This document shows positions 1 to 55,219 of a stretch of 55,219 nucleotides of DNA, piece by piece. The notes under the pieces were generated by a model. The model saw only the letters and a list, made by a program, of their open reading frames with translations, did not search any database and was not told the DNA's origin. A program made the position numbers and the translations under genes. Origin of the DNA: a virus; the IMG/VR virus record IMGVR_UViG_3300017613_000358, positions 1 to 55,219 of that record, one strand, 5' to 3'. The stretch's first letter is position 1. Every line of letters starts with the position of its first letter.

Positions 1-102
1 GCATATGTTAGAGGTGGATTACCTTGGTCTAGCGGTGAAAGAAGAAGTATGCATACGCAGTATGGATTAGTCGTTTCTAGAAGAGAGGTTATAAAGAAAT
101 AG
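1..102 (+). CDS. C-terminal end of an unidentified protein (partial)
   Basis: Frame 1 is open from the window edge to a TAG at 100-102 and gives 33 residues that include an RGG, a GERRS and a basic end (RREVIKK). One base later the next gene starts, which fits the packed early operon. The RGG-x-W pattern faintly recalls the end of formylglycine-generating-enzyme-like folds, but it is too short to assign. Whether it is coding is inferred only from the open frame and the gene spacing. Confidence 0.35.
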   Translation, partial: AYVRGGLPWSSGERRSMHTQYGLVVSRREVIKK

Positions 103-103
103 A

Positions 104-349
104 ATGAACACAGCAATTATCAGATGTCCCATCTGTGGCATAAAGAATCGTCTCGATGTGTCACTAGAGATGGAAGGAGAACAAGCAAGTTGTGGATCTT
201 GTAACACTACTCTCTGGGTCATTACAGATGAGGACCACGGGAGGATTATTCAAGATCTGAAAAAATCAGCATGTGAAGCGGAAGAGACAATGGATCTAGA
301 TGACCTAGAAAGATTTGCTTCTGCACAAAGAAAGGAGAATGAGAAATGA
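104..349 (+). CDS. Small zinc-ribbon protein
   Basis: 81 residues. A CPIC pair near the N-terminus and a CGSC pair about 20 residues later form a typical four-cysteine zinc ribbon. The rest is acidic and helical (EEKETMDLDDL-like). The CxxCGxxNRLD pattern resembles the C-terminal knuckle of the protein at 7829-8095. The function is unknown; such phage ribbons often bind nucleic acid or RNA polymerase, but nothing here shows which. The ATG lies one base after the previous stop, and the gene's own stop overlaps the next start, which supports an operon. Confidence 0.7.
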   Translation: MNTAIIRCPICGIKNRLDVSLEMEGEQASCGSCNTTLWVITDEDHGRIIQDLKKSACEAEETMDLDDLERFASAQRKENEK

Positions 350-744
350 CTAAGAGAAGAAGGAAGTTATTGCTAATAGCTACTCTAGCAATATCTGGTA
401 GCTTACTATCAACCAACGCAACTAACTTAAGAGGAGAAACTATCAAGAAGCCAATACAGGAAGGCGAGTGCGCACTTATTATGTACACAGGAGATAATTG
501 GTCTGCACAGTATCACCTTACGCTCTATCCTGCAATCATGGGACTTCAAGACGAGTACATAGGCATGAACGCTGTGAAGATAGCCGTTTGGATAGGTCGA
601 TATGGCGTCTACCCCTTCGAGGCTCCCTTCACTGGTGGATTGTTGATAGACTCCTTAGATAGTAATGATATGGAGTTACGCATTACAGATGGCCCTTGCC
701 CTAATATTCCGTGGCCCACACCTTGGGAGGAGGTAATACAATGA
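346..744 (+). CDS. Putative exported or membrane-anchored protein, unknown function
   Basis: 132 residues. The N-terminus is KRRRK followed by a hydrophobic stretch (LLLIATLAISGSLL) and an STNA sequence suitable for signal cleavage around residue 26. This looks like a Sec signal peptide or a single N-terminal anchor. The remainder is rich in W, Y and P and has two cysteines but no recognised motif. The gene overlaps its neighbours at both ends (ATGA at 346-349 and 741-744), so it is translationally coupled. The function is unknown. Confidence 0.65.
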   Translation: MTKRRRKLLLIATLAISGSLLSTNATNLRGETIKKPIQEGECALIMYTGDNWSAQYHLTLYPAIMGLQDEYIGMNAVKIAVWIGRYGVYPFEAPFTGGLLIDSLDSNDMELRITDGPCPNIPWPTPWEEVIQ

Positions 745-1001
745 AAGTAATTAGAGTACTTATTTATGAGGGTAATGAAGAGTGGATTCGTGCTACCTTT
801 GAGCGCAATGCTATAGACAAGAATGGATTTACAATGGGTAACAAAGCTGTCGTAGCACCACATCTGCATTGTAACATAAAAGAAGTCTTTTGCGGGAAGA
901 TCGTACCTCGTACATCGCATTGGGAGCGGGCAGTTACAAGAGAGGAAATAGAAAGTGCGCTAATGGATATTGGCATTGACGATGTATCTAGTTACAAGTA
1001 G
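741..1001 (+). CDS. Hypothetical protein
   Basis: 86 residues starting at the ATG of an ATGA overlap with the preceding stop. GGGAGGAGG lies just upstream as a strong ribosome binding site, so this start is preferred to the ATG 30 bases earlier. The N-terminus reads as a beta strand (MKVIRVLIYEG) followed by mixed alpha/beta sequence. No family is recognised. A strong promoter follows it, so it ends the first small operon. Confidence 0.6.
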   Translation: MKVIRVLIYEGNEEWIRATFERNAIDKNGFTMGNKAVVAPHLHCNIKEVFCGKIVPRTSHWERAVTREEIESALMDIGIDDVSSYK

Positions 1002-1013
1002 GAACAGTAAGAC

Positions 1014-1042
1014 TTGACAACGGATCGAAAATATGCTATAAT
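1014..1042 (+). promoter_or_regulatory. Sigma-70-type promoter with extended -10
   Basis: TTGACA at 1014-1019 and TATAAT at 1037-1042 are both perfect boxes separated by 17 bp. TGC directly before the -10 box makes it an extended -10. Transcription should start near 1049 and drive the accessory gene run from 1087. It is one of the clearest promoters in the window and implies transcription by the host housekeeping holoenzyme. Confidence 0.85.
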
Positions 1043-1086
1043 TGTATCTTTAATCGACAAAATAATATCAGCGAGAAAGGACAAAG

Positions 1087-1959
1087 ATGAATGAGCAGAC
1101 ACAAGAAGGATTGGGAACCATCAGAACGCAGAAAGAAACAACTAAAGAACTACATGAAAGGAGAGAAGCCAATCAGGAGTGTCAGGGGAGCGAAAATCTT
1201 GAAACGATTGATGAGGGTATCCTAATGAAAACAGAACATCCCTACAGCGAAACACTAGCCAGAAAGAAAAGATTAATCCCAGGTTTAACTATCAACAAGA
1301 AAGGAGAAGTGAATTACAATCCACCTTGGAAGAGAGAACTGAAGCCTCTTAGAAGGCCAAAACTTCCTAGGTGTCCACAGAATAAGGACTTAAAGAAACT
1401 GATCGCAAAGATTAACAAGTCTGATGATTCTGAGAGACTCCGTAACTTCAGAGGAAAACGAGTCGGGCATAGCTGGGAGATGATAACATCTGACGGTCAT
1501 GCAGCTATTATTCAGCCTCAGACTTGGAACAGTGACGTGAAGCCTATCACACACTTTGATGAGCTTCCACCATATTACTTCTCTCTCACAGAGGACTTCT
1601 TCTTGCCTCTGAAGCGTCTCTTGCTATGCACTAGTTCTGGGATGGTAGTCTTCGAGATCAATTCAAGATTTACATTCCCATCATTTCAGCATGATCGCGC
1701 AATACTATCTGCATCCATCGAAGATGAGATCGAAGGTAGAGAGTGTGTCTTTCTCTGCGGAGACCGCGACATAGCTCATCCAGTTGCACGATTCGCAATA
1801 AATGCGCATTTTATACTAGATGCCTTCGGGCTATCTCCTGACCTGAGATTCTATTATCGCGCTACGGAAGATAATTTGAATTATGTAACTATCACTCCTG
1901 AAGATACAGACGAATGGCGATATGTTATTATGCCTATGGATGAAGGGGAGAAGGAGTAG
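1087..1959 (+). CDS. Hypothetical protein, first gene after the strong early promoter
   Basis: 290 residues. The first ~45 residues are polar and E/Q/R-rich. An ATG at 1225 (MKTEHPYSE) is an alternative start. A basic stretch follows (KRELKPLRRPKLPRCP), and then a more ordered region of about 170 residues with many aromatic residues. No known motif was recognised. GAAAGGA upstream of 1087 serves as a ribosome binding site and the leader is about 38 nt. The position right behind the promoter suggests strong early expression. Confidence 0.65.
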   Translation: MNEQTQEGLGTIRTQKETTKELHERREANQECQGSENLETIDEGILMKTEHPYSETLARKKRLIPGLTINKKGEVNYNPPWKRELKPLRRPKLPRCPQNKDLKKLIAKINKSDDSERLRNFRGKRVGHSWEMITSDGHAAIIQPQTWNSDVKPITHFDELPPYYFSLTEDFFLPLKRLLLCTSSGMVVFEINSRFTFPSFQHDRAILSASIEDEIEGRECVFLCGDRDIAHPVARFAINAHFILDAFGLSPDLRFYYRATEDNLNYVTITPEDTDEWRYVIMPMDEGEKE

Positions 1960-1962
1960 AAG

Positions 1963-2454
1963 ATGAAAGACAAAGACAAAGATAAAATCTACCTAATAGC
2001 ATCTGGTCGATGGGACGACTACTCCCATCATGCAGTATTCACTGATAAGGAAACTGCGGAAGCAGTCTGCAAGCATGTGAACGAGAAAGATCCACCTTTC
2101 TCTGATGACGATGAGTGGGAAGTAGAGACTTGGGCTGTAGATACTATCTCACTAGATGATCTAAAGCACAAGAAACCATATCAGGTCGTCATCAACAAGT
2201 CGGGCTACATCAAAACTGTGATGGCAGATGAATCATTCAGGTGTATTCTTCGCTACTCTAATTACAGACACAATTTCATGTGCGGGACTGCTACTGAGGG
2301 AATAGTCGAACTCGATCTACGAATAGCTGCTTATGATATACTAGATGCAGAAGCGAGAGCGCAAGCAATAAGAGAGGAGATTATAGCAAAAGGAGAGTGG
2401 CCTAACGAGTCAGAGTTTCTAGATGAGGAAAAGGAGAACAAAGATGAAACTTAA
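1963..2454 (+). CDS. Conserved-type phage hypothetical protein
   Basis: 163 residues. After a lysine/aspartate-rich start it reads IYLIASGRWDDYSHHAVF, then DKETAE. This pattern (short strand, SG-x-W/Y-DY, V-F-T-D-K-E-x-A) recurs in small phage proteins that monitor or modify something still unknown. The acidic C-terminus (EFLDEEKENKDET) overlaps the start of the next gene. It sits three bases after its neighbour with an AAGGAG site. The resemblance is from memory of the pattern only. Confidence 0.65.
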   Translation: MKDKDKDKIYLIASGRWDDYSHHAVFTDKETAEAVCKHVNEKDPPFSDDDEWEVETWAVDTISLDDLKHKKPYQVVINKSGYIKTVMADESFRCILRYSNYRHNFMCGTATEGIVELDLRIAAYDILDAEARAQAIREEIIAKGEWPNESEFLDEEKENKDET

Positions 2455-2728
2455 TACAAACCCAAATGAAGTCTGTGTCGATGGAGCTATTGTCATAATA
2501 GCGTTCTTGGCATCTTGTGGAGGTTCGTACCTTGCGTATCAATTACAGAGCATCATACTTGCTCTATTGTCTGGTATATTAGCTGGCTTAATGGTAGGTT
2601 GTCTAGTAGATCTAGCTAGAGTGAGGCAGATATCTAAAGAAGATGGTGAAGAGTATCATGATTTCAGTGCTCCTAATATGGACTTTAGTCGCGCTAATAG
2701 TAGCGCCGATGATAGGGAGGATTCTTAA
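2444..2728 (+). CDS. Small two-helix membrane protein
   Basis: 94 residues from the ATG at 2444, which has AAGGAG about 10 bases upstream; the ATG at 2423 has no such site. Two hydrophobic segments, about residues 13-33 and 36-58 (GAIVIIAFLASCGGSYLAY and IILALLSGILAGLMVGC), are followed by a charged cytoplasmic tail. The size and two helices resemble a holin, but the early location, far from the lysis genes, argues for another membrane role. The function is unknown. Confidence 0.6.
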   Translation: MKLNTNPNEVCVDGAIVIIAFLASCGGSYLAYQLQSIILALLSGILAGLMVGCLVDLARVRQISKEDGEEYHDFSAPNMDFSRANSSADDREDS

Positions 2729-2730
2729 AG

Positions 2731-3021
2731 ATGAACGTCTCAGAATTGAACCTGAAGAAAGCAGAAGACAAAGATTTATCCATTGAGGAAAAGAAGAATT
2801 GCTTCGTAATGCGATCTATGACTGATCCACAGAAGGCATACTTCATATCCCCCAGAGCTTGCCCTCACTGTGACTCTATCATATGGATATGCACATGCCC
2901 TGACTTTACTATGGGCCGAGCTAGAAGAGGAATCAATCCATTCGCAGATCCGTGCAAGCATGTTAAATTGTTGATGAGTGTTATGAGTGAAGAAGCTAAA
3001 GCGGCGGGGGAGGGTGAGTAG
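2731..3021 (+). CDS. SWIM-type zinc-finger protein
   Basis: 96 residues. The central part reads CTCPDF, then GRARRG, then DPCKHV, which matches the SWIM finger pattern C-x-C-x(n)-C-x-H. A CPHC pair precedes it. SWIM fingers bind nucleic acid or protein partners. The polar tail ends in EGE at a junction whose sequence is repeated at two later gene borders. The zinc finger is clear; the role in the phage is unknown. Confidence 0.7.
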   Translation: MNVSELNLKKAEDKDLSIEEKKNCFVMRSMTDPQKAYFISPRACPHCDSIIWICTCPDFTMGRARRGINPFADPCKHVKLLMSVMSEEAKAAGEGE

Positions 3022-3025
3022 ATGA
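3009..3025 (+). repeat. Gene-junction repeat, copy 1
   Basis: GGAGGGTGAGTAGATGA occurs identically here, at 3570-3586 and at 3798-3814. Each copy joins the last codons of one gene (encoding ...EGE and a stop) to the start codon of the next and supplies the GGAGGG ribosome binding site. The genes on either side are unrelated. Confidence 0.85.
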
Positions 3026-3222
3026 CAGTTAATGAAGCAGTGGTGCGAATTATACGGGAGTTTAGCAAGCCGTCGAATGACGTGCAGAAGTTCGAAGAAA
3101 AGGCAAAGGGCATCATCCAGCAGTGCATCGACGCAGAGCGTGAGCGGTGTGCAGGTATTGCTGATGAGGAAAGCAGTTCTTATGAAATTGCCAAACGGAT
3201 TAGAGAAGGAGGCGCGGAATGA
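3022..3222 (+). CDS. Small hypothetical protein (AERERCAGIA type)
   Basis: 66 residues, mostly helical, with the sequence DAERERCAGIADEE and then a short helix ending in IREGG. This signature is common in small accessory phage proteins of unknown function. It starts directly after the previous stop inside the repeated junction and overlaps the next gene by four bases. Confidence 0.65.
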   Translation: MTVNEAVVRIIREFSKPSNDVQKFEEKAKGIIQQCIDAERERCAGIADEESSSYEIAKRIREGGAE

Positions 3223-3446
3223 GCCTGCTATATAGGTGTGGGAATTGTCGCTTCTTTTATCCTCCTAGTAAGGAGGGTAAACAAGGTCGGTGTAAACGGC
3301 ACGCTCCTCGGACGAGGATACTAATACAAAACAATATCCCTGAATGGTTTGTGGAAGATGCTCCTTGGCTGGACCCTGCTGATTGGTGCGGGGAGTACGA
3401 GGAAGGCGTTTACAGAGACCCGGTACTGGAGGCACGGGATGAGTGA
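3219..3446 (+). CDS. Cysteine-knuckle protein, paralogue of 4004-4366
   Basis: 75 residues. CGNCRFFYP, GRCKRHAP and DWCGEY form a conserved pattern (CxxC, then C, then WCGE) seen in small phage proteins likely to bind zinc or an iron-sulfur centre. The gene at 4004-4366 has the same three elements in the same order, so the two are divergent paralogues about 800 bp apart. It starts at an ATGA overlap. The function is unknown. Confidence 0.7.
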   Translation: MSLLYRCGNCRFFYPPSKEGKQGRCKRHAPRTRILIQNNIPEWFVEDAPWLDPADWCGEYEEGVYRDPVLEARDE

Positions 3447-3582
3447 GGATGAAAAGAAGTTTGAGCAATTCAGGCAGCTACTGGAATCATGGGACCCTGA
3501 TGGGACGCTCTATCCTGCGTTGGCAGTAATGACCTTGGAAGATTTCCTCGTAATCGAGAGGGCAGCAAGGGAGGGTGAGTAG
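3439..3582 (+). CDS. Small hypothetical protein
   Basis: 47 residues from the ATG at 3439 (MSEDEKKFEQF), which overlaps the end of the preceding gene by eight bases. The longer upstream reading would bury this start inside the other gene and has no ribosome binding site. It is helical and acidic, ends in EGE within the second junction repeat, and has no known motif. Confidence 0.55.
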   Translation: MSEDEKKFEQFRQLLESWDPDGTLYPALAVMTLEDFLVIERAAREGE

Positions 3583-3586
3583 ATGA
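3570..3586 (+). repeat. Gene-junction repeat, copy 2
   Basis: The second identical 17-base copy, joining the stop TAG at 3580-3582 to the ATG at 3583. Confidence 0.85.
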
Positions 3587-3810
3587 GCATACAAATTAGC
3601 GCAGAAAAAGATTCTGTTCAGTTAGAAGTTGACATGCGAGCAAAAGCTATCATGGTAGATATGCCTAACACAGAGCTTGCACTTCTTATGCTTACAGAAC
3701 AGTGGACAGAGACGCACAATAAAGTTGTGTCAATCAACTGTGACAAAGAAAACATGATTCGTTTCTTGAAGTTATCTTTATCAATGCTAGAGAATGAGGA
3801 GGGTGAGTAG
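3583..3810 (+). CDS. Small hypothetical protein
   Basis: 75 residues. It has alternating strand-like sequence (MSIQISAEKDSVQLEVDMRAKAI in part) followed by two helices (TELALLMLTEQW and FLKLSLSMLENE). No family is recognised. It is flanked on both sides by the identical junction repeat, so it looks like an exchangeable cassette. Confidence 0.6.
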   Translation: MSIQISAEKDSVQLEVDMRAKAIMVDMPNTELALLMLTEQWTETHNKVVSINCDKENMIRFLKLSLSMLENEEGE

Positions 3811-3814
3811 ATGA
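3798..3814 (+). repeat. Gene-junction repeat, copy 3
   Basis: The third identical 17-base copy, joining the stop at 3808-3810 to the ATG at 3811. Confidence 0.85.
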
Positions 3815-4002
3815 GTCGAGACGATACACCAAGAATAAAGGTGCCTAAGTCTATTTCTGACAGGTTCATTGATCGTTCTGGGACAATGCTCAAGTATTGT
3901 CCTAAGTGTTATTCAAAACTGTATCCAGTCGATGATAAACCGATGCAACAATTAGGCGTTTGCTCATATTGTACTCAACGGACAGAAAGGAAAGGAAAAT
4001 AA
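3811..4002 (+). CDS. Small zinc-ribbon protein
   Basis: 63 residues. CPKC and CSYC, about 22 residues apart, form a four-cysteine zinc ribbon in the C-terminal half. The N-terminal half is basic (RIKVPKSISDRFIDR). It begins in the third junction repeat. Its role is unknown. Confidence 0.65.
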   Translation: MSRDDTPRIKVPKSISDRFIDRSGTMLKYCPKCYSKLYPVDDKPMQQLGVCSYCTQRTERKGK

Positions 4003-4003
4003 G

Positions 4004-4366
4004 ATGCCTAAAGGTCCCAAAGATTTCGGAACCGCATCACCAGAGGAATTACTATCTGATCTCAGCCAGATAGTTCAACCAGAAGAACCTAAAGAAATAA
4101 AACTAGCTTGCGGAATATGCAAATATTACCAAGACCCACATGCTTCTGCTGATGGCATGAGAGAGCTAGGTTCCTGTAATAGATTTCCGCCTAATCCAAC
4201 TGCTTTTAGGACGCAGACTACTCCTTCATTTAATACTGAGTTAGAAGGAGGGGATCACGACATGACGGAGATTGTCCAAGTCACGTCACTATGGCCTGAA
4301 GTACATCCTGAGGTAGATTGGTGCGGAGAGTTTGTTAAGGTAGACTCTGAGAAATTGAACGGGTAA
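4004..4366 (+). CDS. Cysteine-knuckle protein, paralogue of 3219-3446
   Basis: 120 residues. An N-terminal extension of about 40 residues precedes CGICKYYQDP, then GSCNRFPP, then WPEVHPEVDWCGEF. The three cysteine elements match the shorter protein at 3219-3446 in order and spacing style. The last codons and the stop (AACGGGTAA) lie inside a short motif that recurs in three other intergenic spots. The function is unknown. Confidence 0.7.
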   Translation: MPKGPKDFGTASPEELLSDLSQIVQPEEPKEIKLACGICKYYQDPHASADGMRELGSCNRFPPNPTAFRTQTTPSFNTELEGGDHDMTEIVQVTSLWPEVHPEVDWCGEFVKVDSEKLNG

Positions 4367-4372
4367 ACTTTT
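4352..4372 (+). repeat. Inverted-repeat motif Y, copy 1
   Basis: The motif is AARTTKAAYGGGTAAACTT. This copy reads AAATTGAACGGGTAAACTT and overlaps the stop of the preceding gene. The other copies are at 18783-18803 (+), 35319-35339 (-) and 49960-49980 (-). All are oriented with transcription and GGGTAAACTT is invariant. Confidence 0.65.
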
Positions 4373-4376
4373 AATT

Positions 4377-4522
4377 AGTTTTGAGAGAACGGGCTGCGCT
4401 CTCAAGCCTTAGTCAGATCCTTAAATGGTAGACGGGGAGAGCAGTACTAGTCAATGCTCGGTGTCTGTCTATGGGGCGACGGTTTGATCTCCGCCGTAGT
4501 CATAGAATGCTCAGGCAGCCCG
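4377..4522 (+). ncRNA. Structured RNA candidate with long-range pseudoknot (copy 1)
   Basis: The spacer 4367-4551 has no gene. TTGAGAG (4381-4387) pairs with CTCTCAA (4399-4405). The loop segment CGGGCTGC (4390-4397) pairs with GCAGCCCG (4515-4522), giving an H-type pseudoknot. Between the arms are two hairpins: AGAC/GTCT with GAGC/GCTC (4430-4466), and CTATG/CATAG with an inner CGACGG/CCGCCG (4469-4505). The spacer at 13167-13298 has the same start, TTTTGA(G/T)AGAACGG, and the same stem-AAC-stem-G-stem order. It may be a cis-regulatory leader of the gene at 4552 or a processed small RNA. All pairing was found by eye. Confidence 0.55.
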
Positions 4523-4551
4523 CGAATCTCTAGAGAAAGGAGAAAGATAAA

Positions 4552-4914
4552 GTGCCGAAGACAGGACCAAAGAAGAAACTCTACAACTTGACACTACACA
4601 GTCAAACCGAATTGGCCTATGCTATCTCTCACAAGGGATGGGACGTAGAAGAGTCTCCAAGATTAACAGCTATCAAGGACCCACAGAACTGGTTCGAGAT
4701 AAAAAGTGCAGTTAGGAAGGCTATTACGGGAATACCAAAAGGTTCCCATGTCCTAATAGGAGGAATGACGCAAATATCTATTTTGATTCGTGAACTTAAT
4801 ATGTTCAACCTTTATTATGTCAACCTAGATTACTCAGGCTCCAGAACAATTCCTGTAGGTGTATCAGCTCACGAAGGATGGAACAGAGAGGAGAAGTATG
4901 AGCTCGAAAATTAA
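4552..4914 (+). CDS. Hypothetical protein
   Basis: 120 residues from a GTG start with AAAGGAGAAAG about 8 bases upstream. The sequence begins with a basic KTGPKKK, then looks alpha/beta. KGSHVLIGGMTQISILIREL resembles a strand-helix unit. No family is recognised. It is the first gene after the structured spacer, so its expression may be controlled by that RNA. Confidence 0.6.
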   Translation: MPKTGPKKKLYNLTLHSQTELAYAISHKGWDVEESPRLTAIKDPQNWFEIKSAVRKAITGIPKGSHVLIGGMTQISILIRELNMFNLYYVNLDYSGSRTIPVGVSAHEGWNREEKYELEN

Positions 4915-5101
4915 AGAAGAACCAACGACAAGAATGTCATTTGACAAAGATGAACTAGACGTGCTTCTAGTAGCTGTGAACTTCACACTTATTAAACTGA
5001 AAACGCTAACTCAAGCAGACAATCATGACTTGGTTGAGGATCTCGAAGAACTCAGGATGCAACTAGACGAGCGACGTGTGAAATTGGTGATGAGAGGATA
5101 A
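4898..5101 (+). CDS. Small hypothetical protein
   Basis: 67 residues from the ATG at 4898, preceded by GAGAGGAGAAGT; the ATG at 4859 lies inside the previous gene without such a site. The sequence is helical (DELDVLLVAVNFTLIKL, DLVEDLEELRMQLDE) and probably forms a helical hairpin or dimer. No function is recognised. It is directly upstream of the RecD2 N-terminal gene. Confidence 0.55.
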   Translation: MSSKIKEEPTTRMSFDKDELDVLLVAVNFTLIKLKTLTQADNHDLVEDLEELRMQLDERRVKLVMRG

Positions 5102-5105
5102 ATTA

Positions 5106-6080
5106 ATGCCCCAAGAAAAAGACGGAAAGATAATAGTCACAGGGAAGATATTCCGCATCTTCTTCAAGTCTGCGGATTTCGTAATAGCTAAGATAACCAC
5201 AAAGGAGGGCTATGTATCAATCAAGGGCAACATGAGAGCTCTTGACATTGAAAAATTCGACAAGGAACGCAAAGATGTGACCTTCATCGGTACTATGGAG
5301 ACTCATCCAAAGTATGGTGAGCAACTCAAAGTCGATCAGTACCACGAATATTCTATAGTATCGTCTAACGAGATCAACCCATCTACTCTAGCTAAGTTCA
5401 TATCTGACAACCTAGTAGGAGTTGGTCCCGTTAGAGCTGCTCAGGTCGTAACAAATGCTGGCGGTTGTGACGCTCTCATCGAGACTATAGAAAACCATCC
5501 AGAAGATCTAGTCAGATATCATGATTATATTGGCGCACTAGAAGCTGCCGATTTATCGCAAGCATGGGAAACTGAGAAATCTAAGATGGGCGTCCTCAGC
5601 TTCTTCGCAGATCACGGAATTACTGGTACATTCCCTCACAAAATCTACGCTCAGTACGGTGAAGGAGCTATCAATACTGTCAAAACTGATCCCTATATCC
5701 TAATAGATCAGGTAGAGAATATAGGATTCAAGAGGGCAGATGAGATAGCCATGAAGCTTGGAATTAAGAGAGATGCTCCAGTTAGGATCAGAGCTGCCAT
5801 CATCTACGCACTTCAAGTAGCTTGCGAACAGGCAGGCAATTGCTTTCTCACCGAGATGGAACTACTAATGCGTTCCAAGAAAATATTAGGTCTATCAGGA
5901 CTTTATGTTCAAGCTGAACTAGGCAAGATGCTCGAAGCCGGATTACTGACTGAAGATGAGGAACAGGGGATGACTCCTGAAACAGAGAAAATCTTGGTAG
6001 ACGACGGAAAGATTTACCTGAAACACTTCTATAAAACCGAATGTAAGGTTGCAGAAGAGATTACGGAGATGTTATCTTGA
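5106..6080 (+). CDS. RecD2-type helicase, N-terminal domain as a separate gene
   Basis: 324 residues. Residues ~1-85 form an OB-like unit (GKIFRIFFKSADFVIAKI, then GTMETHPKYGEQL). A helix-hairpin-helix region follows (SDNLVGVGPVRAAQVV), then TDPYILI and GFKRADEIAMKLGIK. These are the hallmarks of the N-terminal part of RecD2 (ATP-dependent 5'-3' helicase). The protein stops at YKTECKVAEEITEML, just where the helicase motor normally begins, and no P-loop is present. The motor is encoded at 8885-11179, five genes downstream. The two products presumably associate; that is inference. Confidence 0.8.
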   Translation: MPQEKDGKIIVTGKIFRIFFKSADFVIAKITTKEGYVSIKGNMRALDIEKFDKERKDVTFIGTMETHPKYGEQLKVDQYHEYSIVSSNEINPSTLAKFISDNLVGVGPVRAAQVVTNAGGCDALIETIENHPEDLVRYHDYIGALEAADLSQAWETEKSKMGVLSFFADHGITGTFPHKIYAQYGEGAINTVKTDPYILIDQVENIGFKRADEIAMKLGIKRDAPVRIRAAIIYALQVACEQAGNCFLTEMELLMRSKKILGLSGLYVQAELGKMLEAGLLTEDEEQGMTPETEKILVDDGKIYLKHFYKTECKVAEEITEMLS

Positions 6081-6104
6081 TGAACAAACAAATAGAGGCA
6101 CAGG

Positions 6105-6380
6105 ATGAGTGACAACAAAGAGCACTTAGAGCGATTTATACAGCGGTTGACGCATACTCAGGTGAGAGAACTTTGGGATGAACGTGAAGCTCTTCGCAAG
6201 GAGAAGGCACGACTGGATGCGCTGCTTACTGAAATGCTGGAGTGGCACCACAGCGAAGCTACAAAGGTTGGCAATGAGTACTTCCTGTACTTTGAGAGAG
6301 AGGGTGCGGAAGACTTCATAGAGTATAAAGGCGCAACCATGAAAGAAGCACTGGACGAACTAATGGGAGGCACGGAATGA
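6105..6380 (+). CDS. Hypothetical coiled-coil protein
   Basis: 91 residues. The first two thirds form a charged helix (RELWDEREALRKEKARLDALLTE in part) typical of a coiled coil. The C-terminal part is acidic with aromatic residues. It overlaps the next gene by four bases (ATGA at 6377-6380). It lies between the two RecD2 parts, but nothing links it to helicase function. Confidence 0.6.
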   Translation: MSDNKEHLERFIQRLTHTQVRELWDEREALRKEKARLDALLTEMLEWHHSEATKVGNEYFLYFEREGAEDFIEYKGATMKEALDELMGGTE

Positions 6381-7366
6381 CTGAGAAACCGATCATCAAA
6401 AGTACCGTAGAAGTAGCAAAGCCTCTTCCCTATGAAGGAACTGAGGAACAATGGAAAGAGGACGACGAAGACAATCGCTCCGTAAGAGTCGGGCACTGGC
6501 GAGTCAACAAGAACTATAATTGCATTAGATGTCTCAATTCGGCATATGAGCATCCATATACTCACCAGATATGGGGGTGTAAGAAGTGTGACTTTACCAC
6601 CAGAGAACTCGCTATGCGATTCGTGAAGATGGAAGATCCAGATGCAAAGCAGAAACAAATAGTCCACAGAGCTGAGATGCTCCTCAGTCAACCATGTGCA
6701 GACTTCTTCGACTTCTGTATCTGCTATCATACTCGTTCAGGGTCGCATCTCCTCGCTACATTACTAAATTCTCATCCTGAAATTGCCTGCGAAGGAGAAG
6801 TCCGCCCTGAGGGAAGAGATCCTAACAAAGGATACTCTATAGTATCGTGGAAGGCTATCTCTGCATCTACTGGCGGTATATTACCCCCTAAAGGTAGAAT
6901 AAGAGGCTGTCTAGTTCCATATATTGGAATAGATCACTTCTTATCTCACGGATACAGGCCTGACAGATGGATTCATCTTCTCAGAGATCCAGAGAAAGTA
7001 GCTCTGTCAACACTTCGCAGATGGATGCAGCGTACTGCCTCTAAGGGAGATATTGATCCACATTACACTCAAAAGGAAAGAGAAAAAGGAGAGATTCCTC
7101 TATCTTTTGGCCGTGAGATAGATCCCGAAGTATTAGCTAATATTACTAATACTGTAACTCATTCGCAAGAGACAGTAGCTGAGTTCTTAGAGAAGATGGA
7201 TGATCAAGGCAAGATTCCTTATCTTTACAATCTTTGCTATGAAGAATTCACATACGAAAAGGAGATAACTTATATGCCAGAGGGAGTATCTTATCATTTA
7301 TTAAACTTTCTCAATGCGAAAAATAGAGAGTTTATGTTAACTACCCCTCTAGTGAAAACATCATGA
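6377..7366 (+). CDS. Sulfotransferase with N-terminal zinc ribbon
   Basis: 329 residues. Cys49/Cys52 and Cys68/Cys71 make a zinc ribbon. The following sequence has the PAPS-binding 5'-phosphosulfate loop HTRSGSHLLATLLNSHP (from His118) with E-G-E behind it. The 3'-phosphate site is RWIHLLRDPEKVALS, with Arg203 and Ser211 in the usual R-x7-S spacing. The enzyme would move sulfate from PAPS to a hydroxyl or amine. The acceptor is unknown, and a host surface sugar, peptide or modified base are all open. The gene overlaps both neighbours by four bases and splits the RecD2 pair. Confidence 0.75.
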   Translation: MTEKPIIKSTVEVAKPLPYEGTEEQWKEDDEDNRSVRVGHWRVNKNYNCIRCLNSAYEHPYTHQIWGCKKCDFTTRELAMRFVKMEDPDAKQKQIVHRAEMLLSQPCADFFDFCICYHTRSGSHLLATLLNSHPEIACEGEVRPEGRDPNKGYSIVSWKAISASTGGILPPKGRIRGCLVPYIGIDHFLSHGYRPDRWIHLLRDPEKVALSTLRRWMQRTASKGDIDPHYTQKEREKGEIPLSFGREIDPEVLANITNTVTHSQETVAEFLEKMDDQGKIPYLYNLCYEEFTYEKEITYMPEGVSYHLLNFLNAKNREFMLTTPLVKTS

Positions 7367-7866
7367 AACTAGACCTATCGGGCAAATCGGTATATTACAA
7401 GCACACGCTTCTCGCTCTTGCTAAGCAGAAGGACGTAGATCCTAACCAAGTCAAGGCATTCCTGAAATATGCCGATTCGGAAACTGGTTCTGTTAGTGAC
7501 AAGGATGGGATAATAGCTGTCTCAGCACAAGATGGAGATATCTCGATTCGACGATATGGTAACACTGTAGAAATGTGTCTGAATGATCCTAAGTATGGTG
7601 AGAGAACCGTCTCGAAGGAAAAAGCGATAAAGATCGCAAAAAATGAAAAGTTGGCTCCGCTTTTGAAACTACTTTGGCGACATACTTTTTCTGGAACTCA
7701 CTATCAGATCTGCTACACATCTCTGCTTCAGATGCAGCACATTACAAAGGAACATCTTACTAGGACTGAGCCTCTCTATTCCAGAGGCTTTAGTCACTTT
7801 GAATTACCAGAAGATTGGAGAGGAGAGAATGAGGAGAATGGTAACAGGAAAGACAATAGAAGTTAA
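7363..7866 (+). CDS. Hypothetical protein
   Basis: 167 residues starting in an ATGA overlap with the sulfotransferase. It is mixed alpha/beta with lysine-rich stretches (KEKAIKIAKNEKL), an aromatic centre (LLWRHTFSGTHYQICYTSLLQM) and a polar tail (RGENEENGNRKDNRS). That tail runs through the ribosome binding site and start of the next gene, so its last residues are probably not conserved. No family is recognised. Confidence 0.6.
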   Translation: MKLDLSGKSVYYKHTLLALAKQKDVDPNQVKAFLKYADSETGSVSDKDGIIAVSAQDGDISIRRYGNTVEMCLNDPKYGERTVSKEKAIKIAKNEKLAPLLKLLWRHTFSGTHYQICYTSLLQMQHITKEHLTRTEPLYSRGFSHFELPEDWRGENEENGNRKDNRS

Positions 7867-8095
7867 AGGCAACGTAGCTAAGGTAACAATAACAACAGGC
7901 GACTCAGAATTCACAGCTTGGCTAACTGAAGACATGCTCCGTCATGCAATGGATGACTTCGGGGCAGCAATAAATGAATTAATGAGGAGGAGGATGAAGA
8001 AAGAAGTAAAGTGTGAAAAATGTGGACATATTAATCGACTGGATAATATGGAAGCAACAAGATGTGCTCAATGCAAGGAGGTAATTTTAGGATGA
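7829..8095 (+). CDS. Small protein with C-terminal zinc ribbon
   Basis: 88 residues from the ATG at 7829 (AGAGGAGAGA upstream). A beta-rich N-terminal part (GKTIEVKGNVAKVTIT) and a short helix precede the ribbon CEKCGHINRLD...CAQC. An in-frame ATG at 7994 has a very strong GAGGAGGAGG site and would yield the 34-residue ribbon alone, so two products are possible. The ribbon resembles that of the first small protein in the window. It overlaps the next start (8092). Confidence 0.6.
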   Translation: MRRMVTGKTIEVKGNVAKVTITTGDSEFTAWLTEDMLRHAMDDFGAAINELMRRRMKKEVKCEKCGHINRLDNMEATRCAQCKEVILG

Positions 8096-8760
8096 CAGAT
8101 GACGAAGAAAGAAAAGAGAGAAAAGCATACAAAGAATCTCTAAGATTCAGGCATGTTTTCTTTGGTGATTCCTTTGACCCTGAATTAGATGAAGATAGGC
8201 TTGTAGGCAAACGCATCAAGATATTCAGAAAATGGTCTCCTATCTCTCCAGATGAGTGGATTGATGGAATTGAATTTGCTAAGGAATTAGGTAAAGGCCA
8301 TACTGAAGTGACTACTAAGACATCATTTCGCGCTCTCCGTGAACTTGCCTATGGAGGAAATTTTGTTGTCTGTAGAAGAGTTCCGCCAGAAGAGGGAGGC
8401 CATTGGCTATATCGTCTATTTGTGACACCTCATCCTGACTTGAATTACGAAGTATATGATGCTGCTCATGCTGGACACATGCACCCTGACAGAGGCGACA
8501 AAGATGTACCTCCAAGTCCTAATTACGAAATGAAAGTGCGACTGCGTAAACATTCTACAAATCTCACACTGGATCAACAGCGTATAGTTATTCGTCTAGC
8601 ATTCAATCGTCAACGTCAGATGATGCTTGCATTCCTCAAGAAGCGCGAGGAGCCTGACTCGCTAGAAGAATGTACAGAGATATACAAAGCAATACATATT
8701 CACAATCGTAACCCTAGCGGTTGGATCAGACTTGCTAGTGCAGCAGGAGATTTATTATAA
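8092..8760 (+). CDS. Hypothetical protein
   Basis: 222 residues from the ATG at 8092, preceded by AAGGAGG about 9 bases upstream. The N-terminus is charged and helical. The middle part is alpha/beta (TSFRALRELAYGGNFVVCRRV) and resembles a winged-helix unit: a helix, then GGNFVV...HWLYRL hairpin strands. The rest is polar, with HAGHMHPDRGD as a histidine-rich loop. DNA binding is possible but unproven. Confidence 0.6.
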   Translation: MTDDEERKERKAYKESLRFRHVFFGDSFDPELDEDRLVGKRIKIFRKWSPISPDEWIDGIEFAKELGKGHTEVTTKTSFRALRELAYGGNFVVCRRVPPEEGGHWLYRLFVTPHPDLNYEVYDAAHAGHMHPDRGDKDVPPSPNYEMKVRLRKHSTNLTLDQQRIVIRLAFNRQRQMMLAFLKKREEPDSLEECTEIYKAIHIHNRNPSGWIRLASAAGDLL

Positions 8761-8888
8761 TGACAGACCTTGACTTAATCGTTAGATGGTGGTCGGCTAT
8801 ATTATTTATGTCCATTATCACTGTACTTGCAATAGGAGGATTCATTGTAGGGATGAGTAAATTGATGGAATGGAGAAGAAAGAAATGA
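8760..8888 (+). CDS. Single-pass membrane miniprotein
   Basis: 42 residues. The ATG at 8760 overlaps the previous stop (TAATG). One hydrophobic helix (SAILFMSIITVLAIGGFIVGM) is followed by a basic end (EWRRKK). The stop overlaps the helicase start as ATGA at 8885-8888, so it is a coupled gene rather than spacer. A similar miniprotein follows the helicase at 11179-11325. The function is unknown. Confidence 0.55.
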   Translation: MTDLDLIVRWWSAILFMSIITVLAIGGFIVGMSKLMEWRRKK

Positions 8889-11179
8889 ACGAATCTATAA
8901 CACTAACTACTGAACAAGAGGAAGCTGTTGACCGATGTACATCTTCGAAAAAGAGAATCTTTATAATAACAGGGAAGCCTGGAACAGGGAAGACGACTCT
9001 AGCACTATGGATTCTGGAACACTATGTACAAGACAGGAAGCAAGTGGCTCTATGTGCCCCAACTGGAAGAGCCGCGAAGAGACTAGCACAGAAGACTGGT
9101 CGCCCAGCTCGGACAATTCACAGGCTACTGAGATTCAACCCGTCAGAAGGGTGGGGATACAACGCAGACCACAATCTACCGCACGACGTAGTAGTATGCG
9201 ACGAGTCATGTCTTCATTGGCGTCAAAGAGTATTGTTGGAGGACGGCTCTTGGGAATACATTGGCAAAATTGTCAATGGCAAGTTGCCCGTCAAAGTAAT
9301 GTCTCTAAATCATTCAACTGGAGAGCTAGAGGCCAAGCGTGTCACTAATTACATTAAAACACTTAGGGAAGATCCTCTACTTGTAATAAATGCCACGCGA
9401 GGTGAAAGTAGGCGTGATGGAGTACGTATATTAAAGTGTACCAAAAATCACAAAATAGCAACTCCTGATGGTTATGTTAAAGCTAATAATTTACACATAG
9501 GAGATACAATTATAGGTAGAGGTCGATTTGCGACAGCTTACCAACGCAGCTTCGCTCTCGGTGCTATGTTAGGTGACGCTTCAATGAGTGCTACGCACAA
9601 AGGATCACTTAGCTTTGTACATGGAGTTAAGCAGCAAGATTACTTAAAATACAAAGCACAACTATTCAATAGCCAAGATAATTGTGTAGTTGCATCGTCT
9701 TGCGGTTACGGAGATACTCTTAAAATTAATACTATATTGTTCGATAATCTATGTGCCTGGAGAGATATATTTTATCCGAAAGGAAAGAAAGTGATTCCTA
9801 GAGATCTTGTAAGAAAATACTTTAGTGAAGTATCGCTAGCTGCGCTTTACATGGATGACGGTAGCATTAATGATAGAATGAACGCCATTAAAATATCTAC
9901 CTACTCATTTACATATGACGACGTTTTGTGGCTATGTAACTTCTTCTATACTCAGTTTGGTTATGAAGCGACTCCTTATGAAGCAAAGGGAAAATATTGG
10001 GGGATATATCTAAATGCTTATAGTACTCGACGGTTATTGCTGGATACACACAAACATATGCCCATATCCATGAAGTATAAGAATCCAATGGCTAGTGCAC
10101 CCGAACCAATTCAATACTATCAAACATTAGGGCATGTCAAGATACAATCTATCACAAGTTGGGAACCTCCAAAGTATAAAAAGTATGTCTACGATCTAGA
10201 GGTAGCAGATAATCATAACTATATATCAGGAAATATGCTTGTCCATAATAGTATGGTAGACATATTTCTCTTTCGTCGATTGCTAGAAGCACTAAGGGAC
10301 GACTGTCTTCTCATCCTAAGCGGAGATCCGTATCAACTTCCCCCCGTGGGACCAGGTGCGCCTTTTCGTGACCTTATCAACTCAATGAAAGTGCCCTTCT
10401 ATGAACTAAAGAAAATACATCGTCAAGCTGCTGACAATAGGATAATACTAGCAGCACACTCAATACTTGAGGGTAACTGGCAAAATATTTCATGGGATGG
10501 AGAACGTAAAGACTTACAACTTCGTGCTTTCGGGACAGAAGATGACCCTTCATTGATTATTAATGAGATCGAAGAAGAGTTGTTCAATGTCAAAAACATT
10601 TATCCTGACCTCACCTACGAAGACACTCAAGTACTATGTCCTCAGAAGAAGGGAGGTATAGGCACGAAGGTACTTAATCAACGATTTCAAGAGGCTTTCA
10701 ATCCAGCATCTCTGGGCAAATATGAATACTCTTCAACGTCCTACAAATTTCGAGAGGGTGATAAGATTATCCAGATGAAAAACAATTACGATCTTGGAGT
10801 ATTCAATGGTGATCTCGGTAGGATTGAGAGAGTCTTCAGAGATGATGACCCTGAGAGAAAGAAGAAACAGAAGGTAATGAAGATAAGCTTCGACGATTCA
10901 GGAGCACTCTATAATATCAACGCAGGTCAAGCTAACGAACTTGCTCTGGCATATGCCTTAACTATCCATAAGTCACAAGGATCTGAGTATCCTCTCGTAA
11001 TTATTCCTTGCCATCGCAGTAATCATTGGATGTGGACTCGTCCTTTACTCTACACAGCTCTGACTAGAGCCAAACAATACTGTTTATTAGTAGGAGATAT
11101 GGACATGGTTACGAAGGCTATCAAGGATACCAGAGAAGATTTGAGGATGACTTGGTTGAAGGAAAGGATATTAGCCTAA
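8885..11179 (+). CDS. RecD2-type helicase motor with embedded intein
   Basis: 764 residues, 417 after splicing. LTTEQEEAVDR (Q-motif-like) precedes the Walker A GKPGTGKTT (residues 30-38), then APTGRAAKRLA (motif Ia). Motif II, VVCDES, is interrupted after Ser108 by an intein and resumes with SMVDIFLFRRLL. Motif III is GDPYQLPPVG, and late motifs IV-VI include ALTIHKSQGSEYPLV and YTALTRAKQ. It is a superfamily 1B 5'-3' helicase lacking the RecD2 N-terminal domain, which lies at 5106-6080. The ATG at 8885 is in an ATGA overlap with GGAGAAGAA upstream; an in-frame ATG at 8870 is also possible. Confidence 0.88.
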   Translation: MNESITLTTEQEEAVDRCTSSKKRIFIITGKPGTGKTTLALWILEHYVQDRKQVALCAPTGRAAKRLAQKTGRPARTIHRLLRFNPSEGWGYNADHNLPHDVVVCDESCLHWRQRVLLEDGSWEYIGKIVNGKLPVKVMSLNHSTGELEAKRVTNYIKTLREDPLLVINATRGESRRDGVRILKCTKNHKIATPDGYVKANNLHIGDTIIGRGRFATAYQRSFALGAMLGDASMSATHKGSLSFVHGVKQQDYLKYKAQLFNSQDNCVVASSCGYGDTLKINTILFDNLCAWRDIFYPKGKKVIPRDLVRKYFSEVSLAALYMDDGSINDRMNAIKISTYSFTYDDVLWLCNFFYTQFGYEATPYEAKGKYWGIYLNAYSTRRLLLDTHKHMPISMKYKNPMASAPEPIQYYQTLGHVKIQSITSWEPPKYKKYVYDLEVADNHNYISGNMLVHNSMVDIFLFRRLLEALRDDCLLILSGDPYQLPPVGPGAPFRDLINSMKVPFYELKKIHRQAADNRIILAAHSILEGNWQNISWDGERKDLQLRAFGTEDDPSLIINEIEEELFNVKNIYPDLTYEDTQVLCPQKKGGIGTKVLNQRFQEAFNPASLGKYEYSSTSYKFREGDKIIQMKNNYDLGVFNGDLGRIERVFRDDDPERKKKQKVMKISFDDSGALYNINAGQANELALAYALTIHKSQGSEYPLVIIPCHRSNHWMWTRPLLYTALTRAKQYCLLVGDMDMVTKAIKDTREDLRMTWLKERILA
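9209..10249 (+). mobile_element. Intein with LAGLIDADG endonuclease in the helicase Walker B motif
   Basis: 347 residues in frame. It begins at Cys (CLHWRQRVLLEDGSWEYI) and ends LEVADNHNYISGNMLVHN before the +1 Ser, so the first Cys, the terminal His-Asn and the Ser nucleophile are all present. Endonuclease motifs FALGAMLGDAS and LAALYMDDGS (LAGLIDADG class) lie in the middle and keep their acidic residues. Removing it rejoins VVCDES with SMVD, a normal motif II. It is most likely active for splicing and possibly for homing. Confidence 0.88.
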
Positions 11180-11325
11180 TGAAGAATAGATGGGATGACG
11201 ATACATTTGGTGAGTTGTTAGCTCAGACAGCCTTGTATATGATTGCGCTTATATTTGTTGTAATGATAATCGTAGTTACTACTGTTGTAGTTCTGCGGTG
11301 GATGAATGTACCTTTTATACAATGA
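11179..11325 (+). CDS. Single-pass membrane miniprotein
   Basis: 48 residues. The ATG overlaps the helicase stop (TAATG at 11178-11181). A hydrophobic stretch (LYMIALIFVVMIIVVTTVVVL) is followed by RWMNVPFIQ. It resembles in size and position the miniprotein before the helicase (8760-8888), but the sequences are not alignable by eye. Function unknown. Confidence 0.5.
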   Translation: MKNRWDDDTFGELLAQTALYMIALIFVVMIIVVTTVVVLRWMNVPFIQ

Positions 11326-11337
11326 AAGGATCTTGAC

Positions 11338-11622
11338 ATGAGAGCACCAGACGAACATCCTAGTGAATGGGATAAGATCAGAGCTGAGTTTATCAGCGGT
11401 CAACTTAAGACGAGAGACGAGAAAATAGAAGCCTGTAAGGAAGAGAAAGAAGAACTTATCCAAGAAATTATTAATTTACATAATCGAGCAAAGATGCTAG
11501 AAGAGGCGGCGGATTATCATATATCTCGCGCAAAGAGGATGATCTTGTTTGTGTCAATCTTCCTAGCTACCATAATAGGATGCGTGGGATTCGCTATAGC
11601 ATACCTCGCACTTTTCAGGTGA
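11338..11622 (+). CDS. Tail-anchored coiled-coil protein
   Basis: 94 residues. A soluble charged helix (about residues 12-60, KTRDEKIEACKEEKEELIQE in part) predicts a coiled coil. It ends in a 23-residue hydrophobic segment (MILFVSIFLATIIGCVGFAIAYL in part) at the C-terminus. The topology suggests anchoring to the inner membrane with the coiled coil in the cytoplasm. GAAAGGATC precedes the start. It is the last gene before a structured spacer and a new promoter. Confidence 0.6.
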   Translation: MRAPDEHPSEWDKIRAEFISGQLKTRDEKIEACKEEKEELIQEIINLHNRAKMLEEAADYHISRAKRMILFVSIFLATIIGCVGFAIAYLALFR

Positions 11623-11638
11623 ATTTTCGCGTTTCAAA

Positions 11639-11746
11639 AAACGATTGCAAGGGACGCTACACAGCGCATCGAGAGAAAAGAATGACTTTCGGTGCGTCCC
11701 TGTACGAAAACGCCGTGAGGGGCGTACAACAGCGTCCTAAATCGTG
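11639..11746 (+). ncRNA. Structured RNA candidate (three-way junction with alternative pairing)
   Basis: ACGATT (11641-11646) and GGACGCT (11652-11658) pair with AGCGTCC (11731-11737) and AATCGT (11740-11745), giving 13 bp around a small internal loop. Inside are two hairpins: GCGCA/TGCGT, and GTACG...CGTAC with CGCC/GGCG (about 11702-11727). The same 5' strand AGGGACGC (11650-11657) can instead pair with GCGTCCCT (11694-11701), so two exclusive folds exist, as in switches or attenuators. The stretch 11623-11794 has no gene. It sits just before the promoter at 11760. Confidence 0.45.
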
Positions 11747-11759
11747 ATTCATTCCATGG

Positions 11760-11788
11760 TTGACATTCAATCATCAAAATGATATAAT
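11760..11788 (+). promoter_or_regulatory. Sigma-70-type promoter, extended -10, leaderless start
   Basis: TTGACA (11760-11765) and TATAAT (11783-11788) are perfect boxes 17 bp apart, with TGA directly upstream of the -10. The expected start of transcription is about 11795, which is the first base of the ATG of the following frame. The mRNA for the HNH part would therefore be leaderless or nearly so. Confidence 0.8.
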
Positions 11789-11794
11789 TATCAA

Positions 11795-12379
11795 ATGGCG
11801 CAACCAAGAACCTTCCCAAATAAGGACAATCTAACAGCACAAGAAATATCTGCGATAAGCAAAAGGTTCTGGGCCAATGTAGATATCAGGAGCAACACAC
11901 AAGATTGTTGGGAATGGACTCGAAGCACTGGTAGTAAAGGATACGGAAAAATACGTTTTTGGAGTATCATGTGGGCAGCACATAGAGTAGCATACTGGCT
12001 AGAGATCGGTGAGTTGGTAAATCCTGTTGTAATGCACTTATGCGATAACAAAATATGCTGCAACCCAGCTCACTTGTATAATGGTACATATTATGACAAT
12101 ATGCATGACTATTTGAACAAGAGGAGATACAAGACAATGGCCAAGGATAATAACGCGTCCAAGAGCGAATCCATAAACGAACCTACTAAGGAGTTCTACC
12201 TCCGTAACATACCTGAGAGCCTACATCGTAGGTTCAAAACGATGGCAGCTTTCACTGGTAAAGGTATGAACGGCCTTGCAATACTCTCCCTAGATGCGTA
12301 CATCTCAGCTCTAGAACGCAAGTTACCTCAATTCAATCCTGATCTTCAAGAAGAAGAAAACGAAGAAAGAAAGGGCTAA
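11795..12379 (+). CDS. HNH endonuclease fused to a ribbon-helix-helix protein
   Basis: 194 residues. Residues ~30-110 are an HNH_3-type domain: CWEWTRSTGSKGYGKI, AHRVAYWLEIGE, then MHLCDNKICCNPAHLYNGT with the metal-binding cysteines and His. Residues ~130-175 (FYLRNIPESLHRRFKTMAAF) are an Arc/MetJ-like ribbon-helix-helix DNA-binding domain. An internal in-frame ATG at 12137 has AGGAG ten bases upstream and would produce the 80-residue RHH protein alone. The HNH part looks inserted between the promoter and an older regulator gene. Confidence 0.7.
   Translation: MAQPRTFPNKDNLTAQEISAISKRFWANVDIRSNTQDCWEWTRSTGSKGYGKIRFWSIMWAAHRVAYWLEIGELVNPVVMHLCDNKICCNPAHLYNGTYYDNMHDYLNKRRYKTMAKDNNASKSESINEPTKEFYLRNIPESLHRRFKTMAAFTGKGMNGLAILSLDAYISALERKLPQFNPDLQEEENEERKG
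12122..12139 (+). promoter_or_regulatory. Internal ribosome binding site and start for the RHH protein
   Basis: AGGAG (12122-12126) is placed ten bases before an in-frame ATG (12137-12139) at residue 115 of the HNH-RHH frame, exactly at the domain border. It implies a separate short product carrying only the DNA-binding domain. Confidence 0.5.
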
Positions 12380-12384
12380 TAACG

Positions 12385-12747
12385 ATGACTGAGATAGGAC
12401 TACCTTCTCCACCTTCTAAAGAGAAATTCCAAGCTGACGAAGATGCGATTGATACAACTCGGGCATTCTTCTCTAAAGAAGTCTCAAAGATGTCTGATGA
12501 GGAACTCTATCAACAACTAGAACAACTTAGAGAGGCAAGAGTTCAGAAGGTTCAGAAGACCAAGCGTAGAACTAAGAAAGAGAAGAAGGCCACACAACTT
12601 CACGCCTTAGAGCAGCATATTCCTGCTCAATTCAAAGAAGCCTACCGCAATATGAACACCGACCAAAAGAAGGCTTTCCTTCAGAAGCTGAATGAACTTC
12701 AGCAGAAGAGTGTTAAGAAAGAGCAAGAAGAAGCAAAGACCGAGTAG
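12385..12747 (+). CDS. Basic coiled-coil protein
   Basis: 120 residues, nearly all helical and charged, with a lysine-rich centre (KVQKTKRRTKKEKKAT) and a heptad-like end (FLQKLNELQQKSVKKEQEE). No family is recognised. The basic patch could bind nucleic acid. It starts six bases after the HNH-RHH stop and shares that transcript. Confidence 0.55.
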   Translation: MTEIGLPSPPSKEKFQADEDAIDTTRAFFSKEVSKMSDEELYQQLEQLREARVQKVQKTKRRTKKEKKATQLHALEQHIPAQFKEAYRNMNTDQKKAFLQKLNELQQKSVKKEQEEAKTE

Positions 12748-12776
12748 ACCCTAACAACAAAGAACAAGGAGAGAAA

Positions 12777-13160
12777 ATGGAAAACAAAAGATTCGTACTT
12801 CTAGCTTCACATGATCCACAAGGATTGGAGGCAGCAGCTAACCAAGAATTTGCGGATGAGTACAAAGTAATCGCTGCTGTAGCTCATCCGGCAACAGGAC
12901 AGACGCTTCTGCTTATGGAGAATCCTGAAGAAGTAACTCTCGGATTACCTGACTCCGATGCTATCGTTATCGTAGCAGGTGATGACAGACAAGATGTAGA
13001 GAATGAACTCAACCTGCGAGTGACTCCCAGTCACAAGATAGTAGCTCTGTCTACTAATCCTTCGCTGGGTGAGATAATTGTTGTCGCTACATCCGAAGAT
13101 GCTAATGGTGAAGATCCTATAGAAGAGAAAAAGTCTCCTTCAACATCATCTAAAAAGTAA
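12777..13160 (+). CDS. Hypothetical protein with an internal duplication
   Basis: 127 residues. Residues 4-50 and 59-108 align: FVLLASHDPQGLEAA...YKVIAAV..P.TGQTLLLM against IVIVAGDDRQDVENE...HKIVALS..PSLGEIIVVA. Each unit has a strand-helix-strand-strand pattern, suggesting two small ferredoxin-like domains from one duplication. The tail is polar (EEKKSPSTSSKK). No family is recognised. A structured spacer follows the stop. Confidence 0.6.
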   Translation: MENKRFVLLASHDPQGLEAAANQEFADEYKVIAAVAHPATGQTLLLMENPEEVTLGLPDSDAIVIVAGDDRQDVENELNLRVTPSHKIVALSTNPSLGEIIVVATSEDANGEDPIEEKKSPSTSSKK

Positions 13161-13166
13161 ACCAAG

Positions 13167-13298
13167 TTTTGATAGAACGGTCTCCGCTATCAAAAGCAAC
13201 CGGAAGAAGCATCACGAGCTTCGCGGTCCAGCCCAGGAGGTATGCAACCTTCACTGGGAACGTGATCCCGAAATGGGAGGTGTGGGCTGAGGGGGACC
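13167..13298 (+). ncRNA. Structured RNA candidate with long-range pseudoknots (copy 2)
   Basis: TTTTGATAG (13167-13175) pairs with CTATCAAAA (13187-13195). The loop GGTCTCC (13179-13185) pairs with GGGGACC (13292-13298) with one G-U, making the same stem-AAC-stem-G-stem pseudoknot as at 4377-4522. Inside, ACCG/CGGT encloses GAAGC/GCTTC. The loop ATCACG of that hairpin is complementary to CGTGAT (13261-13266), a second pseudoknot. CAGCCCA pairs with TGGGCTG to close the 3' part. The 152-base spacer holds no gene and lies just before the nuclease at 13313. Confidence 0.6.
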
Positions 13299-13312
13299 TT
13301 TAGGAACTAAGA

Positions 13313-14377
13313 ATGAAAATCCTAGTTGAACTAGGAGATCCTTCTTACACCGATTTTACTAAATCAGTGGTTAAGCGGGCGAAGGCACGTCCAGCAAATG
13401 TATTTGACTTCACTATGTTGAGTACGTTTATGGAATGTCCCGCTAAATTCTATCAGCGGCATGAAGAACACTTGCAGTCGATAGACTTTGCGCCCGCAGC
13501 ACTGATTCTAGGTGGGGGTCTCCATAATTCGTTAGCCTATTACTATAATGCAATAGCACAGCAACGAACAGGGCTAGATCTTAAACAGCTAGCTGATGAC
13601 ATGAAGCAAGCATTCGTTGCTGAATGTGCTGAGCCAATCAAAGCAAATAGGTTTCCGCTGACACAAGCTGATGCCAGAGATGGTAAGCGTTGTGTATTCA
13701 AAGCATTTGATATCATCGAGAACTATATCAACCACTATGGATATGATATGTTCGATGAGATTATCGACGTGGAGACTCCCTTCGCTATCATTATTCCCTA
13801 CTTCGATCAGCTCTCCAAAGAAGAAGGAGAGATTATCTATGTAGGAAGACGTGATGCTTTGGTATCTTGGAACGGTCGTCTTCATGTCCTAGAACATAAG
13901 ACTTCCTCCATGGTTACTAAGTTCTATATTGAATCATGGAATCTAGATTACCAAGTATCCGGCTACATAAAAGCCGCGCAAGAACTTACAGGCAAAGATA
14001 TAAGCAGAGCTATCGTCAATGTCCTAGGAGTATACAAATCAGATACTCCTCGCTTTGAACGTATTCCATGTTCAAGGTCACCTAAGCAGCTAGATGCGTT
14101 TACTGGACAGATTAATAGCATCACCAAGACAATCTTATCTCTCAGGCAGAGAGTAGAGAATGGAGAAGATCCTTACGAAGTCTTCTGGCGCGCACCTAAG
14201 GCTTGTCATAAGTGGAATAGCCGTTGCCAGTTTCATGGTCTTTGCTCTGCCATGAGTTCGTCTCTGAGAGATTCTCTCAAACTATCAAGATTTGAGACTT
14301 CATTGTGGAGTCCCTATAATATACACGAGATGCCAGATGATGGGTCTGATGGCGATGGCGAAGCTAAAAAAGGATGA
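13313..14377 (+). CDS. PD-(D/E)XK nuclease, Cas4/RecB-like with probable Fe-S cluster
   Basis: 354 residues. FDFTMLSTFMECPAKFYQRH is the usual N-terminal helix with a first cysteine. YVGRRDALVSWNGRLHVLEHKTSS holds the catalytic D...E-x-K, and DYQVSGYIKAA matches the QxxxY-type motif. Near the C-terminus the cysteines in KACHKWNSRCQFHGLC complete a likely 4Fe-4S cluster, as in Cas4 and AddB. It is probably a single-strand exonuclease in recombination or replication, acting with the Sak4-like ATPase two genes on. The last ~20 residues are acidic and overlap the next frame. Confidence 0.8.
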   Translation: MKILVELGDPSYTDFTKSVVKRAKARPANVFDFTMLSTFMECPAKFYQRHEEHLQSIDFAPAALILGGGLHNSLAYYYNAIAQQRTGLDLKQLADDMKQAFVAECAEPIKANRFPLTQADARDGKRCVFKAFDIIENYINHYGYDMFDEIIDVETPFAIIIPYFDQLSKEEGEIIYVGRRDALVSWNGRLHVLEHKTSSMVTKFYIESWNLDYQVSGYIKAAQELTGKDISRAIVNVLGVYKSDTPRFERIPCSRSPKQLDAFTGQINSITKTILSLRQRVENGEDPYEVFWRAPKACHKWNSRCQFHGLCSAMSSSLRDSLKLSRFETSLWSPYNIHEMPDDGSDGDGEAKKG

Positions 14378-14597
14378 AGATGATGGATGGAGAGAAACTT
14401 ATCCTCCTGTCCCACTTGAGAAGGATGATCCGAGATATTGGCCTTACCGAGCAGGTATTAAATTTCCTGGAGAAGTGCATCAGAATCCTCCAGAAGGAGC
14501 AGTCCTCTGCGATGGCAGGATACGAAAAGTCTCACTGGTCGATGGAAGATATTGGTTCCTGTTCAAGTACTGGAACTACATTATGGAGATTCGATGA
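14337..14597 (+). CDS. Hypothetical protein
   Basis: 86 residues if started at 14337; ATGs at 14340, 14349 and 14355 are also possible. The body is distinctive: PLEKDDPRYWPYRAGIKFPG, GAVLCDGRIRKVSLVDGRYW, FKYWNYIMEIR. It looks like a compact beta-rich fold. It overlaps the nuclease end by 41 bases and ends in an ATGA overlap with the next gene. A competing frame starts in an ATGA overlap at 14374 but reads less like a protein. Confidence 0.5.
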   Translation: MMGLMAMAKLKKDEDDGWRETYPPVPLEKDDPRYWPYRAGIKFPGEVHQNPPEGAVLCDGRIRKVSLVDGRYWFLFKYWNYIMEIR

Positions 14598-14911
14598 CTA
14601 TTTTACAATTCAAGAACCAAAAAGATCTACTGCCAACGAAGAATGAACCAGAAAATGTCCTAGCTGATGAGATAGCATATATTCAGGGAGTCAGGACTAG
14701 TACTCTAAGGACAGAAGCCATCAGAGACATATTACTCATGTGCCTCGGTATGTTTCAGGACATACAGAATATTAGAGAAGCATCTAAGATCCTAGCCATG
14801 AATGCTGATCGCAAGACGATGACTCGTGCCATTGATAATATGATGACCATATTAAAAGAAGAAGTTAAGCAAGAGAGATTAGAGAAGCAAACTATTAAGG
14901 AAATAGAATAA
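14594..14911 (+). CDS. Hypothetical helical protein
   Basis: 105 residues from the ATG at 14594, in an ATGA overlap with the previous stop. The sequence is largely helical (TEAIRDILLMCLGMFQDIQNI, then KTMTRAIDNMMTILKEEV) with a charged tail. No family is recognised. It sits between two recombination genes. Confidence 0.5.
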   Translation: MTILQFKNQKDLLPTKNEPENVLADEIAYIQGVRTSTLRTEAIRDILLMCLGMFQDIQNIREASKILAMNADRKTMTRAIDNMMTILKEEVKQERLEKQTIKEIE

Positions 14912-14932
14912 CAAACAAAGAAAGGAGAAAGA

Positions 14933-15772
14933 ATGCACATTTCAGAGTGTGAACAACTAGGAATTAAATTCCTGACCTTTGGAGGATTCGGAACAGGAAA
15001 GACTAGGTTCTGTATGAGTATGCCTGAGCCTATCTACTTCTTTGATTTCGATATCGGCGTGAGGACAGTCTATGCTGCGCTTCTCGCAGAAGACAGACTC
15101 AAAGACGCAAATATTCACTTCGATACTTACAGAGATAATCCTCTAAAGAGATCATTCTCATCTGTCGTCCGTGAATCTAAGTTGGCCCAAATCAATAAGT
15201 CACCGACAGCTTATCTAGACTTTGAGGACAAGCTAAGTGAACTACTGACGGAGTGTGATGATGCTAAAAAAGAGGACAAAGAATGCCCCTGGGGTACAGT
15301 AGTCCTAGACTCGCTGACGACATTCGCTAAGGCATTCATGGATTACATCATGGCTGTCAACTCGGATCAAGGTCGTGTCTTCGCAGTCCCCAACATGAAT
15401 GACTACGGGAACTTTGTTCGTAAGATGATGGAAGTTATCTCCATGTTCCAACTCCTCTCTGATTACGGAGTCCACACTGTCTGCACCGCTCATATGCAAT
15501 TGAAAGAAGACATTCGTGGCCCAAAAGATTCGCAAACGTATAGAGGAATTTATAGAGTCCCCAATATTGTGGGCAAAGACTTACCCTTTAACATTGGATG
15601 CCTCTTCGATGAAGTATATCATTCGTATGTGGAGCGTAATGGAGATGAGGCAGAATACTGGTATGAAACTAAATCAGACGCGGACGTATTTTGTAAGTCA
15701 AGAGCAGAAGAGATGCCTACTAGAGTTCCTCAAGAGTGGCCCAGAATTAGAAGGAGATTGATTGCACAATGA
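14933..15772 (+). CDS. Sak4-like RecA-fold ATPase (AAA_24 type)
   Basis: 279 residues. Walker A is GGFGTGKT (residues 17-24). FFDFDIG lies near residue 40, and the Walker B WGTVVLDSLTTFA near 123. VCTAHMQLKED is typical of the phage AAA_24/Sak4 group. Such proteins are single-strand annealing or RecA-like recombinases that work with a phage SSB, and an SSB-like gene follows two genes later. The strong site AAAGGAG is upstream. It overlaps the next gene by four bases. Confidence 0.75.
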   Translation: MHISECEQLGIKFLTFGGFGTGKTRFCMSMPEPIYFFDFDIGVRTVYAALLAEDRLKDANIHFDTYRDNPLKRSFSSVVRESKLAQINKSPTAYLDFEDKLSELLTECDDAKKEDKECPWGTVVLDSLTTFAKAFMDYIMAVNSDQGRVFAVPNMNDYGNFVRKMMEVISMFQLLSDYGVHTVCTAHMQLKEDIRGPKDSQTYRGIYRVPNIVGKDLPFNIGCLFDEVYHSYVERNGDEAEYWYETKSDADVFCKSRAEEMPTRVPQEWPRIRRRLIAQ

Positions 15773-16107
15773 TTGAAAAGAAATCTCCCAACGTACCTGT
15801 CCCAGATCGAATACTAGCTAAGGCAGATGAGAGAGTATTCAAGGTAGGTCAAGTCAACTACGGTCATCCATATCTCAACTTCACAACTGTTGGTAAGATG
15901 TGGGAGGCTATATTACAAGCACAAGGTCATGCCGATGTGAAGATTGATGCTCATACTGTCTCGATTATGATGGGAGCATTTAAGATAGCTAGGCAAGTGT
16001 ATGGTTATCATGAAGATTCGGCAGTAGATCAAGCAGGGTTTGCACAGACTACACAGATGATTGAACAATATAAGCAGGCCCTCCCTAATCTAGGCTCTAG
16101 AGACTGA
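15769..16107 (+). CDS. DUF6378-like phage protein
   Basis: 112 residues. DERVFKVGQVNYGHPYLNFTTVG, then a helix KMWEAIL, then VSIMMGAFKIARQVYGYHED and VDQAGFA, match the pattern I know for DUF6378 (RxxxYG-x2-NF ... M-x4-K-x-AR ... D-x-AGY). The family is common in phages, possibly a nucleotide-binding helical fold, function unproven. It starts in an ATGA overlap with the ATPase gene and ends 73 bases before the SSB-like gene. Confidence 0.6.
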   Translation: MIEKKSPNVPVPDRILAKADERVFKVGQVNYGHPYLNFTTVGKMWEAILQAQGHADVKIDAHTVSIMMGAFKIARQVYGYHEDSAVDQAGFAQTTQMIEQYKQALPNLGSRD

Positions 16108-16180
16108 ATCCGGTATCAGTCTTTTCAGCATAAATAAGAAGTACAATAACGTACAACAGTAACAAAAGGAAAAGAAGAAA

Positions 16181-16594
16181 ATGAAAATTGGAGTCGCATT
16201 AAATGATGTTGAGGTCCCCAAGGCTGTTCCTCCTGGACAGTATAATGTGCGTGTAGTATCCGCAGAAGTGCAGGATGCAAAAGAACACATCATGACCCCC
16301 ACTCGGTTCATCGTGATGATGCTTGAGATTACTGACGATGGCGATTACAAGGGGAAGAAGCTCCGAGATCAGGCTACCATCGAGATCGACAAGGCGAAAG
16401 ATCCAGACGGAGAAAAAGCCAAGACAGCTCACGGTTTCTTGAAAGAGAAGCTGGAAGCATTGAAGGTCAAGTGGGACGCAGATGGTTTCGATACCGAAGA
16501 CATCATTGGCAAGAAAGCTATTGCTGTGGTATCTGTAGGCGAATGGCAGGGTCGGGAGACCAATCAGGTCAATCGTCTTATTCGAGTTAAGTAG
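16181..16594 (+). CDS. SSB-like (DUF669-type) protein
   Basis: 137 residues. VEVPKAVPPGQYNVRVVSAEVQ, then FIVMMLEITDDGDYKGKKLRD, then a helix GFLKEKLEALKVKW and a final strand GKKAIAVVSVGEWQGRETNQV, form the pattern of phage OB-fold proteins of the DUF669/SSB-like type. In other phages they accompany Sak4-like annealing ATPases, as here. It would coat single-stranded DNA. A GC-rich hairpin and a U-rich terminator follow. Confidence 0.6.
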   Translation: MKIGVALNDVEVPKAVPPGQYNVRVVSAEVQDAKEHIMTPTRFIVMMLEITDDGDYKGKKLRDQATIEIDKAKDPDGEKAKTAHGFLKEKLEALKVKWDADGFDTEDIIGKKAIAVVSVGEWQGRETNQVNRLIRVK

Positions 16595-16623
16595 TCTCGC
16601 GCCGAAGGCGGAGAGATCCGAGA

Positions 16624-16676
16624 AGAGAGGCAGAGTGTACCGGATGCTCTGTCTCTCTGTTTCTGTTTCTATTTCT
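16624..16676 (+). terminator. Rho-independent terminator candidate
   Basis: AGAGAGGCAGAG (16624-16635) pairs with CTCTGTCTCTCT (16647-16658): 12 bp with one G-U and an 11-base loop. A T-rich tail follows (GTTTCTGTTTCTATTTCT, 16659-16676). A smaller hairpin TCTCGCGCC/GGCGGAGA lies just before it at 16595-16613. The placement after the recombination operon fits termination. Confidence 0.6.
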
Positions 16677-16689
16677 AGAAAGTAAAGAT

Positions 16690-17232
16690 ATGATATACAA
16701 ACTAGATAACAGATTCCAGCGTGTACTATATGTTGCAGGTCCGTATCGTCATTACTCAACGCACAAGCAGTTTGAGAACATACTCCGCGCCAGGAAAATA
16801 GCTAAGCACCTATGGAATCTTGGGTTCACCGTGATCTGTCCTCATACTAATAGTATGCTGATGGATGACAATGCAGCTTCAGATGAACTGTTTCTCGCTG
16901 GCGGACTCGAACTGTTAAAACGATGTGATGCTATAGTAATGCTTCCTCTTTGGGAGCTATCACCAGGGTCGATGACTGAGAAATCTATAGCTGAAGATCA
17001 TGACATACCTGTATTTTATTGGGATGATCCAGTATCACAAGATGCACTAATAGAATGGAGTAACAAGTGCCAACCCTCAAAATCACAGACATCAAAATCG
17101 GAGAAGACCGCATACGCAAAAGCCTCGAACGACTCGACGAACTGGCCGCTTCTATTAGGAAGTACGGTTTGCTCCATCCTATTGTGGTCGATAGGAACAC
17201 ACTTACTCTTATCGCGGGAGAACGACGACTAA
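16690..17232 (+). CDS. DUF4406 / nucleoside 2-deoxyribosyltransferase-like protein
   Basis: 180 residues. RVLYVAGPYRHYSTHKQF, GFTVICPHTN, LFLAGGLELLKRCDAIVML and SPGSMTEKSIAEDHDIPVF match the Rossmann-like DUF4406 fold. Residues after ~125 are read from DNA that also encodes the ParB domain of the next gene in another frame. That tail happens to be hydrophobic (WPLLLGSTVCSILLWSIG) and is probably not conserved. The family may act on nucleotides; its substrate here is unknown. Confidence 0.65.
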   Translation: MIYKLDNRFQRVLYVAGPYRHYSTHKQFENILRARKIAKHLWNLGFTVICPHTNSMLMDDNAASDELFLAGGLELLKRCDAIVMLPLWELSPGSMTEKSIAEDHDIPVFYWDDPVSQDALIEWSNKCQPSKSQTSKSEKTAYAKASNDSTNWPLLLGSTVCSILLWSIGTHLLLSRENDD

Positions 17233-18605
17233 GAGCACATATGGTCCTCGGTGAGGACAACATTGAAGTCAACTATAGAGAAGACCTAGATGAGTTCCAG
17301 CTTCTTGAGCTAGAGCTAGAGGAAAACTTATCCAGAGAACAACTGACGTGGCATGAGGAAGTCTTAGCAAGGAAAGAACTCCACGAAATAAAGCAGCGTA
17401 ACTATGGAGAAAGTGGTTCAGGTAAAGAAGGCGGTTGGAGAATAGAAGATACCGCTGAGGCATTAGGTCTTGATAAATCTACTCTTTCACTCGATCTAAC
17501 ACTAGCTAAAGGACTAGAGATATACGAGGAACTAGCTAGAATACCATCGAAAAAGAAAGCGATGGAAGTTCTCAAGACTGCACAAGAGCGAGCAATTCTA
17601 AAAGAAATAGCAAAGAGGAGGGAAGATGGAGCAGAAGAAGGAGAGGGCGATATTAATGCTCAACTCAACGCGTTCGTTACTGGACTTGACAACGGGGCAG
17701 ATGATGGAACTGACGAAGGATCTGGGAGCGGTACTGACTCCTCTGGTGTCGGAAGATCCGAGTCCAGAAGATCTAATTCTACTGAAGAAACAGATGACGG
17801 AATTAGATGCCTCAATGCAAATTGTATTGAGGTCGTTAAGCAACTCCCTTCGGCATCTATCGATCTTGCAATCGTTGATCCCCCCTTTGGACTCGGAGAT
17901 GATATCATAGGCTTTGGCCCAGGTTCCAAAGAAGCTAACTTCGCTAACGATGCTTCTCATTGTCTCTATCTATATGCTAATCTTGTTCCCGAACTGTATA
18001 GAGTAATGAAGCCTGGTACTCATGCTTACTTGTTTCTAGCTATCCAGTTCAATCAGACTATCAGAGAGATGTGTGAGCATATCCACTTGGACGAGAAAGC
18101 ATCTAAACGCGATGACATGGATATTTATGAGGGGTTCATAGTCAGACCGATGCCATTGATATGGGTGAAGGAATCTTCTCATCGCGTAGATCCTGACTGG
18201 AAGATTCCTACTCGTTACGAAGCAGCACTGTGGCTCACGAAGGCTCCTTCTCGACCACTGAATACATTTATGGATGATGTCTTCATTGTAGCAAGAGAAG
18301 CTTCGACTAAAAGAATACACTCAATGGAAAGACCAAGAGAACTAATGAAGAAGTGGATCGAAGCATCATCTAATCCAGGTGATTTAATACTTGATCCCTT
18401 TGGAGGTTCATTCGTCGTTCCTCATGTCTGCTTAGAGACTGGAAGGAAATGTATATCATGTGAGCTAGATGAGACGAATTACCAAAGAGGAATGGTGAGG
18501 ATAGAACAGTTAAGGGAAGAGATAGCTAAGAAGAAGAGAGAAGAATCTCCTGATTTAAGTGCAGAAGAATTAGAAGATGCCCTTGATTCTATCTTAGATG
18601 AATAG
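17067..18605 (+). CDS. ParB domain - DNA methyltransferase fusion
   Basis: 512 residues from a GTG start at the natural ParB start (LKITDIKIGEDRIRKSLERL in part). Residues ~1-180 are ParB/Sulfiredoxin-like with ELAASIRKYGLLHPIVV, LIAGERRLRAH and a helix-turn-helix part. An acidic Gly/Ser/Thr linker follows (~190-240). The C-terminal methyltransferase has motif IV DPPFG near residue 271 and motif I DPFGGSFVVPHVCLETGR near 443, the beta-class order of N6-adenine or N4-cytosine enzymes. It would methylate phage DNA, perhaps for defence evasion. It overlaps DUF4406 by 166 bases. Confidence 0.8.
   Translation: MPTLKITDIKIGEDRIRKSLERLDELAASIRKYGLLHPIVVDRNTLTLIAGERRLRAHMVLGEDNIEVNYREDLDEFQLLELELEENLSREQLTWHEEVLARKELHEIKQRNYGESGSGKEGGWRIEDTAEALGLDKSTLSLDLTLAKGLEIYEELARIPSKKKAMEVLKTAQERAILKEIAKRREDGAEEGEGDINAQLNAFVTGLDNGADDGTDEGSGSGTDSSGVGRSESRRSNSTEETDDGIRCLNANCIEVVKQLPSASIDLAIVDPPFGLGDDIIGFGPGSKEANFANDASHCLYLYANLVPELYRVMKPGTHAYLFLAIQFNQTIREMCEHIHLDEKASKRDDMDIYEGFIVRPMPLIWVKESSHRVDPDWKIPTRYEAALWLTKAPSRPLNTFMDDVFIVAREASTKRIHSMERPRELMKKWIEASSNPGDLILDPFGGSFVVPHVCLETGRKCISCELDETNYQRGMVRIEQLREEIAKKKREESPDLSAEELEDALDSILDE
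17626..17910 (+). CDS. Possible overprinted gene inside the ParB-methyltransferase linker
   Basis: 94 residues in the +1 frame relative to the fusion gene. GAGGAGGGAAG directly precedes the ATG. The sequence reads like a natural helical protein (RSLLDLTTGQMMELTKDL, PEDLILLKKQMTELDASM), whereas the fusion's own reading over the same DNA is low-complexity (GADDGTDEGSGSGTDSSG). The two readings differ so much that the short frame may be the older gene here. Expression is unproven. Confidence 0.35.
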   Translation: MEQKKERAILMLNSTRSLLDLTTGQMMELTKDLGAVLTPLVSEDPSPEDLILLKKQMTELDASMQIVLRSLSNSLRHLSILQSLIPPLDSEMIS

Positions 18606-18619
18606 TTAAATAGTTTTAT

Positions 18620-18745
18620 GAGAGATCACAGGAGAGCTGAGGCAAGTCAATCATGATCCTCTCCTACAGTCGGAATATGATTGACACCCTCCTTGCTGAC
18701 GTAAGGTGCCATCAAAGTCCATAGGCGATGACTCTGTGATCTCTC
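18620..18745 (+). ncRNA. Structured RNA candidate with enclosed pseudoknot (copy 3, divergent)
   Basis: GAGAGATCACAG (18620-18631) pairs perfectly with CTGTGATCTCTC (18734-18745). Inside, GAGAG (18632-18636) pairs with CTCTC (18659-18663). The loop segment GTCAATCAT (18646-18654) pairs perfectly with ATGATTGAC (18677-18685), an H-type pseudoknot. The 209-base spacer 18606-18814 holds no gene. Only the beginning (AGTTTTATGAGAG) resembles copies 1 and 2. It lies just ahead of motif Y and an AP2-HNH endonuclease. Confidence 0.55.
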
Positions 18746-18782
18746 TCCCATTGAGTAAAGATAATGCCAACAACAGATATCA

Positions 18783-18803
18783 AAAGTTTAACGGGTAAAC
18801 TTT
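18783..18803 (+). repeat. Inverted-repeat motif Y, copy 2
   Basis: AAAGTTTA-ACGGG-TAAACTTT is a perfect inverted repeat with 8-bp arms around a 5-base centre, the best formed of the four copies. It ends 11 bases before the endonuclease start at 18815 and could hide its ribosome binding region in RNA or act as an operator in DNA. Confidence 0.7.
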
Positions 18804-18814
18804 AGGTGCTGTGT

Positions 18815-19285
18815 ATGAGAAGAATAGTTGCGGGGCATTACTATATTCAAGTAGACAATAGAGACTATGAGTGGCTAAAGCAATACAGTTGGCGCGTAAA
18901 TGACTTAGGCTATGTACAATGCAGCAACAAACAGCCTTGTTACTACATGCACAGAATGATTATGGATGTAACTCACTTGCCTTGGGATAAAGTTCAAGTA
19001 GATCACATAGATGGTAATCCGCTAAACAATCAGAGATCAAATCTACGTCTAGCTACGCCGACTCAAAATCAAGGACACAATCATGTTAGAGGCGGGACAT
19101 CTAAATATAAAGGAGTATATTGGCGTGAGGATAATTGGCAATGGCGAGCTCAAATACGTTGCAATGGAGTCACACGCACTAAGACTTTTGCTGATGAGAC
19201 AAAAGCCGCAAAGCAATATGATATATGGGCAGTAGAATTATTTGGTGAGTTCGCTAAAACCAACGCAGAAATATTTGGGATATGA
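18815..19285 (+). CDS. Free-standing AP2-HNH homing endonuclease
   Basis: 156 residues from the ATG at 18815; a GTG at 18806 is also in frame. VDNRDYEWLKQYSWRVND is the typical N-terminal strand pair. HRMIM...VDHIDGNPLNNQRSNLRLAT is the HNH nuclease core, and SKYKGVYWRED...WRAQIRCNG...AAKQYDIWAVELFGEFAKTN is the AP2 DNA-binding domain. It lies between the methyltransferase and polymerase genes and overlaps the polymerase start as ATGA. It is a selfish endonuclease, with no sign that it splits a gene here. Confidence 0.85.
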   Translation: MRRIVAGHYYIQVDNRDYEWLKQYSWRVNDLGYVQCSNKQPCYYMHRMIMDVTHLPWDKVQVDHIDGNPLNNQRSNLRLATPTQNQGHNHVRGGTSKYKGVYWREDNWQWRAQIRCNGVTRTKTFADETKAAKQYDIWAVELFGEFAKTNAEIFGI

Positions 19286-22200
19286 ACGCAACTGACCTCA
19301 TTAAACAACACAGTCAACTGGCACCACTTCGGCTTCCATACACTAGAGGAAATCCGTATGCTAAGATCGTAGTGGTGGGGGAGGCACCTGGAGCTAGAGA
19401 AGAAAGAGCCTTCATGGACGGGGCTAAAGATACAGCATTCGTAGGAGCTGCTGGTAAAATAGGAGATAAAATCTTACTAGATGCTTCTATTCCTCCTGAA
19501 TCTGTCTACTTCACAAACGTCCTTAAGCGTAGACCTCCAGAGAATAATTTATTAGCTGTCCCTTGGAGTGAAATATTAACCAATATTGAATTACTGAAGA
19601 AAGAGATATGTCGCTTACCGAACTGTACTATTCTAGTACCTGTAGGTAACTTAGCTCTCTGGGCTTTGACAGAGATAAATAAGCTGAAGCTAGACAAGGA
19701 AGGTAAATGGATAAAGATACTATCTGGGATAACAAACTACAGAGGGTCAATCCTCTCTTCAGTCTCATTAAACAGCGATGGACTAACGAAGAAAGTTATA
19801 CCGACGTTTCACTTCGCGTACACAGGAAGGGTATGGAAGACACGTCCTACTGTGGTAGCAGACTTCAAACGCATAAGGGAAGATTCTGCCTTCTCCCAAC
19901 TCCGCCATCCTTCCCCAGAGTATGTTATAAGACCATCTAAAAAAGAAATAGTAGACTACTGTGAGTTCGCTGCAACACAGAAAGCAATCACAACTGATAT
20001 AGAAGACTCACCATTATGTGTAGGTGTGTCACATAGTAAAGATTATGCAATGTGCATACCTTTCCAAGAGGCAGATAGTTCGCCTGTCTGGAGTGTAGAA
20101 GATGAAGCGACAGTTCATAGAGCAGTTCATAAATTGTTCAGTAACCACAAAGGCCATGTTGGACACTTCTACTACCACGACGCGTACTTATACCATCACT
20201 ACGGCTGGCTCGAAGCCCTCCTCCATCGTTTCTATGGTACTGTCTTCGACACTTTTTCTGCGCACGTTTGTCTCTATGCAGAGCTACCTCACTCTTTACA
20301 ATACTTAACCTCTATATACACAAGAGAACCTTACTACAAAGACGAAGGAAGAAAGTGGACCCCTAAAGACCCCGTAGAGCAGGTCTGGCTATACAACTGC
20401 AAAGATATAACAACTACTCATGAATGTATGGAGGAATTACATAAAGAACTACGCGAAGTAAACTATTATGAATTCTTCCAGCAATATTATATGGATCTCT
20501 TCCCTCATCTCCTTCAATCAATGGTTCGAGGAATGCGACTAGACGAACTGAAGAGATCTAATGCACGAAGAGAATATCTAAAGAAGATAATCTCCGCTCA
20601 AGAAGAACTACATCGCGTCATTGGAAGACCTAGTGTGGATCTACCGAGAAAGGTAGAGTCTCCTAAGGAATGGAATAAGGTAGAAGGATACTTCAATGTC
20701 AAATCTAACCCGCAGGTTTCTAATGTACTCACCGAACTCAACATTAACCTTGCCTCAACGCAGGAAAAGTATCTCAGAAAAGAAGCAGCTAGAAATGCAG
20801 AAGCGCGACCTATCATTAAAGGTATCTTATCAGTTAGAAGTTTTCGAGACATACATAGCCGTTACTTGGTCCCTCGCTTAGGGCACGATCATCGCTTTCA
20901 CTATACTCTAAAGGCTGCGACAGAAACAGGTCGTCTTGCTTCTAGTAAAGATCCTTTACATTATGGAAACAATTGCTTTACTCCAGACACAGAAATACTC
21001 ACAGATGTAGGATGGACAAGATTTGATCAACTGGACAACAGAGACAAAGTTGCACAATACACTCCTGAAACTGAAGAAATTGAGTTTGTAAAGCCTACAG
21101 CTTATCACGTAATTCCTCATGATGGAGATATAATTACGATAGAAAACCAGCACATTGACCTATCAATGACTCCAGATCATCGTTGTCTATTCCTGTATGA
21201 TCGCCCTGCTAATAAAGATAGATCTGCACAGTATAAATTTGTTACACGCGAAGCAAAGGAATGGAATAATAGTAGCTTTTACAATGTCATACATAGCGGA
21301 ATGTACAAAGGAGGGCATGTAAAATTACCTCGCGAATTAATAACACTTGTATGCGCGACGCAAGCTGATGGTTATATATCTAGTGGAGTCAATATAGATT
21401 TTACATTCAAGAAGAAGCGTAAGATAAAGAGAATAGTACAAGCACTTGAATCACTAAATGTTCCATACTCTATAAAGCCAAAGGGAGATAAGTATACTAG
21501 AATATATTTGAGAGACTGTAAGATAGTACAAAAGATAATAAAGTTACGTAAACAGTGGAGTCATTGGTTGCTCAAACTGGATCGCGGAACAATAGACTCT
21601 TTACTAGAAGAAGTATACTTTTGGGACGGGCACTGGAAATCCAAAAGTATGTATGCAAGCACCAACATAGATAACGTAGACTGGATTCAGATATTACATT
21701 GCTTGAGCAATCATAGAGCCAAAGTAAGATTCTACACAAATAAGGATGGAGGATATTGCTATCAAACAGATGTAACATATCGTAATTGGTCAGGAACTGC
21801 AAATACAATACCAAAATATACGCATTACAAAGGACTCGTCTACTGTGTGACAGTTCCGTCATCTTATATTCTAGTAAGAAGAAATGGAAAGCCTATTATA
21901 ACTGGGCAGTGTCAAAATATACCTGACGGAATATGTAGATCTTATTTCGTCCCAGACCCAGGTAAAGTATATGGGTACTCAGATCTATCACAAGCTGAGG
22001 CTAGAGTAGTAGCTTACCTATCCAAATGCACTAAGATGATAGACGAGTTTGAAGCAGCAGATGAAGCTGCTAGACTAGGCACAATATGTGAGTGCGGTTC
22101 CGAGAAGCTATTCTCCAAATGTTGCGGAGATGTTCATAGATTATCAGCAGCAAATGTATTCTCGAAGCCAGTCTCTTCCATATCTCACGAACTCCGTTCT

Positions 22201-22740
22201 CTAGGTAAGCGAGTCAAACATGCCAGTAATTACAAGATGGGACCTTACACCTTCTCGCTAGTATCTGGATTACCAGTAGGCATGTGCAAAAAACTACTAA
22301 AACAATACTTCATAACTTATCCAGAAGTTCTACACTGGCACGAGAAGATTCAGCAACAGATCATAGAAACTAAGATACTAACAAATCCATTTGGTAGATG
22401 GAGAATGTTCTTCGGTCATCCATACTCAGATGACACACTAAGAGAAGCAGTAGCATTTATACCTCAGTCAACAATACCAGACATAGTAAACTTAGCATAT
22501 ATAAAAGCACAAGAAGCAGGCATACAAATATTAACTCAAGCACATGACGCATTATTATGGCAGTCATATAAAGAAGACGTAAAAGAAGCAGCAGAATTTG
22601 TAGAAAAAGCATTAATAGTACCAGTACCTATCGACGAAAACACAACTATTACAATACCAGTAGATACTAATGTGGGAGAGAGTTGGTCAGAAGATGACCT
22701 CGTTTCTGTAGATGAATATTTAGCTAAGCTAGCTGCATAA
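19282..22740 (+). CDS. Uracil-DNA glycosylase-like / DNA polymerase A fusion with intein
   Basis: 1152 residues, 840 after splicing. Residues ~25-200 are UDG-superfamily (VVVGEAPGAREER, AFVGAAGK, VYFTNVLKRRPP); the usual HPS motif is replaced by HFA in IPTFHFAYTGR. The DnaQ-like exonuclease starts with ITTDIEDSP. The polymerase has LASSKDPLHYGNN, an intein, CQNIP, motif A YSDLSQAEARVV (Asp901), motif B R972-x3-K976 with Tyr984, and motif C AHDALLW (Asp1089; the common Glu is Ala). A CxCGSx6CCG knuckle sits at residues 936-949. It is the replicative polymerase of the phage. Confidence 0.88.
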   Translation: MNATDLIKQHSQLAPLRLPYTRGNPYAKIVVVGEAPGAREERAFMDGAKDTAFVGAAGKIGDKILLDASIPPESVYFTNVLKRRPPENNLLAVPWSEILTNIELLKKEICRLPNCTILVPVGNLALWALTEINKLKLDKEGKWIKILSGITNYRGSILSSVSLNSDGLTKKVIPTFHFAYTGRVWKTRPTVVADFKRIREDSAFSQLRHPSPEYVIRPSKKEIVDYCEFAATQKAITTDIEDSPLCVGVSHSKDYAMCIPFQEADSSPVWSVEDEATVHRAVHKLFSNHKGHVGHFYYHDAYLYHHYGWLEALLHRFYGTVFDTFSAHVCLYAELPHSLQYLTSIYTREPYYKDEGRKWTPKDPVEQVWLYNCKDITTTHECMEELHKELREVNYYEFFQQYYMDLFPHLLQSMVRGMRLDELKRSNARREYLKKIISAQEELHRVIGRPSVDLPRKVESPKEWNKVEGYFNVKSNPQVSNVLTELNINLASTQEKYLRKEAARNAEARPIIKGILSVRSFRDIHSRYLVPRLGHDHRFHYTLKAATETGRLASSKDPLHYGNNCFTPDTEILTDVGWTRFDQLDNRDKVAQYTPETEEIEFVKPTAYHVIPHDGDIITIENQHIDLSMTPDHRCLFLYDRPANKDRSAQYKFVTREAKEWNNSSFYNVIHSGMYKGGHVKLPRELITLVCATQADGYISSGVNIDFTFKKKRKIKRIVQALESLNVPYSIKPKGDKYTRIYLRDCKIVQKIIKLRKQWSHWLLKLDRGTIDSLLEEVYFWDGHWKSKSMYASTNIDNVDWIQILHCLSNHRAKVRFYTNKDGGYCYQTDVTYRNWSGTANTIPKYTHYKGLVYCVTVPSSYILVRRNGKPIITGQCQNIPDGICRSYFVPDPGKVYGYSDLSQAEARVVAYLSKCTKMIDEFEAADEAARLGTICECGSEKLFSKCCGDVHRLSAANVFSKPVSSISHELRSLGKRVKHASNYKMGPYTFSLVSGLPVGMCKKLLKQYFITYPEVLHWHEKIQQQIIETKILTNPFGRWRMFFGHPYSDDTLREAVAFIPQSTIPDIVNLAYIKAQEAGIQILTQAHDALLWQSYKEDVKEAAEFVEKALIVPVPIDENTTITIPVDTNVGESWSEDDLVSVDEYLAKLAA
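20974..21909 (+). mobile_element. Intein with LAGLIDADG-like endonuclease in DNA polymerase A
   Basis: 312 residues (565-876). The start CFTPDTEILTDVGWTRFDQL is a classical block A and SMTPDHRCLFL is block B. ITLVCATQADGYI and LLEEVYFWDGHW are endonuclease motifs. Block G ends KPIITGQ before the +1 Cys, so Gly-Gln replaces the usual His-Asn; Gln-terminated inteins are known and splice. Removing it restores HYGNN-CQNIP, the conserved N-x-QNIP template-binding motif of family A polymerases. Confidence 0.87.
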
Positions 22741-22749
22741 GTCTTAACA

Positions 22750-24237
22750 ATGTCTAATAATGGTCATGACGAAGATAAAAGCCTTGCCGCAGAAGTAATA
22801 CAGGCATTCTCAGGTACGGAAGTTGTAGATACCAGTACTTCTTCTGATCCTAACGCGAGTATTGCAGTATTCGACGAGGATCTCAAATATAAAGTCACAG
22901 GTAAGGATTTACCTGATCGTAATCTAAAGAACTGGTTACATTCATACCTAGCTATCACCCAGAATCAAGAGTCTCCAGATATATTCCATTTCTGGTGTGG
23001 TATATCTACACTAGCATCAGCTATGCGTAGGAATGTATGGATGGAGTCAAGTGGAGATGGTAATGAAGGGATGTTTCGCACCTATCCTAATCTCTATGTC
23101 CTTCTAATAGCTACGTCAGCAGAATGTGCTAAGTCCACAGCAGTCAATTGGGCTGATGACATACTTTCAGAAGTCCCTCAGGTCTCTATAATGCGAGATA
23201 AAATGACTCCTGAAGGATTACTCTCGAAGATGTCTGCTAAGATATCCAGAGAAGCTATGGCTCTAGAAGGTAAGGTCAAGAAAGACGGTTCCGTTTCTAT
23301 TATCGCTGAGGAATTAAGAGTACTCTTTTCTCAAGTCTCCTATGTATCAGGTCTAACAGAAGTATTGACAGCACTATATGGGTGCAGGAAAACATTCCCT
23401 TATACTACTAGGCATAAGCCTATAGAAGTACATAACACATGCGTAAATATCCTAGGAGCTTCAACTCCTGAATGGTTAGCATATGGTATGCCGGGACATG
23501 ACTCCTCTGGTGGATTCTTAGGTCGCTTTATATTCACAGTTGCCCACGAACCTAAGAGAAAGATAGCATGGCCTACCATGAACAAGGGAGATAGAGCAAA
23601 GAAAGAAGCCCTCATTACCGATCTAAAGCATATAGCAAAGCTGAGAGGACCGATGGGTGTCTCTCCAGAAGCTAAGAAGTACTACGCAGAATGGTATGAG
23701 AATTTCAAGAAGCCATCTGATCCTCGTTTAGTCGAATATTACAAACGTAAAAAGACTACAGTTCAGAAGCTAGCTACCATATTCGCAATATCTACCTCCA
23801 ACGATATGATCGTTAAGCCTGTCCACTACAAGACAGCACTAAGTACATTGGAAAATGTAGAGCATGATATGATAGATGCATTCTCTTACTTAGGCTCTAC
23901 TCAAGAATCAATCCTAGCTCGTCAGATACAACAAATCTTGCAAAGGAATGGGAGAACTACTAGGGCTAACCTACTACGTTCTATCAGATATAAATTAAAA
24001 GGGACGAAGGATTTAGACAATGCTCTAGCTATGTTGATGCAAGAAGAAAAGGTAACGAAAGAACTCCTTAATACAGGTAAACCTTCCGATAAAAATGAAG
24101 ACGGCTCACCTAGAACAGCGTATAGGATAACCACAGCGGAAGAGAAAAGAAGACTCGCCGAAGAGAGAATCAAGAAATCTAAGATCCTCAATAATCTCTT
24201 CGACGAGGAGGGAGCTTGGGTAGATAAGATTCTTTAG
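22750..24237 (+). CDS. DUF3987-type P-loop protein (putative primase/helicase-associated)
   Basis: 495 residues. NWLHSYLAITQNQESPDIFHFWCGISTLA is the characteristic start of DUF3987 proteins. LYVLLIATSAECAKSTAVNWADD stands where Walker A should be, but its glycines are replaced (AECAKST), so ATP binding may be weak. IIAEELRVLF resembles Walker B. NILGASTPEWLA and GGFLGRFIF follow. The C-terminal ~110 residues look like a winged helix (TTRANLLRSIRYKLKG) with a basic tail. The family is usually found beside replication genes, as here. Confidence 0.65.
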   Translation: MSNNGHDEDKSLAAEVIQAFSGTEVVDTSTSSDPNASIAVFDEDLKYKVTGKDLPDRNLKNWLHSYLAITQNQESPDIFHFWCGISTLASAMRRNVWMESSGDGNEGMFRTYPNLYVLLIATSAECAKSTAVNWADDILSEVPQVSIMRDKMTPEGLLSKMSAKISREAMALEGKVKKDGSVSIIAEELRVLFSQVSYVSGLTEVLTALYGCRKTFPYTTRHKPIEVHNTCVNILGASTPEWLAYGMPGHDSSGGFLGRFIFTVAHEPKRKIAWPTMNKGDRAKKEALITDLKHIAKLRGPMGVSPEAKKYYAEWYENFKKPSDPRLVEYYKRKKTTVQKLATIFAISTSNDMIVKPVHYKTALSTLENVEHDMIDAFSYLGSTQESILARQIQQILQRNGRTTRANLLRSIRYKLKGTKDLDNALAMLMQEEKVTKELLNTGKPSDKNEDGSPRTAYRITTAEEKRRLAEERIKKSKILNNLFDEEGAWVDKIL

Positions 24238-24248
24238 CTTTCGCTAAG
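24233..24248. terminator. Small hairpin between convergent gene ends
   Basis: TTAGC-TTTC-GCTAA with a flanking T-G pair spans the 6-bp gap between the two convergent genes and contains both stop codons. The stem is short and there is no U-tract, so its role as a two-way terminator is weakly supported. Confidence 0.3.
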
Positions 24249-25806
24249 CATCTTCATCTACAATTCTGAGATTAGTTGGCGCTGGAGTTTCAATCAACTG
24301 TTCTAATTCATCATCATAAGCACCAGAAAAGAACTCCATATCTTGAAAACTCAATAGATCAGCTGCCTCTGGACCTAGCGTACGCACCAAAGCTCGAACC
24401 GCTGCATATGTATGAGCGTTGTAGCTCTGTTGAGGAGGTGGAGGAGGTGGCGGTGGTTCAAACTCATTCTCAAGAATGTATCTAGCTAGCTGAACATCTC
24501 CAGCCATCGACATTACTACACGCCCACCTAGAATCTCGTTCCTAGCAATAGACTTTCTAGGCCACCACCTGATTCCTGTATGAGCCGAGTACGCATTAGC
24601 TGGACGCTCCGCTTGAATAACTATATTCCCGCTTCCTACTTCTCCCTGCACACCCGTTAGCCACATCCCTATCATCTGATGTTCACCAGAGGCAACTGCA
24701 ACAGACTCATGGTTAGGACCACTCAATCTTAACTCATCAGCAGTGAAAATAGCTTTCGTTCCTGTACGATGAATTTCTTCCCAATAAGATGGAAGTAGAT
24801 AATAAGACCAAGTAAAGTCCTCAACATGCTGAGGCTCATCATAGTCATGAGAGAACCTAAACTGAAATTCGATGCAATTCTCAACGATCAAAACAGACCA
24901 AGTAACAAACCAACTCATCCATCTAGGTTCTCTGAATCCTGGTCGAGCAATTCCTCCAAAGTCACATAGCTGCATTGTAGAAGCAAGTGAGTTGCCTGTA
25001 TGAGAGAACTCAATAGGATAAAAGACAGCAGGACCAAACAAAGATCCAGACAATGTAGGATTCTCTCGCTTTAACCAAGGCTGATCATCTACCTTATCTC
25101 CCCATACTTCTTTATAATGTGGTGAGTTCTTACCAGTTCCCAAATCGAGATTAACTAACCGACCGACATCATTCTCATCTACTGTATCTCTGTCCTTATA
25201 ATATACTTGAGGAATGGCCGAGCCCCAATGTAGATCAGACTCAAGAGCTATATCACCATCTCTGATTACTATATATCGTTGCGCTGGCTTGACTTTATTG
25301 ATCTGCTCAATCACTTCAATCTCTTCATCAGGTTCGTCCTTGAATATATCTGCTCTTATCCATCTCTCTTCTTTCAAACTGTAACCTTGATCATTAGTAT
25401 CTTCCCAAGTGACTACTAATTTCACAGGTTCATGAACGTCAGCAAAGATATTGCCGCTTCTAACTTGTAGATTAGCTGGACCTACAGTGCCCTCTTCGCG
25501 GTTGCTTACGTCATCGTTCATAGTCTGTAGGGACTGTGTACTTGTGCGATATGCTCCATTTACTGTACCTTCTAGCCAGTAGCCAAACTTCCCGAACCCT
25601 GGAAAGTTAGGGTGTTTAGGCAAGCCTCTTACCCAAAGCTCTCGACCTCCGCGCCTTTGAGGATACTCTTCAGTTTTACCTCTCTCGGGATCTCGACTCT
25701 GAATTACTTCTAACCAAGGACCATCAGGATTATTAGGAGTACTTGAAGTTCCTCCTCCACCTGTAGTTCCTCCTCCACCTGGAATACCTACTATTGCATT
25801 ACCCAT
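24244..25806 (-). CDS. Large late protein of unknown function, Gly-rich N-terminus and polyproline
   Basis: 520 residues. After MGNAIVG comes a GGGGTTGGGGTSS linker. About 400 residues rich in beta and tryptophan follow (RRGGRELWVRGLPKHPNFPG, EPRWMSWFVTWSVLIVEN), then a run of eight prolines, then a helical end (AAVRALVRTLGPEAADLLSF). It is the last gene of the late block and is preceded by the repeated AAGGACGGAC leader. A virion or host-contact protein is plausible from position, but no family is recognised. Confidence 0.55.
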   Translation of the reverse strand: MGNAIVGIPGGGGTTGGGGTSSTPNNPDGPWLEVIQSRDPERGKTEEYPQRRGGRELWVRGLPKHPNFPGFGKFGYWLEGTVNGAYRTSTQSLQTMNDDVSNREEGTVGPANLQVRSGNIFADVHEPVKLVVTWEDTNDQGYSLKEERWIRADIFKDEPDEEIEVIEQINKVKPAQRYIVIRDGDIALESDLHWGSAIPQVYYKDRDTVDENDVGRLVNLDLGTGKNSPHYKEVWGDKVDDQPWLKRENPTLSGSLFGPAVFYPIEFSHTGNSLASTMQLCDFGGIARPGFREPRWMSWFVTWSVLIVENCIEFQFRFSHDYDEPQHVEDFTWSYYLLPSYWEEIHRTGTKAIFTADELRLSGPNHESVAVASGEHQMIGMWLTGVQGEVGSGNIVIQAERPANAYSAHTGIRWWPRKSIARNEILGGRVVMSMAGDVQLARYILENEFEPPPPPPPPQQSYNAHTYAAVRALVRTLGPEAADLLSFQDMEFFSGAYDDELEQLIETPAPTNLRIVDEDA

Positions 25807-25810
25807 TTAG

Positions 25811-25820
25811 TCCGTCCTTT
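25811..25820 (-). promoter_or_regulatory. Shared late-gene ribosome-binding leader AAAGGACGGA
   Basis: AAAGGACGGA lies a few bases before the start codon here. The same AAGGACGGA-type block occurs before the genes starting at 29615, 29899, 30157 (GGATGGA), 45809 and 47623. The shared stretch is longer than a simple Shine-Dalgarno and is repeated only in the late half. Confidence 0.6.
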
Positions 25821-26347
25821 CATTCGATAGGTTCAATTACTACTCCTGGGATATCTCCAACATGATTCTTAACCCCAAAAGTATCGGCAGCTTTAATAGA
25901 TAACTCTATCATAGCTCCTTGTACTGCACCTCTAACTTCGCCCTTAATCTCCATAGGAAATCTGTTATCACCTATCGTGACCATAGCTTTCTTATAGTTA
26001 GCGTAGAAGTCTGCCGCACCACGAGTGTTGATCTTAATGAACTCTTCATTCTCTCCACACTTACAGATCGAAGCTCTTCCTCGCTTAGTGAAAGCTAACT
26101 TGGCAATCATCTTCTGGCCTTGCCTAAGTTCCTTCAACAAGCCAACTGTCTCCTGATCCTCTTGATCTTCCACAGCAAACATAGCAAAGAGTCCACTCTC
26201 TTCATCGTTGATCTGTTCTTCGTGATGCTCCACGGTATCTTCAACTTGCCAAAAAGCTCTGACTAGATCATTTCCCCATACGATTATTCCAATACAGACA
26301 AACCCAACAACTACTTTTCCCGCGTGCTTAGTGTATTCATTAGACAT
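25820..26347 (-). CDS. Membrane-anchored late protein, unknown function
   Basis: 175 residues from the ATG at 26347 (GGGGGAGAGAG upstream); the longer frame start lies in the spacer. A transmembrane helix (VVVGFVCIGIIVWG) is near residue 15. An acidic helix follows (EDTVEHHEEQINDEES), then a CKCG knuckle and an alpha/beta tail. It sits in the lysis-like cassette, directly behind the displaced 3' end left by the endonuclease insertion. It could be a lysis accessory; this is inferred only from place and topology. Confidence 0.5.
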   Translation of the reverse strand: MSNEYTKHAGKVVVGFVCIGIIVWGNDLVRAFWQVEDTVEHHEEQINDEESGLFAMFAVEDQEDQETVGLLKELRQGQKMIAKLAFTKRGRASICKCGENEEFIKINTRGAADFYANYKKAMVTIGDNRFPMEIKGEVRGAVQGAMIELSIKAADTFGVKNHVGDIPGVVIEPIE

Positions 26348-26366
26348 ATTTCTCTCTCCCCCTAGA

Positions 26367-26405
26367 TTACTTACACTTTCCAATCCCCAAGGTAAAGATC
26401 TTCTT
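26367..26405 (-). pseudogene. Displaced original 3' end of the 26869-27474 gene
   Basis: The 13 codons read KKIFTLGIGKCK and stop, nearly the same as the end of the upstream gene (KKIFTLGISKCK, stop, at 26869-26907). Of the 13 codons, nine differ silently and one changes the residue; 28 of 39 bases match. The segment follows directly on the HNH stop codon and has no start. It is the remnant of the gene's former end, cut off when the endonuclease unit arrived. Confidence 0.8.
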
Positions 26406-26878
26406 CATGATTGAACAAACTCACCAAATACAATTTGAGCTGCCTTCTTATATACATTATATGCAGCTAATTCAGTACTATATAATCCCAAATGTTTGCG
26501 CTTTCCATTTACCTGTATCTGCGCTTGCCATCTACCTGTCTGTTTATGTAGTGATACTCCTTTGTACTTTGACTTGCCCCTCACCTTTCTTGCATTTTGT
26601 GCGTTCTCTTGTCTAGTGCACAGTCTAAGATTACTCTTAACATTGTTAAATGGATTGCCATCTATATGATCGACTTCAACTCCATCAAACGCGTTCATAA
26701 CTTCACGATGTAAATATGTAGTTTGCCAATTAGGCGGATCACCTCTACGAACTACATAATGTATTCTCTCAAGACCACGTGACAGGCCATACAATATACG
26801 CCACTTGTGATGAGACAAGCAAGTATAATCTTCATCATCCAACTTTATTGCGTAGCCATCTATTTCTATTATTTGCAT
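26405..26878 (-). CDS. AP2-HNH homing endonuclease inserted at a gene's 3' end
   Basis: 157 residues. IIEIDGYAIKLDDEDY starts the N-terminal strand unit. LHREVMNAFDGVEVDHIDGNPFNNVKSNLRLC (quoted here only as LHREV...VDHIDGNPFNN) is the HNH core. SKYKGVSLHKQTGRWQAQI and HLGLYSTELAAYNVYKKAA form the AP2 domain. The ATG overlaps the last codons of the upstream gene (AAATGCAAATAA). The unit carries a recoded copy of that gene's last 12 codons, and the older copy is left downstream at 26367-26405, so the host protein stays whole. Confidence 0.85.
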   Translation of the reverse strand: MQIIEIDGYAIKLDDEDYTCLSHHKWRILYGLSRGLERIHYVVRRGDPPNWQTTYLHREVMNAFDGVEVDHIDGNPFNNVKSNLRLCTRQENAQNARKVRGKSKYKGVSLHKQTGRWQAQIQVNGKRKHLGLYSTELAAYNVYKKAAQIVFGEFVQS

Positions 26879-27474
26879 TTACTTATTCCCAAGGTGAATA
26901 TTTTTTTGACTACACACCCAAAACTAATCCCCTTCTTCCTCGTCGTATCATATGCACTCTCATAGAATTCCATTGCTCTAGCTAATAAACGAATCTCTCT
27001 ATCCCTTAGCTCTATCTCTCTCTTATAAAGAGCAACTTCTTTGACACGCAACTCTTCAGCTTTAGCATCAGCCTTCTCATCTTTAGCAAGTGCATCCTTA
27101 AGTGCAGATACTTGAGCACGATATATTTTCAGTTCTACTAATCTGTATCCGATTTGTTTAAGCTCGTTATCATTAAGTGTAAGTCTGCTTGAGTTGACAG
27201 CTTCAGTAATATCCGTAGAGCCAACCACACTAGGATTAACAAGCTCACCTGGAATACCAGAACCAATACTATTAAGTATATCATTGTCAAGTTCCGTTAC
27301 TCCTTCCGTCACCCCCACTACTGGAGTCTCCCCCACTACTTCCCTCTTCAGCCTCTCTAACCGCTCTTCGGGAGATTCGCTCGTCCAAGTCCAGTCGCTC
27401 GTGGGTTGCGAGTAGATGTCTAATTGCCCTAATCCTACCCACACGATCACTACTATCAATGGCAGCTTTTTCAT
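26869..27474 (-). CDS. Signal-anchored coiled-coil protein, outer partner of a spanin-like pair
   Basis: 201 residues from the ATG at 27474 (MKKLPLIVVIVWVGLG), a signal or anchor. There is no lipobox cysteine, which a true Rz1-type o-spanin would need. The middle is Val/Gly/Thr-rich. The C-terminal half is a long charged helix (LKIYRAQVSALKDALAKDEK, KEVALYKREIELRDREIRL). It overlaps the upstream coiled-coil gene by 188 bases in another frame, as Rz/Rz1 pairs do. Its last 12 codons were replaced by the HNH insertion. Confidence 0.5.
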   Translation of the reverse strand: MKKLPLIVVIVWVGLGQLDIYSQPTSDWTWTSESPEERLERLKREVVGETPVVGVTEGVTELDNDILNSIGSGIPGELVNPSVVGSTDITEAVNSSRLTLNDNELKQIGYRLVELKIYRAQVSALKDALAKDEKADAKAEELRVKEVALYKREIELRDREIRLLARAMEFYESAYDTTRKKGISFGCVVKKIFTLGISKCK

Positions 27475-27799
27475 CGTCCGTCCCCTCAAATGCTTTGTCT
27501 AATGCTATATTCAAGTCATTCTTAATTGTCCACCTTACACTGTGCAATTGCTTCATAGCATCTTCGACAGCAACTTTCTCACTATCCACCTTAGCTTGTT
27601 CAACAGCGATCTCTTCAAGAGCTTTCTCTTTCTCTGCCTCAATAACCTCTCGCTGCTCTTCGAGTGCCTTCGTTGATCCTTCTGAGTATCCATCATTCCA
27701 CGCCTTGTCAGTTATTCTAACATACGCAGCCCACAAGAATACTACACACGCACCGCCTATAATCAATCTAAGAGGACTAAGAAAAGGTAAGCCCCACAT
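27287..27799 (-). CDS. i-spanin-like membrane coiled-coil protein
   Basis: 170 residues. One N-terminal transmembrane helix (RLIIGGACVVFLWAAYVRI) is followed by a long charged helix (REVIEAEKEKALEEIAVEQA and onwards) and a Ser/Gly tail. The N-in topology with a periplasmic coiled coil matches inner-membrane spanins such as lambda Rz. It follows a two-helix holin-like gene and overlaps a second signal-anchored coiled-coil gene. Assignment is by topology and order, not by sequence. Confidence 0.5.
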   Translation of the reverse strand: MWGLPFLSPLRLIIGGACVVFLWAAYVRITDKAWNDGYSEGSTKALEEQREVIEAEKEKALEEIAVEQAKVDSEKVAVEDAMKQLHSVRWTIKNDLNIALDKAFEGTDDEKAAIDSSDRVGRIRAIRHLLATHERLDLDERISRRAVREAEEGSSGGDSSSGGDGRSNGT

Positions 27800-27811
27800 C
27801 TTCTATCCCCC

Positions 27812-28027
27812 TTATTTCTTGAGTGCCTGAGCTATATGCGTCAAAGCATTTCCACCCATCAAGCCAAGTGCAATCCACATACAAGCATTTATGATCTCCA
27901 CCCACTCTGCGCCATCCACTTCATGAAATATAAGCGTGGTAATTAAAATCAACACCATAGAGCCGAAGGCTCCAATCATCTTTCTCCAGCCTAACAAAGT
28001 TCCGTTTCTATTTCCATTTTCAAGCAT
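27812..28027 (-). CDS. Putative holin (two transmembrane helices)
   Basis: 71 residues from the ATG at 28027, which overlaps the end of the DUF5675 gene; an ATG two codons earlier is also in frame. Two hydrophobic helices (KMIGAFGSMVLILITTLIF and WVEIINACMWIALGLMGGN) are joined by a short acidic loop. The start is polar and the end basic (ALKK). This size, topology and position between DUF5675 and the spanin-like pair fit a holin. Confidence 0.6.
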   Translation of the reverse strand: MLENGNRNGTLLGWRKMIGAFGSMVLILITTLIFHEVDGAEWVEIINACMWIALGLMGGNALTHIAQALKK

Positions 28028-28496
28028 AATCAATAATCTCCGTTTGCCACTCTACCCCTCTTGCAAGAGATAGACCTACTAATTTATAAAATCTAATATA
28101 TGCACTCGTACTGCTCGTAACCTTACCTTCTTCATCACCTAGATTAAGGTGAAGAACATCTCCAGGTAGCACACAGCCTGCCGTATCGTCATCATCATTC
28201 CCGATGTGATATAAGATAGCATCAAACTGAGGAACACCAACTATCTCAACCATTCCTACATGATTTTCTCGAATCCACAAGTTTCTATGCCTCTTATACT
28301 TATCATGCAACTTGCCTACTGTCCTTAACCTAAGAGGATACACACCAGCAAAGATTCTAGTCTCGCCATATTTTTTAACTGTACGAAACTCATCTTCAAG
28401 TGTCCCACAGATTAATGTACGAGGAGCATGATACAATAAACCAATTGTGGTTTCAAGAGCAGAGCTGATACGGATATGTTCTAGTTTTTCAGGCAT
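28020..28496 (-). CDS. DUF5675 family protein in the lysis cassette
   Basis: 158 residues. ETTIGLLYHAPRTLICGTLEDEFRTVKKYGETRIFAGVY (quoted as TTIGLLY...CGTLEDEFR...GETRIFAGVY), then HVGMVEIVGVPQFDAILYH and IGNDDDDTAGCVLPGD, give the H-x2-GN-x2-DT-x-GC pattern of DUF5675. The conserved His, Asp and Cys resemble an L,D-transpeptidase-like or peptidase site, and the family is often near holins. A peptidoglycan role is inferred, not shown. Confidence 0.65.
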   Translation of the reverse strand: MPEKLEHIRISSALETTIGLLYHAPRTLICGTLEDEFRTVKKYGETRIFAGVYPLRLRTVGKLHDKYKRHRNLWIRENHVGMVEIVGVPQFDAILYHIGNDDDDTAGCVLPGDVLHLNLGDEEGKVTSSTSAYIRFYKLVGLSLARGVEWQTEIIDYA

Positions 28497-28903
28497 TAGA
28501 TTGATCCTTGGTCACGCTTATCTTCTCTCAAGCCTTTGCGGAACCAATAGTTCCACATATTAGCACATGACGTGCTACAAAATCTTCTATTCTTTCTATT
28601 CTTAGGAATCTCTTTGTTGCATTCTACACACTTCGTAACACCTATTTTGGACAGTCGATCCTTCTTACGCTTTTCATTATGCCACATAGTTGCACACTCT
28701 GGAGAGTGAAACATCTTGTTGCGCAATATGTACTTAGGAAAAGGGATACCAAACTCTTTCTTGCATTGTTTACATTTCTTGAATCGCCACAACTTAAAGA
28801 CAGAACAGCGTTTGCCTTTATACAGAATAGGCTCCTTCAAAACAATCTTCGCGTTTCTATTAATTTCTCCCAACTTAGATCTACTTACTATCTGTTCAGT
28901 CAT
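28496..28903 (-). CDS. Double zinc-knuckle protein
   Basis: 135 residues from the ATG at 28903 (MTEQIVSRSKLGEINRNAKI in part), overlapping the stop of an endonuclease remnant. Two treble-clef-like units are visible: CKQCKKEF...FHSPECATMW and CVECNKEIPKNRKNRRFCSTSCANMW. Both show C-x2-C then C-x3-C. Such knuckles occur in phage endonuclease relatives and RNA-binding proteins, but no catalytic His-Asn-His is seen. It is the first intact gene behind a strong promoter. Confidence 0.6.
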   Translation of the reverse strand: MTEQIVSRSKLGEINRNAKIVLKEPILYKGKRCSVFKLWRFKKCKQCKKEFGIPFPKYILRNKMFHSPECATMWHNEKRKKDRLSKIGVTKCVECNKEIPKNRKNRRFCSTSCANMWNYWFRKGLREDKRDQGSI

Positions 28904-29024
28904 AATTGAACATATCCTCGTTGGTTTTAGCGAACTCTCCACGAATTACACTGACTGTTGCGTCATATGCTCTAGCAGCAGTGTCAACTGTAGCAACATA
29001 GCCTTGAGTTAATTCTATTATCAT
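28896..29024 (-). pseudogene. Internally deleted AP2-HNH endonuclease remnant
   Basis: 42 codons. The first part, MIIELTQGYVATVD, is the N-terminus typical of AP2-HNH endonucleases (compare MQIIEIDGYAIKLD in the gene at 26405-26878). The second part, TAARAYDATVSVIRGEFAKTN, matches the end of the AP2 domain (AAKQYDIWAVELFGEFAKTN in the gene at 18815-19285). The whole HNH core and most of AP2 are missing. The frame is intact, so a short peptide could still be made. It starts right behind the promoter at 29032-29061. Confidence 0.65.
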
Positions 29025-29031
29025 AATATAT

Positions 29032-29061
29032 ATGATAACATATTACATGGTCAATTGTCAA
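29032..29061 (-). promoter_or_regulatory. Sigma-70-type promoter inside the late block
   Basis: On the minus strand, TTGACA (29056-29061) and TATCAT (29032-29037) are 18 bp apart, with TGT before the -10. A second overlapping pair, TTGACC (29049-29054) and TATATT (29025-29030), is also possible. It would drive the endonuclease remnant, zinc-knuckle gene and lysis-like genes independently of late transcription. A palindrome covers its -35 box. Confidence 0.65.
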
Positions 29062-29078
29062 CAAAATTTTGTTTACAA
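29055..29078. promoter_or_regulatory. 24-bp operator-like palindrome over a -35 box
   Basis: TTGTCAACAAAA / TTTTGTTTACAA is an inverted repeat with 11 of 12 positions matching. It contains the TTGACA of the minus-strand promoter in its left arm. The symmetry, length and AT-rich centre fit a repressor dimer site. The surrounding 29025-29204 (180 bases) holds no convincing gene. Confidence 0.55.
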
Positions 29079-29204
29079 CGCCGTAAAAGTTCTGGAAATG
29101 GAACAACCGGGGTAGTGCATATTAAAATCGTTCGTCCAAATTTGACCCCATACACAAGCGGGAATCAACACGTTAATTTTTGTGTGGTTCGTTCGGCATC
29201 TGAA

Positions 29205-29615
29205 CTACTCGATGATTTCGACCTCTTGATTAAGTACGAGCAGTTCATACAACTTCACTAGCGTTGATGGAAGTTTGCCTGTTTGCTCAAGATCCTTAAG
29301 CCAAGGAGTTAGGTAATTTATATCCTTCTCATCAAGTATATACTCTGTGCCTATGTCTAATGATGCATCCCACATAGGGGCTTGTGCACCTTCAGGCTGC
29401 CTCATATTGATAGCATCCATGTCATGCTTCTTGAGTTCCATGCGATCCCTTAAAGACTTGATGATAATTAGATTCGTGTAGTTGTCTTCGTGCGGCAGTT
29501 TGCCTACAAGTGTAAGGCGAGGGTTGATTTTGAATTTGATTGTGACAGGAGAGATAGTTGAATCTTTCTTCGCATCTGCAATTTTGGTAACACTGTTCTT
29601 CTGGGCCTTAGCCAT
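29205..29615 (-). CDS. Hypothetical late protein
   Basis: 136 residues. The N-terminus is polar and lysine-rich. ISPVTIKFKINPRLTLVGKL is strand-like, and the rest is mixed (IIIKSLRDRMELKKHDMDAI, LTPWLKDLEQTGKLPSTLVK). It may be a small fibre- or tail-associated or regulatory protein. No family is recognised. It has the AAAGGACGGAC leader. Confidence 0.55.
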   Translation of the reverse strand: MAKAQKNSVTKIADAKKDSTISPVTIKFKINPRLTLVGKLPHEDNYTNLIIIKSLRDRMELKKHDMDAINMRQPEGAQAPMWDASLDIGTEYILDEKDINYLTPWLKDLEQTGKLPSTLVKLYELLVLNQEVEIIE

Positions 29616-29659
29616 TTTGTCCGTCCTTTCTTTGCGGGTTATCTAAATATGCGCTTCGA

Positions 29660-29899
29660 TTAAGTAGCAGAGATCTCTTCGACCTCAGCTGGATTCGCTC
29701 CTTTTCTAGTGGATTCTACATGATATACTAGCTTTCGTAGAGATCTCTTCACGGCATTCCGAGCAAAGGTTCTTCTGTCATTCTCGGTAGCATTCTCAAT
29801 AGGGCCTTCCCATTGATCCTCAAAACCGTAGTGAAGACATAGAGCATTGACAACTCTATCAAGTTGATCGTCTGGAATAGTGATTTGAAACTGTGCCAT
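29660..29899 (-). CDS. Small late protein, paralogue of 29915-30157
   Basis: 79 residues. MAQFQITIPDDQLDRVVNAL is followed by a loop with NATENDRRTFARNAVKRSLRK. The preceding gene shows the same plan: a short strand, D-x-x-x-DRV-x-x-A, a loop, then an N-x-x-x-x-x-IR helix. Similar two-part small proteins follow fibre genes in other phages. The function is unknown. Confidence 0.6.
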   Translation of the reverse strand: MAQFQITIPDDQLDRVVNALCLHYGFEDQWEGPIENATENDRRTFARNAVKRSLRKLVYHVESTRKGANPAEVEEISAT

Positions 29900-29914
29900 T
29901 GTTTTAGTCCGTCC

Positions 29915-30157
29915 TTATAAATCAATAGGTTCTATTGCAGCACGAGCTAACTTCTCTTCGTGATCTTTAGTGATCTGACGAATGTAGTTACCAAGATGCT
30001 GATTCGCAAATTCAATCTTCTCTTCTTTCGTTTCGGGTATCTTATTAGTGCCAGCTCCACCAAAACCAAACTTATGAGGTTGATGAAACTGAGAAACTAT
30101 TGCATCTAACACACGATCTGCAACTTCATCCTTAAGGTCAATAGTCAATATTGCCAT
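29915..30157 (-). CDS. Small late protein, paralogue of 29660-29899
   Basis: 80 residues. AILTIDLKDEVADRVLDAIV matches the start of its downstream neighbour, and a helix (KIEFANQHLGNYIRQIT) matches the second part. It looks like a tandem duplication that has diverged. It is the first gene after the long fibre gene, which suggests a fibre-linked role, inferred from place only. GGAAAGGATGGAC is its leader. Confidence 0.6.
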   Translation of the reverse strand: MAILTIDLKDEVADRVLDAIVSQFHQPHKFGFGGAGTNKIPETKEEKIEFANQHLGNYIRQITKDHEEKLARAAIEPIDL

Positions 30158-30184
30158 GATAGTCCATCCTTTCCTTACTATTCC

Positions 30185-33100
30185 CTAGGTCCAATCTAGT
30201 GTCTTAGTCTGTACTGATCCTGTACCACCTGTCTTATACTTTACCTTAATAGTATCTGAGTCAAAGTATACTACACAACGATAATTATCTGGTGTAGGTG
30301 CAGATGGTTCATCATAGATAGTCAACCAATCGAAGTGAGGAGGTGACCATCCAGTAGGCTCATCGTCTCCATCAACAGGTGCGCCCTGTGCCACCCTTAG
30401 GAAACCTACAGGAGATACGTCATTAAACCACATGAATCTACCACTTCCATCTCTGTCCTGCATTGCTAGATAGCCAGGTATAGCTGTAGATGAAGTCCTT
30501 GCAACTAGTGCAATCGCTCCTGCATATGTTGTTTGGTTGCCTAGCTCTAACGCTGCAAGGTTCTCTCCTTCGTACTTACCTAACACACCTAAATAGTTAG
30601 AGCCTGAATATAGAGAGATAGCTTCGTCATAATTTGTAGGCTCGTCATCTCCAATAAGTTCAGATAAGGAGAGCTTATCAGTATATATCGTACCATCAAA
30701 GTACGCATCCTGAAATGGGAATGTTGTGTTGCCTAAGTCAACATTCATCACTCCATCATTTCCACCTAAATTCTCATGATAGCCTGGACGAAGTGTGGCA
30801 TTTCCTTCACTCTCTAGTGTAGCCCAAAGTATTTGGTTATAATAATATGTTCCACTTGTAACAGCAGTTAACGCAAACTCAGCCACGCTCGCTGCCGCAA
30901 CTCCCCTGCCGCCAGTTACAATATGAAACCACCCAGCTCCATTAACATTTGACTGCCCTGACATTGACAGGCCTCCGCCATAAGGATGATATGGTGAACT
31001 TGTTTCTATAGTTCCTCCAGCTATTGCTAACTCAGAAGCATTGCCTGATTCTGATGGGTAAATTACAAGAGACGCAACTTGATCGTCTCCGTCGAATGTA
31101 AGCCAGCCTGAGTCATCAGTAGCTAACTTCATCTCGAAAGTCGTTCCGCCAGTTCTTATGTCAGCAACAGTCTCATTTATTATGAACCGCTCAACTGATC
31201 CACTCTCCCAAAATCTGTGCTCCGACGCACGATATGCAATAGGTATATAACTCGCTGATCTATCATAGGATTGCACATAGCTGCTGCCACCTGAATAAAA
31301 GAGCTCAAGCCCTGCGCCAGTAGCAGGAGCGGTAGCAGTTCCGCTCACATTAAGTCTATTAAGCCTAGAAACTCCATCAACTACATAGATTCCCCAATTA
31401 TATGTAGCTTCAGTAGCTACTCCAGCTAGGTACAATGCAGCTGAAGTAGTTATCGTAGCTCCATTATCAGTGATGTTAGGAGCGGCAATATAGATCCCAC
31501 ACATTCTGGCATTTGTACCAGAAGCACCTGAAGCCAGAATACCACCTACTGTCACCATATACTGATTCTCTCCAACAGCAGCTTGCATCGTGCCATTGAA
31601 TAGATTACCGAAGCCAGCAGTTGATGTAACATTAGTGTAATCAGCATTGAATGTTATAAAGGCACTGGGAGATGGAGTTACACCAATACAGTGGCCTTGA
31701 TCTCCAGCAGGAATGTGGACCTCTCCATCATCGCTAATAGTAGGATGCTGAGAAGTATAACCTTGAATAGTCTGCCCGTCTCCATCGAATCTAGCTATAG
31801 CATGATCTGTGTATCCAGATGAATAAGAGACATCTCCAACGCCTGCGCCAGATACAACAGACCATGTTACTCCACCTGAGCCATCAGTCTTCAGGTATTC
31901 ATTAGCTGAGCCATCTGTATAAGGAAGATCATAACCTGTACCTCCTGATCCTGTGCCTATTTCTAGTACGGAGTCTGTGAACTGCATCTTCTGGTCTGTG
32001 TCCAGCAACATTGTTATGGTAGAGTATGGAGCACCACCATTATAGTCACTGTAAAGATCAATCTCGGCAATATTTCCGGCTCCATAGATACAGTACAGTT
32101 CCATATGGCTAAACTGTGTTACGCCATCATACCACATATAGACATTACTATAGTGTGTGGCATCGCCATAAGCGTAGAATCTAACATTATCTTGCCCAAA
32201 GATAGATGCTTCCAGCCACCTATTTGATGTAGTACCCATCCTGATATAGTCAGATCCATCAGATGCAGCGAGGAAATCCAGACCAATGTTAGTCGAAGGC
32301 GCACGAATAGAACCAGCACCAGTGAAGATAATCTCAGAAGGAGTAGCATCATCAGGAGCAAAGGTAATATTACCACCAGCTTGAATAGTGATACCTTGTG
32401 AACCAGTTGTTACTAAGTTACCTGTTCTCGACATGACAGATTCGAGATTGGCAAAGAAGCCTACAGCACCCGTCGTAATTCCACCATCTCCACGAGACAC
32501 GAAAGCAGCATTGACTCCAGTCGAGGAGGAAGTATATGCCCATCCCAATACTTGGTGATTAGGCCCAGTAGGGTTATCGTTACTCCAAGATGCTCCTGTC
32601 CAGCGAGTGAACTTAACTGTGTTAGCGGTAATATCATAGTAAACATGATACACTACGTCGGCTGTCAGGCCAGAGATAGAGCTTGATCCTATAGAATCAC
32701 TATTACCGTTATCGTAGTATATATCTCCAGCATCCCATGCTAGTGCTGTGCCAGAAGATGACGTGAAGTGGACAGTATGCGACGCGAAGCCAGCATCATC
32801 ACTGACTATAGTCGTGTCAACTGCCTCTGGCTCAATGTCTGGAGTATCTATTCCACCGATAGTCTTAGCTACTGCAAACGATACAGATAGATTAGGAGTA
32901 TCAGTAGCCGTAGCATAATGCCACGCAGTTCTGCCCTGTGTGTTGTGCACACGAGCTTTGAACTTCATGGTAGTTGCGTTCTTGATGTTCTCGTAGAAGT
33001 AATCCTGTACGTTTGGTGTAGTGAGAGACCATGTACCAGTTACAAATCTGTCAGTATGTACCCAGTACTCTTTATGGAACCCTCCATCAGCCACAGCGAT

Positions 33101-35305
33101 CTGATAGACTGGCTCATCGTATATCTGCCAGTCATCTATAGGGTTACTCGCTGATGATGAAGGGTGAGCAACTCTGTATGTTCCTGATAGAGTAAGAGTG
33201 AATGGATTACCTGCTGTATTGGATGCAATCTTCCACTCTTGTATTACAGTCCCAGGTAGAGTATGAGAACCAGACTTCTTACCTATCCTAAACCAGTTAC
33301 CTGCATTGGAAAATTCATTTACTGACGCGGAGTAACCAGATATCTCAACCAAGGAAGTACCCGTGTCAGCATAAGCAGTTTCACCTGAATCATCTAAGAT
33401 AACAGTCTCAAGTGGTTCCGATTCAGTTGTTTTCCACCCAACAACCTGCAAGGAGAAGACAGAGTCTGCATTATCACCAAGCTGTATGCCAAATCTAACT
33501 TGATTACCCGGGATATCTCCTTCATCACCACCAGCAGGAGGAGTAGCTTGAGTGTAAGCATTAAACTTCTCAATTGTTGCTACGTCAGCATCAGGTGTCC
33601 ACCCTGGATAACCTAAATCAGGAACATCTTCAATTGGTACTTCTAAGGAAATAGGAGTGGTCCAATCAGACCATCCGTATGCGTTCTCTATAGCGAAACA
33701 AATCTCGAACCTGGCACCTTTAGGCAAAGGAAACGCTGAGATGTCAAAGGTACCTGACTCAAAAGGATAGCCTTCAGGACTAATAGGAGTATGTTCTACA
33801 TACTCTCTTGCATTGAATGTCTCAGCTTCCCATTCAGATCCTGTAAATGGATCATCTAGCGTTCTGTCGAAACTAGCTCCATCTGCATGTTCTCTATACT
33901 TGAATCTCCCATTGATTATGCTGTCGTATCCTTGTGCTCCCCAAGAGATTATATAGTAGACACGATCTCCTACATCTCCTTGTAGAAGTATCGCAGATAC
34001 AATATCACCGTGGGCAACTACATCTGTGTCGTTTATACCAGTTGTCAAATTGACAACAAGCACAGTACCACCGTCAGATAGACCCCAAGCAGAAGCATCC
34101 GATTCACTATTTATCTTTCTTGCTCTAGCCCAGTATTCTCCATCGCCATAGTCGTTTACGGCAATCTCAATATGTGTAGGGAACTGATATAGAGTATATG
34201 TAGTAGTGTTGACAAGTGTGTCAGATCCAGGATACGGCTCAGTTGCGTCAGGTGTTGCGTCTGTAGCATGGTGATATAGTTGTACCTCGATGGATGCTAC
34301 ATCTTTATCAATGGTGTTCGACGTGAGATCACGAAGTACATCTACGCGTAACTTATACTTACTTGACTGAGTTAGATTTACAATAGGAGCAGACGGAGTT
34401 GCAGTAGGTCCACCAGTCGAACTGATATACCTAGGACCAACCTCGTTAGATAAGTCAGATGCAGCCCAATTGACAAGCACAGCTACGACACGAAAGTAGA
34501 AAGGAGTCTCACCTCGTACATATGTGCCATCAGTTGGCGCCCATTCAGCTTCCCAAACTGTTGGCTTATCTCCATCTTCGAGTCCTCCCACACCACCCAT
34601 CATTCTTCCAAGTGTGGAGTCGTTTATAGTAACTCCAGAGGAGGTCTTATAGTAGAACCTAAAACCCTTAAGAGCTAAATACTCATCATCAGTTCCACTC
34701 CATTGCCAGTGGAACCTAAATGATCCATCTCCTGAATTAACATTGAGACTACTTGGTGTTGTGACTGCTGAGAGAGAAGTGAGTGTTCTAGAATTAGTAG
34801 GTACGCTCCATTTAAGAAGACGAATCTCAACACCAGAAGAGTGAGCAGAACGAGCTGACCCATGTGCGCCTCTCTCCTCAAAGGTCAATCCCCAGGGCGG
34901 AGTAGAATCAACTGATGAGATAACGCATATCTCTGAGTCATCAATAGAAACTACATCGCCAGCCTTGAACATAGTAGAATCATCTGGCGTATCAATAGCA
35001 ACTGTCAGCTCCGCGTCATCGTCTGCTAATGACTCAGATGTATCTACTACATAGTCTGTACGGTTTAATTTGACAGTCTGCCCTTCGCCCTGCTCATTGT
35101 ACGACACATAAAATAGATCGTACTTTTCAGAATCAGGATCATGCGTAACTTCAAATGCTCCTAATGCCTGTCTTCCGTCAGCACCTACATTCTCGTCTGA
35201 TCCCTCTTCGTTGAGCATCTCATTACCAAGGCGGATTGCCTTAGGTGATTCGCTACGAAGCTTAAAATAAACCTTACAGCTTTTTGGTCGTCCTCTTACA
35301 GCCAT
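30185..35305 (-). CDS. Large tail fibre / tip protein with FN3-like domains
   Basis: 1706 residues. The N-terminal ~250 residues include a strand-rich tail-attachment region. FN3-like units follow (SLSAVTTPSSLNVNSGDGSF and SAPIVNLTQSSKYKLRVDVL are typical openings, with W and Y in place). The second half is Gly/Ser/Thr-rich and beta-repetitive (GNITFAPDDATPSEIIFTGA, IGTGSGGTGYDLPYTDG), as in trimeric fibres. The end is KTGGTGSVQTKTLDWT. It follows the tail tip genes and is probably the main host-recognition or central fibre protein. Confidence 0.75.
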   Translation of the reverse strand: MAVRGRPKSCKVYFKLRSESPKAIRLGNEMLNEEGSDENVGADGRQALGAFEVTHDPDSEKYDLFYVSYNEQGEGQTVKLNRTDYVVDTSESLADDDAELTVAIDTPDDSTMFKAGDVVSIDDSEICVISSVDSTPPWGLTFEERGAHGSARSAHSSGVEIRLLKWSVPTNSRTLTSLSAVTTPSSLNVNSGDGSFRFHWQWSGTDDEYLALKGFRFYYKTSSGVTINDSTLGRMMGGVGGLEDGDKPTVWEAEWAPTDGTYVRGETPFYFRVVAVLVNWAASDLSNEVGPRYISSTGGPTATPSAPIVNLTQSSKYKLRVDVLRDLTSNTIDKDVASIEVQLYHHATDATPDATEPYPGSDTLVNTTTYTLYQFPTHIEIAVNDYGDGEYWARARKINSESDASAWGLSDGGTVLVVNLTTGINDTDVVAHGDIVSAILLQGDVGDRVYYIISWGAQGYDSIINGRFKYREHADGASFDRTLDDPFTGSEWEAETFNAREYVEHTPISPEGYPFESGTFDISAFPLPKGARFEICFAIENAYGWSDWTTPISLEVPIEDVPDLGYPGWTPDADVATIEKFNAYTQATPPAGGDEGDIPGNQVRFGIQLGDNADSVFSLQVVGWKTTESEPLETVILDDSGETAYADTGTSLVEISGYSASVNEFSNAGNWFRIGKKSGSHTLPGTVIQEWKIASNTAGNPFTLTLSGTYRVAHPSSSASNPIDDWQIYDEPVYQIAVADGGFHKEYWVHTDRFVTGTWSLTTPNVQDYFYENIKNATTMKFKARVHNTQGRTAWHYATATDTPNLSVSFAVAKTIGGIDTPDIEPEAVDTTIVSDDAGFASHTVHFTSSSGTALAWDAGDIYYDNGNSDSIGSSSISGLTADVVYHVYYDITANTVKFTRWTGASWSNDNPTGPNHQVLGWAYTSSSTGVNAAFVSRGDGGITTGAVGFFANLESVMSRTGNLVTTGSQGITIQAGGNITFAPDDATPSEIIFTGAGSIRAPSTNIGLDFLAASDGSDYIRMGTTSNRWLEASIFGQDNVRFYAYGDATHYSNVYMWYDGVTQFSHMELYCIYGAGNIAEIDLYSDYNGGAPYSTITMLLDTDQKMQFTDSVLEIGTGSGGTGYDLPYTDGSANEYLKTDGSGGVTWSVVSGAGVGDVSYSSGYTDHAIARFDGDGQTIQGYTSQHPTISDDGEVHIPAGDQGHCIGVTPSPSAFITFNADYTNVTSTAGFGNLFNGTMQAAVGENQYMVTVGGILASGASGTNARMCGIYIAAPNITDNGATITTSAALYLAGVATEATYNWGIYVVDGVSRLNRLNVSGTATAPATGAGLELFYSGGSSYVQSYDRSASYIPIAYRASEHRFWESGSVERFIINETVADIRTGGTTFEMKLATDDSGWLTFDGDDQVASLVIYPSESGNASELAIAGGTIETSSPYHPYGGGLSMSGQSNVNGAGWFHIVTGGRGVAAASVAEFALTAVTSGTYYYNQILWATLESEGNATLRPGYHENLGGNDGVMNVDLGNTTFPFQDAYFDGTIYTDKLSLSELIGDDEPTNYDEAISLYSGSNYLGVLGKYEGENLAALELGNQTTYAGAIALVARTSSTAIPGYLAMQDRDGSGRFMWFNDVSPVGFLRVAQGAPVDGDDEPTGWSPPHFDWLTIYDEPSAPTPDNYRCVVYFDSDTIKVKYKTGGTGSVQTKTLDWT

Positions 35306-35318
35306 AGTGTCATCTCAG

Positions 35319-35339
35319 AAGTTTACCCATTCAACTTTT
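35319..35339 (-). repeat. Inverted-repeat motif Y, copy 3
   Basis: On the minus strand this reads AAAAGTTGAATGGGTAAACTT, between the stop at 35385 and the start at 35305. Upstream of it in the same spacer (35345-35375) is a second shared block, CTCTGGTAG...TCTAATGAA, also present in the spacer at 49848-50012. Confidence 0.65.
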
Positions 35340-35384
35340 ATATCAGTTTCATTAGATCAATACTATCTACCAGAGCACATATGC

Positions 35385-36230
35385 TCATCCAATCAATACT
35401 ACTACACTAGCAGTTCTCTCATTCGCTGAACCATCTTCCACGTGCAATTTGCATATGTAAAGACCTGCACTACCGAATGAGATTTGAAATCCTTGAGCTA
35501 CGAGAGCTAAGGACTCGCCGTCTACTATATTATAAGTCTCACCTATATCCCAATCATCATCTGTACCACCAGACAAAGCAGCGCTAATATCAGTAGAAGT
35601 AACTCCGGTAATAACCGCTTCAGATCCATCCGTTATATTCTTAGCTATATCCGTGTCGATCCTAATAGCCAACTCAGTCCAATCAAGCGCACTATTCTTC
35701 AACGTCGCTGAGTTGTTTGTAGTAGTATGAGTGCCTGACCAGATAACATCTCTAGTGATAGCAGTCTTAGCAGTGGTCTGGTCTCCTGATACAGAATAAG
35801 AGATAGCATCTATTTGAGTAGGATCAGTAGCGATAACTATGTCGGCAAACGGACTCATGTTCTGGTCAATATTACCATGCTTCGGGCGACCTACTTTCAA
35901 GGAGCAAGTCACAAGTGTAGATACAATCTCTACACCATCGGCATCTGTAATTTCCAGATCATATAAAAATTCGTCGAAAGTTGTCACTACAACACTATAT
36001 AGCTTAGCCTCCGATAGTAAGTCGGTATAACCTGAAGCCGTCAACGCAGTCCAGCTTCCGCCATCGACTCTTCGTCGTATAGCAGAAGGCTCTTTATTCC
36101 TACCTGTCCCTGCATAGGGATATACTCTGTCTCCTAAAAGACAGAATTGCTTACGCCCACCTATCTCTTGCTTCTCAGCTTCGAGTAATTGTATATTTAG
36201 TACGTCAACAGCAGCAATCGGTGTAGACAT
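35385..36230 (-). CDS. Minor tail protein
   Basis: 281 residues, strand-rich with Thr/Ser/Asp repeats (VIWSGTHTTTNNSATLKNSA). The C-terminal part, FQISFGSAGLYICKLHVEDG, reads like an immunoglobulin-like or FN3-like domain. It lies between the tail hub and the fibre, so a tip or fibre adaptor is likely. No family is recognised. Confidence 0.55.
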   Translation of the reverse strand: MSTPIAAVDVLNIQLLEAEKQEIGGRKQFCLLGDRVYPYAGTGRNKEPSAIRRRVDGGSWTALTASGYTDLLSEAKLYSVVVTTFDEFLYDLEITDADGVEIVSTLVTCSLKVGRPKHGNIDQNMSPFADIVIATDPTQIDAISYSVSGDQTTAKTAITRDVIWSGTHTTTNNSATLKNSALDWTELAIRIDTDIAKNITDGSEAVITGVTSTDISAALSGGTDDDWDIGETYNIVDGESLALVAQGFQISFGSAGLYICKLHVEDGSANERTASVVVLIG

Positions 36231-36235
36231 ATAGT

Positions 36236-39200
36236 TTAAGCTCCAGTAGGATCAATATCAGGCCAAGTTATCTCGACATTAATATATTCTCTCAAGTTAC
36301 CATTCTCATCTATTAGGACAGTTGAAGAAGCAGTTGAAGGTTCTACGAATGCAGCAGGCAGAGCCTTCTCAGTACCTCCTCCAGTTGTCAAAAAGAATTC
36401 ACCAAATGACCTAGCTGAGTCATCATATATTGAGTTTATATGTACTTTGCACTTAAAAGTTATTTGGTAATCTTCCGCCATCGTTTTCTCTAGTACGCGA
36501 AAGAACAGTGCCCCATCCTCAGACACTGTATCGTCATCCATCAGCCTCAGGTTATACATACTAAACTGATTAGAGTCTACAGCTATAATATCTCCTGGCT
36601 GAATTACATAACCTAGCTTCAGCGAAGTATTAAATTCGCAGAACAAGTTCTGGATAAATGTTTCCCTAGCTCTCAATGCTAGAAGACGAACCGCTTGCCC
36701 AATATAAGTAGTAAGGTTAAGGTTGACATCAGCATTGTCTACCTCTCTATCCCCAAGGTCCCCATGCAAGATAGCTCTTCTTTGCTGAGCTTCCTCACTA
36801 TACACCGTAAGGTTAGTTTCGAGAAAATCTCTTTGCTGATCCGAGAACTTAACTGTGAATTGATTAGCGATCTCAGTATTATTCTCTTGCCAAATCCGTA
36901 GCGTACTTACGCCATCAGAGGTTCTTACAATATTTCGTGCAGTGCCTCTATCAGTAAATACATAGTCTGAGGCAACAGTATCTAGCTCAGCAGCAGTTAG
37001 TGCTTTACGAATAATAAACTCAATCTGGCCTCCATCCGATTGGCGAAATGTACCATTACAATTCTCTAGCACACGCTCAAGCATCTCTCCAACAGATATA
37101 TCATCTGCTAAGGGGCCATTAGCCTTAAAGCGAGCAGCAGTCCTCTGATTAGTAATGGTAAATGCGTCACCAGGCTGTCCTTCTTTACCAGAAGGAAAGT
37201 TCTGATCTAGCCTAATCATCACCCCTGCTGGTGCATCATATGTATCTTCGTATTCAGAAGGAAGATGATGAATACCAGTAACATATCCGTAGAATTGGCG
37301 ATCTTGTCCCGCATCAAAGTAGCGATTGCCTGCGATAACTGCGGACCACTCTCTAGTTGCCGTAGTAAAGTTAATCTGCCTACCATTCATTGCGCCATCA
37401 GCAGCTATGAGACTCTCTGTGAAGAACCAATTATCACTGTATTCTACTTCCTCATGCACATTGTAATTACTTAGAGAAATTTGACCAGACAACTCAGAAG
37501 ACTGGACATCTACATTAGGGATTATTTCTTCGCAATATGCTGACTCTGTAATAACGGAAGATACGTCTATTCTACCTTCACTGATAGAGGCTCCCCATCT
37601 AGGATCTATACATAGATTATAGGCAGCCAAGATAGGATTAGGAAACGAAGTATACTTGAGATCCGTACCTGATGTGAAGCTAAATCTTAGCCCATCTCTT
37701 AACACAGGATGTCCATTTGGTAACTTAGTCATCAATCCCCATATATCAAAGTTACCAGTAAGTGCGGATGTATCATCATTATCTGTTTGAATTCGTCCTC
37801 TAACAAATACACTCCCAGACACGGAGATCCCATCACCTTTCCCTGAATTAACTAGCCAAGGATGCCCAGCGTCGATAGTCTCTCCGTGTCTGTTCGCTCC
37901 GGAACCCGCTCCGTATGTGTCGATGACTGTGTTTCCGGATCTCCAGCCTACTGACTTTCTCCTCCCTGTAGCACGTCGTATTTCTCGCCCAACTCGCTCA
38001 TTGATGGCCCGAGAATCTTCAATACCATTAGGCTCCCATGTACCCCATCTCCAGAAGGCATCATTCTGAATCATGTCATAAGTATTTGACTTATCAGGAG
38101 TACCATCATCAATAGGCTGCCCATTAATATCTACAACTTTGACGTCTTTGATCTCTCCTTCGCATATCAAAAACAAACCATGCTGAAAGTCTCCTGCGGG
38201 AGCATAGTGGAGACTAGGAATATCTGAGAGGCGATAAAAGCCGAAGACGACAGGAATAATTTCTCCGTCGAGAGATTTGTTGTTCTTGGTGACTCTGTAA
38301 AAACGATCATTGTCTTGGTTGTCAGGCAATCTCCCTGAGTATGTAACTTTAGAAGAAGCAGCATTACCCGAGAAGTACCTTCTCTTATCTCCAACACCAG
38401 TCTCATCAGCATCGTGAGGACCAAACATACCTCTAGATTTACAAGCAGCAGGAGTTTTAGAGCAATATGTATATGCTGGACCTAAACCTATCTCATCCGT
38501 AGGTATAAAATTAGCAGTTCCACCTTCTCCTGCAACTACATTAATAACTGTGCATTGTGTATCAGAGTCTATAGTAGATACCACAGCAAAAGCATTGCGA
38601 GTCCTATTCCAAGCAATCCAACCGGGCTGAACCACTCCACTGAAGCCACCTGTTGAATAGACCACTGTATCACTTTGAGAACCAGCAGTACAAGCAAAAA
38701 CGCCAAAACCACTCTCATCAGGTGTATCATCCTGTGTAGATACATCAGGTAATCCTCTCCCCTCAGAAGGACAATAAGGACAATCTGGTCCACCGAAGAT
38801 AGATGGGCATGTGAAGACTAATTTTCTTCCAAACCTACGCCTAAGATTCGCTATCCCAAATTCGATTTCCCATGAGATCTGGTAGTTCTCCCAAATAGGT
38901 TGTAGACCAGTGCCTTCCCATCCTTTGTATGCCTCTTTAATTGAAGGAAATAATTGCCAATTGTAAACCTTAGCTCCTTCAAATCGAGCCATTCCAATCT
39001 CTCTAGCTATCTCTGATAAAGCACCATCTCCATCTGATACATCTATATCCAACGAATCATTTTCTGCGCCAAGCGACCATGATCTACTACCGCTTTTAAT
39101 TACTCTGGCTTCGAATTCATCTGGCGTTATATTAGTAAGGAATTCTACAGAAGGAAACCATGTACTATCAACTTCGTGAGTAGACCAATATCTGCGGTAG

Positions 39201-39292
39201 CCATTACCAAAATCGACGACGAAGAGATCTATAACTGCAAGTGATGCAGCACCTATCTCAGTTTCTATATTAGCAGATATGTCAAGGGTCAT
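36236..39292 (-). CDS. Tail hub / tip protein
   Basis: 1018 residues. The N-terminal ~200 residues resemble the DUF2163/BR0599 tail-tip proteins: strand-rich with ANLRRRFGRKLVFTCPSIFG then CPYCPSEGRG, a cysteine group that could hold a metal centre. Long beta-rich regions follow, including NRHGETIDAGHPWL and a hub-like part with GEMLERVLENCNGTFRQSDG. The position behind the tape measure and distal tail genes fits the baseplate hub of a siphovirus. It overlaps the upstream stop by one base. Confidence 0.7.
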   Translation of the reverse strand: MTLDISANIETEIGAASLAVIDLFVVDFGNGYRRYWSTHEVDSTWFPSVEFLTNITPDEFEARVIKSGSRSWSLGAENDSLDIDVSDGDGALSEIAREIGMARFEGAKVYNWQLFPSIKEAYKGWEGTGLQPIWENYQISWEIEFGIANLRRRFGRKLVFTCPSIFGGPDCPYCPSEGRGLPDVSTQDDTPDESGFGVFACTAGSQSDTVVYSTGGFSGVVQPGWIAWNRTRNAFAVVSTIDSDTQCTVINVVAGEGGTANFIPTDEIGLGPAYTYCSKTPAACKSRGMFGPHDADETGVGDKRRYFSGNAASSKVTYSGRLPDNQDNDRFYRVTKNNKSLDGEIIPVVFGFYRLSDIPSLHYAPAGDFQHGLFLICEGEIKDVKVVDINGQPIDDGTPDKSNTYDMIQNDAFWRWGTWEPNGIEDSRAINERVGREIRRATGRRKSVGWRSGNTVIDTYGAGSGANRHGETIDAGHPWLVNSGKGDGISVSGSVFVRGRIQTDNDDTSALTGNFDIWGLMTKLPNGHPVLRDGLRFSFTSGTDLKYTSFPNPILAAYNLCIDPRWGASISEGRIDVSSVITESAYCEEIIPNVDVQSSELSGQISLSNYNVHEEVEYSDNWFFTESLIAADGAMNGRQINFTTATREWSAVIAGNRYFDAGQDRQFYGYVTGIHHLPSEYEDTYDAPAGVMIRLDQNFPSGKEGQPGDAFTITNQRTAARFKANGPLADDISVGEMLERVLENCNGTFRQSDGGQIEFIIRKALTAAELDTVASDYVFTDRGTARNIVRTSDGVSTLRIWQENNTEIANQFTVKFSDQQRDFLETNLTVYSEEAQQRRAILHGDLGDREVDNADVNLNLTTYIGQAVRLLALRARETFIQNLFCEFNTSLKLGYVIQPGDIIAVDSNQFSMYNLRLMDDDTVSEDGALFFRVLEKTMAEDYQITFKCKVHINSIYDDSARSFGEFFLTTGGGTEKALPAAFVEPSTASSTVLIDENGNLREYINVEITWPDIDPTGA

Positions 39293-39831
39293 TATGCACT
39301 TACCTCAATCAAGTCAAGACCAAACTCGAAGAAGCACTGTTGAAACTGTTGCACAGACATCATAGGTTCGTTCCATCTTACAAGATATCTACCTGTAGTA
39401 TTAGTAACAGTCTCTCCTCTACCATTAGTATGAGGACCGCCACCTGGCACATCTGATCCAGTCCACGTTACCAGTGCGTCATTCTCCATCTTATTATACC
39501 AGTAAAATGGATTCCATTGAATTGTGTCTGCTGAAGAATCATAGAACGAATCCTGGAAGAACTCCCATCCCTTCTTGAACTCATCCTCTAAGAGAGCATT
39601 CTCAGACCGAGGAGAATTATCCCACGGCACTCTAGGATACTTTACCGTAAATCTATTCCGCCCTACATACTTAGTCACTCCACCCATACCATCTGCTCTG
39701 GTATACGCAAGATCTGTAACGATTCGCTGCTCTTGCATAGCACCAAAGTTATGTACGACGGCATCTACACGCAAAGAATGAGTAGCTGGAACGACTACAG
39801 TAGTTACCGGAAATATAGGATAGTCACTCAT
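39292..39831 (-). CDS. Distal tail / minor tail protein
   Basis: 179 residues. The first part is strand-rich (FPVTTVVVPATHSLRVDAVV). DEFKKGWEFFQDSFYDSSAD, then FYWYNKMEN, are aromatic-rich, and the end RYLVRWNEPMMSV is strand-like. It directly follows the tape measure gene, the usual place of the distal tail protein. Assigned mainly by order. Confidence 0.55.
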   Translation of the reverse strand: MSDYPIFPVTTVVVPATHSLRVDAVVHNFGAMQEQRIVTDLAYTRADGMGGVTKYVGRNRFTVKYPRVPWDNSPRSENALLEDEFKKGWEFFQDSFYDSSADTIQWNPFYWYNKMENDALVTWTGSDVPGGGPHTNGRGETVTNTTGRYLVRWNEPMMSVQQFQQCFFEFGLDLIEVSA

Positions 39832-42800
39832 TATGGTTTACCTTGTAATGATTTAGCTAATTGTTGATTTGCTCCTGCTTGTGAACCAGTACTAGCTTCC
39901 TTAGCCACGATAGGTAAGAAACCACCAGCTTCCTTACCACCCTTCTTAACTACGACTCCTGCGGGAAGAGTACTAAACTGAGCCAGAGCCATAGCAGCGG
40001 CATCATTCTGTCCATACGCGCCTTGTTGCGAATTAATCATAGCTTGATTGAATGAGAATGATGGAGTCTCAGCAGGACCTCCTCCGCCACCAGCAGATGA
40101 TGCCGCTGTAGCTCCTCCCCCATTCATAGCATGCCCAAGTGCAATCAGCCCAGCACCAATAGCAACTAATTTAATCCCTCCAGCGACGTGCGATTTATTA
40201 TAAGGAAAGATACCAAAGGCACCTGCAATAATTGCGACTGTACCCATTGCTATAGCTAAGTTACCAATAGCAATAATCATACCCCCTATAGCTTGACCAA
40301 AACTCTGCTGCCCAGTAATTAATCCCTGCATAGCATTAGCAAAAGCCTGCCCAAATCCAGCGATTAGCGGCAAGGCCTGAGCTTGTATCATCTCAACAAA
40401 CCCGCTCATACTCGCTGTTGCATTGTCAGCAACACTACCAGTTTCTTCAGAGTTTATACCCGCAGGATCATTCAGTGTACTATTCACATCCTTCAGGGCT
40501 GAATTGACTTCCTTGAGACTCAGTACCCAATCATAGAAAGCCTTAACCATAATAGACTGTATAATATCTGTTACGGAAGTTGCATTGAGAATCAAATTCT
40601 CCATTTCAGAGTTGACTGCAACTAGCGCAGTAGATATGGCTTCCATGTCATCAGGCGTACGCGCAAGACCCTTCAAACCTTCTAATCTACTACGCTCTCC
40701 AACGAGCCCTTCAAAGCCTACTCTTCTAGATCCAGTAACTACACCTTCTTTTTCGAGACGGAAGCGGCGAATAATTTGCCGAGACTGCCTTAGTCCTTCT
40801 TCTAATTTAAGCTGGGCTGTCAACAACCCAAGCTGTCGCTCCATCTCCCTAGTGCGCTGGTTCTCTGTACCTCTGATTGTCTCAGCAGAATGTTCTGCCC
40901 TTATCATTGCAAGTACATGCTTACGAGTAATTTCCTCTTGCCTCTCTCGCTCAAGTGAAACTTTCTCCTCAACCGTCAATGCCTTATTCAATCCAGATAC
41001 CTTAACAACTTGAGCCTTGAGTAAAGAATCAGTAAATGCAATATCCTTCTTGACTTGTCTCTCACGCAGCTTTAGTTCAAGATCATATGTCTTGATGATA
41101 CGTTCTCGTTCCTTAACCATCTTCCTGAAATATACCAACTGCGCGCGATCAGTTATCTCTTTCACAAACTTGGCTATATCTTCGTGCTCGAATTTTTTCC
41201 CCTCTGCATTAGCTTCCGTCAAGAGCCTAAGCAATCTAGCCATGCCCTCATTTACCGTCTCTATATCTGTAACCGAGAAAGGAACAGCATCTAAAGGCTC
41301 TTCACCTTCGCGTTGTGGCCCATAGAAAGGTATAAAATTTCTCTCTGGTGTAACAAAGAACCGATCAGACTGTCCCCTTCCAGCTTCCTTAATTAGATTC
41401 TGTCTCTCCTTAATAGTTAGGTTCTTAAGCCTCTGCGTCAGCTTCGTCAGCACCGTATCTGCAGTCTCTACTCCCTGATACATATGGTCCCATTTTTTAC
41501 CTGCTTCATCAATTAACTTCTGCTGAGACTCGATATACTTATCAGTTATCGCTGATAGCCTATCCCACAAAGATACGCTGTCTTCCATATTATCTACTGC
41601 ACTAAGCAAACTTCCCTTTTCTATACCTATCCCACGCAAAAAAGCATCACTTAGTGCTGCATATTCTGGACCTATCTCTGCGATAAGTTCGCGCTGTGCA
41701 GCGGTAACAGTTTTAGGATCTACACCTGGGAAAGATGCTACTGCCCGATCTAACGCTGCACCTGTTAGTGGAGGAGCATTTCTTGCTTCTATAAGGATGT
41801 TAGTAATGTCTCGGAGCTTGTCGAAGAAAGATAATGGAGGGATAAGAGTTTGAGCTATCGCGCTGTCTGTAAAATCGCTTCCACCCGCAAAGGGATTAAG
41901 AGATGCCTCGGCAATTCCAGCTTTAATAGCAAGCCCAACATCCCGTCCTAGTTGTATAATTATTTCCTTACCTATCAAGCTGACCAACGTGGACATATAA
42001 GTTACCACAGCTGCTATTAACCTACCCTCAGTCAGCAGAGCAATGATATCCTTGAGCGCAGCAATTAGTTGGTTAACAGCTTCGCCTACAGCAGCACCAA
42101 GAGCAGGTAGATTTTCCGCTAATCTAGATATACTTTCCTCTAGATTATAAAAAATACCCTCCACTGAATTCTCTCCACTCACAACCCGCGCAAAGTTATC
42201 CCACCCAGCAAGAAGCCCAGCAGATAGCTTTCTAGTCATGTTCGCGATGGATCTTGCAACTGGGCTACCTGGTTTCTGAATTTTATCCGCTAGGTCAGCC
42301 GTAGCTTCGCCTATTTCACGCAGTACAGGACCAAAAATCTCAATTTGAGCAACTTGCCATATTGACTGGAACGTAGTCTTAATACCTTCAAGAGTACGTC
42401 CAAATCGAGCTGTAGCAGCAGAGAATCCAGGTAGTATGTCAAGAAGATCCTTTGATAACGTACCTGTCTCACGCCAGACTGCTAATTGCTTTTTCAATCC
42501 TCCTTCGACCATGTTATCTATCAGTTTAGATAACTGTGATGTAGGACGAAGTGTTCCCTGGAGAAAGTCTCTTATTTCCTGAGTAAGCTGCCTAGTTCTA
42601 TCCTGTCCAACTGTAACAGATGCAATGGCATTAGATAGCAGAATGACAACATCGACTGCCTCTTTCCAATTCTTAGTGTACTTAGGAAGCCCTGCACCTA
42701 GAGCAGCCTGCATAGATAACTGCAACTCTTCAAACGACGCTATACTTTCTTTGTTACGAGCGATCAAGGCGCGTTGTATTTTATCGGCAATACCTCCAGC

Positions 42801-43328
42801 TACAATAAAGTTCTCATTTACATCGCCAGAGAACTTAAACATACTGGCAAGCAGAGCTTGTAGACCTAGAGTCGTTTTCTGAAAATTAGCTACCGTTACT
42901 GTCGCGTTAGTGAGGAGCGAGGTAATATTCTGGACAGTGTTTCTTATTAAATTAAGTGCCGCAACTATAGTACCGAAAAATGCTGTAATAGCAACACCAG
43001 ATACAAGAGCCTTACCAACTGTTCCACCAATAGCAGCAGGAGATAATGCTTGGCGAAGAGAGCCACGAAAAGTATTAGCTTTAGCAGTCCCTTTGTCTAA
43101 CTTACGACTAACATGATCTATAGCCTGACCAGTCTTCCTTCCTGCCCTAGTCATCTCATTAGCAGTAACCTTAGCCGTGACTCCCGTCTTCTTCAACTCT
43201 TTATTGACGCGACGAATCTTAGTCTCAACTAATTGACCACCTCTGAGCTTAAACTCAACTATGGCATCTGCATTATGTCGCCCGACAGTAGCTAATAGGC
43301 TGTGACCTAGCCCTCTTCCTGTACCCAT
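39831..43328 (-). CDS. Tail tape measure protein
   Basis: 1165 residues, the longest late protein after the fibre. ITSLLTNATVTVANFQKTTL and the alternation of helices with hydrophobic segments (VSGVAITAFFGTIVAALNLI, AQALPLIAGFGQAFANAMQG) are typical of tape measure proteins. There are long coiled-coil parts (KERERIIKTYDLELKLRERQ) and a Gly/Ala-rich end. It follows the G/GT chaperone frames. Tail length should scale with it, and 1165 residues suggests a tail well over 100 nm. Confidence 0.85.
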   Translation of the reverse strand: MGTGRGLGHSLLATVGRHNADAIVEFKLRGGQLVETKIRRVNKELKKTGVTAKVTANEMTRAGRKTGQAIDHVSRKLDKGTAKANTFRGSLRQALSPAAIGGTVGKALVSGVAITAFFGTIVAALNLIRNTVQNITSLLTNATVTVANFQKTTLGLQALLASMFKFSGDVNENFIVAGGIADKIQRALIARNKESIASFEELQLSMQAALGAGLPKYTKNWKEAVDVVILLSNAIASVTVGQDRTRQLTQEIRDFLQGTLRPTSQLSKLIDNMVEGGLKKQLAVWRETGTLSKDLLDILPGFSAATARFGRTLEGIKTTFQSIWQVAQIEIFGPVLREIGEATADLADKIQKPGSPVARSIANMTRKLSAGLLAGWDNFARVVSGENSVEGIFYNLEESISRLAENLPALGAAVGEAVNQLIAALKDIIALLTEGRLIAAVVTYMSTLVSLIGKEIIIQLGRDVGLAIKAGIAEASLNPFAGGSDFTDSAIAQTLIPPLSFFDKLRDITNILIEARNAPPLTGAALDRAVASFPGVDPKTVTAAQRELIAEIGPEYAALSDAFLRGIGIEKGSLLSAVDNMEDSVSLWDRLSAITDKYIESQQKLIDEAGKKWDHMYQGVETADTVLTKLTQRLKNLTIKERQNLIKEAGRGQSDRFFVTPERNFIPFYGPQREGEEPLDAVPFSVTDIETVNEGMARLLRLLTEANAEGKKFEHEDIAKFVKEITDRAQLVYFRKMVKERERIIKTYDLELKLRERQVKKDIAFTDSLLKAQVVKVSGLNKALTVEEKVSLERERQEEITRKHVLAMIRAEHSAETIRGTENQRTREMERQLGLLTAQLKLEEGLRQSRQIIRRFRLEKEGVVTGSRRVGFEGLVGERSRLEGLKGLARTPDDMEAISTALVAVNSEMENLILNATSVTDIIQSIMVKAFYDWVLSLKEVNSALKDVNSTLNDPAGINSEETGSVADNATASMSGFVEMIQAQALPLIAGFGQAFANAMQGLITGQQSFGQAIGGMIIAIGNLAIAMGTVAIIAGAFGIFPYNKSHVAGGIKLVAIGAGLIALGHAMNGGGATAASSAGGGGGPAETPSFSFNQAMINSQQGAYGQNDAAAMALAQFSTLPAGVVVKKGGKEAGGFLPIVAKEASTGSQAGANQQLAKSLQGKP

Positions 43329-43380
43329 ATATTTGATCCTCTAGAAAATCTAGAACCTATATACTATATAACTGTAGAAA

Positions 43381-43746
43381 CTAAAACTTATTAATTGGAG
43401 CTCTTCCTGCCCCTTGACCTTTTATCTGGCTCTTAGCCATCTGTCTTCTCTGTTGTTCTTGTTGTTCGTGCATCTTAAATGACTGTTCCGCCTGCTTTAG
43501 GCCAATCTCTTCTTCAATTGCCATTATGCACTTTAATCGTTCATAATCTAAATCAAAAGGATACGATCCATGCACTTCCCGCCAAGCGCGTAAATGAAAA
43601 CATCTCTGTGTAAGCGCGACAGCCTCTTCTCCAAACTCATCGCAGAGAGCGTCGTAGAACTCCTCAGTTGGAGTTGTTCCCGGCGCCCTCTCCCCGTCAA
43701 GGTATTGCTCTCGCAGAAGGTGATCAGACTCAATCGTTAAGTCGTC
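43381..43746 (-). CDS. Tail assembly chaperone T-part, read by -1 frameshift
   Basis: 121 codons in the -1 frame, without a good start of its own. The frame opens right at the slippery site near the end of the upstream chaperone gene: DDLTIESDHLLREQYLDGER, then EEFYDALCDEFGEEAVALTQ and a Gln-rich end. The layout matches gpG-gpGT of lambda, with the fusion product about 272 residues. It lies directly before the tape measure gene. Confidence 0.65.
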   Translation of the reverse strand, partial: DDLTIESDHLLREQYLDGERAPGTTPTEEFYDALCDEFGEEAVALTQRCFHLRAWREVHGSYPFDLDYERLKCIMAIEEEIGLKQAEQSFKMHEQQEQQRRQMAKSQIKGQGAGRAPINKF

Positions 43747-44198
43747 TTTTTCGTACGGGTTGATTGAGAAGTCTGTCCCTTCCCTAATGATTCGTCTTGC
43801 GATGAGTCGGACTTTTTTACCGATTCAGTCTCCCTTCCACCTAACTTACCTAGTAAGGTGATTACAGCAGACTGCACATGCTCAATACCAATTTCATCTT
43901 CGAAGTATCCATCCCAGTCGTTCGCGCCTCTATCGACTCCTTCGAGATCCTCATATCCTTCCAATTTGTCAATATGACGTGACCAGAACTCATAGGTCAT
44001 CCGCAAAACCTTACGTCCCTTTGATCTCCCTGTCAGTTTGTCTGCAAGCTGTTCCCTTGCTCCAGGTGTGGGACGCTTGAAGTGATGAACTACCGCAACT
44101 TCATCTTCATAGACATCACCTGTTTCGGTGTCCTCATCTTCAATTATAAACAATAGCGCAACAGGAATAGTCTTTGGCACTAAAGACTTCTTAAACAT
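43737..44198 (-). CDS. Tail assembly chaperone G-part
   Basis: 153 residues. It is compact alpha/beta (VPKTIPVALLFIIEDEDTET) with a helical centre (FWSRHIDKLEGYEDLEGVDR) and a polar tail (SSQDESLGKGQTSQSTRTKK). It lies between the tail tube and tape measure genes. The slippery G AAA AAG at 43746-43752 is six codons before its stop, so a share of ribosomes should continue into the T-part. Confidence 0.65.
   Translation of the reverse strand: MFKKSLVPKTIPVALLFIIEDEDTETGDVYEDEVAVVHHFKRPTPGAREQLADKLTGRSKGRKVLRMTYEFWSRHIDKLEGYEDLEGVDRGANDWDGYFEDEIGIEHVQSAVITLLGKLGGRETESVKKSDSSQDESLGKGQTSQSTRTKKTT
43746..43752 (-). promoter_or_regulatory. Programmed -1 frameshift site (G AAA AAG)
   Basis: In the zero frame the codons are ACG AAA AAG ACG ACT TAA. 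Moving back one base on GAAAAAG enters a frame open for 121 codons. Tandem lysine codons AAA-AAG are the standard slippery pair in tail chaperones. I did not identify a downstream stimulating structure. Confidence 0.6.
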
Positions 44199-44249
44199 GC
44201 TGTTTGCCTCCTTCGGCTTAGAGAGTTAATAGATAGAAACACAAGTAAC

Positions 44250-44278
44250 ATTATAACACAAGTGGATGACAAAGACAA
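44250..44278 (-). promoter_or_regulatory. Sigma-70-type promoter candidate before tail genes
   Basis: On the minus strand, TTGTCT (44273-44278) and a perfect TATAAT (44250-44255) are 17 bp apart, with TGT making an extended -10. It would start transcripts near 44243, about 45 bases before the tail chaperone gene. A plain host-type promoter in the middle of the tail genes is unexpected. Confidence 0.5.
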
Positions 44279-44296
44279 GCAAAACGATGCGCTACC

Positions 44297-44438
44297 CGTT
44301 GTCTGAACTTTTGGCAACAACTTTAAGACAACGACCTAGGCGGAGGTGTGATAAAAGCGGGACATCGCACAATCTAATAGCTAAAGGCTAAAGATTTTGG
44401 GAGGCTGGTGCCTGTCCCGCAACAGCAGGCAGCCTCCC
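44297..44438 (-). ncRNA. Structured RNA candidate in the tail tube-chaperone spacer
   Basis: The spacer 44199-44497 (299 bases) has no gene. GGGAGGCTG (44430-44438 read on the minus strand) pairs with CAGCCTCCC (44399-44407). The loop segment CGGGACA (44413-44419) pairs with TGTCCCG (44358-44364) as a pseudoknot. A further hairpin has 8-bp arms, CGTTGTCT/AGACAACG (44297-44304 and 44326-44333). All are perfect matches. The fold lies upstream of the 44250 promoter, so it belongs to read-through RNA from the tail tube gene. Confidence 0.5.
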
Positions 44439-44497
44439 ATATCGGCCTCAGGACGGACAAGCGAGTTGGGCCGAATCCTGAATATTTCATTACTGAA

Positions 44498-45532
44498 CTA
44501 GATTACCGCTGCATCAGCAGTAGTGATTTCAAATTTAATTGGGGCTGTCTCCGTTGAATCATAGAACAGTGCATAGTCTAACTGAAAAATGCGCTCTGTT
44601 CCGTCATATGACTTGGGACCAATTTCCCAAAGATGCTTCGGGAAAGTAATAATGGTATCAGCATCATTAGTAGTCAATGTCGGTCCACCTAGAGTAAGCT
44701 CTGAAACCATCATGTCTTGATCGGCAGCATGAACATACTGTGCAGTTGTCTCATCGCCAAGTAAACTCAATGACATCGTGATCTCACGAACACCATATTC
44801 GAGCTTCGGTAAAACTGCTGCTGTAGCCCAATTTGTCGCTTTTGCTTCATCAACCAATAAGTTATTATTGATAGTCAGCTCGAATGAACGAAGAATGGTC
44901 TTAAAAGATGAGAGAGATCCAACAGCATAAGTATCTTCCTTAATCTCGACATCCTTACCGAAGTAGAACGACGAAGTATGGAATGATGCTGGTACTGATA
45001 TAGACGAGCCATCAGACTCAGATCCATCAGTAACCCATGTCACATCCATAGTGATTCTGCCTCGATCAGATCCCCTGATGGTCACCGAATCTACGCAACA
45101 ACCCTTGTACTTGGTATTAAGCGCAGATGTACCTGAGAAAAGAATTCCAAAGGTACGAGAAGGTAGTTGTGCTCCATCAGCACATATATCCATAGGTAGG
45201 ATGGTGTGTTGATACTCGGTGTCTTGCGCGGCTGATGCTACATCACCTAGAGCTGACGCGATCACATACGCCATAAACTCTGCACTTGCAGGAATGTTGG
45301 TTAGGGGAATCGAGCGATTGTCAAAGATGACTTCATAAGCATTCACGTCTTCGAGCCATTCGTGCCCCTTCAGAAGATCTCGATCATCCTGAATATCCTG
45401 TGAGTGGTCAGCAAACACAGGATCGACGAGACTGAACATTTCAGTCAAGCTTCCATCAACAGTCGCAGTCCCGTATGATGTTTCATCTGTCAGCGAACCT
45501 ACTAATCGTTCGCATTGTGGTCTGCTTCCCAT
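44498..45532 (-). CDS. Major tail (tube) protein
   Basis: 344 residues. SLTDETSYGTATVDGSLTEM at the start, a strand-rich body (FKTILRSFELTINNNLLVDE, MSLSLLGDETTAQYVHAADQ), and an end with TAPIKFEITTADAA are typical of siphovirus tube proteins (phage_tail_2-like). It follows the neck genes and precedes the chaperones. It is fairly long for a tube protein and may include an extra domain. Confidence 0.7.
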   Translation of the reverse strand: MGSRPQCERLVGSLTDETSYGTATVDGSLTEMFSLVDPVFADHSQDIQDDRDLLKGHEWLEDVNAYEVIFDNRSIPLTNIPASAEFMAYVIASALGDVASAAQDTEYQHTILPMDICADGAQLPSRTFGILFSGTSALNTKYKGCCVDSVTIRGSDRGRITMDVTWVTDGSESDGSSISVPASFHTSSFYFGKDVEIKEDTYAVGSLSSFKTILRSFELTINNNLLVDEAKATNWATAAVLPKLEYGVREITMSLSLLGDETTAQYVHAADQDMMVSELTLGGPTLTTNDADTIITFPKHLWEIGPKSYDGTERIFQLDYALFYDSTETAPIKFEITTADAAVI

Positions 45533-45557
45533 ATTACTATTTCTCCTCTATAGTTAA

Positions 45558-45809
45558 TTACTTAGACTTCGAGACCTTCTTCGCCGCTACTTTTGTAGGA
45601 ACCAGCTCCATATCACATCGGCGCATTATCGCTTTCGCGTGATCAGGCTCGACCTCAAACACGGACTTATTAATATCGAACTTATACTCTGTTTGCCCAG
45701 CAGTATATCTAAGGCACACGCGCTTAGTTTGTACGGGCTTACCTCGTCGATTGACTGTAACTTCTGACTCTTTACGCCTTAGTTTAACAGTTGTTTTCTT
45801 GGTAATCAT
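45558..45809 (-). CDS. Small neck/tail-region protein
   Basis: 83 residues, basic, strand-rich (VKLRRKESEVTVNRRGKPVQ, TAGQTEYKFDINKSVFEVEP) with a Lys/Ala tail. It is placed between the neck and tail tube genes and preceded by AAAAGGACGGA. No family is recognised. It could be a tail completion component or a small accessory. Confidence 0.5.
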   Translation of the reverse strand: MITKKTTVKLRRKESEVTVNRRGKPVQTKRVCLRYTAGQTEYKFDINKSVFEVEPDHAKAIMRRCDMELVPTKVAAKKVSKSK

Positions 45810-45838
45810 AATCCGTCCTTTTCTCTATTCACTTACTC

Positions 45839-46390
45839 TTATCTATTACCGAAACGCGTAGCTACACCAATAGGATATGTAGTGACATGACCTTCAAGAG
45901 ATCTAATAGCACGCCCTATCCCACCACCTGCACCAGTCGTAAATCCTCCATCAAGATCCAAATTGATACGACGTAGAGCTGTCATTGGCGCAAGACCTCT
46001 TTTCCATTCAGCGTCTATTAATGTCTGAATAAGAAAGTCAAGAGAATCTGTACGCAATGCACGAATGAATCCTTGATAATAAGGAGTACGCTTATCGAAC
46101 AACTCAGTTAGGGCAGGCCTCAGAAAGGATCTACCACTATAGAATTCATGATAAGCTGCGTACGGAAATCCAGTATTAGGATTCACCGCATCTGCTGATA
46201 TTTTCAGAGTTAGATCAGAGAATTTCCTGGCGGTATCTAGCTGAGTAGTGTCAGCTTTAATACTATTTTGAAGATCTCCGCTCTGTACTTTCAGTACAAC
46301 ACCATCAACGAGTTCTTTAGCGCGAGCTTCCCACGCTTCACCCATAGCCTTTAAGACTGCGCGACCTCGTTTTAGTGTAAATCTAGCCAT
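45839..46390 (-). CDS. HK97 gp10-like neck protein
   Basis: 183 residues. A basic N-terminal helix (RAVLKAMGEAWEARAKELVD) precedes the signature YAAYHEFYSGRSFLRPALTE, which corresponds to the Y-x-x-x-H-E-[FY]-G ... F-L-R-P-A motif of HK97 gp10-type proteins. These connect the head completion ring to the tail. The ~60-residue C-terminal extension is less typical. Confidence 0.7.
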   Translation of the reverse strand: MARFTLKRGRAVLKAMGEAWEARAKELVDGVVLKVQSGDLQNSIKADTTQLDTARKFSDLTLKISADAVNPNTGFPYAAYHEFYSGRSFLRPALTELFDKRTPYYQGFIRALRTDSLDFLIQTLIDAEWKRGLAPMTALRRINLDLDGGFTTGAGGGIGRAIRSLEGHVTTYPIGVATRFGNR

Positions 46391-46395
46391 ATTCG

Positions 46396-46827
46396 TTAGC
46401 TATTCCCTGTCTCAAACGTCAAAACTGCTACTACATACCCAATATCGCTTCTATCCTCATCCTCGTATGGATATACCCTAGCAGCTACCAAGCTGAAACA
46501 CGCATCTGTGAAAGTAGTATATCCATCTCTAAGAGCCTGCATAAGTTGGTCGATTAAGTCAGCAACTTCTAACTGTAAATCCTCACCTTCACACTTACAC
46601 ATCCCTATCGCGTAGACAGGAACTCCTGCTACAATTTCAATATCGCCAGCAAGAGCAAAGGAGATCTCTTGAGGACCTAGCCCCACATTCCAATGAGGAA
46701 AGGCTTCTCGCCCTCTTTGTGTCTCCGCTGTCAAATCTTCAAGCGTCCGAAACCTGTTAGAGACATTTGGAAATGTGCCCCGCATAACAGTTGTTACAGA
46801 GTCTATAACTTCCCTTCGCGTAGCCAT
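46396..46827 (-). CDS. Tail terminator-like protein
   Basis: 143 residues. A helix at the start (REVIDSVTTVMRGTFPNV) is followed by strands (EISFALAGDIEIVAGVPVYA), a helix (LEVADLIDQLMQALRDG) and final strands (IGYVVAVLTFETGNS). That fits the alpha/beta fold of tail terminators (lambda gpU, SPP1 gp17). It lies between the adaptor and gp10-like genes. Assigned by order and fold pattern. Confidence 0.55.
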   Translation of the reverse strand: MATRREVIDSVTTVMRGTFPNVSNRFRTLEDLTAETQRGREAFPHWNVGLGPQEISFALAGDIEIVAGVPVYAIGMCKCEGEDLQLEVADLIDQLMQALRDGYTTFTDACFSLVAARVYPYEDEDRSDIGYVVAVLTFETGNS

Positions 46828-46832
46828 CTATG

Positions 46833-47279
46833 CTAATCCAGTTCATCAGCTTCGGTCGAATTAGTTCTGTGGACTGCCTCATTTACTGAATCAGTCATCC
46901 CAACTCTAATACCTGGCTTAAGCAGGTCTGTGTCATCGTTAAACGTATCCTTTTGATCTTTGGTAATAACCGCCCAGAGTGCGCTTGTGCTGATCGTCCG
47001 GCGACGAAACTCCTTGGCGAGCGTCTTGTAGGTTAACCAGACAGAATCTATATCTACTAAATTACCTCTTACTCTAGATTTAGAGTCACGAGCAAACTTA
47101 GCAGATATCGCGTCACAAGCATCTGCGCAAGCACGAAAGATATCACTACTTACGCGAGATATAAAGAAAGAAATCTCCTCATCTGAGAGGAGTTGCCTTT
47201 CTGGATTAGTATCCCCGATCCAAAGTCTAACCTTATCATTATTAGAGTTCTCCGGATCGCCGCTATAGGTCCACGACAT
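46833..47279 (-). CDS. Head-tail adaptor protein (gp6-like)
   Basis: 148 residues. SWTYSGDPENSNNDKVRLWI and GDTNPERQLLSDEEISFFIS form the signature W-x-Y-SGDP...D-x-VR-x-x-IGDT...LLSDEEI of adaptor proteins that bind under the portal. Helices follow. It comes right behind the zinc-finger gene and overlaps it by one base. Confidence 0.75.
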   Translation of the reverse strand: MSWTYSGDPENSNNDKVRLWIGDTNPERQLLSDEEISFFISRVSSDIFRACADACDAISAKFARDSKSRVRGNLVDIDSVWLTYKTLAKEFRRRTISTSALWAVITKDQKDTFNDDTDLLKPGIRVGMTDSVNEAVHRTNSTEADELD

Positions 47280-47623
47280 TATCTAAGATCCTGGATCTGG
47301 TCTCTCATGGCATCAGGAAGAGTAGAGATTACCTCACGATCCTTCACACGATCTCGCTCAAGTACAGTAGAATCATGTACGCCACAAAGATCTAGCCGTC
47401 GATGATTCTGTAGCTTCCTAGCATCAGCATAGGAGTTACCACACTTGTCGCACTTGATCACATTTTTCTTCGCTTTCGCATCTAACGGGTGAAAGCGATT
47501 AAGGTTAATCAAGAGCTGATCGTTAGGCAGGTTCTTTAATCGTGTGAGAACCTGCCCCCGATGGAGAACGTAAACTTTACCGTCCTTCTTACCATAGCCA
47601 AAAGGAAATGTTGCTTCGTACAC
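47279..47623 (-). CDS. C2H2-like zinc-finger protein in the head-neck region
   Basis: 114 residues from a GTG start with AAAGGACGGAC upstream. A basic N-terminal part precedes VIKCDKCGNSYADARKLQNH and then RRLDLC, a C-x2-C...H-x-x-x-x-x-C zinc-finger-like knuckle. Similar small proteins sit directly after the capsid gene in some phages, but their role is unproven. It could bind DNA or help head completion. Confidence 0.55.
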   Translation of the reverse strand: MYEATFPFGYGKKDGKVYVLHRGQVLTRLKNLPNDQLLINLNRFHPLDAKAKKNVIKCDKCGNSYADARKLQNHRRLDLCGVHDSTVLERDRVKDREVISTLPDAMRDQIQDLR

Positions 47624-47648
47624 AGTGTCCGTCCTTTCTGTTAAGAAC

Positions 47649-48599
47649 CTACGCTACAACAGCATCCATGAAGTAACCAAGATCCGTGCAACAAATTACA
47701 TGGTCGATGTTGAAGTATCCCTCGATACGGGTAAAGCGTTTCCACTCATTCCGCAGTCTACGGATAGTAACTGTTCGACCCTGCCGAGCCCAAATGAACG
47801 ACAAGAAAGCCGTAGGAGCCAGAAGACCGGGCTTAGCTACCTGATACATCAGGAGAGCGTCTTTCCCATAGTTGTAGGCATAAGCTGCGGTTGCGCCTTC
47901 AACATTGGTAGCCTTCAATGACTGCCCGATAACTAACTTATCGAGTTCGAGCAACGATGCGACCAAATCTTGAGTAAGCACGCCCTTTGACGTGTACTTA
48001 ATCAGTTCGATCATGGTTGGGTGATGTTTTAACTGACGCCAGACTTGACGCCCGAGCAACATCGAATTTGGGTCATAAGCAGTGACGCTATGAATAGCAT
48101 CTCGACCGTCTTCAACATCCATGATAGGATTTGAGGAACCCCAATCGTCCCACTGATTAAAGTCGGTCCCACCTACAACATCCGTTGCCCACTTACCGGT
48201 TGCGAAGATATCTGCCGCAAGAAGTACGTCCTTCTTGAGCAACATTTTATGGTTGACGAAAACGCGAGCGTCATTGTCAACCCGAAAGGGCGCATCTGCG
48301 TTGTTTCTGACTTCATCGGGAATGTCCTTATGAAAGCCATACTCCTCGCACCGATACGCAGACGTGCTTACCCTGAATCCGCTACCAGCAGTCTCAGTGG
48401 CAGGCGCACGTCTTTTCGCTTCATCACGGAAGAAATCTTCCTTAGTGTAAGTAGCATACGTGTTGGTCTGGTTCTCCACTTGGATAGCCGTAGTCAACTG
48501 CGATGCTACGAAGTTCTTCTCACTTTGGATGTACGCGATAGACATATTGCTAAGCGGTCTATCGGTATGCACATCGGCTACATCTGGTCGAAAAGGCAT
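47649..48599 (-). CDS. Major capsid protein
   Basis: 316 residues. VHTDRPLSNMSIAYIQSEKN, a run of TYATYTKEDFFRDEAKRRAP, and SAYRCEEYGFHKDIPDEVRN followed by NADAPF are characteristic of a large class of HK97-fold major capsid proteins. There is no long N-terminal delta domain. A separate scaffold-like gene lies upstream, as expected for this class. It follows the decoration-type gene, and AAGGAGGATAATA is its binding site. Confidence 0.8.
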   Translation of the reverse strand: MPFRPDVADVHTDRPLSNMSIAYIQSEKNFVASQLTTAIQVENQTNTYATYTKEDFFRDEAKRRAPATETAGSGFRVSTSAYRCEEYGFHKDIPDEVRNNADAPFRVDNDARVFVNHKMLLKKDVLLAADIFATGKWATDVVGGTDFNQWDDWGSSNPIMDVEDGRDAIHSVTAYDPNSMLLGRQVWRQLKHHPTMIELIKYTSKGVLTQDLVASLLELDKLVIGQSLKATNVEGATAAYAYNYGKDALLMYQVAKPGLLAPTAFLSFIWARQGRTVTIRRLRNEWKRFTRIEGYFNIDHVICCTDLGYFMDAVVA

Positions 48600-48638
48600 T
48601 TTGTATTATCCTCCTTCTATCTCGATATTCCGATTAGT

Positions 48639-49055
48639 TTAAGACTGAGCTGCCCCAGCATATATCCTGGAGATATGAAGCTCAACTTCAATGAGTTCGT
48701 TATTTCCAGTTGCGCCAAGAGTCGCAGTACACATACCAAGCACGGTGACAATATCTCCATCTGAATGAAGCAGAGGAACTGCTTTACCAGCAGAATCAGC
48801 CGTCACCCATGTACCAGCAGCAATTGACACAGTTGCAGGGCGCACGACCTTAACTTTGCCACGAATAGCAACGGAGGCCATCTGCCCTGCCGCCGACGGT
48901 TTATTCTGCAAAACTCCAATGATATTATCAGAGTCAGCAGCCGCCAATGCAGCAGTATCATCCGTACCGTTAGTGGCTACAATAAAATACTGCTCATCTG
49001 ACAGATCAGCCGCAGCCAGGTACGATCTTAATTCAAGTCCTTCTTGAGTCGCCAA
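48639..49055 (-). CDS. DUF2190-type capsid decoration protein
   Basis: 138 residues. DSDNIIGVLQNKPSAAGQMA, then SVAIRGKVKVVRPATVSIAA and GTWVTADSAGKAVPLL, match the small beta-barrel family DUF2190 (RecA/RadA-named in some entries), found next to the major capsid gene. It probably decorates or cements the capsid. Confidence 0.7.
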   Translation of the reverse strand: MATQEGLELRSYLAAADLSDEQYFIVATNGTDDTAALAAADSDNIIGVLQNKPSAAGQMASVAIRGKVKVVRPATVSIAAGTWVTADSAGKAVPLLHSDGDIVTVLGMCTATLGATGNNELIEVELHISRIYAGAAQS

Positions 49056-49076
49056 TTTAATTACCTCCTTCTAGGC

Positions 49077-49847
49077 TTAGTCGACTTCTTCGTGATCGCC
49101 CACATTAGGAACACGGCCTACCTGGGCATCGTAGAGATCAGGATTGTCCTCATATGCCTTCGTGAGAACTTCCTCTTCACTCAGGTCAGGATTCGCTTCC
49201 CTAATTTCCTTCGTGATCTTCCCTACTCGCTCGTCAGCAGATTTCTCTACTGGAGTACGTCCGCTGCCAACGGTGTCAAACAGGGTATTATCCTGAGCCA
49301 CCTTGTCCAGCTTCTGCAGCATCCCGACAACTTCCTCGTAGCCTTCAGTACCCTTCAGGGCACCAAGAGACTTCGTCAACTCCTCAGCTTCGACAGGCAA
49401 GAACTTGAAGCTAGTTGCAGTCGTCTGAATCTCTTCGGCTTCTCGAGCTTTCTTGTCATCTTCAATGGACTTCCGCAGATCCTCAATCGCCTGAGTGTTC
49501 TCTGCGTTAGCAGCACTCTGTGACTTCAACAGTTCTACGACCTCTTCAGGCAGCTTATGCTCCTTGATGACATCTTCGACAGACGGCTCAGTTTTGGTTT
49601 CTTTCGTCACCTTCTCTGAATCGTCATCCTCAAGATCATCAACAGCAGGAGCAGCCTTCACGAGCTCTGGGTCTTCGAAGACAGCATTCAGCTTCTCCTT
49701 CAACACGTCAATAAAATTCGGCATCGTTTTTGAATCCTCCTCTTCAGTGTCCTCTGCCTTGAAAATCAAGAACTTCCTTTTATTCGCAGCCTTACGAACA
49801 AGGGCTACTTTCTTTATCTCCAAGTCGTGCATAAATTTCTTAGGCAT
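49077..49847 (-). CDS. Putative capsid scaffolding protein
   Basis: 256 residues, mostly acidic and helical with coiled-coil parts (VIKEHKLPEEVVELLKSQSA, QAIEDLRKSIEDDKKAREAE). The first 25 residues (EIKKVALVRKAANKRKFLIF) resemble the start of XkdF-type head proteins. The position between protease and major capsid, and the composition, fit a scaffold. A sigma-28-like promoter lies 34 bases upstream. Confidence 0.6.
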   Translation of the reverse strand: MPKKFMHDLEIKKVALVRKAANKRKFLIFKAEDTEEEDSKTMPNFIDVLKEKLNAVFEDPELVKAAPAVDDLEDDDSEKVTKETKTEPSVEDVIKEHKLPEEVVELLKSQSAANAENTQAIEDLRKSIEDDKKAREAEEIQTTATSFKFLPVEAEELTKSLGALKGTEGYEEVVGMLQKLDKVAQDNTLFDTVGSGRTPVEKSADERVGKITKEIREANPDLSEEEVLTKAYEDNPDLYDAQVGRVPNVGDHEEVD

Positions 49848-49880
49848 ACAGAACCTCTAAAGTTTGCAAAATTGCGTTCG

Positions 49881-49914
49881 CCATCTTATCGTAATCTGGG
49901 GCATCTTCATTAGA
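49881..49914 (-). promoter_or_regulatory. Sigma-28-like late promoter, copy 1
   Basis: On the minus strand it reads TCTAATGAA, ten bases, ATTACGATAAGATGG. Taking TAAT as -35 and TACGATAA as -10 gives a 15-bp spacer, the geometry of FliA/SigD promoters (TAAA-N15-GCCGATAA). The copy at 52338-52371 has the same two blocks at the same distance. It precedes the scaffold-like gene. Confidence 0.65.
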
Positions 49915-49942
49915 CGAAAATATTGCCTACCAGAGATGCCCC
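49898..49942 (-). ncRNA. Strong hairpin overlapping the late promoter
   Basis: GGGGCATCT and AGATGCCCC (49934-49942 and 49898-49906) are perfect 9-bp arms around a 27-base loop that contains the -35-like TCTAATGAA. No U-tract follows, so it is not a standard terminator. It would form only in RNA reading through from the upstream gene. Confidence 0.4.
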
Positions 49943-49959
49943 AAAGCGACAGAGACGAA

Positions 49960-49980
49960 AAGTTTACCCATTCAACTTCT
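49960..49980 (-). repeat. Inverted-repeat motif Y, copy 4
   Basis: On the minus strand this reads AGAAGTTGAATGGGTAAACTT, in the spacer between the jelly-roll-like gene and the scaffold-like gene. The spacer 49848-50012 (165 bases) holds this motif, the hairpin and the sigma-28-like promoter, and no gene. Confidence 0.65.
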
Positions 49981-50012
49981 GATATCTACGCTACCAAAAT
50001 ATCTCCTTTCCT

Positions 50013-50969
50013 TTAACGATATGCCCACGCGCCAAACTGTTTCACATCAACAGCCTTCACAGCCGTGGAAGTGGACTCGATTCCAAACACTGGAGTACAC
50101 TCTTCATCAACATCGAGCGCGATTGCTTGTGTGGCAACTTGTACCTTATCTAAGAAGAAAATCGCATCTCCATCGGCAGCCACTTCCATCCGAACTCTCT
50201 GATAAGTACCAGCTGCTGGGACGTTAGTAGAAGTGTCAACAGGAGGAGCTAGCGTTGCAGCAGCATTACTCTTGTTATAAGCAAAATACCAACGGTCACC
50301 GTCAGTGTAACCAACATCGAAGTGACCTAAGACGAGATCATCTTGAACTAGAGTAGCAGTCACAGTAGCACCGGTAACTGGTGGATCAAGAGCATCTGCT
50401 GCTGTACCAATGAATCCACAGTAGACATTCCTTAGTGTGATTGCTGTGACATTGGTGAAGATACAATCTACAACCAAGAGTTGATGCTGATCAGGCTGCA
50501 TAACTCCAGCAGCCATACCAAGATTGATCGTGTGAGAAGCTTCATTAGTGGTCGTCAATCTCATGGCGGTTCCACCTTCGCCTGCGGTCTGTGCGACTGC
50601 ACCAGAATCATTCTCAGCTGCTCCCTGACCAAAGATCCTGACACCTGAACCAGCTACAAGTACACCAGCAGCAGAACCAGCATGAGCAACTCCAACACCA
50701 TCACGCCAATCTGTCTGGACACCGAAAAGAGGACGCTGGTCCAGAGTAATAGGAGTGAAATAAGGACTCAGGAGAGTACCTTCATTCACGAAGACAACTC
50801 CATTGAGAGTGTCAAGAACAAGACCACCAGGATTTACCGCACCGACCATATTACCACTGGTCCCTGAAGTCGGTACACCTTCAACTGGAAACATGTTTGG
50901 AGATACCATCTCTTGCATCCAGTGAGCACCTTGCTGCTTAGAGACGTACCTTTGCTTATTAATGTTCAT
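50013..50969 (-). CDS. Virion protein with lectin-like beta fold
   Basis: 318 residues. A short N-terminal tail (MNINKQRYVSKQQGAHWMQE) precedes a strand-rich body ending in AGTYQRVRMEVAADGDAIFF and LDKVQVATQ, the pattern of concanavalin/LamG-type jelly rolls. The place between protease and scaffold suggests a capsid-associated protein, perhaps decoration or host binding. No named family is certain. Confidence 0.55.
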   Translation of the reverse strand: MNINKQRYVSKQQGAHWMQEMVSPNMFPVEGVPTSGTSGNMVGAVNPGGLVLDTLNGVVFVNEGTLLSPYFTPITLDQRPLFGVQTDWRDGVGVAHAGSAAGVLVAGSGVRIFGQGAAENDSGAVAQTAGEGGTAMRLTTTNEASHTINLGMAAGVMQPDQHQLLVVDCIFTNVTAITLRNVYCGFIGTAADALDPPVTGATVTATLVQDDLVLGHFDVGYTDGDRWYFAYNKSNAAATLAPPVDTSTNVPAAGTYQRVRMEVAADGDAIFFLDKVQVATQAIALDVDEECTPVFGIESTSTAVKAVDVKQFGAWAYR

Positions 50970-51010
50970 TTAACTGTAACCTCCGTTACTAAATAGAGCA
51001 ACAACTCATA

Positions 51011-51027
51011 CTTCTCACCACGAGAAG
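51011..51027 (-). other. Hairpin in the protease - jelly-roll spacer
   Basis: CTTCTC-ACCAC-GAGAAG is a perfect 6-bp stem with a 5-base loop in the 86-base spacer 50970-51055. There is no U-tract. It might be an RNA processing site or slow ribosomes or polymerase. Confidence 0.3.
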
Positions 51028-51055
51028 CAGAAACGATTACTCAGTCGAGACAAGA

Positions 51056-51883
51056 TTATGAGGGATCTTCTACTTCCGTTTTGATTCCTTTACCTTCAAT
51101 AGAGTATCCCGTAATATCTCCCTTTTTGATCTCTTTCCAGAGCTCGGCATCATAGATCTTCGTGGACTGTACCCAAGACCCCTTAACCACAGTTTCGTCG
51201 CCCAGAGTAAAATCTTCTGGCGCAACATAATTCTCAATAATCGCAGTCTGTGGCTGCTTCGCGTTATTATGTCCCACATTGTGAGGCTCCGCTTTCAAAA
51301 GGGCTAACTGCTCCATGAACTTTACATTGGCTTTCCATATCTCTTCCTCAGTAGTAAAGTCATCATGTGCATCTGTAGAAGCGATCTCGAAGCCGCTATC
51401 AACATCACCTTTCGCAGTCGGCTCCATCACGACGCCAGTGATGATCTGTTCTTCATCATCTATCGCCTTGATTACTACCTCTCTGGTGAAGGTACTCTTT
51501 GATTCTACGACAGTCATTGATTTAGACTTATTATCATCTTCATCTCTATCGGTCGTTGCCTTATAATTACTCGATTCTTCAGAATGCACAGAATGAGGAC
51601 GTTCTTTACCGTTTTGCCAGATATCTACTTTCAAGATATCCTGACAAATACCAGCAACCTGCTTGAGGATACTTGACTTAGCTTTTGCTACTTCTACGTC
51701 GATATTGGGATCTGCCATCTTAGTTACTCCGTTAGCATTTCTAAAAGCTGTTTTCTCGGCTTCCTTTGCCGAGTTACCTTGCTTCTTCTCTCTATTATAT
51801 GTCGCGTTCCACACAGCCATCCATTTCTTCTTCTTACTAGAAGGAACATGACTGGGAACTTCGGAAACACTTGAATAAGGCAT
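51056..51883 (-). CDS. XkdF-type head maturation protease with N-terminal ChaB domain
   Basis: 275 residues from the ATG at 51883. PYSSVSEVPSHVPSSKKKKW through AEKTAFRNANGV is a ChaB-like helical domain. The body, IKAIDDEEQIITGVVMEPTA, then FMEQLALLKAEPHNVGHNNA, and IKKGDITGYSIEGKG, matches XkdF-type phage head proteins related to serine S78-type proteases, with candidate His in EPHNVGH and Ser in GYSIEG. It would process the prohead. A longer frame start at 51961 overlaps the neighbour and lacks a binding site. Confidence 0.65.
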   Translation of the reverse strand: MPYSSVSEVPSHVPSSKKKKWMAVWNATYNREKKQGNSAKEAEKTAFRNANGVTKMADPNIDVEVAKAKSSILKQVAGICQDILKVDIWQNGKERPHSVHSEESSNYKATTDRDEDDNKSKSMTVVESKSTFTREVVIKAIDDEEQIITGVVMEPTAKGDVDSGFEIASTDAHDDFTTEEEIWKANVKFMEQLALLKAEPHNVGHNNAKQPQTAIIENYVAPEDFTLGDETVVKGSWVQSTKIYDAELWKEIKKGDITGYSIEGKGIKTEVEDPS

Positions 51884-51891
51884 CTTATTCC

Positions 51892-52299
51892 CTAGATCAT
51901 CACACAGGCACCGACAGTAGCCGTAGCTGCCGCGTCGGCAATTACTACCTGAACTCGCCATTTTCTAGGTACAGGAAAAGCTATTGATACATTAGCCGTC
52001 TCACTAGCTATACCAGGATGAATAGCTAAAGTAGCTGACCCAGCAGCAGTAAGCTGCGCTATTTCACATCCAGGCAGGTCATAGTAACTACCAGACGCAA
52101 CATCTTTACCTTGAACCTTGAGATCGAAGGTTTCTGTGCCTAGATTCGTCAGGATAGTTAAGTCCACGTGGATAATTACCCCACGCCCGGAAGCATTAAT
52201 TTGGTCCGCAGAGTTGACTGTCCCTGCGGCTTCCGCTGCAAGTGTCAGCACTGTTGTATCTGCATTCACTAAAGGACGAGGAAAGTTCTTTGTAGCCAT
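51892..52299 (-). CDS. Small virion protein (head region)
   Basis: 135 residues. NSADQINASGRGVIIHVDLT, LKVQGKDVASGSYYDLPGCE, TLAIHPGIA and KWRVQVVIADAAA give a compact beta sandwich pattern that recurs in small phage proteins near head genes. The exact role (decoration, fibre or completion) is open. It is the first gene behind the second sigma-28-like promoter. Confidence 0.6.
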   Translation of the reverse strand: MATKNFPRPLVNADTTVLTLAAEAAGTVNSADQINASGRGVIIHVDLTILTNLGTETFDLKVQGKDVASGSYYDLPGCEIAQLTAAGSATLAIHPGIASETANVSIAFPVPRKWRVQVVIADAAATATVGACVMI

Positions 52300-52337
52300 T
52301 AATTATCTCCTGAGATTCGCCGTGATATTACTATGCA

Positions 52338-52371
52338 CCATCTTATCGTAATATCGACACGTTTCCTTAAA
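52338..52371 (-). promoter_or_regulatory. Sigma-28-like late promoter, copy 2
   Basis: On the minus strand: TTTAAGGAA, ten bases, ATTACGATAAGATGG. The 15-base downstream block is identical to copy 1, and seven of nine bases in the upstream block agree. It lies directly behind the sigma factor gene and 39 bases before the gene starting at 52299. Confidence 0.65.
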
Positions 52372-52376
52372 TATTT

Positions 52377-52940
52377 TTAATGCTGCCCATTATTGCCATT
52401 CCCGTTACTATTCACTCCAACCACAATCTTATTGACCCTCCGCATCTTCTCTACTGCGCGACCTACCTTTATACATAAATAAGCCTCGGATATCTTGAGC
52501 TTATTGGCAATAACCTTCTGAGTATAACCACGCACAAAATGGAGTTCGAGAATTATTTGTTCTTCGCGCGACAGACTACATACCTTGAGAGTACTCATCT
52601 CGGTAGATACTTTAGTAGCGTCTGCTGCTTGTCCTCGATCACTGCAATAACACTCAACATCTGGAAAGATAGGAAGGTAACGACGATTGATAATAGCATG
52701 ACGCCGAACAAAGTCCCTCATTGAGCCAAGTATTTTAGGATAGATAAATGTCGCAAAAGAAGCTCCAGATACATGGCTCTCGTCCCACCTATCTAAGTTA
52801 TTCATAATACAGAGCAGACCTTCCGAAACCAGATCATCTCGTTCTATATTAGACGGTAATTTACCGATTACCCTGGCTAGAGCAAATTTGATCTGCGAGA
52901 TTCCAGATGCAATTAGTACAGTCCGCTCTTCTTGATTCAT
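52377..52940 (-). CDS. Phage sigma factor, FliA/SigD (sigma-28) like
   Basis: 187 residues. Region 2 is clear: IERDDLVSEGLLCIMNNLDR, then ASFATFIYPKILGSMRDFVR, as in FliA-type factors. Region 4 is LSREEQIILELHFVRGYTQK...ISEAYLCIKVGRAVEKMRR (helix-turn-helix). Region 1.1 is missing and region 3 is short, as in alternative sigma factors. It would direct host RNA polymerase to late genes. Two sites with sigma-28 spacing lie at 52338-52371 and 49881-49914. Being inside the late block suggests a self-reinforcing switch. Confidence 0.8.
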   Translation of the reverse strand: MNQEERTVLIASGISQIKFALARVIGKLPSNIERDDLVSEGLLCIMNNLDRWDESHVSGASFATFIYPKILGSMRDFVRRHAIINRRYLPIFPDVECYCSDRGQAADATKVSTEMSTLKVCSLSREEQIILELHFVRGYTQKVIANKLKISEAYLCIKVGRAVEKMRRVNKIVVGVNSNGNGNNGQH

Positions 52941-53282
52941 CTAGTGATCAACGCAAGGCACCTTTATTTTAGAAACCAATACTTTATCTGCTGTGATAGT
53001 CGCAGCAATCTTGACTTTGTACTTCCCTCCGTCAGCTAGTGACTGTAGAATCACTTCAACCATTGTGTCATTAGTGCCTTCGCCTGTAGTAATACTCGTA
53101 CCACGAATTATAGTGCTCGTAACATCATTTCCGTCGCCATCTTCAGCAGTTGTCGTGTCAGATGAGATATCCTCAGATGTCTCCATCTCATCGAAGAAGT
53201 CCCAGCTTACAGTAATTATCTCATCAGGCTGAACAATATCCGTTTCAGCCCATCCCTTCGCTTTTATCTTCTTAGTTGCCAT
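52941..53282 (-). CDS. Small beta-rich virion protein
   Basis: 113 residues. PDEIITVSWDFFDEMETSED, then SSDTTTAEDGDGNDVTSTII, then VEVILQSLADGGKYKVKIAA and TITADK, make an Ig-like sandwich common to small phage head-associated proteins (T-V-x-W-D ... G-x-x-Y-x-[LV] ... T). It lies one base before the sigma gene. Role uncertain. Confidence 0.55.
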   Translation of the reverse strand: MATKKIKAKGWAETDIVQPDEIITVSWDFFDEMETSEDISSDTTTAEDGDGNDVTSTIIRGTSITTGEGTNDTMVEVILQSLADGGKYKVKIAATITADKVLVSKIKVPCVDH

Positions 53283-53286
53283 ACTA

Positions 53287-55218
53287 CTAACTCATCCCCT
53301 CGTTACTGGACTTAAAACCTTTTATTCTATCTTTGGAACTGAACTCCAATATTCTATCCACCGACAAGAATATCCACTTACGCACACCAGGCACAATCGT
53401 CGTATCTATTGCGGCAACGTCAACTACTGATATGGACAAGCCATCATTCGCAGCAATTACAGCTACTAAATTCGCACTCTCTACTAATGATATATCGAGA
53501 GTATCTGTCCGCGCGAGGAAGAGTTGATTATTAACTGATTCGCCTAAGGCTATACTTAGGAGATCAGACCTCTGGAGAATAGACAAGAGATCAGATGCTT
53601 CAGCAACTGACAAACTCAAGAGATCAGTAGCAGAAACGGCAACTGTTATGTCTGTGGCACCTTCCGTCACACCAACATTTATTGTATCAACAGCATCAAG
53701 GGCGGCCAAGATATCAGCTTGCTCAGCAAAAGATATATCAATTGTATCAGAAGCAGCTGCATCACCAAATATTGAAAGTGCCTCAGTTAGAGAGACATTT
53801 AGGATGTCAGAGCGAGCTAAGAGAGCTGTGATCTCAGAAGCAGCTTCCACAATGCTAACTGTTATTGTGTCTGTCCCTGCCTTAGCAACAATATCACCAG
53901 CTATTTCAGAAGCCTCAACTAGTGAAACAGTAAGAGTATCCGTCCTAGCAATAGTTACTAGAATAGACGCTAGCTCAGTTAGAGATATATTGAGATTGTC
54001 TGTTCTATTTAGGAGGGAAAGAACAGAAGAAACAGTCTCAACTGTCGATATATCTAACTGATCTGTCGCTGAAACAGTAACACCTACACCAGCAGCTTCG
54101 GATATTGAAATCGAGAGGATATCCGTTACTGAAAGAGAGGCCAAAATATCTACATTTTCGCTTAGTGATACCGCTAGAGAATCAGTCCTTAATAGAATGC
54201 CTAAGATGTCAGGCGCACCCTCAGTTATCCCGACATTGAGAGAGTCAGAAGATGCAAGAGCTGCATAGAGTTCAAGTACGCTTTCCGTTAAACTTACACT
54301 TAAAGAATCAGAAGCTGATAGAATTACTGCAAGAGTGTCAACTACATCTGTTAGTGATAGAGAAAGAGTATCTGCCCGTGAGGAGCTAGATAAGATAGTG
54401 ACGAGTTCACTCAAGGAGATAGATAGAGAATCTACGCGATCTAGTTGAGCAATTATGTCAGGCGTACCTTCAGTGATCCCTACATTTACAGAGTCAGTGC
54501 GAATAAGGACAGCAGATAAGTCAGAAAGCGCGTCTACTAAAGAAACAGATAGGGAATCGGCACGATCTAATGCTGCTAAGAGATTGACAACTTCGCCTAC
54601 AGATACAGATATTGTGTCAGCGCGGGATAGTGTAACTAAGAGATCATCTGTTGCATCTGTTACTGAGACTGAGAGAGTATCGGAGCCAGCTTTCTCTGTA
54701 GGCCCTCCAGCCGCTGCCGTGTACTCGATATGGAGTTTCGGTGCAGCCACCCCAACATCTCTCGGCCAAAAATAACCATCGGCATCACCGTCATCATAGC
54801 CCAGGTAAACCATTGCCGCACCACTGGAGTAATCATAGGCGTCGATTAACTCCTGTATGACGGTTTTCAATTCCGGGCTATCTTTGTATGCGTTAATCCC
54901 TATGTCATCATCAGACCAATTGACATATGCCGTAGTCTTTGCTCTATCTGTAATATCGTTGGTCGTGGTTGAAAACGCAGCAGGAGCCGCCGCCTTTTCA
55001 AAATAGATGTCCACGTCTGGATCGTCATAACCAGCATTGTATGGATACCAGGATGTGTAAGCAGCATCTATTGTGGCACCGTCTGAGATTGTCACCTCAA
55101 ATCGAGCGGCGCCATGTTGTGACTTGTTATGCTTGACCCTCCCGTTGGTTGTGACTATTACCCCACCCGTTGATATTGTCTGATACGCATCGGCGGCATC
55201 GGCGGCCACATCATAATC
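53287..55218 (-). CDS. Virion protein with 21 tandem 20-residue repeats (N-terminus beyond window)
   Basis: At least 643 residues; the frame stays open to the window edge. The first ~185 residues resemble a DNRLRE-like domain (RFEVTISDGATIDAAYTSWY, HIEYTAA). Then about 21 repeats of 20 residues follow with consensus D-(S/T)-L-S-V-S-L-(T/V)-E-x(5)-L-x(4-5)-R-T/A, from SDTLSVSVTDA to DGLSISVVDVA. Three copies read NVGITEG or NVGVTEG instead. A short basic domain ends it (RKWIFLSVDRILEFSSKDRI). The alternating pattern suggests a beta-solenoid or fibre shaft. It may contact the host or decorate the capsid. Confidence 0.65.
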   Translation of the reverse strand, partial: DYDVAADAADAYQTISTGGVIVTTNGRVKHNKSQHGAARFEVTISDGATIDAAYTSWYPYNAGYDDPDVDIYFEKAAAPAAFSTTTNDITDRAKTTAYVNWSDDDIGINAYKDSPELKTVIQELIDAYDYSSGAAMVYLGYDDGDADGYFWPRDVGVAAPKLHIEYTAAAGGPTEKAGSDTLSVSVTDATDDLLVTLSRADTISVSVGEVVNLLAALDRADSLSVSLVDALSDLSAVLIRTDSVNVGITEGTPDIIAQLDRVDSLSISLSELVTILSSSSRADTLSLSLTDVVDTLAVILSASDSLSVSLTESVLELYAALASSDSLNVGITEGAPDILGILLRTDSLAVSLSENVDILASLSVTDILSISISEAAGVGVTVSATDQLDISTVETVSSVLSLLNRTDNLNISLTELASILVTIARTDTLTVSLVEASEIAGDIVAKAGTDTITVSIVEAASEITALLARSDILNVSLTEALSIFGDAAASDTIDISFAEQADILAALDAVDTINVGVTEGATDITVAVSATDLLSLSVAEASDLLSILQRSDLLSIALGESVNNQLFLARTDTLDISLVESANLVAVIAANDGLSISVVDVAAIDTTIVPGVRKWIFLSVDRILEFSSKDRIKGFKSSNEGMS

Positions 55219-55219
55219 C

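Follow-up and report, generated by a model that had tools for sequence, protein, structure and literature searches.

A FliA/WhiG-like sigma factor and two candidate promoters before the head genes of an uncultivated phage

Introduction

The sigma factor gene found in the late block of a viral genome raises the question of whether the phage uses this factor on its own genes, and on which of them. The stretch analysed here (the window) comprises 55,219 nucleotides, positions 1 to 55,219 of the IMG/VR record IMGVR_UViG_3300017613_000358. This uncultivated phage probably directs the polymerase of its host to the phage head genes. The initial annotation had proposed a FliA/SigD-like sigma factor serving a dedicated late-gene switch through two sigma-28-like promoters, named P1 and P2 here (Table 1).

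Table 1. Position and strand of the genes, promoter-like sites and RNA element discussed in the text
Feature	Position	Strand	Details
Sigma-70-family factor, FliA/WhiG-like region 2 and region 4	52377..52940	-	187 aa
P2, promoter-like site	52338..52369	-	TAAG 52369-52366, N15, TACGATAA 52350-52343, GATGG; reads TAAGGAAACGTGTCGATATTACGATAAGATGG
First gene behind P2	51892..52299	-	135 aa; matches no family
Head maturation protease (Peptidase_S78_2), second behind P2	51056..51961	-	Pfam 3e-25; phrog_3017 3e-31
Gene without assigned function, last before P1	50013..50969	-	318 aa
Hairpin overlapping the P1 spacer	49896..49945	-	arms GGGGCATC/GATGCCCC, 49942-49935 and 49905-49898
P1, promoter-like site	49881..49912	-	TAAT 49912-49909, N15, TACGATAA 49893-49886, GATGG; reads TAATGAAGATGCCCCAGATTACGATAAGATGG
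First gene behind P1	49077..49847	-	256 aa; phrog_17741 5e-11; tblastn to Arthrobacter phage Ottawa locus
Head scaffolding-type protein	48639..49055	-	phrog_673 8e-14
Major capsid protein	47649..48599	-	phrog_1005 7e-71
Sigma-70-like promoter, before 43737-44198	44250..44278	- (late strand)	TTGTCT-N17-TGnTATAAT, 10/12; intergenic
Sigma-70-like promoter	29032..29061	- (late strand)	TTGACA-N18-TATCAT, 11/12; intergenic
Host-type early promoter	11760..11788	+	TTGACA-N17-TATAAT, TG extension, 12/12; intergenic
Host-type early promoter	1014..1042	+	TTGACA-N17-TATAAT, TG extension, 12/12; intergenic

Results and discussion

The sigma factor

The product of 52377-52940 is a sigma-70-family protein whose nearest group by profile, sequence and predicted fold is FliA/WhiG. 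Region 2 (residues 25–87) and region 4 (residues 122–168) exceed the Pfam gathering scores of Sigma70_r2 (PF04542; 3.6e-7, 30.3 bits against 24) and Sigma70_r4 (PF04545; 2.2e-6, 27.5 bits against 24.1), respectively, and the protein passes the NCBIfam cut-off of TIGR02937 (50.3 bits, cut-off 42.9). The top NCBIfam model is FliA_WhiG (TIGR02479; 4.2e-16, residues 14–87), although the score of 59.4 bits falls 130 bits short of the curated family cut-off (189.6 bits). FliA and WhiG are likewise the best matches in a PDB sequence comparison, and SigD, WhiG and FliA are the top Foldseek matches of the AlphaFold model (pLDDT 76).

The FliA/SigD-like label of the initial annotation holds for region 2, in sequence and fold, but not for the whole protein. 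Compared with the FliA/SigD/WhiG proteins (sigma-28, group 3), the phage factor is short (187 aa against ~240–270) and region 3 is absent; only ~35–40 residues separate regions 2 and 4, instead of the ~95–100 seen in E. coli FliA, and the linker (residues 85–119) is of low confidence in the AlphaFold model. This two-domain architecture fits an ECF factor, but the ECF-specific NCBIfam models scored below their cut-offs, the closest families being FliA/WhiG and SigB/F/G.

Residue conservation was read from an alignment of the phage protein with 11 FliA/WhiG-type proteins. The invariant residues of region 2 (F62, T64, I70, G72, R79 and R86) are retained, together with the nearly invariant D76. 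The counterparts of D76, R79 and R86 in E. coli FliA are D81, R84 and R91; in the 2009 work of Koo and colleagues these three reportedly contact the −10 region. Region 4 has diverged, with the helix reading EAYLCIKV where the FliA family has ESRVSQLH and only the E being invariant; since these residues are largely replaced, the −35 preference of the factor need not be FliA-like. As one part of the overall explanation favoured below, we consider it fairly probable that the phage sigma descended from the FliA/WhiG group or stands close to it.

Two sites before head genes

The two same-strand intergenic sites are present as first described, with all 23 shared positions identical, and have the common pattern TAA[T/G]GAA-N10-ATTACGATAAGATGG. 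P1 is placed 33 bases upstream of the ATG of 49077-49847 and P2 38 bases upstream of that of 51892-52299, both genes having ribosome-binding sites; P2 is also only 7 bases from the stop codon of the sigma gene. The position ahead of head gene starts, and of one site directly behind the sigma gene, is as the initial annotation had it.

The sigma-28 consensus is TAAAGTTT-n11-GCCGATAA (PMC2859248). Spacing and core (TAA..CGATAA) of both sites match it exactly, whereas the fit to the full TAAA-N15-GCCGATAA is 9/12, with departures at A4 (the fourth base) of the −35 element and at the GC of GCCGATAA. Taken alone this fit is no better than chance, as ~46 such scores are expected by chance in the window, and it was rejected as evidence; upstream regions hold nine 9/12 matches (3.0 ± 1.8 expected), several of them within coding sequence.

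Since TAAN-N15-NNCGATAA matches the host sigma-28 consensus in its core, P1 and P2 could also be promoters of the host's own FliA/SigD, the phage sigma acting elsewhere. We regard this as quite improbable. Both sites miss the A4 and GC positions, and mutations in the −35 element of aer strongly lower its activity (PMC2859248), so P1 and P2 would presumably be poor targets of host FliA; moreover, their identity runs five bases beyond the −10 element (GATGG), past the FliA consensus.

Rarity of the shared sequence

The 23-position motif is complete at P1 and P2, and no other place on either strand of the window exceeds 16/23. The exact 15-mer occurs at these two sites only, and its reversed control has no occurrence in the window. 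The core TAA-N18-CGATAA, which was picked after P1 and P2 had been seen, has two occurrences in upstream regions (0.03 expected), a count of two being reached in 0/400 shuffles. As to the concern that the motif might be equally common in coding DNA, the loose core recurs twice inside plus-strand genes (9721 and 11832); the full motif is confined to the intergenic P1 and P2.

A coincidental repeat, with the sigma acting on sites beyond the contig, finds some room in these controls, given that in 5/300 shuffled sets some pair of upstream regions (100 bp each) has an exact 15-mer in common. The 32-base ungapped identity of the sites (23/32) was rejected as evidence, about half of 400 shuffles reaching this value between upstream regions. 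However, the repeat, the fixed TAAnGAA register, the matching distances to head genes and the CGATAA core are jointly much rarer, and together with the shuffles of the core pair and the gap between 23 and 16 motif matches they make coincidence very improbable.

The shared sequence could instead be an operator, an RNA leader element or another protein-binding site of the head operons. In read-through RNA a strong hairpin overlaps P1 (z = −3.8; 0/200 shuffles equally stable, RNA fold). The genome holds another repeated intergenic family, so such repeats are not always promoters. This reading is nevertheless improbable in our opinion, as the 15-mer is not palindromic and the spacing and core are those of a known promoter class. 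A common RNA structure of the two leaders was rejected, the folds being unrelated and that of the P2 leader no better than shuffles; Rfam comparison at P1 and P2 matched no known RNA family.

Layout of the minus strand and timing

The gene first behind P1 has relatives in related phages that lie two genes ahead of the capsid gene, and the major capsid protein shares ~40% identity with those of Arthrobacter phages. The sigma gene sits within the structural operon: the stop codon of a 113-aa gene (52941-53282), itself preceded by a long repetitive and probably structural gene, is directly followed by the sigma ATG, and no promoter ahead of the sigma gene was recognised within the window.

The proposed redirection of transcription to head genes agrees with the placement of the sites and with the host promoters of the early genes, but "dedicated late-gene switch" is too strong a term for a factor encoded in this way. 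The perfect host-type promoters of the early strand make two promoter classes plausible, and their split between early strand and head genes would also suit a true temporal switch, in which a promoter lying beyond the contig would supply the sigma early or in mid-infection and the sigma would turn on the whole late strand. That promoter could be missing, because the contig appears to be truncated (neither terminase nor portal genes were found on it, and a 643-aa gene is open at its end); further sites may for the same reason lie beyond the contig. We consider such a switch unlikely. Apart from the position of the sigma ATG inside the operon, the 23-position motif is absent ahead of the tail genes, being carried by the head module only, and the tail-side genes of the same strand have sigma-70-like promoters.

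The position of the sigma gene within the structural operon and just upstream of P2 points most of all to a feed-forward booster. According to this proposal, the two-domain phage sigma would join the host core RNA polymerase and direct it to two phage-specific promoters, P2, which would drive the protease and its neighbours, and P1, which would drive the scaffold and the major capsid protein. Early genes would be read by the ordinary host holoenzyme from the perfect sigma-70 promoters, and the phage factor would, late in infection, boost transcription of the capsid genes instead of bringing about the first early-to-late change. This is the best explanation and a fairly likely one, fitting better than the late-gene switch. 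The sequence itself shows the gene with its domains and the two repeated sites with their location and rarity; the promoter role of P1 and P2, their recognition by the phage sigma, and the timing are what we infer.

A further idea, put forward tentatively and in our estimate somewhat doubtful, is that a FliA/WhiG-type sigma that lost region 3 was captured into the head module and makes up, with P1 and P2 and their fixed GATGG discriminator, a minimal self-contained circuit amplifying the transcription of capsid genes.

Search for relatives

The only other copy of this sigma is on a second contig of identical DNA, which is also the sole match of the full promoter pattern across viral contigs. 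Searches of viral contigs, GenBank phages and bacterial genomes with the sigma protein found no independent relative, so that we infer, rather than observe, its link with the promoters. The relaxed promoter pattern was rejected as a guide: 80 loci among the matches listed had a single match each and no related sigma, as chance would give. In bacterial and archaeal genomes the promoter pattern gave six single matches in unrelated groups. When FliA and WhiG fragments served as queries, phages and prophages yielded FliA-like proteins of full length; none of these had a pair of sigma-28-like promoters. The capsid protein has a large family of relatives; no relative of the sigma was found at the 80 capsid-gene loci examined, and no CGATAA in the upstream gaps examined among them.

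Comparison with known systems

A phage sigma with its own promoters is a known phage strategy (phiEco32, 7-11, T4, SPO1), here with an unusual type of sigma. To our knowledge few phage sigmas have known promoters, with motifs mostly unlike any host class. In the late and middle systems of T4 (gp55) and SPO1 (gp28, gp33-34), a phage sigma redirects host RNA polymerase to later genes, as proposed here, but the promoter motifs are unrelated to P1 and P2, and T4 has no −35 element and depends on sliding-clamp coactivation.

The precedent for the present anatomy, and for low-copy, well-conserved promoters, comes from phiEco32 and 7-11, which encode a sigma factor and leave their early genes to host sigma-70 promoters (PMC4331800). 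Their few phage-specific promoters lie before structural genes and were found by comparing intergenic regions; a repeated motif so placed, and distinct from the early promoter class, is present here too. In contrast, their motif combines a TGATGT core with TATA and lacks sigma-28 geometry, their sites are more numerous and an anti-sigma protein is encoded (PMC4331800), whereas the present phage has a FliA/WhiG-like sigma encoded within its structural operon.

A short sigma of recognisable FliA ancestry beside two candidate promoters of sigma-28 geometry makes a directly testable pair, and raises the question of whether a factor of the sigma-28 type remains functional when region 3 is missing and the region-4 helix altered. 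Two further contigs, L094 and L095 (IMGVR_UViG_3300020201_000122 and 3300015360_000317), come from a phage whose capsid protein is a distant relative (23%) and have a FliA-like sigma adjoining head genes; if the circuit reading were true, they would suggest repeated recruitment of flagellar or sporulation-type sigmas to phage head clusters. Their sigma differs in being full-length (267 aa) and placed between the terminase small and large subunits. As here, a repeated element lies directly behind the sigma gene, but this repeat of 37 bp contains no sigma-28 motif and is present on either side of the gene, possibly as the scar of an insertion.

Sigma factor and promoter-like sites

The sigma gene encodes a sigma-70-family protein of 187 residues in which regions 2 and 4 both score above the Pfam gathering thresholds. 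The initial annotation called it FliA/SigD-like, a label that applies to its region 2 only. FliA_WhiG was the best NCBIfam model (4.2e-16), although at 59 bits the match falls below the cut-off of 190. FliA and WhiG ranked first in a sequence search against solved structures, and SigD, WhiG, SigB and FliA were placed at the top of a fold search with the predicted model (pLDDT 76), which contains two confident domains and a low-confidence linker between them. Alignment with eleven full-length FliA/WhiG-type proteins, all from viral contigs, revealed that region 3 is missing and that the invariant Arg79 and Arg86 of region 2, as well as the nearly invariant Asp76, are retained. Asp76, Arg79 and Arg86 align with Asp81, Arg84 and Arg91 of E. 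coli FliA, residues that reportedly read the -10 region. The region-4 recognition helix is mostly unlike that of FliA, and the -35 part of the proposed sigma-promoter pairing is therefore the weaker one.

The gene and both sites (P1 and P2) lie exactly where they had been annotated, with start codons 33 and 38 bases downstream of the sites. Both carry TAAnGAA, ten bases and ATTACGATAAGATGG in identical register. Since the sites had been chosen by eye, their rarity was tested in several ways. The ungapped match at 23 of 32 positions was unremarkable among upstream regions and was dropped as evidence, while an exact 15-mer common to upstream regions is uncommon, being reached in 5 of 300 shuffles. 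The sigma-28 core TAA-N18-CGATAA was seen twice upstream of genes against 0.03 expected (none of 400 shuffles reached two), a count that flatters the sites somewhat, as the core was defined after they had been seen. A combined 23-position motif scores 23 at the sites and 16 at the next best place in the window. Against the full consensus TAAA-N15-GCCGATAA, the sites score only 9 of 12, and about 46 matches this good are expected in the window. The sites are outstanding by their mutual identity and exact core, not by overall consensus fit.

Genome layout and promoter context

In the 55,219-base record (G000, the entire IMG/VR entry), genes run on the plus strand from about 100 to 24,237 and on the minus strand from 24,244 to the end. 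Neither terminase large subunit nor portal was found in the window with probes taken from related phages, and the final gene runs past the end of the contig; the record is therefore probably incomplete.

Main features of the window
Feature	Position (strand)	Remarks
DNA metabolism genes	plus-strand block	RecD-like helicase, DNA polymerase A, exonucleases, Sak4-like annealing protein, primase
Head protease, scaffold, major capsid protein	minus-strand block
Sigma gene	52377-52940 (-)
P2	52369-52338 (-)	before 51892-52299
P1	49912-49881 (-)	before 49077-49847
Host-type promoters	1014-1042, 11760-11788 (+)	early strand, intergenic; perfect TTGACA-N17-TATAAT with TG extension
Sigma-70-like promoters	44278-44250, 29061-29032 (-)	late strand, intergenic gaps, tail side of head genes
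Second repeat family	4352-4370 (+), 18784-18802 (+), 35337-35319 (-), 49978-49960 (-)
RNA hairpin	49896-49945 (-)	strong, read-through, over P1 spacer; z = -3.8; could insulate or process upstream transcript
Hairpin-opening regions	4367-4551, 13161-13312 (+)	intergenic
RecD-like helicase	8870-11179 (+)	split by LAGLIDADG intein, residues about 122-460
1152-residue protein	19282-22740 (+)	N-terminal uracil-DNA glycosylase domain, 3'-5' exonuclease domain, DNA polymerase A
Fusion protein	17067-18605 (+)	ParB-like N-terminal domain, N6/N4 DNA methylase
Repeat protein	53287-55218 (-)	long, DSLSVSLTE-like units, runs off contig end; no family match

A phage sigma factor acting with promoters of its own is the best reading of this arrangement and a reasonably probable one. 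As a kind such systems are already known; for a FliA/WhiG-like sigma lacking region 3, with sigma-28 geometry and inside a head module, no described case was found in the literature searched. The dedicated late-gene switch proposed initially shares this sigma-promoter pairing but appears unlikely in its specific form. The start of the sigma gene directly adjoins the stop codon of a 113-residue gene, itself preceded by a long gene of repeated units that is probably structural, and no convincing promoter was found ahead of the sigma gene within the window. Because of this position, a feed-forward booster of the head genes, which themselves bear P1 and P2, is favoured over a master early-to-late switch. 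The division of promoter types between early and head genes matches that of phages 7-11 and phiEco32, whose early genes are transcribed from host promoters and whose structural genes are transcribed from a few well-conserved phage-specific ones (PMC4331800).

The second repeat family, at gene junctions, consists of four coding-strand copies of AAGTTGAAYGGGTAAACTT and variants, an element that is itself imperfectly inverted-repeat in structure. On the minus strand, both copies agree over 19 bases, and one lies 47 bases upstream of P1; a viral-contig scan gave scattered single matches only. Both hairpin-opening regions begin with similar hairpins, and a compensating stem change (GAGAG..CTCTC versus GATAG..CTATC) suggests structured RNA, with no match in Rfam. 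Residues of about 565-877 in the 1152-residue protein match regions common to ribonucleotide reductase, PhoH and thymidylate synthase families, which suggests a second intein.

Comparison with other phages

Beyond the window, the motif was found in one record only, a 28-kb contig. All stretches fetched from it match the window at 100% identity, and it is therefore no independent evidence. The sigma factor was not found in the loci of 80 capsid relatives (roughly 40-47% identity) or in the 41 whole records searched, and no CGATAA was seen in the gaps examined upstream of the relatives' capsid genes. This joint absence is weakly consistent with dependence of the motif on the sigma.

A FliA/WhiG fragment search retrieved further viral contigs with full-length FliA-like sigmas. 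In two of them, IMGVR_UViG_3300020201_000122 (L094) and 3300015360_000317 (L095), from a phage whose capsid protein is a distant relative, the gene lies between the terminase small and large subunits. An exact 37-bp direct repeat flanks the L094 gene on both sides (4235-4271 and 5118-5154); in the stretch of L095 examined, only the downstream copy is present (846-882). This element, which lacks a sigma-28 motif, may represent either a promoter duplication or the scar of an insertion.
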